Positions 1 to 64,000 of a DNA stretch of 64,000 bases are shown piece after piece. Every line of letters starts with the position of its first letter. Within the stretch, counting starts at the first letter, position 1. This DNA comes from Panopea generosa (taxonomy: Eukaryota; Mollusca; Bivalvia; Adapedonta; Hiatellidae), in assembly GCA_029582155.1 (NCBI GenBank), contig CM055897.1, positions 17,094,076-17,158,075 of the forward strand. The letters run 5' to 3'. The translations under genes and the position numbers were made by a program. The notes beneath the pieces were generated by a model. That model saw only the letters and a program-made list of their open reading frames with translations. It searched no databases and was not told the origin of the DNA.

Positions 1-1549
1 CCGCTTTGCCAAGCTTTAGCTGTTGTAGAGCTGTTCTTACTTCTGCTTGTGAAATTACGATAACACTTAATGTTGGTCTATTTTGATCTATCAATATATC
101 TGGCAGGACTATATTTTTGTCATTAAGTTGTGTTTGTAAAGTGAAATGATTATTTAAGAGATTAGCTTTTTCAAGACCGTCTGTATATATAGTGTTATTA
201 TGTTTAAGTGGGGGTATGCTAGATGAAGTGCAATTTGGCTTAATAAATGATTTTAGGAGTTTCCACCAGTCAGAGGTTGATAAGGAACTAGACTTTAACT
301 TTTCAGATAGATTGTTTAATTGTTCCTGCTTGGATTTGCGTATTTTTGTTATTGTTTCGTTTCGAAGTTTTTTATAGTTTGACCAATTCTCAAGTGTGTT
401 GGAAATTTTAGCTTTGTCATATAGTTGTTTACGTTTTCGCATAAGTTTGCGTATTTCAGATTTCATCCAAGGGGGGTCAGTTGGGCGAATTGTTACAATT
501 TTTCTTGGAATTGAGCTTTCAGCGAGTTTAATTATTGTGTTTGATATATTTTTTGCATATGTGTCAATGTCGTTGTCATAGTGGGAGTTCCAGTCGGTGT
601 TACGCGCTTCTTGTCTTAAACGGTCATAGTCGCCCTGATTATACATCCAAATAGTACGTTTGGAGCAATTTGGTAATGGTTTGCTTATGTTGATATGGCA
701 GAAGATGGGACAGTGATATCTCATATTTTGATCAAGAAAAGGTTCGCCAACTCCGCTAGCAGCAATTGTAGCGAGTTTAGATACAAACAATAAATCAATA
801 ATAGATGAAGAATATTCTGTAAAATGGGTGGGTTCTGCAATTGTTTGCGAAAGGTCAAATCTTTGCATTAGATTAATAAGTTTCCTATTAGTATTTGGTT
901 TAAGAACATCAAGGTTGAAATCTCCCATTATAATAATATCTTGTATTCCTGTATCCACAGCGAGGCCTATAGACTCTTCAATAGTATTTAATGTAGCTTC
1001 AGGAGAATTTGGAGGTCTGTAAAACGTACCATAAAGTATCTTTTTATTATTAATGTAGACTTCTATCCATAAGCATTCGATATTATTGGGTTCAAGTTCA
1101 GTTCTTCTTATTGCGTGTAATTTATCGCTTACGTATACAATAATACCACCATGAGCGTCTAATGGTCTGTCTTTACGAAATGGGACTAAATAATTGTCAA
1201 AGAATATATCATCGTTTGACACATTGTCTGTTAACCAGGTCTCGGTAAATGCTAATATATCAAAGTTGAATAATTCTGCATAGAGTAATTCTTTCTTTGG
1301 CAGAAAACTCTGGACATTGTAGTGAACTATTGACATATTATGTTGATGAGAAGTGTTTTCGTTATTGACTGGCGAATTAAGTGTATGGATTGGGCCTGGA
1401 TTGGATTCAATATCCCCATGTTGCATTATGATTATAGCTAACCAAGACAATAGTTCAAAACTTGTGAGAGACTTAAGTCCCTTAGTCTTAGATTGAGTAA
1501 GGGCGAATGTTCCTATTCTCGCCCTGTACATATTTAAATCAACACACAT
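1..1549 (-). CDS. Non-LTR retrotransposon ORF2, N-terminal part (2A motif + AP-like endonuclease), runs off left edge
   Basis: The minus-strand frame opens after a stop at 1565-1567; the first ATG is at 1549. It stays open to base 1, giving 516 in-window codons, so the protein is incomplete only because the window ends. The first 53 residues are hydrophobic around 33-42 and end in GDIESNPGP, a 2A-type ribosome-skipping motif. From about residue 73 comes an exonuclease/endonuclease/phosphatase-type endonuclease: SIVHYNVQS, FTETWL, YGTFYRPP, MGDFNLDVL, SSIIDLLFVS and RYHCPIF in the expected order. After the endonuclease there is a basic linker (MKSEIRKLMRKRKQLYDKAK). The last residues, ALQQLKLGKA, match the start of the reverse-transcriptase domain. 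In this family the enzyme nicks target DNA and primes reverse transcription there. I checked most of the 516 codons triplet by triplet and found no stop or frameshift, so it looks young. The layout resembles CR1-like elements; clade assignment needs the missing RT. Confidence 0.88.
   Translation of the reverse strand, partial: MCVDLNMYRARIGTFALTQSKTKGLKSLTSFELLSWLAIIIMQHGDIESNPGPIHTLNSPVNNENTSHQHNMSIVHYNVQSFLPKKELLYAELFNFDILAFTETWLTDNVSNDDIFFDNYLVPFRKDRPLDAHGGIIVYVSDKLHAIRRTELEPNNIECLWIEVYINNKKILYGTFYRPPNSPEATLNTIEESIGLAVDTGIQDIIIMGDFNLDVLKPNTNRKLINLMQRFDLSQTIAEPTHFTEYSSSIIDLLFVSKLATIAASGVGEPFLDQNMRYHCPIFCHINISKPLPNCSKRTIWMYNQGDYDRLRQEARNTDWNSHYDNDIDTYAKNISNTIIKLAESSIPRKIVTIRPTDPPWMKSEIRKLMRKRKQLYDKAKISNTLENWSNYKKLRNETITKIRKSKQEQLNNLSEKLKSSSLSTSDWWKLLKSFIKPNCTSSSIPPLKHNNTIYTDGLEKANLLNNHFTLQTQLNDKNIVLPDILIDQNRPTLSVIVISQAEVRTALQQLKLGKA
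1391..1417 (-). other. 2A-type ribosome-skipping motif within ORF2
   Basis: Codons 45-53 of the ORF2 read G-D-I-E-S-N-P-G-P, matching the canonical D-(V/I)-E-x-N-P-G-P signature exactly, with the usual hydrophobic stretch (LLSWLAIII) just before it. In known 2A sequences the ribosome fails to join the last G and P, releasing the upstream peptide and continuing. Here that would free a 52-residue leader and start the endonuclease protein at proline 53 (codon 1393-1391). Such motifs are documented at the N terminus of non-LTR ORF2 proteins of some invertebrates. Activity is inferred from sequence only. Confidence 0.85.
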
Positions 1550-1927
1550 TATGTAATTCCAAAGTCATAACAATCACCAGAGAGGGGCGACCGATGAGAC
1601 AAAACGAGCAAAATGACCCAGACATAACAGAGATGAAGAGAGGTAAAGGAATAAAAGTCTGAAAGAAGAAAGGATATAAAAATAATAAAGGCAACTTGAA
1701 ACGATTTGAGAATCATTCAAGTTGTTAGATGAAGGAAGGTGTTTGTGGATATTCTCATTTCATATATTATTTTTTTTTTTATATATTCGAGGTAGGAAGT
1801 AAAAAATAGAAAAAAAAATATGGAGAAGGCTACCCTTGTCAAATGAAAGTGTGCCTTACTTAGAAACAATAAATCAGTTATAACCTTAGTAACTATAGCA
1901 TAATATCTACAACAGCAACAAAAACAA
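1550..1927. other. Region upstream of ORF2, no gene seen
   Basis: This AT-rich stretch lies upstream of ORF2 on the minus strand and may be the element's inter-ORF or 5' region. No ORF, hairpin or repeat stands out apart from short A/T runs near 1769-1785 and 1801-1818. Confidence 0.4.
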
Positions 1928-2003
1928 TCATCATCATCATCATCATCATTATTATTATTATTATTATTATTATTGTTATTATTATTATTATTATTATTAC
2001 TAC

Positions 2004-2058
<55 letters not shown>

Positions 2059-2097
2059 ATTATTATATTATTTATTATTATTATTATTATTTTTATA
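1928..2097. repeat. (ATT)n/(ATC)n microsatellite
   Basis: About 170 bp of ATC then ATT trinucleotides with a few interruptions. On the minus strand it reads as an isoleucine/methionine-only frame, which is an artefact of the repeat. Confidence 0.95.
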
Positions 2098-3684
2098 AAA
2101 CAGTACATAAAAACTTCGTAGAAGTAAGTGTGAAAGAATTTAGAACATACTCATAGTTGTTAATTAGTTGACGTGATTAAATTCAGAAACTGTTACATAT
2201 CATAAAAACACTTTCCTTAAAAAAATTTAATGGACATATAAGAAAATTTTCGACGAAGAACAAAATGAAAATTAATATTTTGACATTTTGTAAACAGCAA
2301 AAACAAAACCTAATACTGATTTCAAACAAAAAAGTATTCATACCCATATCGCTTCGAAGTGTTCCTCACATAAAAACAATCAAGTAAGGTAATTATGATT
2401 TTACTATAGATCGAGCTTCATTAGCTAGTACAACCTTCTCATTCGTGCCTTATCTGTGACTAATATACAATAGTACCTTTGAGAATCTACATAATACATT
2501 CATATTTACGCAATATCCGCACGCACGCTAGCTCGTATTCAAGTAGCCATGTACGTATGGACGCACTCACATACATACACATATACGCATATTCTCATGC
2601 ACGATATCACGTAAGTTACATACACACGCACGCACACACGCACGCACGTACGCACGCGCGTGCGCGCACATGAACACATATTATTGAGAGATAATATATT
2701 TACATACATATGAAAAGGCAACACAGTCTGCAGCTGGTCATATTGTACAAACAATAGGAATTGAGGAACACAACATATATATACTGTTCCAAAAGAAAAA
2801 CAAATACAGAAAATATATATAAATATACAGGCTAAATGCCGAAACGGCTGCTGATTTGTAGGTAAACACCTGTAGGGTTATTTAGAATACTCAGCAGTAG
2901 ATAAGCAACTAAGACTGGTGGCGGTTGTGATCAATATAGTTCAGTAACAATATTATATAGCCGAGATTACATAGTGTGGTTTGTCATGCATAAACAGGGT
3001 TCTACCTAGACAGTTTTATCTATACCATCAATATTAAAATCACATGTTTCTATAATATTTTTACATGTTTTAATACAAAATGTTTAAAATCAGACACGTT
3101 TCATAGCATGAGAGTCTTCCTTTGTGGGTGCGGTTTAGTGCGGCTATGCTGCACATGTGATGTAGTTACTAAAACCACGGATATACTATTCGTGTCCAGG
3201 TCCATGGTTTCGGTTACAATTTACCATGCTCAAAGCAGATATATGCCCACACACGCTATACACTGTATAAAACACCTCAATTATCTCATCTAACGGTATC
3301 GTACAAATAGTTACATAATATCATCGTAATATGAATCTTAATAACTGCTGTAAGCATTCTAGATAAACTACCATATGTAAGTGGAGGTATGGTGATTACA
3401 GGCGTGCCACAACATGTGTACTCGCATAAAGTAAGAATGCAGTATTAATATCAGAAAATCATTTTAAATAAACACGAATGTGAGTCCATATATAGGCGGG
3501 CAGAAATGTATTATAAACTACTGTATGGAAAGCTGTCTGAGACATGTTGACTATATCGTATCTATACATCATGCATACATACAAAAGTTATTATTAAGAT
3601 TTTAATCAGTTCATTTTAGAAAACTCATGGTTTGAAGGATCACTTGGGTCACTTTGGAAACACTTCACCGCGGTCTATGATCTT
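2098..3684. repeat. CA/CACG-rich microsatellite inside a gene-less stretch
   Basis: The stretch between the two retroelement ORFs holds no gene I can support. Its only structure is a purine-pyrimidine alternating tract of CACACG, CGCACG and GCGCGTGCGC steps at about 2618-2672, preceded by looser CATACA/CGCACT steps from about 2540. The GCGCGTGCGC core is prone to form Z-DNA. Confidence 0.7.
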
Positions 3685-4689
3685 TTATATGTATCCATCC
3701 AGGTCACTTAGTCCCCGTATTCTTGATATTCTGTCATTTTTGTCTTTCACAAGAACGTTTCCGTCGTGGGTCCATGTCTTCGTGATTGAGCTATTCGCGT
3801 TTTTCACATGCTGTCGGCATTCAAATGCAATAGATTTTCTGAATTTGGTCAGGTCTTCATTCAAGTAGATGTTAATGTTTTTTTCGCGTAGTGTCTTCCT
3901 GCCCTTAATAAACGCGGTTCGCGATTTGTATGAAGTGAATTTCACGATGATTTCGCGAGACTTGTTTACTGAGGAGTCAGGCCTTCCAATCCTATGGGAT
4001 CGATCGATCTCTGAAGAGTTTAGGGTGACACCTGCTTGTTCTGCAACTTTCAGCACGATTTTGTCCGTGTCTTCACCAGCACTCTCTTTAAAGTTGCTGA
4101 TTCGTATACAGTTCCTTCTACTGTACTGTTGAAGGTCATCCTGATTGTTCTGAAGTTCAGCAATCTGACGTCTTAATATGTCATTTTCGTTTCGTAGGAC
4201 ACGAACTTCATCTACCACTTTTGCAGTTTTTTCTTGTACCTTAGAAGTAACTAGCAAGTCTATTTCGTCATGCAGAAGGTCCTTCATTTTCATTGCGATT
4301 CTGGTAATTTCGCTATCAGGAAGAGGCGCATACTGAGCTATTTGGGTGGTCAGTGTTTGGTGCGGATTATGACTCTGATCAACTAGCAGACTCTGACTGG
4401 CGGCAGCGGCGGTCGATGTATTGTCCATCATTTTAACTTCTAAAGATCCTCCCTCTAGACTACATTCAAACTCGCTGGAATCACTGTTTATTACAGACAG
4501 TTGGGAGTCCTGTTCAGTCTGGCGATATTTCTTTTCCAAATTTTCTAAATGTACGTCTGGCGAATTTTTTTTTCGTTTCGTTTGTTTGGATGCCTGTTTG
4601 AGTGCTATGTTTGCAGGTCGGTCTGGTGTACCTAGTACTGGTGCAACTGGTTTTGATTTCTGATTTTTATTTTTAGTTCCTCGAACCAT
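3685..4689 (-). CDS. Retrotransposon ORF1-like protein (coiled coil + RRM-like nucleic-acid-binding domain)
   Basis: An intact 334-codon frame. Residues 1-45 are basic and low in complexity, and 46-125 are Ser/Thr/Ala-rich. Residues about 130-188 form a coiled coil with heptad-like hydrophobics (VVDEVRVLRNENDILRRQIAEL). The segment QQYSRRNCIRISNF (188-200) opens an RRM-like fold of the L1-ORF1/transposase-22 type. It continues through IDRSHRIGRP (228-237), EIIVKFTSYKSRTAF (246-260) and INEDLT-like YLNEDLT (275-281), to a C-terminal segment with WTHDG (306-310). Such proteins trimerise on element RNA and act as chaperones for reverse transcription. It has the same orientation as the ORF2 that starts at 1549, so it may be the ORF1 of the same element, but 2.1 kb separates them, which is far for this class. 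It could instead be a separate insertion. No stop or frameshift is visible. Confidence 0.85.
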   Translation of the reverse strand: MVRGTKNKNQKSKPVAPVLGTPDRPANIALKQASKQTKRKKNSPDVHLENLEKKYRQTEQDSQLSVINSDSSEFECSLEGGSLEVKMMDNTSTAAAASQSLLVDQSHNPHQTLTTQIAQYAPLPDSEITRIAMKMKDLLHDEIDLLVTSKVQEKTAKVVDEVRVLRNENDILRRQIAELQNNQDDLQQYSRRNCIRISNFKESAGEDTDKIVLKVAEQAGVTLNSSEIDRSHRIGRPDSSVNKSREIIVKFTSYKSRTAFIKGRKTLREKNINIYLNEDLTKFRKSIAFECRQHVKNANSSITKTWTHDGNVLVKDKNDRISRIRGLSDLDGYI

Positions 4690-6728
4690 TCTTCATTGTC
4701 AATTTTTTGATATTTTACGGTAATTTTTTTGTTAGGCGGACTGTCAACTGTTTTCACCCCTCAAAATAACAATTTGTAGCAATCAGAAAATTTAAAACTT
4801 CAGAAATTACACGGGGTATACTGTTTATAAAGACTCACATACTGTCCATATATCCACAAACTCCTTAAAAATGAAACAATATCACATTTTAGTTTCAGCT
4901 TTGTTTACAAATACACCGTCACTAAACGGAAACGGAAGTCCAAAAGTATGCAACATTACATAACTTAAGTGTCAAAATACATGACCATATATGGATAAAT
5001 AGTTGTTTTTGTTTCAAATAATTCTCTGTTTTGTTGCAAAACTATATATTTGACTTTTTTTATATCTATAACAAACAAATATTAATGTTTGAAGGTGCCC
5101 AGCAAAAATTTGCATGTCACTGACACTAACCATGCCCTTTTTTTCAATACATGAATGAATAACATACTTTTGTACATGCATTAGATTCATTATCAACTAT
5201 GAATATATTCCTTACCAATTGAGGTATCTATTAGGCATATATTAAATTCCAATACTATTTTGTTTATTTTATCAATACAAATTGCAAATGAAAGTAAAGT
5301 GTTCATGAAAATCACTTTAAAGCAAGAAAATGAAACGATGAATGAAAATGATACAAAATATGGATACAGCATATTTGGCTGGACCGATAAGCTCATTGAA
5401 AAAAAGACGGTTTGCTAAAGCGCATCTCTTTACGACAAATTAGTTTGAAATAAATATATCAAAGAATATCGCGATAAGAAATATTTGTCGCGAGATGACT
5501 CGTTACTTTACAGATTTTCCAAAACTGGCATAAAAAATGGGCAGTTAAAATAGAGTTGTTGCAATAATTATATGAAAATTAGAAATTGTCATATTGGAGA
5601 ATGCTATACTGTTGAATGTGGAGAAAAATATTGTACACATTCAATAACAGACATTGAAAAAACATCATCTTTAATGAGAAAAATCTATATTCTATAGCAA
5701 GCACCATGTATTTTTATTTGACAAAAAAGTAAGAAGAACAACCGAAAGAAATCAGATGATGGTACAAAAGTTTCAAGCACAGGTTAACTAAACGCTGAGA
5801 AATTATTACGCGAATCTGTTTCGCGTCATTTCAAAGATGTCGCATTTTACAATTTACCTTAATGTCCAAGTGTAGGTAAATACTGTGTATAAGCCAGACC
5901 CAGCCGCATAACTATCAACAATGAGGAGAAAAAAATGACAGTAAAACAAAAATGGCAGTCATACGCCATACCATTAAAATGAAACGCGACAGTTTGGTGG
6001 TCGGTATATCGAAAACTGGATACAGAGTTGTTGATAACAAATATCAATGACAAAATAATGAAACAGGAAATTTCTCCATAATTCATGATCAATATAATAT
6101 TAATTGATTAACAGCGACATAAAAACAATATTGCTCATACGCGACCAACCCTATTGTCAAAAAGTATGCGCTAAAGAGTGGAAACAGTATCGCGACAAAT
6201 GTTACCATTTTTATGTGGGTGGGGTATGAATTATACATAAATAATGAGTTTCTAACACAAAAAAATGGTTTAACTTACATGAATCATGAAATCTGGATGC
6301 AGTGAATGCTCTAGACATGCTTTTGTTGTGATATATTAGCATTACTGTCTCTCTGTGTGACTTTCAAGTGTTTTTAAGTGCAAACTTCTATTCATTTTAG
6401 CCAGGATTTTGAGACAGATGGCTAAAATCAAGTCTTATCACATGATGCAGCAAAGCATATTTGCAAACATGATCATTTCTTTTTCAGTTAAATAGATGAT
6501 CTCACTTTGTGTTCCTTCCATTGAATTAAATAAATCCTGATTCCAACATTTCCATGACAAATTTTCAGCTGGTCAGTCTCATTGCCCTATTTGCTTTACT
6601 GTTTTAGCTTCAAGTTTGGTTTTGCCTGTGTGACACTTCTCTATTACACTCAAAGTCATCCATTTTTCACAAAAAAATACATTTATTTTTCCATTTAGAG
6701 GTTTCAAATACAGTATTTCCCATAGAAA
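4690..6728. other. AT-rich DNA with no recognisable gene
   Basis: The first part may be the 5' untranslated region of the ORF1 element on the minus strand. Beyond it I see only short ORFs of low complexity, scattered TCGCGA words (5469, 6189) and no repeat shared with the rest of the window. Confidence 0.5.
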
Positions 6729-7290
6729 GTGACATATTTTCAAAAAGAAAGTAAATCTGAATCACAAAGATGCAGTTTCCTCCCAGCGTCTACCGAAAAT
6801 GATCTGATTCTTGAACGTCTCACACACCAATTAATTTTGTACTGTTCTACATATAGAGACATGCACTTCTGGAACACTGGATACATTACCAATGGTTCTA
6901 AAAGTGCCTTATTCCCATAGATAGTCCTCTGTTGGTCCAAATATGCAGAAAAAAACATGGGGTTGACCAGGTTGCTTTTTCACAATTTCGATGGTTTGAT
7001 GGCACCCCTTCATTTTTGACAATTCTGCCCATTTGTTGCAGTGTATCACTACGCATCTTTAAACTGTTATAGCATCATCAAACAGTTCCCAGGGTCACCC
7101 AAACTTTGCAGAAATCATGAAAATGTTCCAATGTTCCCATATGCACAAAGAAATATGACATTTCATGCATTTTTAAAAAAAAATTTACCCAACCGCTTTA
7201 CACAGCTCTAATTTCTTGGGCGTAATAATCTTGCTACCGTCATGCAAGGGAGGTAATTGTTCAGTGAGACCTGAACATTCTTATACTTTT
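6729..7290 (-). repeat. Possible diverged copy of the 440-bp dispersed repeat
   Basis: Read on the minus strand this stretch has, in order, an ACGGTAGCAAGATT-like start (near 7237), a TGATTTCTGCAAAG block and AAAAAGCAACCTGGTCAA (near 6973). These recall the same landmarks in the copies at 23539 and 35077. Spacing and the sequence between them have diverged strongly, so homology is only suggested. Confidence 0.35.
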
Positions 7291-7899
7291 TCAGCTGGTC
7301 AGAGAGCTCCTCTCAATGGTGGTAGCTGACCATATGTTCCATATGACCAACGATGAAAACAAAGCAAGGCCGATTTCACCAGTCGTTATTCTTTCATATA
7401 CATCTAGCGGCACCTTTCTTCATAATTGACAATGCCAACTGTGTATTTCGCATTGTTACATACGCCTAAGTGCGTTATACAACATGCTTACTGCATAGTT
7501 TAACGTTTGCAATTTGAATCCTTTTGAAACACGTGATTATGCTGAACTCGTTTTATTATGACAGGAAGTATGTAACTTTTACAATGATAGGATATAGTAA
7601 GATAGACAAATAGCAAAGTCACAAAGGTGAACTATTTCATTTCTTACAAAGAACTAAGAAGAAAGAAAGATTTACACCCATTGCACAAAGAACAAACGAC
7701 AAATTGCAAACTTAGAGTTATGGCGGTGATACCCTTCCAAAAATATATCACCTCGTTTCTTATTGAATTGGGGTTTAACACATTTAAGGTTATGTATGGC
7801 ATATCCGGTTTCATTGTTTAAGAACGAACTCAGGATGATTCTTAGTAGAACCATCGTCTGTCTGTTAGTAACTGGCTATCATTCTTATATGAAGTTTTT

Positions 7900-7971
7900 G
7901 GAGCGAGCGGGATTCGAACCTACGACCATAGCCGTTTCTAATGGAATTGGCGTTGTTTTACTTAACGCTCC
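7900..7971 (-). tRNA. tRNA-like remnant (SINE head or tRNA pseudogene)
   Basis: A 72-nt unit on the minus strand has GGAGCG at its 5' end and complementary CGCTCC at its 3' end, plus a perfect B box, GGTTCGAATCC. The D arm and A box are not recognisable and the T stem has a mismatch. A functional tRNA is therefore unlikely; a relic of a tRNA-derived element is the better reading. Confidence 0.5.
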
Positions 7972-8527
7972 GTTATTGGTGCTTGTATAATATAAGTGTC
8001 TTAAACAATGATACATTCATCTTTCTCTATTGTTTATTACACTATCTTCTTGATTGTTAATCGTTTGTTTTATGTAATAACGCATAGAATATGCATTTTA
8101 CTGAACATTGTGTATAAGGTGTAATTATCATATGCTTAGCCAAAGGCTTAATTTGCATGATGTGTTTTAGTAGAGAATCATCATTTTGTATATTACTTTT
8201 TTAAACAGTATATTGTTAGTTTAAATGTTATGTGATCGTTATACACAATTGTGTTAACACATAACAAATGCGTTGACACATGTACACAATCATGGTGTTA
8301 ACACAGCAGGAGTAACCACATAGCGAAATTACATATTTATCACAACTGTGTATAAATTAAGCATATAATTACTACCAAGTTTAATTAAGAATAACCTTAA
8401 TATTGATTATAGTAACTGAAACATCCACTTTCATACCAACAGAAGAATTAACTCTTTTTTTTGTTAGAATAATATTAAGCATCATATTAGACAAATTCGC
8501 AACAATGTTGTAGTATTACAAATGGAT
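7972..8527. other. AT-rich gene-less DNA
   Basis: I see no ORF of substance and no clear repeat. Words of the type TGTTAACACA recur around 8250-8310, giving weak local self-similarity. Confidence 0.4.
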
Positions 8528-8650
8528 ACGTCATAGCGCGAGATTTTTGTCACAGAGCGAAGATTTTATGAACGACGTTACGTCATAGTGTATGGAATTT
8601 GTCTCAACGCGAGGATTTTATGAAAGTCGTTATGTCATTGCGCGAGGAGG
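8528..8650. repeat. 52-bp tandem repeat, about 2.3 copies
   Basis: ACGTCAT recurs at 8528 and 8580, and as ATGTCAT at 8632, a regular 52-bp step. Each is followed by GCGAG and GGATTTTATGAA-type words. Confidence 0.65.
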
Positions 8651-8778
8651 AAAGGTTAAGTGCATGTATAAAATGAAAAATCCATACCCGGTTAAAAATA
8701 CGCGGAAATCCGTGTCCGGTATGCAAAAAAAATTGTAATCTTTTGAAGTGCAGGTTGTGTGTTATCGAAACGGAAATA

Positions 8779-9039
8779 TTTGAATAAAATATTGAAAGAG
8801 AACTTCACAATGCTGACAGTGAGACCAGGAACGGTTCAAATAGGGACGAGTTTGGAATTGTGCGGTCAATCCGATATTTTGGTATCGCCAATTGGTGCAG
8901 AGACGGAAAACGACAGATTGATCAGTTACATCTACGATTGTGTAATGTTGATGAAGATGAACAATACAAAATTGATTTGTTTGTACGTTATTGGTGAAAT
9001 GTCAGCATTATGAAGCTCTCTTTTAATATTTTATTCAAA
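8779..9039. repeat. Inverted repeat, 40-bp arms, 181-bp interior
   Basis: The left arm (8779-8818) and the reverse complement of the right arm (9000-9039) match at 37 of 40 positions. Both arms read LNKILKE(N/S)F(T/I)MLT when translated outwards to inwards, so short frames on opposite strands share this peptide. This is either a palindromic mobile-element fragment or an inverted duplication. Confidence 0.75.
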
Positions 9040-9353
9040 CAGGCGTTATCGTCACCATATACGTTTTGTTGAGATGTGTCATAGACGTACACTTTTCTCT
9101 TATTCTCGTTACTTAGCAATTCCTTCTCGTACAAAGCCGATACATGTTCTTTACAAATTTCACCATCGCCATGTGCTACGCTGTTAAGGGACCTGTGTAA
9201 TAAACAAATTGTATAAAGCAAAATAAGGCGAGATAGAGGACTACATTGCAATGTAAGTTATCATGTTTACATAGCTATCTATTATTGTCATGAGTTTTAA
9301 ATATCTTATTATTGTTTGTTTTTTATTTGAAATAAATACACACTTTAAAAACA

Positions 9354-10592
9354 ACATAAGGGCCTCCTGCATTACTACTACTTATTGCGGTTCACAAGTC
9401 AGTGTGCAAAACGTAAGGGTCGGCAAATACAAAATCTTTGACGATAATGACTAAAGTTAAAACGTAAGGGACACTTTTCGAAACGCAAATGCAGTAAAAG
9501 AAAAACGTACCCTAAGGTAATTTACGTGTAAATGTGCAAAAACTGGAACATCTTGGACAAAAAATGAAACGAGTACGCTTAAAGTTAAAATGTAAATGAA
9601 AGTTTTCAAAACGAAATGACAAAAAACAAAACTGTATTGATAAAATATGGCAGGAAATGTCACATTATCGGAACTATTTTAAGACGCTGTTGGTTTCACC
9701 ACATAAGGGCCTCCTACACTACTACTACTTATTGCGGTTCACAAGTCAGTACGCAAAACGTAAGGGACGTCTGATACACAATCTGCGACGATAATGACTA
9801 AAGTTAAAACGTAAGGGACACTTTTCGAAACGCAAATGCAGTAAAAGAAAAACGTACCCTACGGTAATTTACGTGTAAATGTGCAAAAACTGGAACATCT
9901 TGGACAAAAAATGAAACGAGTACGCTTAAAGTTAAAATGTAAATGAAAGTTTTCAAAACGAAATGACAAAAAACAAAACTGTATTGATAAAATATGGCAG
10001 GAAATGTCACATTATCGGAACTATTTTAAGACGCTGTTGGTTTCACCACATAAGGGCCTCCTACACTACTACTACTTATTGCGGTTCACAAGTCAGTACG
10101 CAAAACGTAAGGGACGTCTGATACACAATCTGCGACGATAATGACTAAAGTTAAAACGTAAGGGACACTTTTCAAAACGCAAATGCAGAAAAAGAAAACG
10201 TTCCCTATGGGAATTTACGTTTAAATGTGCAAAAACTGGAACGCCTCGGACAAAATATGGAACGAGTACGCTTAAAGTTAAAATGTAAATGAAAGTTTTC
10301 AAAACGCAATAACATAAAAGTTATATTGATAAAAATCTGGCAGAAAAAGTCACATATAACTCCCCCAAACATACATTTTACCATCACCAACACATGCGCA
10401 ATCCTCCCACTACCATGTAAATTTGGATTAATTATATTTAGTTCCAGTTAGTATGGGGGTTAGACTTTGTTCAAATTAAGGTTAGGGACAGCGTAAATAA
10501 TGATAGTGACAAAAGATTGTCCATAAAATCTGTCCCTAACCCTTATCGGAACTATTTTAAGACGTTGTTGGTTTCACCGCATAAGGGCTAAT
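9354..10592. repeat. 347-bp tandem repeat, three copies, third interrupted
   Basis: Units start with CATAAGGGCCTCCT at about 9354, 9701 and 10048, an exact 347-bp step. Copies 1 and 2 are nearly identical (small differences near 9430 and 9510). The third copy is more diverged and carries an insertion before its closing TTATCGGAACTATTTTAAGACG at about 10543. The minus-strand frames of 68-69 codons in each unit are by-products of the repeat. Confidence 0.9.
10356..10542. mobile_element. Insertion in third 347-bp unit, with internal inverted repeats
   Basis: The other two units read straight from GTCACAT to TATCGGAAC; this one has about 187 extra bases. The extra DNA contains two inverted-repeat pairs: TAACTCCCCCA near its left end with TGGGGGTTA in the middle, and AAGGTTAGGGACAG (about 10478) with CTGTCCCTAACCCTT at the right junction. 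It may be a foldback-type insertion; no target duplication is clear. Confidence 0.5.
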
Positions 10593-10715
10593 CACACTCT
10601 GAACCGCGTGAAGGTAGCGTCTCACTCAGAGCTCCTACCTCCCCCTCCTCTTCGTGTTTTTGTCTGCTGTCGTGTTGATGCTCGGGTTGTTATTTCTTTT
10701 CTTCGGCCACTACGG

Positions 10716-11192
10716 TCAATATCCGTATGGTACAGTGTCGAAGTTGGCCAGTCTTTTCTTTTTTGTGTAAACCATTTGATATCTTTTTCGTTCTTCTCGA
10801 CTTAACAACTTTCTCCCTCTTTCGTCTCTACAGATTTTGCTCGGGTTCGTTACTGTGATGGATCGTTTTGAGTCTGTTTCAGGCAACTTCACCGATTCTT
10901 CTTCTTCTTCTTCTTCTTCTTCTTCTTCTTCTTCTTCTTCTTCTTCTTGATTGCTCGATTCCCTTTTCCTTTTACCTCCGTCGAGTGTTGCCCGGAGTTC
11001 TGTCTCTTCTAGGGGTTCTGTCACCAGCGATTTCACCGATGCAAAGTTGATGAGCTTACTGTTTGAAAAATGTAATGTAAACCCTCTGATCTTACAGTTT
11101 TCTTTCTTATAATGTGTCTCACAATCTCGTACCAAACATTTCTCGAAGTGTATATAATGTATTGACGGATAAAATCTGCAATGTTTGCTCAA
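10716..11192 (-). CDS. Uncharacterised ORF with a poly-glutamate tract
   Basis: A 158-codon frame that I do not recognise. Residues 1-80 are mixed and not repetitive. About 81-98 is an uninterrupted glutamate run encoded by (GAA)n, and the rest is basic (RKRES before it; LLSREERKRYQMVYTKKKRL after it), ending in NFDTVPYGY. The acidic run arises from a TTC microsatellite, so the frame may be fortuitous. In its favour, the C-terminal 50 residues look protein-like and are not simple sequence. An overlapping minus frame (11119-11406) also has protein-like composition, so this could be a frameshifted remnant of one longer coding region. Confidence 0.25.
   Translation of the reverse strand: MSKHCRFYPSIHYIHFEKCLVRDCETHYKKENCKIRGFTLHFSNSKLINFASVKSLVTEPLEETELRATLDGGKRKRESSNQEEEEEEEEEEEEEEEEESVKLPETDSKRSITVTNPSKICRDERGRKLLSREERKRYQMVYTKKKRLANFDTVPYGY
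10896..10949. repeat. (TTC)n microsatellite
   Basis: About 17 uninterrupted TTC units, forming a homopyrimidine/homopurine tract that encodes the glutamate run on the minus strand. Confidence 0.95.
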
Positions 11193-11832
11193 TTTCTTGA
11201 AGGGTTAGGTATCCGCACATAAGTAACAAACTTTTAAAACTTAGTAGTTCTAAACTATTTAATGAGAATAAATCGTACTCTCGTTGACAGATAATCTCAT
11301 CCGCAACCCAGTCAATAGAACACAAGTAAAACGAGTTAAAATTGTTGTGATTAAACAGTTCTGATTGAATAGTTCGAATTACAGATGTTGGAAAAAACAC
11401 AAGCACGTCTCCAACTAGTAAATCGGAGATTCGCGCTGTCTATTAATTGATGTACGATTTAATCGATACTCAATCGTTGAAGAGATGATGTATTCATAGC
11501 TGTTTTATTATTTTTTCTGTTTTCTGAAAGTTATGAAAATAATACGTTCAATGAAGCGGAATGAAAATTTATTCACTAGATTTAATAAAAATAAAAATAA
11601 ACTTGATGAAATGCCTAAATACAAATAAAACTTAAGATAACAAACATGTATTTAAGTAGTTGTTAAATATAGTTAACTAAATATATAGCTTACCTTTCAA
11701 TCTCAAATGCAGTGAACTCTGATGATTCCAAATAGGTTTCCGGGTAATTAACACGTTCACTTTCAAGAACCAGTCTGAATATTCAAACGAGAATAGTAAT
11801 GGAAACAATTTTTCTCGGTTTTATAGAAGTGG

Positions 11833-12148
11833 ATTCACTTTATACTATTTTGTTAAACACTAATAAACAAAATAAAATGAACCGTATATTACTTAACCCT
11901 TTACTTCATATAGACGCATTTGGACACCTCTAATATTGAAAGCATTACTTCACCACGTATCAGCAATGTGTGAATTATGTTTATATTAACTGACTGAGTG
12001 GAAAACAGTGCACTATTTTCAATGGCCTTCTGTGGTTGGTGCGGGAAAACGCGTATCCATGGAGAAAGGGTTAAGACAACTTTATATATTAAAAACGTGA
12101 TTTCTGAAAGTTCAGCGTTCGCTGATATTTTCTGCATTAACCTGACAC
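11833..12148. repeat. Diverged duplication, copy 1 (contains a MITE)
   Basis: Blocks at 11833-11893 (TTCACTTTATACTATTTTG...) and 12071-12148 (TTTATATATTAAA...GTTCAGCGTTCGCTG) reappear in the same order at 12486-12625. The 174-bp MITE interrupts this copy only. Confidence 0.65.
11897..12070. mobile_element. piggyBac-like MITE with TTAA target duplications
   Basis: The element begins TTAA-CCCTTT (TTAA at 11893-11896) and ends AAAGGG-TTAA (TTAA at 12071-12074). That is the TTAA target-site choice and CCCTTT-type terminal repeat of the piggyBac superfamily. The 174-bp body has no coding capacity. The outer 30 bp of the two ends are imperfect inverted repeats. The paralogous site near 12545 lacks the body, which acts as an empty-site comparison. 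Confidence 0.75.
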
Positions 12149-12485
12149 CCCTTTTGTCGGAGATAAATAAAACCTAATATGTACAGCGTCGTAGATAGAC
12201 GATACCATTATAGATGAAATAAAATAGCCCTAGATAGTAACTTTGTGAACGCTCAGTTTAACGTTTTAGATTTATATCAGTACGACGATACGATGGGATA
12301 GATTTAAATACTACATCTGACTAATTTTATTTTAAATAAATATTGATTGGAGCGGAAATAGATATATAAAATAAAACAAAGTACTAATGGTCATATACAA
12401 AATATTTAATAAGTTATAATTTAGGTTATGTAAATAGGTAATTGTAACTGAGTTTAAACAGAACGATGAGTTATATACAAATTGA

Positions 12486-12625
12486 TTCACTTAATACTAT
12501 TTTGTAAAAACAAATAAGCAAACTATAAAGAAGCGAATATTACTTTAGGTAACGTTATATATTAAATGCGAGTTTTCTGAAAATTCAACGTTCGCTGTTA
12601 TTTTCTGTATTCATCTCTCGTCGTT
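12486..12625. repeat. Diverged duplication, copy 2 (empty site for the MITE)
   Basis: It matches the flanks of the MITE-bearing copy. At the junction it reads ATTACTTTAGGTAACGTTAT, where copy 1 reads ATTACTTAA, then the MITE, then TTAAGACAACTTTAT. Confidence 0.65.
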
Positions 12626-13440
12626 GTTAAATAAAAACATGGGGTTAATTGTTTATATTTTCTGTTAAAACGAAATACGCAACTACAACGACGTGGTTCA
12701 ATCTATTACCTTCTAAAATAAAAGCCGTCACTCGCTCGGTCGTTTCCGTTTAAGATCGTTTGTGATAACTACAACTAATATACCATGTTTGTTCACCTTC
12801 GGCGATTATCGGTATCCTCCGTCAAAGAATTTGGCTAAATGCGGCCAATTTGGTAAAATGTGGCGTGGTTATTTTAAATCAACTCTTGATCTGGATCTAC
12901 CTTTTTACAATACTATACAAAAATTCTTTATAGAACAAATCATTTGAAGAAATATACAAAATCGTGTTTGACTATATGTAATTATTTCAAGTAAATCAAC
13001 AAACCTGTGCTGTATTAGAGCGGCGTTGTATAATATCCGCTGAACGAAAATCCGAGCACAAATGATACCCCTACACTCCGAGTTCTACCAATTTATATAT
13101 ACCATGACTTTTTCATTTTGGGGTTCAAATTGCCAGATCACTTCCGTTACTAACTCGGATTTTGCTCTCTATTTCTGGGTTCAAATTATCAGTTACGAAA
13201 CTAGCAGACACGTTACGGCTGAAATGGCCGGGGTGCTTCAGGGGTGAAAATAACAGCTGGCCCCAACGAGCTGGGATTACTACTTGTATTGATTTGGTAA
13301 TTTTCTGCTCCAAACGTTCATACACAAAAAGGTATGTAATCTTGATATTATTTATTTTAAATGCGTTATTCAGAGGGCCCAGTGTAAATAAGATTTACAA
13401 TGTATATAAAACTCTTTTTTTTTTAAATCCTCTCTAAATA
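12626..13440. other. Gene-less stretch
   Basis: Only short frames of 60-91 codons on both strands. Around 13210-13275 the sequence is unusually GC-rich for this window, but I recognise nothing in it. Confidence 0.35.
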
Positions 13441-13476
13441 AAGACATTATTATTTTTATTATTATATTTTTTTATA

Positions 13477-13542
<66 letters not shown>

Positions 13543-13578
13543 CATTATTATAATCATTATCATTATTATTATACTACC
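13441..13578. repeat. (ATT)n microsatellite
   Basis: Nearly pure ATT with a few interruptions (ATTAATT, ATCATT). Confidence 0.95.
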
Positions 13579-13619
13579 ACTTTTATTTTTATTATATAGC
13601 ATATAGGTAGTATCTGTTT

Positions 13620-13842
13620 GATAATTCATTTAACAGAGAATTCGACAATTGTATAATGCTACAGATTTTTTTATATTATGCCAAAAATGCTTTATTGTTG
13701 TATTATATTCGAAAACATAAACATCACAGAACTTTGTGTATGTATTTGATATTTAATAAACAGAGAATTCGACAACCATATAATGCGACAGAAGTATTTC
13801 TATAATGCCAGATATGCTTTATAGTTGTGTTATATTCGTCCT
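13620..13842. repeat. 127-bp unit, tandem pair of a dispersed repeat
   Basis: CAGAGAATTCGACAA occurs at 13634 and 13761, each followed by ATATAATG(C)NACAGA, then GCTTTAT-GTTGT-TTATATTCG. The same blocks appear at 32815-32865 and 33530-33580, there separated by about 650 bp of other DNA. Confidence 0.6.
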
Positions 13843-14027
13843 TGAATTTAAAATAATTAAATATCAGCATAAACAGTATATGGTGCCATCGGCAAAAAAT
13901 GTGAGACGTCTCTCATGGTAATGGTATAATTACTAACGTTATAAATCTAATTCCCAAAACATATAAAAATGTCCCAGAATTCTTTATCGTTTTTGGAATT
14001 ATACTTTCAGTGGACTGGTTAAACCTA

Positions 14028-14334
14028 TGCTGTTAACCATCGTCGGATACCCACGCATAATCCATTCCGATACTCTCTGTTCATCATCCGTGAGATATTA
14101 CACTAGCTTTGCGTCGTTTCTATCAAGCCACGATGAAACCATATGATTTGTTCCTTCATGATTTTATGTTTGGAACGTTATCCAATCGTAACGCTTGTTT
14201 CATATAAACGCCGTATTGATAAGACGTTAATGCTAGCTGTATTTTGATGTTCTGTTAAAAAAAACGACACAGAGATAGCGTAATTTCCCACGGTTGATGG
14301 ATAAAGAGTATCCGACAATGGCTGTTAACATGAT
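14028..14334. repeat. Imperfect inverted repeat about 300 bp apart
   Basis: ATGCTGTTAACCATCGTCGGATAC (about 14028-14051) faces GTATCCGACAATGGCTGTTAACAT (about 14308-14331), giving arms of about 24 bp with a few mismatches. No ORF lies between them. This is a candidate MITE, but no target duplication was identified. Confidence 0.5.
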
Positions 14335-14345
14335 CTTAACATTTA

Positions 14346-15094
14346 TTTCAATTAGACAATATGTCACACTAAACGTCATGTCCCCCATACCCCGCAGCAA
14401 CATTTTACACGGGCCCCGGCCTGGTATGCCATGTTTAAAAACGGTACAAAAGGACAGACGCCAGTTCTCTTAACTAGAGAGAGTGACATAATTTCCGGTT
14501 ACATACGCATTAATGGTATCACAACAAACTTTACGGCCATTGCGCAACACGCACTTCATTACGCCCATGCTTAATGTCCCAAAAAACAGACGACTGGCCA
14601 ATAAAGTCATACTGACAGTCAAGATGGAAAACAATGACAAGTATTGCAATCTGTATGTATATGTTATTTGTTTTACTTTATGACATTAAAGGATTCTTTT
14701 TTAAATTGCAAGTATGCTATATTACATTTCCCCATAGATAAGAGGTATTGTCCGTCAATGTTATTTGAAATAAATAATTGAAACGTATTTGATTAATCTA
14801 ATTATTTTAGAAAAATACGAACATATACATTTTAAAATCAAATCATATTAAAGCAAAATTTCAGTTAAGCATGCTTATGTGGAATGCAATATATCCAGTT
14901 TGCTCTGAGTGGTTCATATTTCGTTTTTAAAATGTCCTCTATGATTTGTCTCTCCCCAGTCTCATTGTCACGAATTTGCTCAATATTAGCAACGATCTGA
15001 AAATCGGCAGCAGTCGTAGTATCATCGTATTGGTGCCGCCAGTATTCTTGAGTGTTCATGGGTTATCGGCATAGACACCCGACTGTTTTGAACA
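14346..15094. other. Gene-less stretch with a short protein-like minus frame
   Basis: Minus-strand 14865-15059 encodes 64 residues of non-repetitive, charged composition (for example NIEQIRDNETGERQIIED) ending in a stop. It could be a terminal exon or a relic. I cannot assign it to a family and do not call it a gene. Confidence 0.25.
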
Positions 15095-15225
15095 GAGCAG
15101 TCGGGGCAGATCGTGGCAATTCGTGGAGCAGTCGGGGCAGATCGTGGCGATTCGTGGAGCAGTCGGGACAGATCGTGGCGATTCGTGACGCAGTTGTGAT
15201 GCAGTCGGAACAGATCGCAGTGATT
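15095..15225. repeat. 31-bp minisatellite, about four units
   Basis: GAGCAGTCGGG(G/A)CAGATCGTGG starts at 15095, 15126 and 15157 (31-bp step), with a decayed fourth unit. Similar words recur at 15405-15470. Confidence 0.8.
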
Positions 15226-17835
15226 CCTAATAGGTAGTACTGCATTCGTACTGGTACCGTAGAGGAGTCGTGGTATGTCCTAGCTGTTAGTGGAGCATCG
15301 GCTTGGAAAACGTAGTGCATTCTTACAATAGTCGTCTGTAGTCTTGGACATTCATAGGATATTCGTGGCAAGGTCTAGAGTGATGCCGATCAAGTCAAAA
15401 TTCTGCCAAACATCGGGCGCAGTCGTGGTTGGATCGGTCGGAACAGGTCGCAGCTAGTCGGGAGCAAAATCGTGACAGTGAGACATTTTCATCGAAAAAT
15501 AACATCACAGTTTGCCCATAATTACTTAACCATATCTTTAACACGGAACATTGTCTATTGGAAATTATATTTGCAAGTTAATTTAGTGTCTGTTGGTGTC
15601 CCAACGTATTGAAAAAAAGGAAAATGATTTACATCTCTAATCAAGCATCTCCGATGTCTGCTATCAAATATAAACAACGTCAGTTTGATGGTTCACTTCG
15701 GCAAAAACCCTATGTACGCCGCTCTTTATGTACACGGTAAATGGATTCTAAGAAGCATATTATTGTTTTTTTATAAATTTACATTGACTATCCACAAAGA
15801 ATCATGACTCAATTGCAGTAATCGAGATTTCCAATATTCGGCTATTTTTTGTAAATTAGATAACGCGAATTTCTGAAATATATTAATAAAATCATATAAT
15901 ATTTTACAGAGTTAACGTTAACGTCATGTTTGTGAAACTTTTTTTAAGATTCTAGTTAGTGGTGTAAATTAAAAAATTTGCCTCTCAGTTACATATTTGT
16001 GAATGGTCTTTGAATGAAATCGAATCGCAGGAGACGGTTTTTGTCAGCAGTATGAACCGGCGTATTTTCAATGTATCTGCGTCTTTACATTGCCAATGTA
16101 TCAATAGCTCTGTGCTTGTGAGCACTCTGGTTTAAGTTTTATGATTGACAATGCTTAATTCGCAATACGTTTAACATAAGAAAGTGCAAATTAATACTAT
16201 GATATCTTAGGGTTGATTGCATCATATATATTTTTACAAGCAGTGTTACTGTACAAATAAAAGTATACTTTGATCTGTTCGCTCTTGTGTTATACTGTAG
16301 CTAGCTATGTGGACATAAGATATCCTGGGTGTACCAGGTTTAATATCCCCGATGGTTGTTTTACTGCTGAAAATTCAAAGGCTATGGTCCCTGTCGTCAC
16401 TACTTGAATATCACTGTATTTCCCTGTCGTCACTACTTGTATATCTCTGTATTTAACTAGTTATTTTGATTGTGATCCTGACGTGTATTAACTGTATATG
16501 TGTTTTCTGTTCTTGGGGATATGACCTTCGAATGCTGCTACGTCTGATATGTTATTTTTCTATTTTGGCATTTTTATACATAATCTTAGGTGTACAAATA
16601 TGAATCGTTTGACAAATTTTCAATAATTTACGTAGTTATCAATCATATTTAATTTCGGGGAATCAGTAGATTTAAATAAATTATTTCATCTTGAAATTGT
16701 TTGAAGAAAAAATATCAGTTTTTATATAAATGTTTTAAACAAATTTTATAAATCACTATTAGTTCAAATATCACAAATGTGTTATTAAACACATGTTTTG
16801 TTAGCATATTTCATAGAAATATATTACACCATTTGCTTTATAAATGAATGTTGTTTAACCATTTATATCTGGTACTCTTTTAAACAGCATTGAATATTGA
16901 AAACTTATCTTATCAAACTCCTGGAGCAAATTTCGCAAAAAAAGTACTTGATAATTTTCACACGTAAACATAAGGGTATATTCGTAAACGTTAACGGAAG
17001 ATAATTTTGCACTTTACAAATATTTCATATGTTACGTCTGATATTGATTGTACTTTTAAGAGTGCATTTTGCCACACGTAAGTTTATTATTTTACTCGTT
17101 TAGTATAACGACAGGGATGACATTCCGGGCACTATGGACGAGTTCTTGTTAATGCTGTACATAGTAGCAGCCATCGTTTTAAACTAGCTGATCGTTAATG
17201 TGACAAAGGCCGGATTATAGTTATTCTTACTGTGTTTATTCTTATTACTTCCGCTCCCTTTCGTAATATTGTATAACAAAAAGGCAAATAGTAACAAACG
17301 ATAATGTGTTCGACTTTCTGTAGTAATTTTAGAAATGTGTGTATATAAAAAGGTCGTTTACAAACAGTTGTAATGAATTACATGTACACGATTGGGTCGT
17401 TTATTTAGGAAATCACTTCCGAAAATAGAATTCCGAAAACACTTTGCTCATTTCTGGTAATTTGATTGTTAATTATAACAAAAAAACGTTTTATGCCTTT
17501 GCGTAGTCGTTTACAATTGTATGATTGTTGTTGTCGACTCCGAACAAGGCGCGATGACGTAGACAATATCAACGCGTCACATTCTGATCAAAAAGTCTAT
17601 GTTACAGAAGCAGATAGAATCATGCCATGGTAGATATTCCATGGTAAAACGTTCGTTCATGAAACGGTACTAAATACAGAACTGCATTATCATAATCAAT
17701 ATTAAACAAGTTATCAAAATAGTTTTATGAAACAACAAACGGATATGGAACTACCGTTGTTCGGGTTATGGGTGCGTAATTGTAGTGTATTTATCTAGAA
17801 TTTTAGTTTTTAGTATTTTAGTTTCAAAATTCAAA
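15226..17835. other. Long AT-rich stretch with no gene
   Basis: The only local structure is a tandem pair of CCCTGTCGTCACTACTTG(A/T)ATATC (about 16389 and 16422). There is also a block near 15980-16010, AATTTGCCTCTCAGTTACAT, that recurs near 57613 (TTTGCCTCTCATTTACAT...GTGAATG), suggesting an old dispersed repeat. Confidence 0.45.
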
Positions 17836-18140
17836 GCCGGGTCTAATCAACTCAGTCGTTAGCGCGTATGACTATCAATCAAAGGGTCGTGAGTTCGAAT
17901 CCCCGCTCGGCCACTATCTCCGTGATGGTTGATATACGACATTACGTCATTATCATTCGTCTCTTACCGCTGATTCAAGTGGCAAAGTTATCAGTTACTT
18001 GCATAGATGGGGTGTGCTCGAGTACCGGTTAACCTTCCAGGATCCCAGGAAACAGTGGTTAGGTTAATTGAAGGCCGGTTAGCCCTCGGTGGCATGAAAA
18101 TGACGCTAAATATTCAGTTATTCCATCAAGTTTCAAAATA
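17836..18140 (+). mobile_element. tRNA-derived SINE, nearly complete
   Basis: The 5' 77 bp are tRNA-like: an A-box-like region (TAATCAACTCAGTCGTTAGCG), an exact B box (GAGTTCGAATCC, about 17891) and a terminal CTCGGCC. A non-tRNA body follows, with GTTGATATACGACATTACGTC, TTCAAGTGGCAAAGTTATCAG, GAGTACCGGTTAACC and ATGACGCTAAATATTC. The body is shared, in the opposite orientation, with 43560-43783, which shows it is a dispersed family. SINEs are transcribed by RNA polymerase III and mobilised by partner LINE enzymes. Confidence 0.8.
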
Positions 18141-19280
18141 TGTCTGCAATATATATCGGCAGTCAGTCATAACATATTGATATATTGTTATTTTTTGTTT
18201 TTGTTTTTTGTTTCTGTTTTCAACAACTGATGAAGGTGTTAAGCAGAAAGCTAGCTTAGGATATTATCTTTTATATATCTAAGAGCTATAAAATGTTATT
18301 CTCTCTATTGAATATAAAATTATATATATACACATTTCAGATGGTTTATGCCATCAGATTGTGTCCGAATAAAGGCAGTACCACCATTGGAAAAAGAAAA
18401 TGCTACCGTGGGAGTCGCATAATTGCGGTTATAACTAATCCTTCTTTATTCTGTTTTGAAAATGCATTTTCCTTCTTGTAATGCTCATTTCCTTATTTGA
18501 ATGCCATTATTGATTTTGAAAGCATTGTCATGTATGAATTGTGAATTAAAAAAATAAATTGATGCTTGGAAATTGTAGTATCAATACATGATTTTTGAAG
18601 TCTACTTTCACTTTGTCAACAGTGTACCCACTGACCAGAAAAAATATCTTATATGACATATGACCCCTATTTTTCTTATCATATTATGGTACAACAGAGG
18701 TTGACAAACAGTAAAATGCAAGTTTCACTTCTTTCATTAGGGTCTCTCTATGAAAGACAAGCGTACACATTTTTATTATTTATAATAGAATAAAGAACAA
18801 TGATTCAATGGTGGGGTTACACCTAACGTGCCCGCATGGTCAGGTTTGTATACGGAAATATTGTACTTTCAACTTCGTCGGCGTTCTATTTCTCCGCCAC
18901 CAATTAATATAATTATAATCAACACCAGGATGTCGTACATAGCATCAATTCACTGCGCCATGATATTTGAAAAGATTATAATGTTATAGCATCGCCTGAT
19001 AACATATATAGTATAGTATACATAACTACGATATTGAAATCTACTTTTATAACAAGGTTTTTGTCTATGAGGCTCTTGCATATTGCAAATTTATTCTATT
19101 TATGTAAATAGTTTTGGCTCTGTAAATGTTCCTCGTACACACTTCTACATATAGTATGACATACTGCATGTCTTATGTCTAAGGGATCTTTGACATTATT
19201 TTTGACTGTTCGTTTGATATCTAAATAACAAAAAAAAACTGTCCACCATATTTTATCAGTGTAAATTTTACACTGTCAAA
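18141..19280. other. Gene-less stretch after the SINE
   Basis: A T-rich tract (18181-18220) is followed by CTGATGA...GAAA at 18227-18249, which loosely resembles a hammerhead ribozyme core (see findings). The rest is AT-rich with no repeat recognised. Confidence 0.35.
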
Positions 19281-21885
19281 ATGTTGATCTCATCGCGTCT
19301 TCGTCTTCGTCACCGTGCCTTAGCTCCATCACCACCGTGTCATTGCTCCATCACCATCATGTCATTGCTCCATCACCACCGTGTCATTACTCCATCACCA
19401 CCGTGTCATTGCTCCATCACCATCGTGTCATTGCTCCATCACTATCGTGTTATCGCTCCATCACCATCATGTCATTGCTCCATCACCACCGTGTCATTAC
19501 TCCATCACCACCGTGTCATTACTCCATCACCAACGTGTCATCGCTCCATCACCACCGTGTCATCGCTCCATCACCACCGTGTCATTGCTCCATCACCACC
19601 GTGTCATTGCTCCATCACCACCGTGTTATCGCTCCATCACCATTGTGTCATTGCTCCATCACCATCGTGTCATTGCTCCATCACCACCGTGTTATCGCTC
19701 CATCACCATTGTGTCATTGCTCCATCACCATCGTGTTATCGCTCCATCACCACCGTGTCATTGCTCCATCACCATCGTGTCATCGCTCCATCACCACCGT
19801 GTCATTGCTCCATCACCATCGTGTTATCGCTCCATCACCATTGTGTCATCGCTCCATCACCATTGTGTCATCGCTCCATCACCATTGTGTCATCGCTCCA
19901 TCACCATTGTGTCATCGCTCCATCACCACCGTGCCATTACTCCATCACCATCGTGTTATCGCTCCATCACCATCGTGTTATCGCTCCATCACCATCGTGC
20001 CATTACTCCATCACCATTGTGTCATCGCTCCATCACCATCGTGTCATTGCTCCATCACCATTGTGTCATCGCTCCATCACCATCGTGTTATCGCTCCATC
20101 ACCATCGTGTTATCGCTCCATCACCATTGTGTCATCGCTCCATCACCACCGTGTCATTGCTCCATCACCATTGTGTCATCGCTCCATCACCACCGTGTCA
20201 TTGCTCCATCACCGCCGTGTCATCGCTCCATCACCATCGTGGCATTGCTCCATCACCACCGTGTTATCGCTCCATCACCATCGTGTTATCGCTCCATCAC
20301 AATTGTGTCATTACTCCATCACCACCGTGTTATCGCTCCATCACCATTGTGTCATTGCTCCATCACCACCGTGTTATCGCTCCATCACCATTGTGTCATT
20401 GCTCCATCACCACCGTGTTATCGCTCCATCACCATCGTGTTATCGCTCCATCACCATTGTGTCATCGCTCCATCACCACCGTGTCATCGCTCCATCACCA
20501 CCGTGTCATTGCTCCATCACTTCCGTGTCATTGCTCCATCACCACCGTGTCATTGCTCCATCACCACCGTGTTATCGCTCCATCACCATTGTGTCATCGC
20601 TCCATCACCACCGTGTCATCGCTCCATCACCACCGTGTCATTGCTCCATCACTTCCGTGTCATTGCTCCATCACCATCTTGTCATTGCTCCATCACCATT
20701 GTGTCATCGCTCCATCACCACCGTGTCATTGCTCCATCACCATCGTGTCATCGCTCCATCACCACCGTGTCATTGCTCCATCACCATCGTGTTATCGCTC
20801 CATCACCACCGTGTCATTGCTCCATCACCACCGTGTCATTGCTCCATCACCATTGTGTCATCGCTCCATCACCACCGTGTCATTGCTCCATCACCATCGT
20901 GTCATTGCTCCATCACCATTGTGTCATCGCTCCATCACCATCGTGTTATCGCTCCATCACCATCGTGTTATCGCTCCATCACCACCGTGTCATTGCTCCA
21001 TCACCATTGTGTCATCGCTCCATCACCACCGTGTCATTGCTCCATCACCGCCGTGTCATCGCTCCATCACCATCGTGGCATTGCTCCATCACCACCGTGT
21101 TATCGCTCCATCACCATCGTGTTATCGCTCCATCACAATTGTGTCATTACTCCATCACCACCGTGTTATCGCTCCATCACCATTGTGTCATTGCTCCATC
21201 ACCACCGTGTTATCGCTCCATCACCATTGTGTCATTGCTCCATCACCACCGTGTTATCGCTCCATCACCATCGTGTTATCGCTCCATCACCATTGTGTCA
21301 TCGCTCCATCACCACCGTGTCATCGCTCCATCACCACCGTGTCATTGCTCCATCACTTCCGTGTCATTGCTCCATCACCACCGTGTCATTGCTCCATCAC
21401 CACCGTGTTATCGCTCCATCACCATTGTGTCATCGCTCCATCACCACCGTGTCATCGCTCCATCACCACCGTGTCATTGCTCCATCACTTCCGTGTCATT
21501 GCTCCATCACCATCTTGTCATTGCTCCATCACCATTGTGTCATCGCTCCATCACCACCGTGTCATTGCTCCATCACCATCGTGTCATCGCTCCATCACCA
21601 CCGTGTCATTGCTCCATCACCATCGTGTTATTGCTCCATCACCACCGTGTCTTAGCTCCATCACCACCGTGTCATTGCTCCATCACCATCTTGTCATTGC
21701 TCCATCACCATTGTGTCATCGCTCCATCACCACCGTGTCATTGCTCCATCACCACCGTGTTATCGCTCCATCACCACCGTGTCATTGCTCCATCACCATC
21801 GTGCTATCGTATCGTGCCATGGTATTGTCATGGTATCGACTGTACCTGCTCACAAAGCGATAGCACGATGACCCTAAGGGAAAGT
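19281..21885 (+). repeat. 22-bp minisatellite array with its flanks (about 113 units)
   Basis: The unit is CCATCACCACCGTGTCATTGCT with variants at a few positions (ACC/ATC/ATT; CATT/CATC/TATC; rare TTCC). The array covers about 19321-21803. A leading block (TCATCGCGTCTTCGTC...ACCGTGCC, 19290-19320) and a trailing block (CGATAGCACGATGACCCTAAGGG, 21857-21880) are not repeats, and both have relatives on the minus strand at 31437-31640. Because 22 is not a multiple of 3 and the unit lacks stops in every phase, all three forward frames stay open for 770-860 codons. These frames share one repetitive 22-residue peptide in three phases, so I do not call a protein. Confidence 0.95.
20143..21631 (+). 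repeat. 836-bp higher-order repeat inside the 22-bp array
   Basis: Rare variants recur at an exact spacing of 836 bp (38 units): ACCGCCG at 20211 and 21047; TTCCGTG at 20521 and 21357, and at 20653 and 21489. The stretch from about 20143 to 20795 is matched at 20979-21631, so a 650-bp or larger block was duplicated recently. Confidence 0.85.
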
Positions 21886-23538
21886 TAATTTCATCTTTAT
21901 TATAATCCACTTATCTCATATTGCAATAATAACATTAAAAGAAAAAAAATTACATACGAACATCAGCTGAAATGATAAATTGCACACGTGCCTTTTCATA
22001 GCAATACATTATCCATGTATGCCTGCCCTACAACGAAGATTCAGGTGTTGTGTGCTACATGTATTTGAAACTACTAGGAAAGTGTTTAATTTAATTTAAA
22101 AAGTAACATCAAAATGTTGTCAGTCATGCTAATCTGTATCTATGTAATCATGATTTAAGATTAAAGGAAGTATATTGTCATTTAACTCCCAATATGGTGT
22201 CATAAATAAACATTACAAAGATATACATAAAACTTACATACTTATGAATGCAAGGTATATGGTTATATATTACCGCATTATTATTAGCGTCGGGTTTCAG
22301 AAGCTAAATCATTTGATTTGTTTACATTTCCATTCTGAACGAACTGCCTTCGGTATTCCGATCAACCGTCGTAAACATCATTGTGTATATATGCATAGTT
22401 TACGACCAATCAGGTGCGTGCACAGCTATTTTCGGAAATGCGAGGCTATGTTCGGAATGTCTACGAAGATAAATATAAGTATTGACAGTTCTTTTTTGCG
22501 TCCCGGTATCCACACACTTTTTTATGTGCACATTTTTTTTAGATTTAATTTATTATTTCTCCATTAGCAGTTTAAATGTGTAGTATGTCAATATAAACCC
22601 TTTAGCATTTGCTAAATCTACAGACACACTGTTGTGAAATAATTGTATTCAGCTTATATTATATAAATTAATGATTAACTCATTTGAATCGTGCTTTCTA
22701 TGTAGTAGTGTAAGTTTAGTATGTCCCCGACGTACAGACAATATGGTGGGTTATATGGGATACTTTCTTAACATATCTAAGCAAAGAGTAAATGGTTGCT
22801 ATTTGCAAAATTAACATGTAAATACTACTCGTAAATCAGACATATATAAAGCTTTTAGCACGCATGCATTCCTGAAATATATGTATACAGCATTTTGTTT
22901 TATCCATAAACGCAAATAGTCCAAATCAGATGTTCTACGCATTGCTTGCCTATCGAAATAGGTCGTCACATGGGCATTGAGTTTAACTTGTGATATTGCG
23001 GAATGTGCCAAAACGATAAAATACATGCAATTGAGAACGAATAACATTTCGTTTTATAATGAATGATATATGAAAATTTTTACGTTGAACTATTTTTAGA
23101 ACTATAAGAAATAAGTACCATGACTCTTTTACAGTTAAACAATGTCAAACAACAGATATACACAATGTGGCGACGTGTTTATTTCTAAAGTTTGAGAAAA
23201 AATCACTAATTTTACAGAAGCATGTTCATGCATCATCCACTGGCAATAAATTTCTTGGGAAGTTGTTAACCATAGTGAACCGATTTTGTCTGTAGAAGCA
23301 CGCGATCTGATCTCTGTCTTCATTCTTCGTCATTGAACCACTGTTTATGTTTGACCTTCTAGCTTCGAATCATTGTGCATGTGTTCCGCATATTCTAATA
23401 TTGGTCAATGATGCCTGCAAGTATTCCAGGGGTATGTGTACAGCACACTGGTCTCACATACAACCAAACATGTTTGTTTTGCAAATGTTTGAAAAGTAAA
23501 TGTATGTCATTAACCAGCAATATAACCCCTTTATACGC
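21886..23538. other. Gene-less stretch
   Basis: The longest frame (22175-22567, plus) is 130 codons with no motif and irregular composition; I do not support it as a gene. No repeat is recognised. Confidence 0.4.
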
Positions 23539-23976
23539 CTCACTACACAGTTACGTTTCTTTTTTTTCCCATGGTAACATGATTCTTACGCTTAAAAAAA
23601 GGCCTATGTAATTTGGTTTTGAAATATTTTCAAAATGATTCATAGTGGTTGTGATTTCTTGCTGCAGATGGGTAGAGCAAAAGTTTGCATAGCATATACT
23701 GCAATAAGACATCACTGTTGTTAAAAAGGTGACTTTTATAGGATTTCAACATATGTATTTATGAGCATTTGAGGACTTTTTTTTTCAAAAAAGCTCAGGG
23801 TGTCACTGCACCTTCTTTAAAAAAACAACCTGGTCAATCTGCCAGTTATTGTGCATTTTTATGTGGGTATACATTCCTGCTATGAAAAAATGTGGAATTA
23901 ATCTTTTACCATGGAAATCCTAGACCTTATTTTATATAGAACAAAGAACAAAATTCAACTGTAAAGTGAGACCTTT
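23539..23976 (+). repeat. About 440-bp dispersed repeat, copy 1
   Basis: It is collinear with 35077-35515: CTCACTACAC, AAATAGGCC-like, GAAATATTTTCAAAATG, GTGATTTCTTGCTGCAGATG, ATAGGATTTCAACATATG, AGCATTTGAGGACTT, CAGGGTGTCACTGCACC, CCAGTTATTGTGCA, ACATTCCTGCTATGAAAA and AATCCTAGACCTTATTTTATATAG. Matching is high over the full length with small indels. It is noncoding and no terminal repeats are seen. Confidence 0.85.
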
Positions 23977-24529
23977 ATAGCAAGTTAATGTTAAATATAA
24001 CATGTTGTAATGGAGGCCAATTGTCTATAATGTAAAAACACTGATATTTTGATATAATATAATTATCAATTTAGATATATTTCATGCTATCTTACCTTAT
24101 GATCGAAAAGTAAGTCCAGTTCCGATCACGTGATCAAATTTTACTGTTTTCTTTATTTAACCCCTATTTAACAATTCGAGTGTGCTGTGTCCATATTCTA
24201 TGCCTTCTGTTTAGTCTTTGAATTATTTCTAATATAATGTAAAGTGGGCTTGGAAAGTTTGAGAACATTTTGTTAATTAATATACAACTTATAATTACAT
24301 GTATTATATTAAATTGTTGTTTCAAAATTCCAAAATATTTCGCAATTATCAGTGAATTATTATTTAAGATATGTTACTTAATCGTTATGAATGTTTTGTA
24401 ATGCTATTTAACTAATGTTTCTTAAAAAATAATCAACAGAATTTTATTCATGACGCGGAATGTACTTGTTTGTTAATTAGTCCTTGTACATATACACATA
24501 TACACATACGCATTTTCAACAGTAGAGAT

Positions 24530-24593
24530 TGTGGTCTTGTGGTAGAGTATCCAACCCAGGATGGGATGGCTCTGGGTTCGATCAGCCACCACA
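24530..24593 (+). tRNA. tRNA-like remnant
   Basis: The unit starts TGTGGT and ends ACCACA (six complementary bases), with an A-box-like TTGTGGTAGAGTA and a B-box-like GGGTTCGATC. It is too short (64 nt) for a normal tRNA. It is best read as a tRNA-derived relic. Confidence 0.45.
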
Positions 24594-24830
24594 GCAACGT
24601 GCTGTGCCATTGAGAAAAACAATTTATTATCATATGCTAGGTACTGATTCTACTCAAAATAAAATTCGATAGGGATTTATGTATGTTTCACAATCGACGT
24701 AAAAACAAATAAATTTACCTGACAAGCAATTTAAGTCGTTAAAATGCAGTTAGTTTGATCAATCAACAGCCATATAGTGGTGTATTTTTTAATCTATATA
24801 TTGTAACATCAAATTCAGTTATTAATATTT

Positions 24831-24876
24831 CACACACATACATACGCATGCATGCACACACGCACGCATGCACGCC
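24831..24876. repeat. CA/GCATGCAC-rich microsatellite
   Basis: Alternating CACACATACATACGCATGCATGCACAC-type steps. Confidence 0.8.
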
Positions 24877-27800
24877 CATGTCAAAAACAGAATTGCATTT
24901 TGTTCTGTGTGTGTCTTTTTTTTATTTAACTGTAGCGAACAGAAACAAATAAAATGTTTAATAAATTAATAAAAGAAGGTACAATTACGAAATACAAACA
25001 TTATTAAACAATCTTAAAAACTTACACAATCGCAACAAGAAAAGAAATAAGAAACAAAAACAGGAGAAACACAGTAAGTGTATGACGGTTACGTCAGGTA
25101 GCTATGATTTGTTAAATGAGAGATATCGGTGACGTAAACAGACCAGTTACTGCAAAAGTAAGATATTATCAGAAGGAAAAAAATGACACTCGAAGAATTT
25201 CACTCAAAAAAAGCTTGTAGATTAAAAGATATAAAATAATAGCAGGTTGTGTTATTGGCGAGTTGCCAATCTTTTATTGTGTGGTACAATAAATGCAACA
25301 TGTGATTCAAGAAATATTTTACATTTGGCTTGATAAACAAAATTTATCAATCATTTATAGACATAATTTTATGTAAGCCGGAATGCAGAAAGATAGTTTC
25401 GTCTAGATTACGAGTTCATACTTATAAATATTTAAACGAAAGTATTTATATTCGACACACAACAGTAGAAGTTAGACTTCCGATAGTGGTAGGTGTTTAG
25501 TTTGTATCAATACGTCATGATTGATGCTACGTGATAGAACAAAACGTGGATTTTGTGTTATTTAATTGAACAAAAGTTTACAAAAGTGTGTTCATTACAA
25601 AAACTATTCAACAATTTCTAATAAAAAAAAGGGTGAGCAAAGCAATAGGTGGATTATCGGATAGTTTGCTGGAGTTTTATTTTTTGTTGTTTTTTTTCAC
25701 AATTTTATCATCGAACGCTTCTCCCTGGAACGAGGTCATCGTCATCAATATGTTATATTAATTTGAAGTTTATAAATCCGGCTGTATTCATTCCGGCTAT
25801 GGCAAAGGATTCCAAATGATTTGTTGAGAAGAGACAGATTATAGCCTCTATACATATACAACTTATATATGCAAAAGTGGACACTATATATCTAGTAATA
25901 TTACAACTTTCGTTATTAACGATACACTGTCGTCGTATTGATTGCTTTTAATTAAACGACATAGCGTATTCAAACAAAGTCCAAGCTAGACAAATAAGTC
26001 ATATATGCAATTTCTTTTCACATATACTATCGTTTGTTGCTAGCAGAAGAACGGAGATCTCGGTGTTTTATTCACTTTCTTGGATTAAGGACTATCTGCG
26101 GAAAGAATGCTACCACATAAAGGCAATCGAAAGATTATTTGCGTTTAAATTGACTGTTTATGATGGCCGAAATAAGGATATTTTCGTCGGGATTTATAGC
26201 ATGATTTGTTTATTATGGTTAAATACAAGTAGTTTTCATTAAAACTGGACCATCTTAAAAGGAGCATTGATAATTATGATGTTTAAAGCGAACACATCAC
26301 ATTAAATAAACATAATAATAAAAAATTATATTGAATGTCGTTGAACCTACTTAATGTGTTCCGCACGACGAATTGTATTAAAAAAATCAAAATACGTTAA
26401 TAAATGTGTATTTATTAGGATATCTTTATGAAATTCAAAGGAAAATACAAATTGTGTTAGAAATGAGAAATGAATTTAAAGGAATTATATTGGCAAGTAA
26501 CACAAACACGCTGGTAATCTAGACTTTTCCTGTATGCAGTTTGCACACAATAATGTTTATGTATCGACTTATAACCTTTATTTATTTGAGAGTTATCAAA
26601 TTAACAGTAATGAAATATTGGCCAAAACTTTAATACGTCTCGCAATAAAGTATTGTGCAATGTTTACATTGATCTCCGTAAACTTCCCGAACAAAGCTTC
26701 GAAAACGAGATCGGGAACGAGTCTTCATCATGTTATCCGATGATTGATCGAAAACCCGAAAGCGGTTCGTTGAAAATGGCGAATGTAAACAAAGACAAAA
26801 ACGTGGTTTCAGAAACCCGATGTTTGTTATAAAGAGGTTATGCAATTAGACACTTTAGACGCGTTTATCTCTAAGTTATAAGTGTATGTTCATGATGAGC
26901 GTGTGTATTTAGGACAGAAAACTGACGGTAATATGCCAATATAATCCCTTTAAAGATAATTTCCCTTAAAATGAAAACAGCATTCCGAAGTATTTGGGAA
27001 GTTATCAATCGACGTACGGTTTTTAATAACGAATTGTCAATAGCAAACTGATACGAAAAGTTGGGTATGAATGGAAATTAAACAATTTTATTGTTATAAT
27101 GTAATTCAAAAAAACATTAGACGATAAGATTCTGCTCCAGGTTTCAAAATAACTTTTATAATCATAGTCTATCAACGAGCAGTCGTGTCTAAATGGATTT
27201 AAGATGAAACGTCTTGATGTTTTTAATAAATAAAATAACATAGATGTTTTCAGGAAAGTGAATTGCAGTTTTAGGTATAACATATACATTTTAAATCCAA
27301 TGATAGGTGAGTAAAAACGTTGACGGCAAAGAACGGACCTAATGTTGTGAACGTCAATTAGGTTACTGCATTATGAACGATTGAATATGAGCAAAGATAA
27401 TTAAGACAACAACAAGTTAATAATTCTTAAATAATAAAATGGAACATCTTCGATAGAAGTAAATGTCACAATTTCAATGGGGACGGGCGCATGTGTTATA
27501 AAGGAATATCGGTTTACATTTGTTTGAAGGACATAATGTGTTGTGTATAGAGTTTATGATAGTGAAACAAATCGTGTTAATACATTCTATAACGGATATA
27601 TATATATGACACCACATGGAATATCGATGGAAACAATATTTTTCTTGCAGTTTACGTACATTGATAGGTTCACGCCCGATCATTAAGTATTAGAAAGTAT
27701 GTTTAAAGAGCATACATATGAACTAAACACAATTGTTGTATAATAGTATGATGGCACTCGTGCGTTACGTGTAATAAGTGAATTTATGTGTTTCTTGTGT

Positions 27801-27960
27801 CGTATGAATTGATACAAATTATAAACACGATTAACAAACTGTATATTTTAATCGAAAATTAAAAGTGTCTTTTTCATGGTTAAAATTCAGCATGAAGGAA
27901 GCATTTCATTTTATTTTTTATTTCATGGTGTTTCATTGGGTTAACTAAACGATCTTGCTG
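24877..27960. other. Upstream region of the InaF-motif gene, no separate gene seen
   Basis: About 3 kb of AT-rich DNA. One GC- and CpG-richer block lies at about 26680-26800, with GATCGGGAACGAG, CGAAAGCGGTTCG and ATGGCGAATGTAAAC. It could be a promoter or first exon, but nothing in the sequence proves this. TATATATATA near 27597 is the only TATA-like word of note. Confidence 0.3.
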
Positions 27961-28000
27961 ATAATTTTAGAAATCACAACAAAATAAAACAAAAACCAAA

Positions 28001-28306
28001 ATGAGTTATCGGAGACGAAGAGCCATGTCGGTATCGAGGTTTGAGAGATTAGAGGATTTTGGGAGAGAACTTATTTCAAGATCTCGATCGTTTATTTGTG
28101 GTCATGGTATCCGACTGTTCAAAAGTCCTTACACGATGAAAGTTAGGGCTAGATACACCAGTAAAAAGGCTCGAACATTGAGCGTAGTGATATATGCACT
28201 GTTCGTGTCACTCGGTGCTCTGGTCATAGGATTGTATTACTTGTTTATGTGGCATCCTCCTACAGAACTGTTGTTTCTGAAACAGAATAGAACTACTTTT
28301 GCGTAA
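28001..28306 (+). CDS. InaF-motif single-pass membrane protein (INAFM/INAF-like)
   Basis: A 101-residue intact frame with A at -3 of the ATG. Residues 1-50 are basic and Arg/Ser-rich (SYRRRRAMSVSRFERLEDF). Residues 52-87 carry the InaF motif: Y-T-x-K-K-A-R-x-L, then a hydrophobic helix with conserved Y64, S70, YY (79-80) and W84-x-P. The transmembrane span is about 60-83, followed by a short tail to A101. In Drosophila the INAF-B member is needed for TRP channel function. Vertebrate INAFM1/2 are similar small, largely unstudied membrane proteins from single-exon coding regions, so a complete one-exon ORF fits. TTTTAG at 27965-27970 preceded by TTAACTAAA could be a 3' splice site of a 5'-UTR intron. 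AATAAA at 28533-28538 is a candidate poly(A) signal. No transposon features overlap it. Orthology within the family is not resolved. Confidence 0.82.
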   Translation: MSYRRRRAMSVSRFERLEDFGRELISRSRSFICGHGIRLFKSPYTMKVRARYTSKKARTLSVVIYALFVSLGALVIGLYYLFMWHPPTELLFLKQNRTTFA

Positions 28307-29470
28307 AGTTTTTTTAATGTATATAAGTTTGTCTACTTACATCCCATGACTTATAATTAAGTGATTATACCTTCCCAGTAGGCAATGCTGTTTTTAAATG
28401 GTATAACTATACAATTTGTTGTGGCATATTTAATAACAAATAGTTGTTTCTATAAAAATCGTATCGAAGTTATACATTTTTTTTGTTATTAAAACCATAT
28501 ATGGTCCATGAACAATAATACACTAATACATAAATAAATAGTACATATATAGATGGCGGACATTTTATAGAAACAATACATTTATAGAAAGATTAGTAAT
28601 TGCGTGAAACTTTTGAAGTTATTATTAATTACTGGTTACTAAATCATTCAGTGTGCTCAGTGTTTAAATAGTTGGTGGTTGTTTTAAGGTAGTTCGCGTT
28701 GTTCCTATCGGATTTTTTGACATCTGGGGTAGATTATCAAAAATCTGTACAATTGTTCTATGGAGGCTCAGCTTTCGTCTTAGCTTTATTTTTTTTAAAA
28801 TAGTATTGCGGGGTTTTGTTAACAGCGCCCCCTAACGGTATTAATTTTTCGGCAAATTGTTAGGCTTCATTCCTTTTATTATAATACAGCCGAATAAAAG
28901 AGGGAGTGATCACGCTATTATTTTCATAAATTCGAATTCAAATAAAGATTTAGGTAAAAACACTTAAAACACACTACGTTTGCTTGTGATTTCAGTGAAG
29001 GTCAAGTGTACATCAGGTGATTCTAACTTAAACTATGACTGATATCGTCAAAAATTTATGTAAAAAGCCTAGCGTAAACACCTCCTCCTTTTATTCGATC
29101 ATATTGTAGTGAAATTAATACATTTTAACATATGTGAAATTCAAGAACTTGTACCAATCAAGCATAAATGTTCAAAATGTGTTGTTTTTAAACCCGCGTT
29201 TAAATCAACTCCGTCGTAATGAATAGCTGTAAAGGTAACATAATTTGTAAAAAAAATACGTACAACTAGGGGACACGGTTAATAAGAAAAAGCGGTACAG
29301 TAAAAAATTATAGTATAAGTGTACAAATTATTGATAATTTACGCTCGACGTCAAACAATCCGATCGGAACGCCACGAACTATCATAATGTTACCGTGATG
29401 CCATTGAAAGAAATATGTGAATTCGTTTTCTGCTAAATATATTCCGAAAGCGCTCCGGGATTTTAATTTA
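28307..29470. other. 3' side of the InaF-motif gene, gene-less
   Basis: The first 240 bp probably form the 3' UTR, to the AATAAA at 28533. The remainder is AT-rich with no ORF or repeat; one block near 28810-28850 (CGGGGTTTTGTTAACAGCGCCCCCTAACGG) is GC-richer and unexplained. Confidence 0.4.
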
Positions 29471-29483
29471 TTTATTTATTTTA

Positions 29484-29540
29484 TTTTTTTTTTTTTTAGT
29501 GGGGGGGGGGGGGGGGGGGGGGGGGAGTGGGGGGGGGGGT
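29484..29540 (+). repeat. T-tract followed by long G-tract
   Basis: A run of T (29484-29497) is followed by 25 consecutive G (29501-29525), AGT, then 11 G (29529-29539). Such a tract can form G-quadruplexes and its length is a likely assembly or polymerase-slippage weak point. Confidence 0.95.
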
Positions 29541-31436
29541 ATATTTTTTAAAGAATCGAGTTTTTTAGGTTGTATTAATCAATTAATTTTCACTGCGAAT
29601 GTCATGAATATATAATATGTTTTTGACAATGAAAACTTTTGAAAATAACTTTAACCAAATCAAAAACAATTTTTGAACCTTTTATTCAATCAATTCTTTG
29701 TTAATTTCTATTTGCAACATATTTATTTATCATGATTTTCTGTTTTAGTTAAGTGTTTTTCTCTCCCTCCATGCATTACACTTTTATGGCCTTCACATTA
29801 TTCCTAACCGCAATATATCATTTACATTTGATGCACATGGTAAACAAAGCAAAACATTCATTTATTACAATTAACATAAGGTCAGTCATTGTTTATATCT
29901 TATTTAACTGATTATTTGAGGAATTAAAAAACACACACATTATCCAATTTGTAATCACATCGATATTAATTCCATCTTTACAATCATCAACGTGTTGAAA
30001 ATATTGTGTTGTTTTTTATTCTCTATATAACATAACAGTATGACTATTACAAAACATTTATTACAAGTTCTGACTTTCCATCACAAAAAGTGACAAAAAA
30101 TGTTGAGCAGCTACTCACATTCTTCAAATGGATATCCATGTACTTTTAATTTCCCTCCAACATTTGGTAAATGATTCATGATGGGTTAGACAAACTTGAA
30201 TATAAACATATTGGGCATGTCTGATAATAACGTTGTGTTTTGAAATAAAAATACAAATGCGTTCAAATATTATTCTAACACTCTTCAGACATTTCCTATA
30301 GGGCTCCCAATAGAACACGTTCCCCACATAGCTCTTAACAGTGTTGATGCTTTGCGTATACAACAGTGAGATAGAAAGCAATGATGCAAGTACAAACTGA
30401 TACGGTATTTTGTTAACGAAAAACATTCATCATTTAATCGATGTGCATTGTGAACTAAATATTACACAGTATGTGTTAAACGTAAGTTTATGCTATTATA
30501 TTATCATAAATTCATAAAGCATTGTTATATCTTTATTGTTTGAACTATAGGCTATGATCTAAATGATGAGAAGATACTAAAGAAAGCAGATCATGAAAGG
30601 TCACAAAGGGTACTAACTTTCCTTTGTACGTTATTTGGCCGTGCAATCGAAGATAATTTCCCAAATGGTGATTTTGCTACTGACCATTCGAAGGCGATCA
30701 CCGTTGTTGTCACTCCCTCTGTATGTATATATGTTATGATGTTATATTTATCTATATTTGTACTGTGGTGGTGACTGTGTTTATTTAACACGACGTCTCC
30801 TGATGTACAATTATGTTTTCAATTTTACCAAACTCATCATTCTCATTCTTTAAAACAACTCACATTAATTAGTCAGCGTAATAGCATGTGTAAAGCATAT
30901 ACTTCATCATTTAGGTATAAATTAAATTCGTTTATTGCGCGCGCTATTTCAAAAGCAGCATTTATCTTGGAGAAAAAAGTACAAGAAGTTTAACTACTGG
31001 TATTAAAGGGTTGTCTCTGGGTGTAATACTTTTTTTTATCGCGGTTTTATTCTCATGTTGTGTTAAAAACCAAGAACACACTTGTGTTAAATGTCTCCAA
31101 TTCGGTCTATAAAAGATGTACATTGCTCTACTCTTTGTTTGAAACATATTTTCAAAATTGTATAACATGTTAATATATATATATATATGTACAGTACAAT
31201 AATAGGATACAGCATAGTTATGTCAGGTGTATATTTGTTGACAACGGTACATGTAATTCATGTTTTTTGGGGTATACACTTTAATTAGGCAATTTTATAA
31301 TAGAGTGTAGGTGTTGGAAAGGTTAATATGTCCCTTTTGTCCCGAAACACTCTACCAGAAGTGTTTAAATAGTTTTCAAACATTCGTAATATAACTCTTT
31401 ATTAATTATGACCACATCCCGGCATCGAAAAATGTA
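29541..31436. other. Gene-less AT-rich stretch
   Basis: Only scattered frames of up to 100 codons with no motif. A short (TA)n sits at about 31173-31187. Confidence 0.4.
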
Positions 31437-31640
31437 CGGTGTCCCGTTAGGGTCATCGTAATATTCTGTATCGACACGCGGTGCCACGACAACACGATGG
31501 CACGGTGACGAAGACGCGATGCAAAGGCTGCGCGATGGTTGTGGAGCGAAAGCAATATGACGAAGACAAGATAACACGTTGTGATTGGGCGATGCCACGA
31601 CAGCACACATCTTCGTAATTGTCTCTTTGCTCCATAAACA
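31437..31640 (-). repeat. Short inverted relative of the 19-kb minisatellite element
   Basis: On the minus strand this contains GCATCGCGTCTTCGTCACCGTGCC (near 31498-31521), matching the leader of the 22-bp array at 19290-19320. It also contains ACGATGACCCTAACGGG (near 31443-31460), matching the trailer at 21863-21880. Between them there is no expanded 22-bp array. This indicates one dispersed element family whose internal repeat has expanded at one locus only. Confidence 0.65.
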
Positions 31641-31800
31641 TCGTGACTTTGCTCCATCACCTTCGTGCTGCCTTGCAGTCTAGTAGCATCGCACCATTGT
31701 CAGTGTGCTATCACCATCGTAATTTCTTGCCATCACCATCTTGCAATCGCTCGGTCACACCGTCGTGTCATCGCTCCATCATCATCGTGCCACCGTAATA
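31641..31800 (+). repeat. Degenerate 22-bp-type repeats
   Basis: GCTCCATCACCTTCGTGCTGCC, CTATCACCATCGT, GCCATCACCATCTTGCAATCGCTC and GTGTCATCGCTCCATCATCATCGTG are decayed versions of the array unit at 19.3 kb. They run on the plus strand, head-to-head with the preceding minus-strand block. Confidence 0.7.
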
Positions 31801-31954
31801 ATGATGTTACTACCAGTCAGGAGCCAAACGGACATTTTGGTCCGGGACCCTGGTCCTTTATCACCAGTATAGTAACGATGAAAATAGTCCGCTTTCAGAT
31901 TTGGTTCATTGGTTAATCCAGGTATTTTTGTTCTCGTTGGTACCGACTGTAGGT

Positions 31955-32265
31955 GAAAGGCCTTTGACACTCCAATGGCACATTGCTCAGCATAGTTAGA
32001 CATTCCCAACCATCTGGTTTTCTAACTCTTTCTAACTAGTTTCGTATACAATGCCATTTAACACAGTGATAACATTCCAAACAGAAAAAAACGTCCATAG
32101 ACTCAGTGAGAATAACCTCGCTGTTTCGTCCAATATGCTAAGTAACCACAAATATCACTAAAAGAGTTTTTATTAAAACATATTAAATTCTTGATATTAA
32201 GAAATCTTTACCCTGCCCTCGGGAGGCTGGCTAAATAATTTTCGCACACATCTAAGCACAAAATT
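31955..32265 (+). repeat. About 310-bp dispersed repeat, uninterrupted copy
   Basis: Landmarks GCCTTTGACACTCCAATGGCACATTG, GTTAGACATTCC, TAACACAGTGATAACATTC, CAGTGAGAATAA, GGGAGGCTGGCTAAATAATTTTCG and CATCTAAGCAC recur in the same order at 44925-45056 and 45783-45925. Confidence 0.7.
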
Positions 32266-33406
32266 AAAATGTCATCAATGGTTATGAATGAAAATCCATT
32301 AATTATTAATTAGTAAGCATATGCAAATGTATGCAGGGGTCATCGATAAAAAAAATGTTAAAATACAGGTGAATACAATAAAACATCAATCTGCATACAC
32401 ACACATTATTGACGGAAGTAGTGTATTTTGGCCATTTTAATTGGTGACCCCTGTCTCCTTTGACAATAGATTACTAATGAACTAGTGAATGGATTTCCAT
32501 TCTGTTTTCGCTTATTTGTTAAGTTTGAATTTGTATTTACCATGATAAATTTAAACATATCCGTATGAAACACAGTTTTCATTTTATAACCCAAATACTT
32601 CAAGAGTGCAGCACTTTTGTTGTCGAGTGTATTTGTTGTTTACTGCTCAATGTTAATGAAATTATTTTTAATGATTCATAAATAGCATGTGAACTTTTAT
32701 TTAATATAATCATCATTAATGTATCTTAATTCAGAATATGGTAAACCGAAACCAAACAATTTCGCGCGAAAGTTATCTCATGTGTCTAAAATATTTGGTC
32801 AATAATCATTAGATATTCATTAAACAGAAAATATCGACACTCGTATAATGTGACAGAAATATCTTTCTCCCTTTTCGGCTGATTGAAAATATGGGTTTTC
32901 TTCATGGGGGAAAACGCTATCATCCCTGTCACGTGACAGCTTTTTCATATATTTGTAATTTCACGCCTATGAAAACATATAAAATTTGATTTTAGAAACC
33001 GTAAATAAAAGATGTTACTATAAAAATTATTCTAGAAGTGAATTATTTAAACAATTAATGTGCAGAGAGATTAACAGGCGTTATTTCTAGTATTAAATTT
33101 TAGTATGTACTTGAAAAAGTCGATTTCTTCATATCCAGCCAAACATGTTTTAAGCAGCCACTCAAGGAAAAAGCAAATATTACCCCCTTCAGGCAGATGG
33201 CTGTTCATTACAGGTTACTTTAAACTAAAATCATAAAAGTGGTAAATAAAACAATTACTGTGTAAGACAAGTGATTGTTTAATAAAGGTGATTAATAACA
33301 CACGTCAGGTTTGACTCAATATGTGAAAGTTTTGACTTCAAACACGCATTTTAAAAGTAGAATATTTTAATGAAGACCGCAATTATCGAGGGTTTATCAT
33401 TTAACT
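32266..33406. other. Gene-less stretch with fragments of the 127-bp repeat family
   Basis: At 32815-32865 ATTCATTAAACAGAAAATATCGACACTCGTATAATG resembles the repeat at 13620. Its continuation is found only at about 33525-33580, so roughly 650 bp may have been inserted between the two halves. Confidence 0.4.
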
Positions 33407-33504
33407 ATCATGATTTCTTATATGTGGGATAGAAATTCGAGTTCCAGGCCTGTAATTTTGACCCAGTGGGTGACATTTTTCTATCCCACATGTATATTCA
33501 TGAT
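33407..33504. repeat. Hairpin-forming inverted repeat
   Basis: Left arm 33407-33435 (ATCATG...TATGTGGGATAGAAA) pairs with right arm 33478-33504 (TTTCTATCCCACATGTATATTCATGAT). The inner 15 bp are almost perfect and the outer part has small mismatches. The loop is about 42 nt. Confidence 0.8.
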
Positions 33505-33862
33505 GGATTCCTAAATTGGATGACACTAAAGCTTTATCGTTATATTGTATTCGAAAACATAATCATTACAAAACTTTGGGATTTTATGTAAGTTTGTATG
33601 GATACTCTCCGACTGTCCTCGGTGCTTGGTTTCACCTCACCTATTTGTTTAACCTTTCATAACAATTGCTGTTCACATAAGTCGTTTTATTAAAAAGAAA
33701 TTAACGGAGAAATGCTTGTAACAAGTGTTGAAGCAAATATGTGTATTGAACACAATCATGTATGTTATAGAAGTTGTTTTGTTTATTTTCTAAAAAATTC
33801 TGGTTTGCTCTTAATGCCAACATTAACAGTATATGGTATCAACGGTGAAAGGTTGAGCAATT
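33505..33862. other. Short gene-less stretch
   Basis: It contains the second half of the 127-bp repeat relative (33530-33580). A plus frame starting at 33712 runs into the 39-bp array and is not supported. Confidence 0.4.
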
Positions 33863-34795
33863 CCGGCATTGACCGTCAACTAAATTCTTCCACGTTCTTC
33901 TCTGGCTTAAACCGCTAACTAGATCCTACCGCGATCTTCTCTGGCTTTTACCGCCAACTAGATCCTTCCGCGTTCTTCCATGGCTTTGACTCCAACTAGA
34001 TCCTTCTGTGTTTTCTCTGGCTTCGACCTCCAACTAGATCCTTCCGTTTTCTCTGGCTTTGACCGTCAACTGGATCCTTCTGCGTTCTTCTCTGGCTTTG
34101 ACCTTCAACTAGATCCTTCCACGTTCTTCTCTGGCTTTGACCGCCAACTGGATCCGACCACGTTCTTCTCTGGCTTTGACCGCCAACTAGATCCGACCAC
34201 GTACTCCTCTAGCTTTGATCGCCAACTGGATCCTTCTGTGTTCTTCTCTGGCTTTGACCGCCAACTGGATCCATCTGTGTTCTTTTCTGGCTCTGACCAC
34301 AAACTAGATCCTTCCGCGTTCTTCTCTGGCTTTGATCGCCAACTGGATCCTTCTGTGTTCTTCGCTGGCTTTGACCGCCAACTGGATCCTTCTGTGTTCT
34401 TCTCTGGCTTTGACCGCCAACTAGATCCTTCTGTGTTCTTCTCTGGCTTTGACCGCCAACTAGATCCTTCCGTTTTCTCTGGCTTTGACCGTCAACTGGA
34501 TCCTTCTGCGTTCTTCTCTGGCTTTGACCGTCAACTAGATCCTTCCACGTTCTTCTCTGGCTTTGATCGCCAGCTGGATCCGACCACGTTCTTCTCTGGC
34601 TTTGACTCCAACTATATCCTTCTGTGTTCTTCTCTGGCGTTGACCGCCAACTAGATCCGACCGCGTTCTTCCCTGGCTTTGACTCCAACTAGATCCTTCC
34701 TTGCTCTTCTCTGGCTTTGACCGCAAACTAGATCCTTCCACTTTCTTCTCTGGCTTTAACTGCAAACTAGATCCTTCGCTTTCTTCTCTGGGACA
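33863..34795 (+). repeat. 39-bp minisatellite, about 24 units
   Basis: The unit is TTCTCTGGCTTTGACCGCCA followed by ACTAGATCCTTCCGCGTTC. Because 39 is divisible by 3, one plus frame (33980-34654) encodes 13-residue repeats of the type FFSGFDRQLDPSV, and minus frames encode 13-residue SQRRTQKDPVGGQ-type repeats. In-frame stops and units 3 bp short interrupt the frames, no signal peptide or flanking domain is present, and both strands are open, so a genuine protein is unlikely. Confidence 0.93.
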
Positions 34796-35076
34796 CCTTA
34801 TAATAACACAGACTGAAAATTACCCATATACACTACAAATATGCGCGACAACGCGCCCATAAATAACCCATGTACCGGTAGTTTCCCCATAAATTTGTTG
34901 ATTCATGAAAGGTACGAGCAAATATTAAGAAGTAATTAAAATAGTTGCGACCTACAAAACACAGAGGTACCTCTGTTTCATGTAGGTCACAACAATTTTA
35001 ACTACTTGTATATACATATGACATAAATTCTGTGTTTAATCTTATATCGAATGTTGCCGCTCAGTTTCCTTAACGT
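34796..35076. other. Short spacer
   Basis: It contains a palindromic word pair, GACCTACAAAACACAGAGGTACCTCTGTTTCATGTAGGTC, at about 34949-34989: a 40-bp near-perfect palindrome centred on GGTACC. Nothing else is recognised. Confidence 0.6.
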
Positions 35077-35515
35077 CTCACTACACTGTTACGCACCTTT
35101 TTCCCCACGGTAGCAAGATTCTTAAAAAATAGGCCTATGTACTTTGGTTATGAAATATTTTCAAAATGGTTCATAGTGGCTGTGATTTCTTGCTGCAGAT
35201 GAGTAGAGCAAAAGTTGGCATAGCATGTACTGTAATAAGACATCACTGGTATTAAAAATGTGACTTTTATAGGATTTCAACATATGCATGTATTTATGAG
35301 CATTTGAGGACTTCTTTTTTCAAAAAAACTCAGGGTGTCACTGCACCCGCTTTAAAAAAACAATGCGGACAACCTACCAGTTATTGTGCAATGTATGTGT
35401 GTATACATTCCTGCTATGAAAAAAAAATACTATGTGAATTCTTTTTATACCAGTGAAATCCTAGACCTTATTTTATATAGAACAAAGAGCAAAATTCAAC
35501 TGTGTAGTGAGACCT
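35077..35515 (+). repeat. About 440-bp dispersed repeat, copy 2
   Basis: This is the second collinear copy of the repeat at 23539-23976, in the same orientation and of equal length. Differences are mostly substitutions and 1-8 bp indels (for example ATGCATGTATTT for ATGTATTT). A partial third relative lies at about 50553-50640. Confidence 0.85.
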
Positions 35516-36570
35516 TAAACGAATACCTAAATTCAATTCAAAGTTCGTTGATATTTGGACAAGTTCATCATTGAATGATATACAATGTAGATAAATCGGG
35601 TAACTATGTGAATTCTTATATCTTTAGGTCCGAGATTGATTACCTTATTTGTACGTCTTACTTGTACCGATTTCATAAAGTCGATATATTATGTGTACAA
35701 CCGTTCTCAAATAAACGCACTGGCGAGTAAAATCACCGTCGGTTACCGGCTCACAACAATATTAAGAAAATATATGAAAAACAAAATAAAATAATGCCTT
35801 GAATTATGTCTTGAAGTTCACCTTTTTATGACAATTATTGACGATTTTTTACGATTATTGGCGGTATTTGACTTATTTCCGGTAAGTTCGAATGATGATT
35901 CGTGGGTTTAATCAATTCGTGCAAAGTTTATGATATGTTAAAGATTAAATTTATATTGATTATGTTACTACTTGTTACTTTTAAATGTCATACGAATATA
36001 ATGAAATAATGACATAACACAGAAACTCTTAATATATATGCAAAGGGTAATACATAATTATTCGGATTTGGCCATTTTAACATCACAAACACAGTTACAC
36101 ACGCCATTTTGCCTTTATGCGTCTCTGGTACTGGTTTCATATTAAGACGTACCATACTATATGTGTTATTTTTACATTTTAGCTGGCATTTGCATCAGGA
36201 GTGTGTGCTGAAGTGCCCACGTGGTCATGTTTATATCAAAAGAGCTTGTTTAAGAAGACCATAAACAGTGTTTACACTCAAAGTTTGACAAATCCATCGT
36301 TTTTATACAGGAATTGGGATTTTACATATTACCAACATAAAAAGTTATAACGTTAATAAACGAAGACTCATTTCTGTGTACAAATCAACAAATTAACAAA
36401 AGAAAAAAAGAAAAGAAAAACATGAACATGCATAATTAACCGAGAAACTTCTAATGAACTTCAGTGTTTCATCAAAGTATGTCAAAAAACTATATTTGTC
36501 TCTTCTGATGTCAGGCATCAGCTACAGTGATATTATTTTTGTCAACATCTGTGTATCACTTTTGAACTAT
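35516..36570. other. Gene-less AT-rich stretch before the 26-bp array
   Basis: I recognise no gene or repeat here. Confidence 0.4.
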
Positions 36571-39500
36571 GCAGGGTCCATGTAATGTATCCACTATATC
36601 CACGCAGGAATAAATCACATATGCAACTATATATACAGGGATTTATCACTATGGATCTATGTAGGGCTGTATCACTCTAGATCCATGCAGGGATGTATCA
36701 CTCTAGATCCATGTAGGGATGTAACACTCTAGATCCATGCAGGGATGTATCAATCTATATTCATGCAAGGATGTATCACTGTAGATACATGAAATGATGT
36801 ATTACACTATATCCATGCAGGGATGTATCACATGTGCAATTATATATAAAGGGATTTATCACTAGGGATCTATGCAGGGCTGTATCACTCTAGATTCATG
36901 CAGGGATGTATCACTCTATATTCATGCAAGGATGTATCAATCTAGATACATGTAATGATGTATCACACTAGACCAATGCAAGGATGTATCGCACTATATT
37001 CATGCAGGGATGTATCAGTCTAGATCCATGTAATGATGTATCACACTAGATCTATGCAGGGATGTATCACACTATATTCATGCATGGATGTATCACTCTA
37101 GATCCATGTAATGATGTATCACACTAGATCCATGCAAGGATGTATCACATGTGCAATTATATATCACTCTAGAATCATACAGAGATTTATGGATCTATGT
37201 AGAGCTGTATCACTTTAGATCAATGCAGGGACGTATCACTCTAGATCCATTTAGGGATGTATCACTCTGTATCCATGCAGACATGTATCACTTTATATCC
37301 ATGCAGGGATGTGTCACATGTGCAATTATATATCACTCTAGACTCATACAGGGATTCATCACTATGGATTTATGTAAAGCTGTATTATTCTAGATCCATG
37401 CAAGAATGTATCACTCTAGATCCATGTAGGTATGTATCACTCTGTATCCATGCAGAAATGTATCATTTTATATCCATGCAGGGATGTATCACATGTGCAA
37501 TTATATATCACTCTAGACTCATACAGAGATTCATCACTATGATTCTATGTTGAGCTGTATCACTCTAGATCCATGCAGGGATGTATCACTCTAGATCCAT
37601 GCAGATATATATGATATGTATAATTCTATACATATGTAGGTATGTATCACTTTATATTCATGCATTAGTGTATCACTTTAAATCCATGTAGGGATATATC
37701 ATTCTATATCAATACAGGGATGTATCACTCAATATTCATGCAGGGATATATCACTCTATATCCATGCAAGGATATATCACTGTATATTCATGCAGGGATG
37801 TATCATCCTTGATCCATGCAGGGATGTATCACTCTATATCAATGCAGAGATGTATAATTCTATACGAATGCAAGTATGTATCACTCTAGATCCATGCAGG
37901 AATGTTTTTCTCTAGATCCTTGCAGGAATGTATCACTCAATATACATGTAGGGATGTATTACTCTATATCCAGGCAGGGTTGTATCACCCTAGATCAATA
38001 CATGGCTATATCACTCTGTTTCTATGCAGGGATGCATCACTACTCTATATTCATGCAGGGATGTATCTCTCTATATCCATGCAAGGATGTATCACCCTAG
38101 ATCCACGCATGGCTATATCAAATTATATTAATGCAGGGATGTATAACTCTTGATCCATGCAGGGATGTATCACTCCATAACAATGCAGGGATGTATCACT
38201 TTATATCCATGCAGGAATGTATCACTCTATATCAATGCTGGGATGTATCACTATGTAACCATAAAGGGATGTATCACTTTATATTCAAGCAGGGATGTAT
38301 CACTCTATATTCATGCAGGTATGTATCACTCTATACCCATGCAGGGATGTATCACATGTGCAATTATATATCACTCTAGAATCATACAGAGATTTATGGA
38401 TCTATGTAGAGCTGTATCACTTTAGATCAATGCAGGGACGTATCACTCTAGATCCATTTAGGGATGTATCACTCTGTATCCATGCAGACATGTATCACTT
38501 TATATCCATGCAGGGATGTGTCACATGTGCAATTATATATCACTCTAGACTCATACAGGGATTCATCACTATGGATTTATGTAAAGCTGTATTATTCTAG
38601 ATCCATGCAAGAATGTATCACTCTAGATCCATGTAGGTATGTATCACTCTGTATCCATGCAGAAATGTATCATTTTATATCCATGCAGGGATGTATCACA
38701 TGTGCAATTATATATCACTCTAGACTCATACAGAGATTCATCACTATGATTCTATGTTGAGCTGTATCACTCTAGATCCATGCAGGGATGTATCACTCTA
38801 GATCCATGCAGATATATATGATATGTATAATTCTATACATATGTAGGTATGTATCACTTTATATTCATGCATTAGTGTATCACTTTAAATCCATGTAGGG
38901 ATATATCATTCTATATCAATACAGGGATGTATCACTCAATATTCATGCAGGGATATATCACTCTATATCCATGCAAGGATATATCACTGTATATTCATGC
39001 AGGGATGTATCATCCTTGATCCATGCAGGGATGTATCACTCTATATCAATGCAGAGATGTATAATTCTATACGAATGCAAGTATGTATCACTCTAGATCC
39101 ATGCAGGAATGTTTTTCTCTAGATCCTTGCAGGAATGTATCACTCAATATACATGTAGGGATGTATTACTCTATATCCAGGCAGGGTTGTATCACCCTAG
39201 ATCAATACATGGCTATATCACTCTGTTTCTATGCAGGGATGCATCACTACTCTATATTCATGCAGGGATGTATCTCTCTATATCCATGCAAGGATGTATC
39301 ACCCTAGATCCACGCATGGCTATATCAAATTATATTAATGCAGGGATGTATAACTCTTGATCCATGCAGGGATGTATCACTCCATAACAATGCAGGGATG
39401 TATCACTTTATATCCATGCAGGAATGTATCACTCTATATCAATGCTGGGATGTATCACTATGTAACCATAAAGGGATGTATCACTTTATATTCAAGCAGG

Positions 39501-41375
39501 GATGTATCACTCTATATTCATGCAGGTATGTATCACTCTATACCCATGCAGGGATGTATCACTCTATATTTCTACAGGGATGTATCACTCAATATCCATA
39601 AAGGGACATATCACTCTATATCCATACAGGGATGTATCACTTTATATTCACGCAGGTATGTATCATTCAATACCCATGCAGGGATGTATCATTCTATATT
39701 TATACAGGTAATTTTCATTCTATATCCATGCAAGGATGTATCACTCTATATCCATACAGGGATGTATCACTCTTTATGCATGCACGTATGTATCACTCTA
39801 TACCCATGCATGCAAGGATGTATCACTCTATATTCATGCAGTTATGTATCACTATATACACATGCAGGGATGTATCTCTCTATATCTGTACAGGTATGTA
39901 TAACTTTATATATATGCAGGATGCATAACTCTATATCTCTACAGGTATGTATCACTCTATATCCATGGAGGGATGTATCACTCTATATCCATATATGGAT
40001 GTATCACTCTATATCCATGCAGGGATGTATCACTATATTCATGCAGGTATGTATCACTCTATATCCATACATGGGTGTATCAATATATATCCATAAAAGG
40101 ATGTATCACTCTCTTTATATATACAGGGATGTATCACTTTATATCTCTAAATGTATGTATCACTTTATATCCATGCAGGGATGGATCACTCTATATCCAT
40201 GCAGGGATGTATCATCCTAGATCAATGTATGTATGTATCACATTATATTCATGCAGGGATGTATCACTCTAGATCCATGCAGGAATGTATCACTCCATAT
40301 CAATGCAGTGATGTATCACTATATATCCATGCAGGTATGTATCACTCTATATCCATGCAGGGATGTATCATACATTATCCATGCAGGGAAGTATCACTCT
40401 TTATCCATACATGGATGTATCACTCTATATTCATGCAGGTATGTATCACTCTAGATCCATGCAGATATGTAAGCTATGTATAATTCTATACATATGCAGG
40501 TATGTATCACTTTATATCCATGCAGGGATGTATCACATGTGCAATTATATATCACTCTAGACTCATACAGAGATTCATCACTATGGTTCTATGTAGAGCT
40601 GTATCACTCTATATTCATGCAGGGATGTATCACTCTATATCCATACATGGGTGTATCACTCTATATCCATGCAGGGATATATCACTCTAGATCCATGCAG
40701 GGATGTATCACTCTAGATCCATGCAGATATATATGTTATGTATAATTCTATACATATGCAGGTATGTATCACTGTATATTCATGCATTGGTGTATAACTT
40801 TAAATCCATGCAGGGACATATCATTCTATATCAATACTGGAATGTATCACTCAATATTCATGCAGGGATATATCACTCTATATCCATGCAAGGATGTATC
40901 ACTGTATATTCATGCAAAGATGTATCATCCTTGATCCATGCAGGGATGTATCAATCTATATCCATACAGGGATGTATCACTCTTTATCCATTCAATGATG
41001 TATCTCTCTATATCCATGCAGAGATGTATCACGCTAGATCCATGCAAAGATATATCACACTAGATCCATACAAATATATATCACTCTAGATACATGCATG
41101 GATGTATCACTCTAGATCCATGCATGAACGTATCACTAGATGCATGCATGGATGTTTCACCCTAGATCCCGGCATGGATGTATCACTCTATATTCATGCA
41201 TGGATATATCACTCTAGCTCAATGCATGGATATATCACTCTTGATCAATGCGTGGATGTATCACTCTAGATCAATGCATAGATGTATCACTCTACATTTA
41301 TGCATGGATGTATCACTTTAGATCAGTTCTGGGATGTATCACTGTACATACATTCATGCTGGAACGCATCGCTCT
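36571..41375 (+). repeat. 26-bp minisatellite, about 4.8 kb
   Basis: The unit is approximately ATCCATGCAGGGATGTATCACTCTAT with variants (ATTCATGC, AGATCC, CACTTTA). Occasional marker units CACATGTGCAATTATATATCAC interrupt it at about 36832, 37147, 37318, 37493, 38354, 38525, 38700 and 40534. Many overlapping plus frames of 60-290 codons (MYHSISMQGCITLYP-type) simply reflect the stop-poor unit in different phases and are not genes. Confidence 0.95.
37136..39549 (+). repeat. 1207-bp tandem duplication within the 26-bp array
   Basis: 37136-38342 and 38343-39549 are adjacent direct copies. All landmark variants and the frames inside them (for example 37257/38464 and 37876/39083) are identical at a constant 1207-bp offset; I saw no difference. 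This means either a very recent duplication or an assembly artefact. Confidence 0.9.
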
Positions 41376-41650
41376 GAAATCACACATGGGTTATCTTTAA
41401 CAACAGTAACGAACATGACAGAAATGATAATATAGATAGACACTCATTGAGAGAATTTCTACGGAGATCATCGTGCTATTATTATAACTCGGAACCACAT
41501 CATGGTTTGAAGATCTTTTAACATAACACATTCTGCATTCAACGTTAATTACTTTGTGAAGTTGTTTCTGTAAAATATCAGAATGGTTATCTAGATGTCA
41601 TTAAATATGATATAGCTCTTTAGTTTGTTTTGTTTTAACATTTTACTGAT
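41376..41650. other. Spacer without features
   Basis: I see nothing recognisable here. Confidence 0.4.
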
Positions 41651-41784
41651 AGAACCAGCACTAAGGATATGCGGATAAAGTGTCTTGCTCAAGGAAACTA
41701 CACATAGTCGTGACAGAGGATCGAACCCACGACCCTCCGATTATAAGTCGGATGCTCTACCATCAAGCGTTCCACGTGCTGTAG
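41651..41784 (-). mobile_element. tRNA-derived SINE-like fragment
   Basis: On the minus strand 41707-41784 reads like a tRNA 5' half and T arm: TGGTAGAGCATCCGACTTATAATCGGAGGGTCGTGGGTTCGATCC. The anticodon arm is CCGA/TCGG around CTTATAA, so a UAU-type anticodon, with a B box GGGTTCGATCC. The acceptor stem does not pair. The adjoining GTGTCTTGCTCAAGGAA block (plus strand, about 41680) is typical of SINE bodies and recurs in diverged form at about 59163. Confidence 0.6.
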
Positions 41785-42409
41785 TTTAAATAATATATCG
41801 AACTTCAGAAGACCTGTTTGACAAACAACACACAAGGAAGTAATTTGATTGTCAAAAAGTTATTATTGAAAATAATTTATTTAAATGATAAATTGTTTTA
41901 GGATGTTCGTCAATCACGTGTGTATATTTCATCTTATAATAACAGGACACATGTATTACAAAGTAATTACATAATATGCAATAGTTTAGTCATGTTAGTT
42001 CAATGAAAGCAGTAAGATTTTTCTCTGATTATATAACCTTCTTACTAAATTTGAAAAAAAAATAGATTCACTGTATGAGATTTAATACTAGAAAAAGAAA
42101 ATTATGGTCATCAGGAGAAAGAGCATTCAAGGGACACAACCGCCTGAAGTATAGACACATCATAAACATAATATTAACGAAAGGCTCAATGCATACACAC
42201 AGAAGAAGTGACAACGCCTTGCAACGGCCAGTAGTAAAATCTCTACTGGGGAGCTTAAACATGTTACACGGCCACACCCAACCTCGCCCTTGTCCCGTAG
42301 CCACATCACACCACCATGATAAGGTATAACCTTCGTGACATGTAATACCGGAAATAAAATGTTTGCAACGCACAGTTCATTCTTTTTATAAAGTGGTTTA
42401 ATGCCAGTT
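41785..42409. other. Gene-less stretch with a GC-richer block
   Basis: About 42210-42330 is GC-rich for this window and contains a small hairpin, GTAGTAAAATCTCTAC. Frames are open on both strands across it (84 codons plus, 101 codons minus) with no motif. I cannot name it. Confidence 0.35.
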
Positions 42410-43372
42410 TAAACACATGGCAGGTTACATGTACATATGGCAGTTTAAATACGGTTATTTACGACAGGTTACATATGGCAGGTTACATATAGCAAGTGAT
42501 ATATGACAGGTGACTTATGAAAGGTAACATACGGCAGGTTACATATGGCAGGTTACATATAGCAAGTGATATATGGCAGGTGACATACGGCAGTGGCATA
42601 TGGTAGATAACTTATGACAGGTTACTTAAGACAGGTGACATATGGCAGGTTACTTGTGACAAGTAACATACGGCAGGTTATATAATATGTTAGATATGGC
42701 AGGGTACATATGTAAGGTTACATTAATCAGGTTACATATGGCAGGTTACATATGGCAGGTTACATATAGCAAGTGATATATGACAGGTGACTTATGACAG
42801 GTAACGTATGTCAGGTTACATATAGCAGGTTACAAATAGCAAGTGATATATGACAGGTGACTTATGACAGGTAACATATGGCAGGTTATATATAGCAGGT
42901 TACATATAGCAAGTGATATATGACAGGTGACTTATGACAGGTAACATATAGCAGGTTACATATGGCAGGTTATTAATGGCAGGCTACACATGAAAGGTTA
43001 CATATGGCAGGTTACATAGGGCAGGTTACATATAGCAAGTGATATATGGCAGGTGACATACGGCAGTGGCATATGGTAGATGACTTATGACAGGTTACTT
43101 ATGACAGGTGACATATGGCAGGTTATTTGTGACAAGTTACATACGGCAGGTTACATATATTGTGTAGCGTATAGTATTTTGCACATGTCAGGTTACATAT
43201 AGTATGTTACATATGATATGTTAGATATGGCAGGTTACATATATCAGATTACATATGGTAGGATACATATAGTAAATTACATATATCAGGTTACATAGGT
43301 AATGTTACATATGGCAGGTTACATATGACATGTTACATACAGTAAGTGATATATGGCAGGTGATATACTTCT
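42410..43372 (+). repeat. 14-bp minisatellite
   Basis: The unit is ACATATGGCAGGTT with common variants GATATATGACAGGT and ACATATAGCAAGTG. A four-unit 56-bp block (ACATATAGCAAGTGATATATGACAGG...) is repeated several times between 42485 and 43060, so there is higher-order structure. It starts near CAGTTTAAACACATGGCAGGTTAC. Confidence 0.92.
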
Positions 43373-43559
43373 TATTAAATAAACATTACATCTGATTAGT
43401 TTTTATAAATGCGGTCTGTATATCCAGTAGTCTTTGGAAAATGAATAGACGTTACAGCGACGATTCAAAGAAGTTAACAGGCAAAGAAAATATTAACCAG
43501 TAACAACATATGTAAAACATAGTCATTGACAGTCATATAAAACAGTTGTCCTTATAAAC

Positions 43560-43783
43560 TGTCTGGAACGGATTGATTTATTGAATATTTAGCGTCACTC
43601 TTATGCTATCAAGAGTTAACATACGAGCAGTTAACCTAAACGGTATTTTCTGAGGTCCTGAACGGTTAACCAGTACTTGAGCGCACCCCATCTCCGTAAG
43701 TAACTGATAACTTTCCCACTTGAATAAGCAGTGAGAGACGAATGATAATGAGACACAATGTCGTATATCAATCATCACGTTAC
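43560..43783 (-). mobile_element. tRNA-derived SINE, 5'-truncated copy
   Basis: Its reverse complement follows the body of the SINE at 17836-18140: GATTGATATACGACATT, TCATTATCATTCGTCTCT, TTCAAGTGGGAAAGTTATCAGTTACTT, GATGGGGTG(C/T)GCTC, GTACTGGTTAACC and GTGACGCTAAATATTCA. The tRNA head is missing, as expected of incomplete target-primed reverse transcription. Confidence 0.8.
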
Positions 43784-43954
43784 TAAATTTATTTTATTTT
43801 TTTAAACGCCATCTTGAATTTTGAACTGTACAATAAAAAAGTAATTGGATCCAATAAACTGCTTCATAGTGTACGGTCACGTGGTAACATCTGGATTAAG
43901 GGATTGGCTATACACTTACAGGTAGAATAATATATTATCTCTATCACTGTTTTA

Positions 43955-44580
43955 CAAAACTATGACGGTAAGCTTAATGGCATATGTATCCCGGGGTTCG
44001 GCAGTTCATCTTGTTCAAGATTATCATTTCTCCCTTTCCTAAAAGTCATTATTTTAATTTTCAGTGTACTTACACTTGATTCTATCATTAACAATACTCT
44101 GTTGAAATATTTAAGCTTCTTTGCAACTCGCCACTATTGTTAGAAAATATGTTGCTGTCATCCGCATACAACACTAAAACTACAGTTTAAAATAAGTACA
44201 GGTATACCACGTAAGTCCATTTTATACAAACATCTTCAATATCGTTAAAAAACATAAAAAATAGAAAGGGAGATAAGCGTTCACACTGCCTAACTCCCAC
44301 CATGCATTCAAATGTATTAGTAAGTTGATTACAATGTTTTACCCTTGATTTAACAGATAAATAAATTGATCAAATTATATCTAACATGTTCCATTGTATG
44401 CCAATTTTTATTACTTTTGCCCATAAACCGTCTCTTATTACGTAATCAAACGTTTTAATAAAGTCAATAAAATCACAATATAGCTGTTGATTGCTATTTA
44501 ACATATGTGTGCTGAGTCCGTGTATACAAATATGTTTTCTGTTGTCCCAATATTGGATATAAAACCTGCTTGAGCCTCAA
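43955..44580 (-). pseudogene. Broken non-LTR reverse transcriptase fragment
   Basis: Reading the minus strand across frames gives EAQAGF...TTENIF, then LYCDFIDFIKTFDYVIRDGLW (palm motif A region, normally D-F-x-K-A-F-D), VRQCERLSPFLFFMF (normally R-Q-G-E-x-L-S-P), LYADDSNIF (catalytic YADD intact at 44157-44168) and KIKIMTFRKG. The order is correct for a reverse transcriptase, but several frameshifts and stops (for example TAA near 44490 and TGA near 44380) break it. The catalytic YADD survives although G in RQGE is C. It differs from the L2-like element at 51-54 kb. The 5' end abuts a 45-bp tandem repeat. Confidence 0.8.
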
Positions 44581-44735
44581 TATATACCAAATAACAATCA
44601 GCCTAATCTTGTAATCTATCCTCAACATATACCAAACAACATTCAGCCTAATCTTGTAATCTACCCTCACAATATACCAAATAACATTCAGCCTAATCGT
44701 GTAATCTATCCTCAACATATACCAAATCACATTCT
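44575..44735. repeat. 45-bp tandem repeat, about 3.5 units
   Basis: CCTCAATATATACCAAATAACA then ATCAGCCTAATCTTGTAATCTAT is repeated at 45-bp steps (about 44575, 44620, 44665, 44710). In the minus frame it encodes 15-residue repeats. Confidence 0.85.
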
Positions 44736-44924
44736 TAACACACTTAATAACGTTATTCCTCTGTAAGTATATCCGTGGTTAATGTTCCCTTGTTATAAAG
44801 AGGTACGACTAATCCGTCAGACAAGCTATAAGAAAATATCCAATTTCAAATATTTTATTACATGTATAAAGAGACAGCAAAGAAGATATTAATATATGTT
44901 AATTCTGTTATTGTTACTAAGTGA

Positions 44925-45056
44925 AAAAGCCTTTGTCAATCCTATGGCACATTGATCAGCGCAGTCAGACATTCCGAGCCCACTGTCTTCCTAACTCGTC
45001 AATGGCGTGCATAATACAATATAACACTGTTTGATAACATTCAATAGACTGAATTT
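44925..45056 (+). repeat. Dispersed repeat (family of 31955-32265), left half
   Basis: GCCTTTGTCAATCCTATGGCACATTGATCAGC...GTCAGACATTCCGAGCCCA...ATAACACTGTTTGATAACATTC matches 31957-32073. Confidence 0.65.
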
Positions 45057-45637
45057 ATTTCCAATAAACAAAAGAAACGTTTGTTTATTTCTGGGGCTAA
45101 TAGATTCAGCCGTTCGATTTCTAGATTGTCTGAGATGCTTTGTCTGTATGTTATGAAGAACATGTAAAAGTTTTATTAAAACCCAGTTACATGACCCGGG
45201 CTTACTTTTGGTCACACTGTGTAATGTTTTTATATTTTTTTTGCTGGTTACAAACATATATAAAGAATTTTAAAGTCTTTTTCATTTGTTTGTGTTATGA
45301 TGTTAGTGCATCAGTATATACATGTATGTGTTGAACATAATTATTTAACAAATGGGTTAATGATTGAGTGAGCAATTGTGTTGCATGATGGGTGAATACA
45401 CAATATTTTCTAATTCCCGCCAAACTAAGCATCTCGGTACTTTTCTTCTGACAATCAAAGCGACAACATTTAAATAACTCCTTATAGAATATTCGAAGAA
45501 TTACAATTAGTTTTGAATAGTTTTACTACTTGCTGATCAGCCTCGTTCTTGTTTCGTATTCTAATTTATAGTACTATAGAAAACAATGCATAAACCTTAT
45601 TTTTCTGATCATTCTAACAAACCTCGGTCAAAAAAGT

Positions 45638-45712
45638 GTTGGTGGTAGTCTAATGGATAGAGTGTTGGCCGCTCATGCCAGAGGTTGCCGGTTCGACCCG
45701 CAGCTCGACCTG
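45638..45712 (+). tRNA. tRNA-like sequence (SINE head or pseudogene)
   Basis: GGTGGTAGTCTAATGGATAGAGTGTTGG resembles a D arm with A box, and GTTGCCGGTTCGACCCGCAG a T arm with B box. The 3' end CTCGACC does not pair with the 5' end, so it is not a functional tRNA as it stands. It lies inside the DNA that interrupts the dispersed repeat. Confidence 0.5.
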
Positions 45713-45782
45713 ATGCCTCTCATAAAACAATATGAACTAAATAAGTGTTGGATACAATAAAATGGCATTGACTCATCCGATA

Positions 45783-45925
45783 GCAGTGAGAATAAACACA
45801 GATTTTTATGAATACACATTTATATTTTTGATCGTATAAGGATACTCAGCCCAGCTTTCGGTAGGCTGACTGAATAGTTTTCGAATCCGTCTGAGCACTT
45901 ATACTGATATATAGCATATCCAAAT
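45783..45925 (+). repeat. Dispersed repeat (family of 31955-32265), right half
   Basis: CAGTGAGAATAA, TTCGGTAGGCTGACTGAATAGTTTTCG and CGTCTGAGCACTTA match 32103-32260. The two halves are about 727 bp apart here but contiguous at 32 kb. Confidence 0.65.
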
Positions 45926-47571
45926 TTAAATGCTATCAAACATATAACTTCTGATAAATTGACAAAGGTAAAAGTGATGCGTTTCGTACTTATATAGCAC
46001 TTCAAAAGCATACAATTCAGTTTGTGCCAGTTGAAACGAGGGGATTTTTATGGCAATGTACACCATGTACAAGCATGATAAAATCCAAATAAAAAAACAA
46101 AAACATCTATACATGAGAAAGTAAAAGTGATTCTTTGAAAAATAGTCTAAAACTAAACCTAAGACAGTATGAAATAAGATGTGAGACTTTAAGATCAACA
46201 AAATGTCTACGGACGACGAGACACATTACTATGTTATTAACCTTTGGTCAGTAGAGTTAATTCTCTGGTAGAATTACCATATTGTAATAATTGTTGTACA
46301 GTTGACTAGTCTGTATTTGTGTGGACTACACATTTATTATAAACGTTATGATATTACTTTCGGTTGCATACCATTAACAAAATGAACTGTCAGAACGATA
46401 GTTACACTTGTCTACGATATTCACCAAACAGCTCAAATGCCCTATATTTCTAAACAAAATCTCTGCAAACAATCTACAATTATCATAATTTACGAAAGGC
46501 ATTTTTCAAAATTATAATTGTTATCAAAGTTTTCTTTCATATACTAATACTGTACCAATTGAAAGACTTCGCAATATCCTTAGTTATGTATATTTTAAAA
46601 ATTCTCTTGAAACAAACCCAGTGTTAACGAGAATTACGAAAGGCATTTTTCTTGTGTATAATACCGTTGTTATTCTTCCATTTACAAAAACAATATACAT
46701 TAGCATAAAACTTTGCTGGGTTATTGCTCCTTTAAGTCCTTTGTTTCAAATGTCAGTAAGTGCTATTATTAGTTTGTTTCTGCAGCGTTGACTCTTAGTC
46801 ATTTGTTTAGCATTTCTCTTTGGAAGCATGACGATTGCAAGTCTTGTTAATTTTAGTTCATTTACACGGACTGTAATGATTAGTAAGTTTTATTCTCCGT
46901 CTTGTCTTGCCGTGAAGTATTATTCTTTTGCTACTCTGACTTCATGTCGTATATACATGTATACTTATGGCATCTCGTTGGAAATAGCATACTTTTTCTC
47001 AAATTTTATTTCTGAACACGTTTGAATTGAACAAGATACACAAATCCATACATCCGTTTTTTGAGAACACTAACCTGAAAAGAGCTCTTTCATTTAAATG
47101 ATCTTGTTATGTTATGTAAAAACGTGCAAGAATGGTGAGATTGTTGCAGGTTTATTACACAGGTTTAGGTTTTCCCAATGGCATTTTTGTCTATAACCGT
47201 TCAAGGCAATTAGTTCTGTTACTGATATCGCTTCTTCTGCATGAGCGTCCTTATTGTAATTAGTCAATGTATAGTTAATACTTGTGTTGGTTTGATGTCC
47301 TAGTTCGTTGAACGCTACGTTACTCGTTATATATTTTAATTGTTGAGAAAATTACCTCAAACTCGTTTCTCGTCATCAAATTTGTAAAATGCACTATTTG
47401 ATATTTTTAGCCATTTTCAAAATCCAAGGTTTTATATTCCGGTAAGCTTGCAGATATAAATGCGAGTTTAAATATAACTCTGGATTTTTAATTTCTAGTA
47501 TATTTACATGAACGTTGTATATATATTTTTAGTTCTTTTATGAAAAAAGATCAAAGCTTATATGAATTGCT
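45926..47571. other. Gene-less AT-rich stretch
   Basis: No gene is seen. The word TTACGAAAGGCATTTTT occurs twice (about 46490 and 46632), the only internal repetition noticed. Confidence 0.4.
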
Positions 47572-47702
47572 ATCGAGTCCGCTTTAAGGCTAGAACCAGT
47601 ACTGAGTGTTGTATCGGGTCCGCTTTAAGGCTAGAACCAGTACTGAGTGTTGTATCGGGTTCGCTTTAAGGCTAGAACCAGTACTGAGTGTTGTACCGGG
47701 TC
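47572..47702. repeat. 41-bp tandem repeat, three units
   Basis: GCTTTAAGGCTAGAACCAGT begins at 47581, 47622 and 47663; the units are nearly identical (CGGGTCC/CGGGTTC/CCGGGTCC changes). Confidence 0.9.
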
Positions 47703-49661
47703 CAGTTGGGAACATAGCAATGAGTAGTCTTCACCTAATCAACTACAATATTACCACACTGAACATGTAGTATTTGTTTAAAAAATAGCAATATCCTTCT
47801 CAGATTTGTATATATCTTCTTTTTTTTTCATGTAAATCCTATTTTATACATTTGCATTCGTGACTCATTTTATGAACACATATATAAGTGTGTAATTCAT
47901 TTGCAATTACGCATATTCATGAACGGTCAATGTTACATGTAGCTATGTAACTAAAATAATTTGATAAGATTAGCTTTAACGATAGCGGCTATCGGTTATA
48001 ATATCCCAATGCGTCAGCATTAAACATAGGTAGTGAAGCTGTCATCGGAAACCATCGGTGTCTTTATCATTAAACAATAATCATATTTAATAATGCAGGA
48101 GTGATGGTTTCATAACAAAATATCTTCTACTTTAACATTAAATTTACCAAAAAAAATGATAAACATTTTGTAAATATCATTTCCATGTGTGTGTGTTTTT
48201 TTATTTTATGCCAGATTCTAAATCTAATTTTAGTGGGGGTTATTTTAATATTTAGCAAATTCTATAAGGTACACTTCGTATAAGGTCCTTAGTTTGAACA
48301 TGTGTACTATTCATTTAATACAGCGAGTTCAATTATCATATATTCACATTAGGTACCGATTTGCACGGTGTAGTTGTATGTTCATATCGGTGTATATTCA
48401 TTAAAGTAATAATTTAACTCGCGGACAATATTTTGTAAAAAATGGTACTTCTACTAATTTTTACATTTTTTTTATTCCAAATTTCCTAAACAAATAGCAG
48501 AAACGAGGCAAAAGTAATCGATTTACACAACTAGTTTTATCCATATTAAAGTATACTCTCTTGTACATATCAGTATATTTACATCTCTAAGCCAATTAGT
48601 AATTAATGCTTTGTTACAATAACTGGCTTCCGGTTATCACGAACTGTTTCAACGAATAACTATTGATTTAAGTTATTATATTTCCGTTTAAAGGAATTAC
48701 TGTCGATGAAAAATTATCATTATACATATAAATCCTTGTTAATTATCCGAGGTAATTATTGTTAGGTTAAAGTTACACTACATGTATTTATCGGAGGGAA
48801 TTATTGCCTAGCTAATAGTTACAATTAAGTACTAATGATTTATGCTAAATCCATTTACCCTATGGTAGAATCACTTGACCTATAGTTGTAACTATTTGTA
48901 CGAGGGAATTACTAATAAGTATCAAAATGTTGACCTTTTTATTCAAATTGTCAACATTTGATTGATACACAAGAATTAATCAAAATATATTAAGACTAAG
49001 TTTAAACACTTTTCACATGATTGAACAATAGATGACAAAAGAGAGTAAAAATAATATTGCGTTCATTTTCCACCATGTTGCCACTTCTGTCGCAAGTTTG
49101 CGTAGTACGTATTGTGTTTATCCATGTAATGATTGTTTATGTACTGTTTTAGCTTTGTATCATCCTGTTTAAGGTAGATGAAATGAACAAGCTTTTATTC
49201 GGATATCAAAATACGTAAATTGCATTTTAATGCAATAATAGTTTTTTTTCTTTATTATGTACATTATTTTGGAAGGCTGAAAATGTTTTTGGAAAATGGC
49301 ATTATCTCGCTATTATAGCACACTTTAACATATATTGTTTTCTGTCCTATTTGTACTTATATTACTACATGATAATGAAATTTTAATTGGTTTTGAAATA
49401 TCTTCATTATGGTGTCTTCATTTTCAGTTTGTTTCTTCAGAAAATACAATGTTATAAACTATACCCGATTAATTCTAAAATGGTGGGAGAGTAGAATTAG
49501 GTTATATGAACCCTAGTCATGGCTAAAACGCAATATTCAAGCCACATATTTTGATACTGATTGATATAAGTTTGATCACGAAAAACGTTTTATATGAATT
49601 GCTGTCCTTTCCGTTTCTTGGGTAAATTAGAAGCACGTTTTGTCTTTAAGAGATCATCTGA
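47703..49661. other. Gene-less AT-rich stretch
   Basis: I recognise no gene, RNA or repeat. Confidence 0.4.
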
Positions 49662-49734
49662 TCGAGTCTGGGATAGAACCAATGACCTGTGGTGTGAGTG
49701 ACTAATACTCTAACCACTGTGCTACCGTCTCGCT
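49662..49734 (-). tRNA. tRNA-like sequence (Val-CAC-like), probably a SINE head
   Basis: The minus strand reads GGTAGCACAGTGGTTAGAGTATTAGTCACTCACACCACAGGTCATTGGTTCTATCC, with a good A-box region (GCACAGTGGTTAGAG), an anticodon-loop-like CTCACAC and a B-box-like GGTTCTATCC. The acceptor stem is imperfect. Confidence 0.5.
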
Positions 49735-50714
49735 TGCAAGTCACATTGAATGAGCCCTAGTTTGTGACATGCTATTCGTAGATGCAATATGCATGTTTAA
49801 CGTGATATATCAATGTGGTTTGCTTTTACTTTACAACGTGATATTCAGCGTTATACTAACAACTGTAGTATGTGAATTAAATAATGGTTCGCTCATACTT
49901 TGCAATGTGATATCCAACATTACATTTATGTTTGTAACATGAACTAAATATAAAATAGGATGTGATTTACCTATTGAAACTATGAGATTAGAATACAAAA
50001 TAATGACTGCTGTCGTGTGTTGAAGCATACTTCTGAATAACATGTAATCAGTACTGATTAATGATACAATATAGTATGGCAAATTTCTGAAATATAATGC
50101 AAAGATATTCAGTGGAGAATAAGATTATTTCTATTCAAATAACGATGGTCGTATTAAATGACATGTTATTAAGTATGTAAATAGACTTTTGAGAAAACTG
50201 AATGTTGCTTTATCAACCGAATTAACCTTCAAATCGCCAATGTTTCAATATGTTCTATTCACATTTCTCAATTATTTAGTGTATGAGTTACGGTAATAAT
50301 TCGACAATTTTAGCTTTGGTCAAGAGACATTTTTATATTAAAAGTAGAAGTATTGTTTGTGCCCTTTTTGTGTCCTGTTTGCATTGCTTCAATGAGCTGA
50401 ATAACGATGGAATTAACGGAAACATGTTTATTATCAAAATGATCCATAAGGCCTGCCAGTTTTATCTGATGTAGAATACAATGTAGTAACTCAATTTCAA
50501 ATTTTGTAACGGTAGGGTAATCGACTAGTAATTTTGCAATTAAGCTTGTGTATTTCGGTTTGGAATGTTTCCAGAATGGCTCACAGAGGTTGTGATAAAT
50601 TGTTGCAGATGAGTATAGCAAGGGCTTTGCATGACTGAGTGTTATAGTCTAAGATACATCGCCGATAATCACGTGTTGTTAAATGAAATTACGAACTCAC
50701 ACTTCGAATTTAAG
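49735..50714. other. Gene-less stretch with a partial copy of the 440-bp repeat
   Basis: About 50553-50640 (GTTTGGAATGTTTCCAGAATGGCTCACAG...TTGCAGATGAGTATAGCAAGG...CTTTGCATGACTG) resembles the central part of the copies at 23.6 and 35.1 kb at lower identity. The rest has no recognised feature. Confidence 0.4.
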
Positions 50715-51345
50715 TTGAAATTCTGTAAGTTAATACTTGGTGTACGTAAACAAACCTCTTATTTGCTGTTTACGGTGAATTAGGAAGGTATCCATTATAT
50801 GTAATTACTAAGGAGAAGTCATTAAATTTCTGGTTGAAAATAAGAAATAATGTTAACTCACCTATATATAGTAAGTATATTGATATTCTTAACAATGTAG
50901 ACGGTAATTGTTGGGCTAATCGTATAAGTACAATTATCGATAACTTATGGTTTTCAAATGTGATAAACGATTTTAACAGTAACACGAATTATTTAACTTT
51001 ATTTATAAGGCGTGTACGGGATAAGTTCATACAGGAATGGAACACTGTTGTTAATAATTGTCTTAAACTTGATTACTACGTGAAATTAAAAAAAAAAAGA
51101 TTTCTGTTACGAGGGTTATTTAGATAAAATTAATAACGATAATTTAAGAAAGTTATTCTCTAGCTTGAGATTAAGTTCACACTCTCTTGAAATAGAAACG
51201 GGTAGATATAGTGGAATAGACCGTTCAAACAGATTTTGTAAATTATGTACTCAAAATGTAGTCGAAACGGAATATCACTTCTTATTGTGTTGTACGTGGT
51301 ATACTGACATTCGATATGATTTAATCAATATTCGAAAACAACCCC
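50715..51345 (+). pseudogene. C-terminal end of a non-LTR reverse transcriptase protein
   Basis: Across frames this reads KFCKLILGVRKQTS, then VYGELGRYPLYVITKEKSLNFWLKI, ...RDKFIQEWN..., then YLDKINNDNLRKLFSSLRLSSHSLEIETGRYSG, and a cysteine/histidine module RFCKLC...ETEYHFLLCCTWY. This is the characteristic tail of a common invertebrate non-LTR ORF2 (after the palm/thumb), with its zinc-finger-like CxxC...H...C. One frameshift lies near 50750 and another in the A-run at about 51089-51100. No 3' end of this element is seen: the next element's sequence follows directly. Confidence 0.75.
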
Positions 51346-54300
51346 GATGGAAACACTTACTGGATTTAACTACTGTTAACAAAATAAAACAGTTAGGATT
51401 TTTTAAGTACAGAGGGACAAGAGGTGGTCTAATAAATACTCAATCACAAAAGTACAGTCATCGTGGTGTAAATTTCGACAATTTAAGGACTCTATCTGAA
51501 GCTATTGTATCAATCGTTCAATATAGAAATATTACAAAGCAACTTTGCATAAGACCATGGGTTTACTTGAACAATATTATCAAGGTTAATTGTAAATCTC
51601 AAAGAACTATTGTTAGTGAAAAGAAACTTCAAGTTTGTTGTTTAAACACAAGATCAGTTAAAAACAAAACCGTTTCCATCTGTGATTACATAAGATCAAG
51701 CAACATTGATGTATTAGCATTAACTGAAACATGGCTTGGTAATACTGTTAATATGAATTTATAAATGAATTTGTATCTGATGGCTTTACTATCAAGCATG
51801 AGGCACGGAATGGCGTGAGACGAGGTGGAGGTGCAGCTCACATATTCAAAAATGAAATAACAGTTACTATTTTCACATCTAGTAAAGACAAAAAAATCAT
51901 AAATTTGAACATATAGATTGCAAGCTAGAGATAAATGGGTTCAATCTCCAACTAGCCATAGTATACAGATCACCACCATCAATAGATAATGGCTTAAAGA
52001 CTAATATTTTCTCAGACAAAGAATGACCAGCATTCTTTGTTGGATATGCTACCATTGAAAGAGAAATAATTATTGTTGGTGACATAAACTTACATCTTGA
52101 TAAACCTTCTGAACGTGATACTAAGAAAGTCAATAGTGTACTACAGTCTTATGGCATGCAGCAACATGTGAATGAGCCGACTCATATCCGAGGTCACACC
52201 TTGGACGTTGTTATTTCCAGAGATACAAGTAACATCGTATCCAACATCTATATAACAGATACTGGACTCTGTGATCACCTCGGCAACATGGCGTGCGACC
52301 ATTTTGCAATAACGTTCAGTGTCTGTGCCTTGAAACCACACCCCATTAGGAAGACAGTAACCTTCAGAAAACTCAGATCTTTTGACATTAATTCATTTAA
52401 GAATGACTAAGCTTTGTGTGATCTAATGACTGTCCAAAGCTGAAATGTTGATGATCTGGTATCTGCATACCCGGATGGTTTGTCATTCTTAATTGAAAAA
52501 CACGCACCCATGCGTTCAAAGACAATTACTCTTCGGCCAAACTGCCCGCGGTATACCAAGGATCTCCATGATGCAAAACACTTACAACGTAAACTTGAAC
52601 ACAAATGGCTAAAATCTAGACTTAAAAATTGACCATCAAATATATCGCAATCAGTGTGCTTTAGTAAATGCATTACTCAGAAAAGCGATTATTACATGGA
52701 TCAGATCGAGTCTTGTGGTCGTGACTCCAAAAGTCTATTTTAGATCACCAAACGTCTACTCGGTTGCAATACAGACAGTTCATTTTCTCCATCCAGTTCT
52801 TCTCCAAAGGATATCGCCCAAAATTTAAGTGACTTTTCACAGATAAAATCGAAAAAATAAGACACAATAACAGCCAAAGAACGCAATTGTGTGTATGTCG
52901 AATGAACCTGAGACTACCATTGATCATCAACTTTTTGCTCTGACTCCTGAAGTGAAATCCATCACACTTAAGGCGCCAAATAAATCAAGTGATCTTGACC
53001 CAATTCCTACCTGGTTATTAAAAGTATGCCTAGATGAACTTGTGCCATCCATCAACAATAACATAAACGCATCCCTAGATTTATCGTACGTTCCGCAAGA
53101 ATATAAATCTGCAAAAATAAGACCTTTCCTGAAAAAACCTGGTCTTGTCCCAAATATACTTAATTCTAATGACCGGTGTCAAATCTTCCAATTATATCTT
53201 AAGTTCTTGAGATGGTTGTTGATTCGCGCCTTGAACGACACATGCCTGAGAACAAACTCCATGAGATTCATCAGTCAGCATACAGGAAATTTCATTCTAC
53301 TGAATCAGCACTTCTGAAAGTACAAAATGACATTATTCATTCGCTTGACCGGAGCTGTGTGACTGTACTTGTACTGTTAGACATGTTGGCTGTGTTCGAT
53401 ACAATTGACCATTGTACACTATTACATCGTTTGGAACATGAATTTGGAATCTCAGACAAGTCACTTGCATGGATCTCATCATATTTAAGTAATCGGTTTC
53501 AGACTGTATGTGTTGAAGGCGAATCATCGAAGCCTGTGCTAATGAAATATAGTGTACCTAAGGGATCTGTATTGGGACCTAAATATTTCATCATGTACAC
53601 TAAACCAGATGGTGATATTTGCAGAAGTCACGGACTACTTCATCATTTCTATGCATACGATTCTCAAATCTATATTTCTTTCAAACCAATTTATGTTATC
53701 AATAGTAGTGAAGCATTACATCGAATTGAGTGCTGTCTGGCAGATATTGTTTCATGGATGAGCGATAACATGCTTAAACTTAACACAGATAAAACTGAAG
53801 TTATGTTGCTCACATCTAAACACAACGCCAAATTCGCTGATAGTGTCTCGGTGAGGGTTGGTGAATCACTGATACAATCATCTGACTGTGTGAGAAATCT
53901 AGGTGCATTTTTTACCCCAAGCATGGACATGGAGCAGCATGTAAATTTGGTGTGCAGGTCTGCATATGCCTAACTTCGAAACATTGGTCGTATCAGATGA
54001 TTTCTCACAATCGACGCAACAAAATCTCTTGTGAACTGTTTAGTAACCTCACGTTTTGATTACTGTAATTTCCTCCTCTTTGGTGTTTCGAATACTGTAT
54101 TAAATAAACTTCAAAGGGTACAGAATACTGCTGCCCGCATTATCACCAGAACATCTTGCTACGAGCATACCACTCCACTGTTAAAGGAACTTCACTGGTT
54201 ACCTGTGTCATACAGGATCCATTACAAACTATTGACTCTACATATAAAGCTCTACATGATCAGTCTCCACAGTACATATCTGACATGATTCAAGTGTATA

Positions 54301-54782
54301 AACCTAGTAGAGAATTAAGATCTCAAAATCTACTTACTTAAGTCAATCTAAGGTCTCGAACTATGTATGGACAAGGAAGCGTTATGTGTGCCGTGCCTAC
54401 TCTATGGAATGCCTTACCCAGCAACATTCGGGAAGCTACGACATTGTCTTCTTTTAAGAAACTTTTGAAAACATATTTTTTTGTACAGAATTATACTGAC
54501 TAAATTTTACTGAATTTAAATAAATGTTTATAAATAAAGCACAGCTATATCTATTTTTAAACATGAACAGTATTATTTTATCTGTGCTTATATGTAACAA
54601 AATGTCAAGGTGATTTTACTGCATGTATTACTCTTATTTGCCACTTTTTAATACTAATGCCTTATTTTTTTATTCAGTTTGTCTTTTAAGATTGTTATGT
54701 TTTATTGAATATTTTGTATGTATGCTATTTGTAAAGCACTTTTGAGCGCATTTATTTATGAAAAGAGTGCTATATAAATGTG

Positions 54783-54842
<60 letters not shown>
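51346..54842 (+). mobile_element. Decayed L2/CR1-like non-LTR retrotransposon with (TAA)n tail
   Basis: Order along the plus strand: N-terminal linker (LGFFKYRGTRGG, near 51391), endonuclease (VCCLNTRSVKNKT, LALTETWL at about 51712, GDINLHLDKP, HTLDVVISR, CDHFAITF), reverse transcriptase (52889-54030), a C-terminal region (SRFDYCNFLLFGV, NTAARIITRTS, LKELHWLPV) and a 3' end AGAGTGCTATATAAATGTGGTTAATAATAAT. The GCTATATAAATG plus TAA-repeat terminus is typical of L2/CR1 3' ends. The TAA run spans 54785-54842. Its 5' end joins another retroelement without a gap. Confidence 0.85.
51630..54490 (+). pseudogene. ORF2 of the L2-like element, inactivated
   Basis: The coding region needs several frame changes (near 51755, 51897, 53172, 54285) and crosses stops (for example near 52024, 52408, 53200 and 53970). 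RT motifs are recognisable: LDMLAVFDTIDH (motif A, normally L-D-x-S-A-A-F-D), VPKGSVLGP (normally VPQGSVLGP), and FYAYD at 53647-53661, where the catalytic YADD has lost its first aspartate. LNTDKTEVMLLTSK follows. The longest intact piece is 53212-53973 (253 codons). It cannot make a working enzyme. Confidence 0.85.
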
Positions 54843-56997
54843 TAAAGAAGCCTTCGATATTCGTAAAGCTTCTGAATGATTCAATTACTTTATAAAAAAA
54901 TGATATGTTTGTTGTTTTTATTGCACATGTACTTAATTTGTAATTCTATATTTATTGCTGTTTTTGCCATATCTCATGTATTAATGGTTTGTAAGTGGCC
55001 ATAGACATTATGTTTCCGATTTAATAATGAAAAAAATGAAACTTGAAAACTTGAAACAAAGCACTCCGAATGATGTTTGATAAAATAAGTATAACTTGAC
55101 ATCAGAAATATAGTTAATTAATCTTGCTGACAACTTGAAGTGAAATATCAACTCTGTGTATTCTTACAATAATGTAATGGAATGCATCTGTCTAGACTAC
55201 TACTTAAGACAAAGGAATGAAAGCTATGCTTATAAGATATGGTCATTGTCTTCAACTCGATTTATTTCGCAAATGTCGTATTCTCTATTAGCTTTTAAAA
55301 GCTGATCTGCCGTAGCGAGCGATGAAATGAATTCCCGGATCAAACTAGTTTAGTTAGATACTTTAATATAACTTGAAATATAACACAAATTTTAATAGTA
55401 CTAAACCTTGTATTCCACGTAAGAACTAACGTCCTTGACAACATTGTATACGACATATGAATACACGTGTCATTAATATATGTATGCAGACGACATCATG
55501 AAATGTTCTGTTTTAATCTGTCTTCCAGCCAACATGTGAATTACAAAATAAATGATTTAAGTGTAACTTTTGTTAGTTTTATTAGTAGTATGACAGTCAT
55601 ATGATAATTTCACCAATAATAAGCCGTATGGGCGACATCTTTTCATGCTGTTTTGTTATGTGGGATTTCCGAAGAAGTTAATATCTCAGACGAGAAAACA
55701 TTTATCATGAATTTATAAAGAATAAACAGCCTACTCCACAAGTCATAAAGTTGTAGTTTCATATAATTGTGGTGTAAGTATCAAATATTAAATTATATGT
55801 CCATTAAGTCAAAATTGTGTGTTCTCTATTTCTGATAGTTTATTTTTTCCGTCGATTATGGCATATGTATTTTACAATCCAATATATAAGTATGCTGTAT
55901 TTTTTTTTAATTATCTATAAAACGTGCATACTCGTTTTCAATTGATGTAAAAGAGGAATTAATCTGCACGGGTTACTTAGGGGGTGGTGGGGAATAGTTA
56001 TGCTTGGAATTTAACAAAAAACAAGTAGATATTTGTCACGGGGTGATAATTCAATATTACTACGTCATGATCAGCCGATCAGATGTATAAACCTAACTTT
56101 AAACTTAACCGCTTGCCCAGATTCAATTAATCGACGTTGCCCGGAAATTTCCGGAACTTTACTAATATAACTACTAAATCACGGTATTCCACGGATCAAC
56201 TCTAATTCATATATTGGCCATTATAGTGAGTTTAATTACATGTTTTACTGTTATACTAGATATATATATTAAATTAAAATTTGTAGACAATACTGTTTAT
56301 GTCACTTTAAGTGAACGTAATTTATTAAACATAACTCTTCAATCTCAGTTTTAGTGAGAACTAATTTAATAGAATAAAAGAGTAAAATATTAAACAATAA
56401 CATACAAACATAATCCAATTGTGGATACTTTTTAATTATAGTAAAAGTGACAGAGGGTGATAAACTAGTGAGCTTACCACGGCATAATAAAATCACTAAA
56501 GATAACTCTATATCATGTTTCTAACATGTAAACTATTAAAATTTATCTGTACGGATAATTCATAGAATTTCAATAATTCCGAGACTGCCATTTTTTTTAA
56601 ACAAGATAATTTAAAATAAGATAAAGAATATATACAGTTACACAGTTAAATGAAATGAAACTAATAACTTAATGTATTACATGTAAGTAAAGGCCAAAAT
56701 CTAAACTGATGAACAGTGCGTTCATTTACAGAGACTATAAAAATTATATTATTTCATGCTTTTTGATGAATTATAGATATTTCTCAGTGGATTATTTGTG
56801 GTAATCCACTGTTTCAAACAGTGAAATCATGAAAACATTTTTTTCCCTTGCATATTAATTAAAAAAAATATCTAAAAAAAAAAAGTTCTTTAATTTGTTT
56901 TTAATTTAATAGCTTCTAATGGCGAACAGAGATCAAAATAAACCAAAAAATATATAAATACATAAAATAAAAAGAAAAATGTGTTTGATCAAATGTT
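54843..56997. other. Gene-less AT-rich stretch
   Basis: No gene or repeat is recognised between the L2-like element and the hairpin at 56998. Confidence 0.4.
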
Positions 56998-57085
56998 ATT
57001 TCATCTCGTGTTCTCCAAAAATAATATTCTCCCTCGTGGCAAGTCGCTCGTGAGAATATGACTTTTGGTGATCACTTGATGAAAT
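56998..57085. repeat. 34-bp-arm hairpin
   Basis: 56998-57031 and the reverse complement of 57052-57085 agree at most positions: ATTTCATC...GTG.TC.CCAAAA...ATATTCTC. The loop is 20 nt (CCTCGTGGCAAGTCGCTCGT). A transcript would fold into a long imperfect stem. Confidence 0.8.
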
Positions 57086-59154
57086 ATGATCCGATCTTAC
57101 ACCAAAACAAACAAATATCTTCTATATCTTGGAATTTATTCCAGCAAGCATCCGTTTACTGGAATTAGAGAAACACACTTCAATGTTATCGAGATCTGCT
57201 ATCAGTCCATATCGTCTCGTGCTTATACTTTGCTTCACGTGTCAATACGTCTGTCAGGTATGCAAGGAATTTGGATTCATGATATCTTCTACAGGTAGTC
57301 TGCTGTAAGAGAAAGTGTTGTATGTATATCTACACTTAATACTGTTTCAAATCACTGTATCGTGTCTTACAACATGACAGGATGCCTCCTGTAGATTATA
57401 GAGCGGCTTGAGTTCAATGCTAATTAGCATCGGTAAATATTGCTGGGCTTTCTTTGCTTCTCTATTTTATAGTGTAAACAAAATCGGTGAAATTGTGAGC
57501 ACTTTGACCTCAAAATAGATCCTTTGGCATTATTTTTATTGTTGTATCAACAATTCATGCATAATCCGGTCTTAGTTAAACGTATGAAAAAAAATAGTTT
57601 GCTCAATAACTATAATTTGCCTCTCATTTACATTTGTGAATGACCTTTGACATAAAGAATTAGATCGGATAGTTGGCTACGGATACTAAAATTGCATTTA
57701 TATGACCCATTAAAAAATATTACGGTAAAATTTGTTTTCCTAGACATATTTTAAAAAATATATATTTACCATCCCTTTATGTCTAATTAATATCAAAACT
57801 AATGCAAGTAAATTTGCATTCATAAAAAGCAAAATGACTTTGTCTGAATCATGTGCCAAAACCAACTTCCTCAGTAAAATGAAAACCATATTACTTTCCC
57901 TTAGTGCAAACGGTATTATAATACTCATATTGAGTGAAGTGCATGGTGTAGTGTAGCGTCGAAATTAATAGGATGTGTTGTAAGTGCAATTAATTTTTAG
58001 AAACATGGGTCGAGTTTTTTACATATTTATTGATGCAAAATCAATACGTTTCAAGGAAAATCTATCTGTAGTGTTTTTACAGGTGGTAGCATTTTTAAAT
58101 ATAATGAAATATACAAAGGATATGCTAAGTGTTTAAATGACGTCATCAGCAAGTGTAGGATATGTTTACAATGTCTTTATTAATCTGTGTAAGATACAGA
58201 TACATTCGATTTTGAATGCCTTGTCGCCGTGTCTAAATCCTCGTTAGTATTTTCATATGAGAGTTTTACCATAACAGGTGTTTCGATTACATTTTCAAAG
58301 TATCTAAGGTTGGAATGACATTTGCTATTTTTATACCAATATTTGTAACTCATTGGTGATTGAAATAAAGCATAAAGTAATGATCGAATACGATATATGG
58401 TAAAGTCAACTAAATGTTTAATTTGTACAAGTATCTGGTTTTTAATGCATCGTTTATATAAATGATACCACACTTAGGCATTTCAATGACATTGGTGTTT
58501 TACAAACAACGACACGTGATCTATCACAGAACTTATATTGTAATTAAAGCCATGATATTCCCCTAATCTAGGATAATGTATAGAAAAATTAATTCCGTTA
58601 TACTTTAACATTTATTGAGAAAAGTGTGTTCTTCCAAAAAAGGTTCTTCCAGTTCGTAAACGTTGGTGAAATGAAGGCAAAATACATGAAGTTTGATTAC
58701 TTTCTAGTGTTATAGAATATACTGTCCTTTTCTATGCACATGTAACCTATATCTGATAAAAAGATACATTGGAATGCCGCATCAAGAATGGTTATTATGA
58801 TATTGGAGTCTGTTCATGAGATATAAAGATAAAAATAAAAATAACACCTCTCACAACTCTAGTACCGACATCATTAGGCGGTATTTATCCAGCAACATTT
58901 TATTACTATTTATTTCAACATATTTATTTTACATCGACTGTGAAACACTTTCAAACAACTTCAAAGTATTTCTAGGTCAAACCAGTACTAAGCTTATGGA
59001 AGAAATGCAAACGCTGTGGTAAGAGCGTGTAAACAACTTCAACACATTTTCATGCACTGTGTAAGGCACTCATTGAAATATATTTCATTAGTAAAATTGT
59101 ATTATTCAGTTAAAGTCATCATATTTTGTATGTTTCCTTTTAGGCATTATTATG
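57086..59154. other. Gene-less AT-rich stretch
   Basis: A short block near 57613-57655 resembles 15978-16015; otherwise nothing is recognised. Confidence 0.4.
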
Positions 59155-59265
59155 CGGAGAGGTGTCTTACTCAAGTACACTTCCAATAGCTGTGGCAGAT
59201 GATCAACTTACGACCTCCCATATTCCGATTATGGGTTCGATGCTTTACCACTGGAACGTACGCAC
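59155..59265 (-). mobile_element. Diverged tRNA-derived SINE-like fragment
   Basis: The same order of blocks as at 41651-41784: GTGTCTTACTCAAGTACAC (59163), then on the minus strand CCAGTGGTAAAGCATCGAACCCATAATCGGAATATGGGAGGTCGTAAGTTGATC. The B box is decayed (AAGTTGATC). Confidence 0.5.
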
Positions 59266-59651
59266 AGCTTCGAGCAACACTAAATGCCCTCCGTTATTCA
59301 AAGAACCAGACATAATAAAAACACAAATCGGGTCGCATATTTGGTAAGCGGACTCAAGAGTTACATGTTACATATGATCTTAACATTGAATATGTCTGTA
59401 CATATACAGATAAAGATGTCATTTAGATGGTAAGCGATGGTAGGGGTATTTTTATAAGATATGTGACAGAATGACATGGAAAATAAAATACTTCCTGCAA
59501 CGTTTACAAGACATCGTGGGCTTCCCGATGAAATGGGTTCAAGTTTATCTCTACGCTAAACTGCTGGAGTCAAGTATATACTATTTAGCAACACGATTTA
59601 TATAAGAAAAATATTATCATAGAATACTATATGATAGTTTGCGACATCATG
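59266..59651. other. Spacer before the GT-rich arrays
   Basis: I recognise nothing here. Confidence 0.4.
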
Positions 59652-61690
59652 TTATCGTGATTAAATCCGCTGTATTTGTTTGTTGTAGCCGTGTCTGTAG
59701 TTGATTGCGTTGTATTTTTGTTGTTGTGGCCGTGTCTGTAGCCGTTTGCGTTGTATTTGTATTGTTGTGGCCGTGTCTGTAGTTATTTGTGCTGTATTCG
59801 TGTTGGTGTGGCCGTGTCTGTAGTTGTTTGTGCTGTATTCGTGTTGGTGTGGCCGTGTCTGTTGTTGTTTGTGCTGTATTCGTGTTGGTGTGGCCGTGTC
59901 TGTAGTTGTTTGTGCTGTATTCGTGTTGTTGTCGCCGTGTATGTAGTTGTTTGTGCTGTATTCGTATTGTTATGGCCGTGTCTGTAGTTGTTTGAGCTGT
60001 GTTCATGCTGTTGTGGCCCTGTCTGTAGTTGTTTGCGCTGTATTCGTGTTGGTGTGGCCGTGTCTGTAGTTGTTTGTGCTGTATTTGTGTTGTTGTGGCC
60101 GTGTCTGTAGTTGTTTGCATTGTATTCGTGTTGTTGTGGCCGTGTCTGTAGTTGTTTGTGCTGTTTTTGTGTTGGTGTGACCGTGTCTGTATTTTTTTGT
60201 GTTGTATTCGTGTTGGTGTGGCCGTGTCTGTAGTTGTTTGTGTTGTATTCGTGTTGTTGTGGCCGTGTCTGTAGTTGTTTGTGCTGTTTTCGTGTTGTTG
60301 TGGCCATGTCTGTAGTTGTTAGTGCTGTATTCGTGTTGTTGTGGCCGTGTCTGTAGTTGTTTGCGCTGTATTCGTATTGTATTGGCCCTGTCTGTAGTTG
60401 TTTATGCTGTATTCGTGTTGTTGTGGCCATGTCTGTAGTTGTTTGTGCTTTATTCGTGTTGTTGTTGCCGTGTCTGTAGTTGTTTGTGCTGTATTCGTGT
60501 TGTTGTGGCCGTGAATGTAGTTTTTGAGCTGTATTCGTGTTGTTGTAGCCGTGTCTGTAGTTGTTTGTGCTGTATTCGTGTTGTTGTGGCCGTGTCTGTA
60601 GTTGTTTGTGCTGCATTCGTGTTTTTGTGACCGTGTCTGTAGTTGTTTGTACTGTATTCGTGTTGCTGTGGCCATGTTTGTAGTTGTTTGTGTTGTATTT
60701 GTGTTGCTGTGGCCGTGTCTGTAGCTGTTTGTGTTGTATTTGTGTTGCAGTGGCCGTGTCTGTAGTTGTTTGTGCTGTATTCGTGTTTTCGTGACCGTGT
60801 CTGTAGTTGTTTGTACTGTATTCGTGTTGCGGTGGCCGTGTCTGTAGTTGTTTGTGTTGTGTTTGTATTTCTGTGGCCGTGTCTGTAGTTGTTTGTATTG
60901 TATTTGTGTTGCTGTGGCCGTGTCTGTAGTTGTTTGTGTTGTATTTGTGTTGCTGTGTTCGTGTCTGTAGTTGTTTATGTTGTGTATGTGTTGCTGTATC
61001 CGTGTCTGACGTTGTTTGTGTTGTATTTGTGTTGTTGTGGCCGTGTCTTTAGTTGTTTTTGCTGTATTTGTGTTGCTGTGGCCGTGTCTGTAGTTGTTTG
61101 TGCTGTATTCGTGTTGCTGTGGCCGTGTCTTTAGTTGTTTGTGCTGTATTCGTGTTTTTGTGACCGTGTCTGTAGTTGTTTGTACTGTATTCGTGTTTCT
61201 GTGGTTGTATCTGTAGTTGTTTGTGTTGTATTTTTGTAGCCGTGTCTGTAGTTGTTTGTGTTGTATTTGTGTTGCTGTGGCCACGTCTGTAAGTGTTTGT
61301 GTTGTGTTTGTGTTGCTGTGGCCATGTCTGTAGTTGTTTGTGTTGTATTTGTGTTGCTGTGGCCGTGTCTGTAGTTGTTTGTGTTGTGTTTGTGTTGCTG
61401 TGGCCATGTCTGTAGTTGTTTGTGTTGTATTTGTGTTGCTGTGGCCGTGTCTGTAGTTGTTTGTGCTGTATTTGTGTTGCTGTGGCCGTGTCTGTAGTTG
61501 TTTGTGTTGTGTTTGTGTTGCTGTGGCCATGTCTGTAGTTGTTTGTGTTGTATTTGTGTTGCTGTGGCCGTGTCTGTAGTTGTTTATGCTGTATTTGTGT
61601 TGCTGTGGCCGTGTCTGTAGCTGTTTGTGCTGATTTGTTGTTGTGGCCGTGACAGTAGTTGTTTTAAATGTGTTTGTGTTGTTTCGACTG
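59652..61690 (+). repeat. 41-bp GT-rich minisatellite, about 50 units
   Basis: The unit is CTGTAGTTGTTTGTGCTGTA followed by TTCGTGTTGTTGTGGCCGTGT. The plus strand is about four-fifths G+T. Variation is concentrated at TTCGTGTTGTT/TTTGTGTTGCT. The minus strand has no stops in any phase of most units, giving frames of 157, 277 and 461 codons (Thr/Asn/Gln/His-rich) that are by-products of the repeat. Confidence 0.95.
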
Positions 61691-64000
61691 TTGGTCCATG
61701 TCATCGTGTTATTGTGTTTTTGAGGCTGTTTCTTTGTTGTTTTGACGCATTTATGTTTTGATGACTGTGTACATTGTTGTGTTGTTACGTTTGCAATATG
61801 AAAACTGTGTATGTTGTTGTATATTTGTGTTGTGGTGACTGTGTATGTTGTTTTGACGTATTTGTGTTGTGGTGACTGTGCACATTGTTGTTTCGACGCA
61901 TTTGTGTTGTGGTAACTGTCTACGTTGTTGCTGTGTTGTATTTGTGTTGTGGTGACTATATTCGTTGTTGTTTTGGTGTATTTGTGTTGTGGTTACTGTG
62001 TCCGTTGTTGTTTTGGCGTATTTGTGTTGTGGGGACTGTGTCCGTTGTTGCTTTTGCGTATTTGTGTTGTGGTGACTGTGTTTGTTGTTGTTTCGGCGAA
62101 TTTGTGTCGTGCTGACTGTGTACGTTGTTTTGACGTTTTTGTGTTGTGGTGACTATATCCATTGTTGTTTTAGCGTATTTGTGTTGTGGTGACTGTGTCC
62201 GTTGTTATTATGACGTATTTGTGTTGTGGTAGCTGTGTACGTTGTGGTTTTGACGCATTTGTAATGTGGTGACTGTGCACGTTGTTATGACGTATTTGTG
62301 ACGTGGTGACTATATCCGTTGTTGTTTTGGCGTATTTGTGTTGTGGTGACTGTGTCCGTTGTTGTTTTGTCGTTTGTGGTGTCTGTGTCCGTTGTTGTTT
62401 TGGCGTATTTGTGTTGTGGTGACTGTGTCCGTTGTTGTTTTGGCGTATTTGTGTTGTGGTGACTGTGTATGTTGTTGTTTCGGCGAATTTGTGTTGTGGT
62501 GACTGTGAACGCTGTTTTGGCGTTTTTGTGTTGTGATGACTATATCCGTTGTTGTTCCGGCGTATTTGTGTTGTGGTGACTGTGTATGTTGTTGTTTTGG
62601 CGAATTTGTATTGTGGTGACTGTGTACGTTGTTTTGACGTTTTTGTGTTGTGATGACTATATCCGTTGTTGTTTTGACGTTTTTGTGTTACTGTGTCCGT
62701 TGTTGTTTTGATGTATTTGTGTTGTGGTGACTGTGTTGAACTTCGTTGTTGTTTTGACGTATTTGTGTTGTGGTGACTGTGTCAGTTGTTTTGACGTATT
62801 TGTGTTGTGGTGACTATATCCGTTGTTGTTTTGACGTATTTGTGTTGTGGTGACTGTGTCCGTTGTTTTTTTTACGTATTTGTATCGTGGTGACTGTGTA
62901 CGTTGTTTTGACGTATTTGTGTTGTGGTGACTGTGTCCGTTGTTTTGACGTATTTGTGTTGTGGTGACTGTGTCCGTTGTTGTTTTGACGTATTTGTGTT
63001 ATGGTGACTGTGTCCGTTGTTGTTTTGACGTATTTGTGTTGTGATGACTATGTACTTTGTTGTTTTGGCGTATTTGTGTCGTGATGACTGTGTACGTTAT
63101 TGTTTTGGCGTATTTGTGTCGTGGTGACTTTGTACGTTGTTTTGACGTTTTAGTGTTGTGGTGACTATATCCATTGTTGTTTTGACGTATTTGTGTTGTG
63201 GTGACTGTGACCGTTGTTGTTTTGACGTATTTGTGTTGTAATGACTGTGTACGTTGTTGTTTTGACGTATCTACCTTGTGGTGATTATATTCGTTGTTGT
63301 TTCGACGTATTTCTGTTGTTGTACTGTACCCGTTGTTGTTTTGATGCATTGCATTGTGGTGATTATATCCGTTGTATTTTCGACGTATTTATGTTGTGGT
63401 ACTGTATCTGTTGTTGTTTCGAACCATTTCTGTTGTGGTACTGTATTCGTCGTTGTTTTGACGTATTTATATTGTGGTACTGTACCTATTGTTGTTTTGA
63501 TGTATTTACGTTGTGGTGATTATATCCGTTGTTGTTTCGACGTATTTGTGTTGTGGTACTGTATCCGTTGTTGTTTTGACGTATTTGTGTTGTGGTGACT
63601 GTGTCCGTTGTTGTTTTGACGTATTTGTGTTGTGGTACTGTATCTGTTGTTGTTTTGACGTTTTTGTGTTGTGGTACTGTATCCGTTGTTGTTTTGACGT
63701 ATTTTTGTTGCGGTACTGTATCCGTTGTTGTTTTGACGTATTTCTGTTGTGGTACAGTATCCGTTGTTGTTTTGACGTATTTGTGTTGTGGTACTGTATT
63801 CGATGTTGTTTTGACATATTTGTGTTGTGGTACTGTATCCGTTGTTGTTTCGACGTATTTCTGTTGTGGTGATTATATCCGTTGTTGTTTTGACGAATTT
63901 GTGTTGTGATACTGTATCCGTTGTTGTTTCGACGTATTTCTGTTGTGGTGATTATATCCGTTGTTGTTTTGACGTATTTGTGTTGTGGTACTGTACCCGT
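61691..64000 (+). repeat. About 40-bp GT-rich minisatellite, runs off the right edge
   Basis: The unit is GACGTATTTGTGTTGTGGTG then ACTGTGTCCGTTGTTGTTTT, often shortened (missing TTGTT) and, from about 63300, mostly a 37-39-bp form with GGTACTGTATCC. The array grades out of the 41-bp array through irregular units at 61650-61860. The cysteine/valine-rich plus frames and Thr/Asn/Gln-rich minus frames in it are not genes. Confidence 0.95.

Follow-up and report, generated by a model that had tools for sequence, protein, structure and literature searches.

What short stretch of protein stands ahead of a 2A (StopGo) core at the start of a retrotransposon enzyme, and is it a product in its own right or a by-product of translation start, targeting or RNA structure? 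We addressed this question for a locus in the window, i.e., the whole 64,000-nt stretch of Panopea generosa DNA analysed here, and for related places across the same genome. The first-pass annotation had reported an exact 2A signature, GDIESNPGP, with a hydrophobic lead-in, 52 residues into a non-LTR ORF2 and before the endonuclease. We confirm this arrangement on the minus strand, where the start of ORF2, through its 2A motif, reads 1549->1391; on the plus strand, 1391-1549 contains stops in the frame translated.

Structure of the element

The motif belongs to a LINE some 7.25 kb long, which we tentatively assign to the CR1/L2 group from its C-terminal features. The window contains the first two thirds of it, counted from the 5' end. 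The features of the element are as follows.

1..4939, minus strand: in-window portion of the element, with its 5' end at 4939 (ACTTCCGTTTCC...) and about 2.3 kb more past window position 1
4947..4958, no strand: target-site duplication, 5' copy; 12-nt exact repeat TAATGTTGCATA in both flanks
3685..4689, minus strand: ORF1, 334 aa; no leader-2A; by eye coiled-coil and RNA-binding-like
1550..3684, minus strand: ORF1-ORF2 spacer, 2135 nt; 68 ATGs, AT-rich
1550..1561, minus strand: pre-ATG sequence TGGAATTACATA; alike in the short-leader families read
2..1549, minus strand: in-window part of ORF2; frame open to the window edge, as the first-pass annotation had stated
1394..1549, minus strand: 52-residue leader, predicted to be released; based on sequence, conservation and codon-position bias
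1505..1549, minus strand: N-terminal box MCVDLNMYRARIGTF; 15 distinct box versions in the genome
1418..1459, minus strand: hydrophobic stretch, residues 31-44, before the 2A; Kyte-Doolittle 2.18 over 12 residues
1391..1417, minus strand: 2A/StopGo core GDIESNPGP, residues 45-53; exact core match
734..1324, minus strand: endonuclease domain; PF03372, residues 76-272, E = 7.9e-12

The 5' end was set at the base where the alignment to an independent insertion, L012, begins, and 7 nt lie between the 12-nt duplication and this first shared base; the second copy of the duplication lies outside the window, at about C4:17091752-17091763. The 3' end is common to four copies, L012 carries its own 13-nt duplication, and duplications of 12-13 nt were found for the window copy, L010 and L012. 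Shorter copies (L010, L069, L070) show that 5' truncation occurs in the family. ORF1 had no Pfam match at 0.001, and it matched ORF1 of another element, L018, at 30% over 107 aa (tblastn, E = 1.4e-5).

The spacer, which includes an ATT-type microsatellite at about 1928-2095 (by eye), is also present in L012, L013 and L069. At L011, a single locus from a sister family about 55% identical to the window family over the first 120 ORF2 residues, the spacer is about 1.9 kb, comparable in length and unlike in sequence. A hidden gene in the spacer was rejected, since its longest open stretch is just 116 codons and the spacers of the two families match over 26 nt at best (E = 0.004), against 57% identity between their ORF1s. 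A separate short transcript upstream of ORF2 was likewise rejected, because copies start at scattered points (window 1768, ~1914, 4232 and 4939), as expected from ordinary 5' truncation.

From the ATG at 1549, ORF2 reads MCVDLNMYRARIGTFALTQSKTKGLKSLTSFELLSWLAIIIMQHGDIESNPGP and then enters the endonuclease. We place the leader at 52 residues because just five sense codons separate this ATG from the in-frame stop 5' of it. The predicted skip falls between Gly52 (1396-1394) and Pro53 (1393-1391), DIESNPGP satisfies the core D(V/I)ExNPGP with G at p11 before D, and the sequence is coding in frame on both sides. Upstream of the core the hydrophobic stretch is present, and the IIMQHG context falls into no named class. 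In a sibling, L013, PF03372 (1.5e-10) and the reverse transcriptase PF00078 (2.1e-33) lie in a single frame.

The leader of the window copy matched no Pfam family at E values up to 1, and 13 leader members gave two weak Pfam matches, each in a single member. A profile of the 13 leaders had three weak matches in the PDB (E = 0.29, 1.5 and 4.7), two of which, LLKQAGDVEENPGP and LLTCGDVEENPG, appear to be engineered 2A tags. A structure model places a helix at 30-44 with low confidence (pLDDT 61) and was not relied on. N-myristoylation, suggested by an MG start, is not general, since the window family begins with MC and its sisters with MA or MS.

Elsewhere in the window, an endonuclease-like ORF (51165-51764, +) and a reverse-transcriptase-like ORF (53212-53973, +), both recognised by eye, are perhaps fragments of another LINE. 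Long frames of short tandem peptide repeats (19281-21888, 33980-34688, 39357-40220, 59647-61704 and 63506-64000) are probably minisatellite arrays and not genes.

Age and integrity of the family

The open in-window frame had been taken as a sign of possible recent activity, which stands for the family and not for the window copy. Thirteen places, window copy included, are identical over the first 120 ORF2 residues, and 10 siblings at 96-100% identity retain a 1121-codon open frame, as expected of a young family; L010 and the window copy share 99.6% DNA identity over 4083 bases. The ORF2 of the window copy itself is interrupted: its frame runs for 589 residues and stops some 220 nt past the window edge.

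A search for the leader and 2A within the same genome, proposed in the first-pass annotation, gave matches to the first 120 ORF2 residues at all 150 scored places (E up to 1.3e-22; 1441 candidates), although 10 of the 150 start after residue 16 and thus miss the box. The remark that the leader matches nothing known is therefore superseded within the Panopea generosa genome, where this type of leader occurs in many families.

The 2A core across the genome

Degenerate DNA encoding D(V/I)ExNPGP occurs 980 times (493 + 487) in the 1.474 Gb genome, compared with 2 + 0 matches for the same pattern read backwards, which is more than chance would give. We read 100 of these places, namely the first matches listed, all on C1 and C2 (C2 to ~35.6 Mb). 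Since 41 of them lie in a dispersed, mostly broken repeat (DVERNPGP 40, DMERNPGP 1) with mostly interrupted frames, the total of 980 overstates the number of coding cases; the other 59 listed places are LINE-like or unclassified. The DVERNPGP repeat is high-copy and genome-wide (L004, L024, L032, L033, L040, L043 and others), and L043, which has a box, is still open for 174 codons. This repeat has the appearance of a relative of the leader-2A elements, either fossil or non-autonomous.

At five places (L014, L028, L045, L046 and L081), the 2A stands before a Cys-rich ORF without a box. These ORFs were called PHD-like by eye, and the match of L028 is below the cut-off (17.0 vs 24 bits). N-terminal 2A occurs in this genome in a second style as well, separate from the first: ahead of PHD-like ORFs and without the box.

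Association of the leader box with 2A

The conserved part of the leader is a box that begins at the ATG and reads roughly M-G-x-D-I-x-x-W/Y-R-x-x-I-G-x-F. A search fixing R, I/V/L, G and F/I recovered 15 distinct boxes upstream of 2A, and the positions left free in that search are also alike: M1 in 13 of 15, D4 in 12 and I5 in 10 (plus 2 with L). Position 8, limited to a set in the search, is W in 8, Y in 4 and H in 2 of the 15. Where the frame is kept, the box arginine precedes the D of the 2A by 37 residues in the window's group and by 45 in L043 and the ORF1-type group; in a third group the distance is 68-71 residues. Such varying distances make it unlikely that the box would belong to the segment required by 2A within the ribosome.

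In a first set of 49 places, window copy included, 29 had a strict box within 330 nt upstream of the 2A; there were none downstream, none in reversed and none in reverse-complemented sequence, and shuffles gave a mean of 0.16 and a maximum of 2. Among the 100 listed 2A places, 41 had a strict box upstream, as opposed to 0/100 reversed and 0/100 reverse-complemented; these comprise 36 of the 59 listed places outside the DVERNPGP repeat and 5 of the 41 inside it. Counted as misses are the five PHD-like ORFs, which have no box at all, places with decayed box-like stretches judged by eye (L005, L023, L035, L036, L082 and L088), and L072, where the upstream sequence is N.

The association also holds when read from the box. 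Searched alone, a W-form box pattern, which excludes the window's own Y-form, matched 287 times in the genome and once in the control. On C1, where two lists were compared by eye, exact 2A was found at 12 of the 23 listed boxes; another 6 have at least 5/7 core positions, 2 fall below that, and 3 more lie in a DIEQW repeat. We then fetched 20 boxes, chosen by the analyst among the 100 matches listed with the DIEQW repeat left out. Twelve of them lacked a listed exact 2A, including all 8 such boxes on C1 and 4 on the covered part of C2; the other 8 were taken from the remainder of C2 and from C3 and C5, with a preference for box versions new to the analysis. An octapeptide with at least 5/7 core positions lay downstream in 15/20 (reversed 0/20, shuffles 0.4%), and L142, one of the 8 boxes beyond the covered stretch, has an exact core. 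Weaker octapeptides at fitting distance in L128, L131 and L137 (4/7) and L139 (3/7) do not exceed the best reversed controls, of which 4/20 reach 4; the fifth place, L123, appears rearranged. Within this 20-place sample there is no clear case of a box family without 2A. Overall, box and 2A go together. Outside the genome, a longer box pattern with MG had 0 matches in viral contigs, and one tblastn match in phage (E = 0.9) was disregarded.

The leader in L1-like elements and variants of the core

A similar leader also begins ORF1 of L1-like elements. For the reverse transcriptase of L050, LINE-1 ORF2p ranks first among solved structures (2e-32); ORF1 of L048 is below the cut-off for Transposase_22 (17.1 vs 22.4 bits), and L018/L049 look L1-like by eye. 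In L048 and L050, ORF1 and ORF2 share a frame with a single TAG between them (L048:3430-3432), an arrangement that might permit readthrough or restart. The ORF2 of L018/L049 lies in a frame different from that of ORF1.

The core itself varies. DIAENPGP (p14=A) occurs in L125, L126, L135 and L136, SVEENPGP (p12=S) in L140, and DVHENPGP (p14=H) in 7 of the 16 window-family relatives that the analyst picked from the lower half of the 150-place match table; the L064 version ends in Q. According to the available text of a study on viral StopGo (Li et al. 2026, PMC12846837), H occurs at p14 in viruses, every natural variant tested was ~90% active or more, and G is preferred before D. Our cores are alike in p14=H and in G before p12=D, whereas p14=A and p12=S, both found here, are not among the variants named in that text. 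Such natural variants are ready test pieces for the skipping mechanism.

Constraint on the leader

Differences between leaders fall preferentially at third codon positions. For three leader pairs, treated as independent, differences at codon positions 1/2/3 were 64/40/91 (p = 8e-5), and for the box only they were 16/9/23 (p = 0.025). pN/pS was 0.44 in the leader and 0.35 downstream between the window copy and L006, 0.46 and 0.43 between L018 and L048, and within the long-leader group 0.50-0.96 in the leader against 0.31-0.41 in the enzyme (the latter where at least 50 codons were comparable), with pS near saturation in all of these comparisons. Taken together, the third-position excess and pN/pS argue that the leader is translated and under peptide-level constraint, weaker than that on the enzyme.

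One could suppose instead that selection preserves the leader's RNA or DNA, as a start context, internal ribosome entry site, promoter or ribozyme, with the peptide as a by-product. ORF2 lies 2.1 kb behind ORF1, so that some unusual initiation is needed, and the short-leader families resemble one another in the 12 nt preceding the ATG, with TGG[AT]AT[TA]ACATA shared by four types and CGGTGTAACATA found in a fifth. The box residues are, however, encoded by differing synonymous codons (AGR/CGN, ATH, GGN, TTY), which, like the third-position excess, is at odds with conservation of the nucleotides themselves. Furthermore, a search of 11 loci (53,254 bases) for a ribozyme or another structured RNA close to the start gave five Rfam matches up to E = 5, none of which reached the gathering score, and this possibility was rejected. 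We regard conservation as RNA or DNA as quite improbable.

Translation might also start at Met72 (MSIVHYNVQ), directly before the endonuclease, leaving the leader and 2A as untranslated leftovers. Among six related leaders, N50-P53 and 12 leader residues are invariant and none of residues 54-72 is; Met72 is absent from the other five of the six sequences. Combined with the peptide-level constraint in the leader, this makes a start at Met72 very hard to credit.

Possible roles of the leader

The reading that we favour, and consider probable, is a leader-2A cassette in which the leader is made and skipped off and the enzyme continues. Translation of ORF2 would begin at ATG 1549 and yield the 52-residue leader; at the 2A core the Gly52-Pro53 bond would not form, freeing the leader, and the ribosome would continue into an endonuclease-reverse transcriptase with a proline N-terminus. 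We infer skipping, release and function from conservation and from what the core is known to do in viruses and LINEs. The role of the 2A might be to separate the enzyme from the peptide, or the peptide from the enzyme.

Dual targeting is another way to read an N-terminal leader with a hydrophobic stretch before the 2A: unskipped protein would retain the leader, which would act as a signal or membrane sequence, and skipped protein would lack it, as has been suggested for the 2A sequences of sea-urchin NLR proteins (available text of Roulston et al. 2016, PMC4981915). In those proteins the sequences are 26 aa long, whereas the conserved part here is a charged/aromatic box at residues 1-15, which does not look like a signal peptide. 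The hydrophobic stretch adjoins the 2A and may serve skipping itself; many 2A sequences are hydrophobic next to the core anyway, according to the same text. We thus hold dual targeting to be unlikely.

Returning to the leader-2A cassette, the peptide sequence of the box is preserved from family to family despite its varying distance to the 2A; the leader would therefore be no mere filler, and the box a separate working part. Either the released peptide or the emerging nascent chain would bind something; our guess is that the box binds a ribosome- or RNP-associated host factor as the chain emerges, and that the 2A then frees the enzyme. Somewhat short of an even chance, in our judgement, is the broader proposal that box, leader and 2A form a portable cassette, either exchanged among distant LINE groups, as well as between ORF1 and ORF2, or kept since those groups split, which would encode a free functional micropeptide and tolerate DIAENPGP and SVEENPGP. 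Should the leader indeed be released and functional, it would represent a new product of retrotransposons and go some way towards explaining the retention of 2A by LINEs. A single genome holds the 980 core matches, part of them in young LINE families with intact frames.

Comparison with known systems

Odon et al. 2013 reportedly described 2A-like sequences in animal APE-type non-LTR elements of the clades Rex1, Crack, L2, L2A, CR1 and Ingi, and is said to have linked them with one-ORF elements. Those elements are alike in core motif and in kind of element; the present one differs in having two ORFs, with the 2A on ORF2 and an N-terminal box, and in the similar leader found on ORF1 of L1-like elements.

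That non-LTR elements can carry 2A is established (available text of PMC4981915, PMC11512398 and PMC5972666), and cellular genes are said to contain StopGo only rarely (available text of PMC12846837). The sea-urchin NLR signal sequences share with our leader an N-terminal 2A and a hydrophobic tract near the core; they are 26-aa N-termini ending in 2A and belong to cellular immune genes (PMC4981915, available text), whereas here the 2A follows a 52-residue leader, with the box at 1-15, in a retrotransposon. L1Tc/ingi of trypanosomes, named in the available text of PMC4981915 and PMC5972666, likewise has 2A in a non-LTR element, but its ribozyme/promoter hallmark, mentioned in other abstracts, is unmatched here, no ribozyme family having been found in the 11 loci searched. 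The reticulate evolution of ORF1 in the Jockey group (Metcalfe and Casane 2014, PMC4120745) is alike in that domains are exchanged between LINE lineages; '2A-like' and '2A sequence' have 0 occurrences in the main text of that paper. The literature covered, including the available text of PMC5009743 and PMC11203168, yielded no description of the leader box, although one may be in Odon 2013, Rao 2025 or Luke 2014, which are outside this scope. Against this background, 2A in such elements is known, and the leader with its box looks new.
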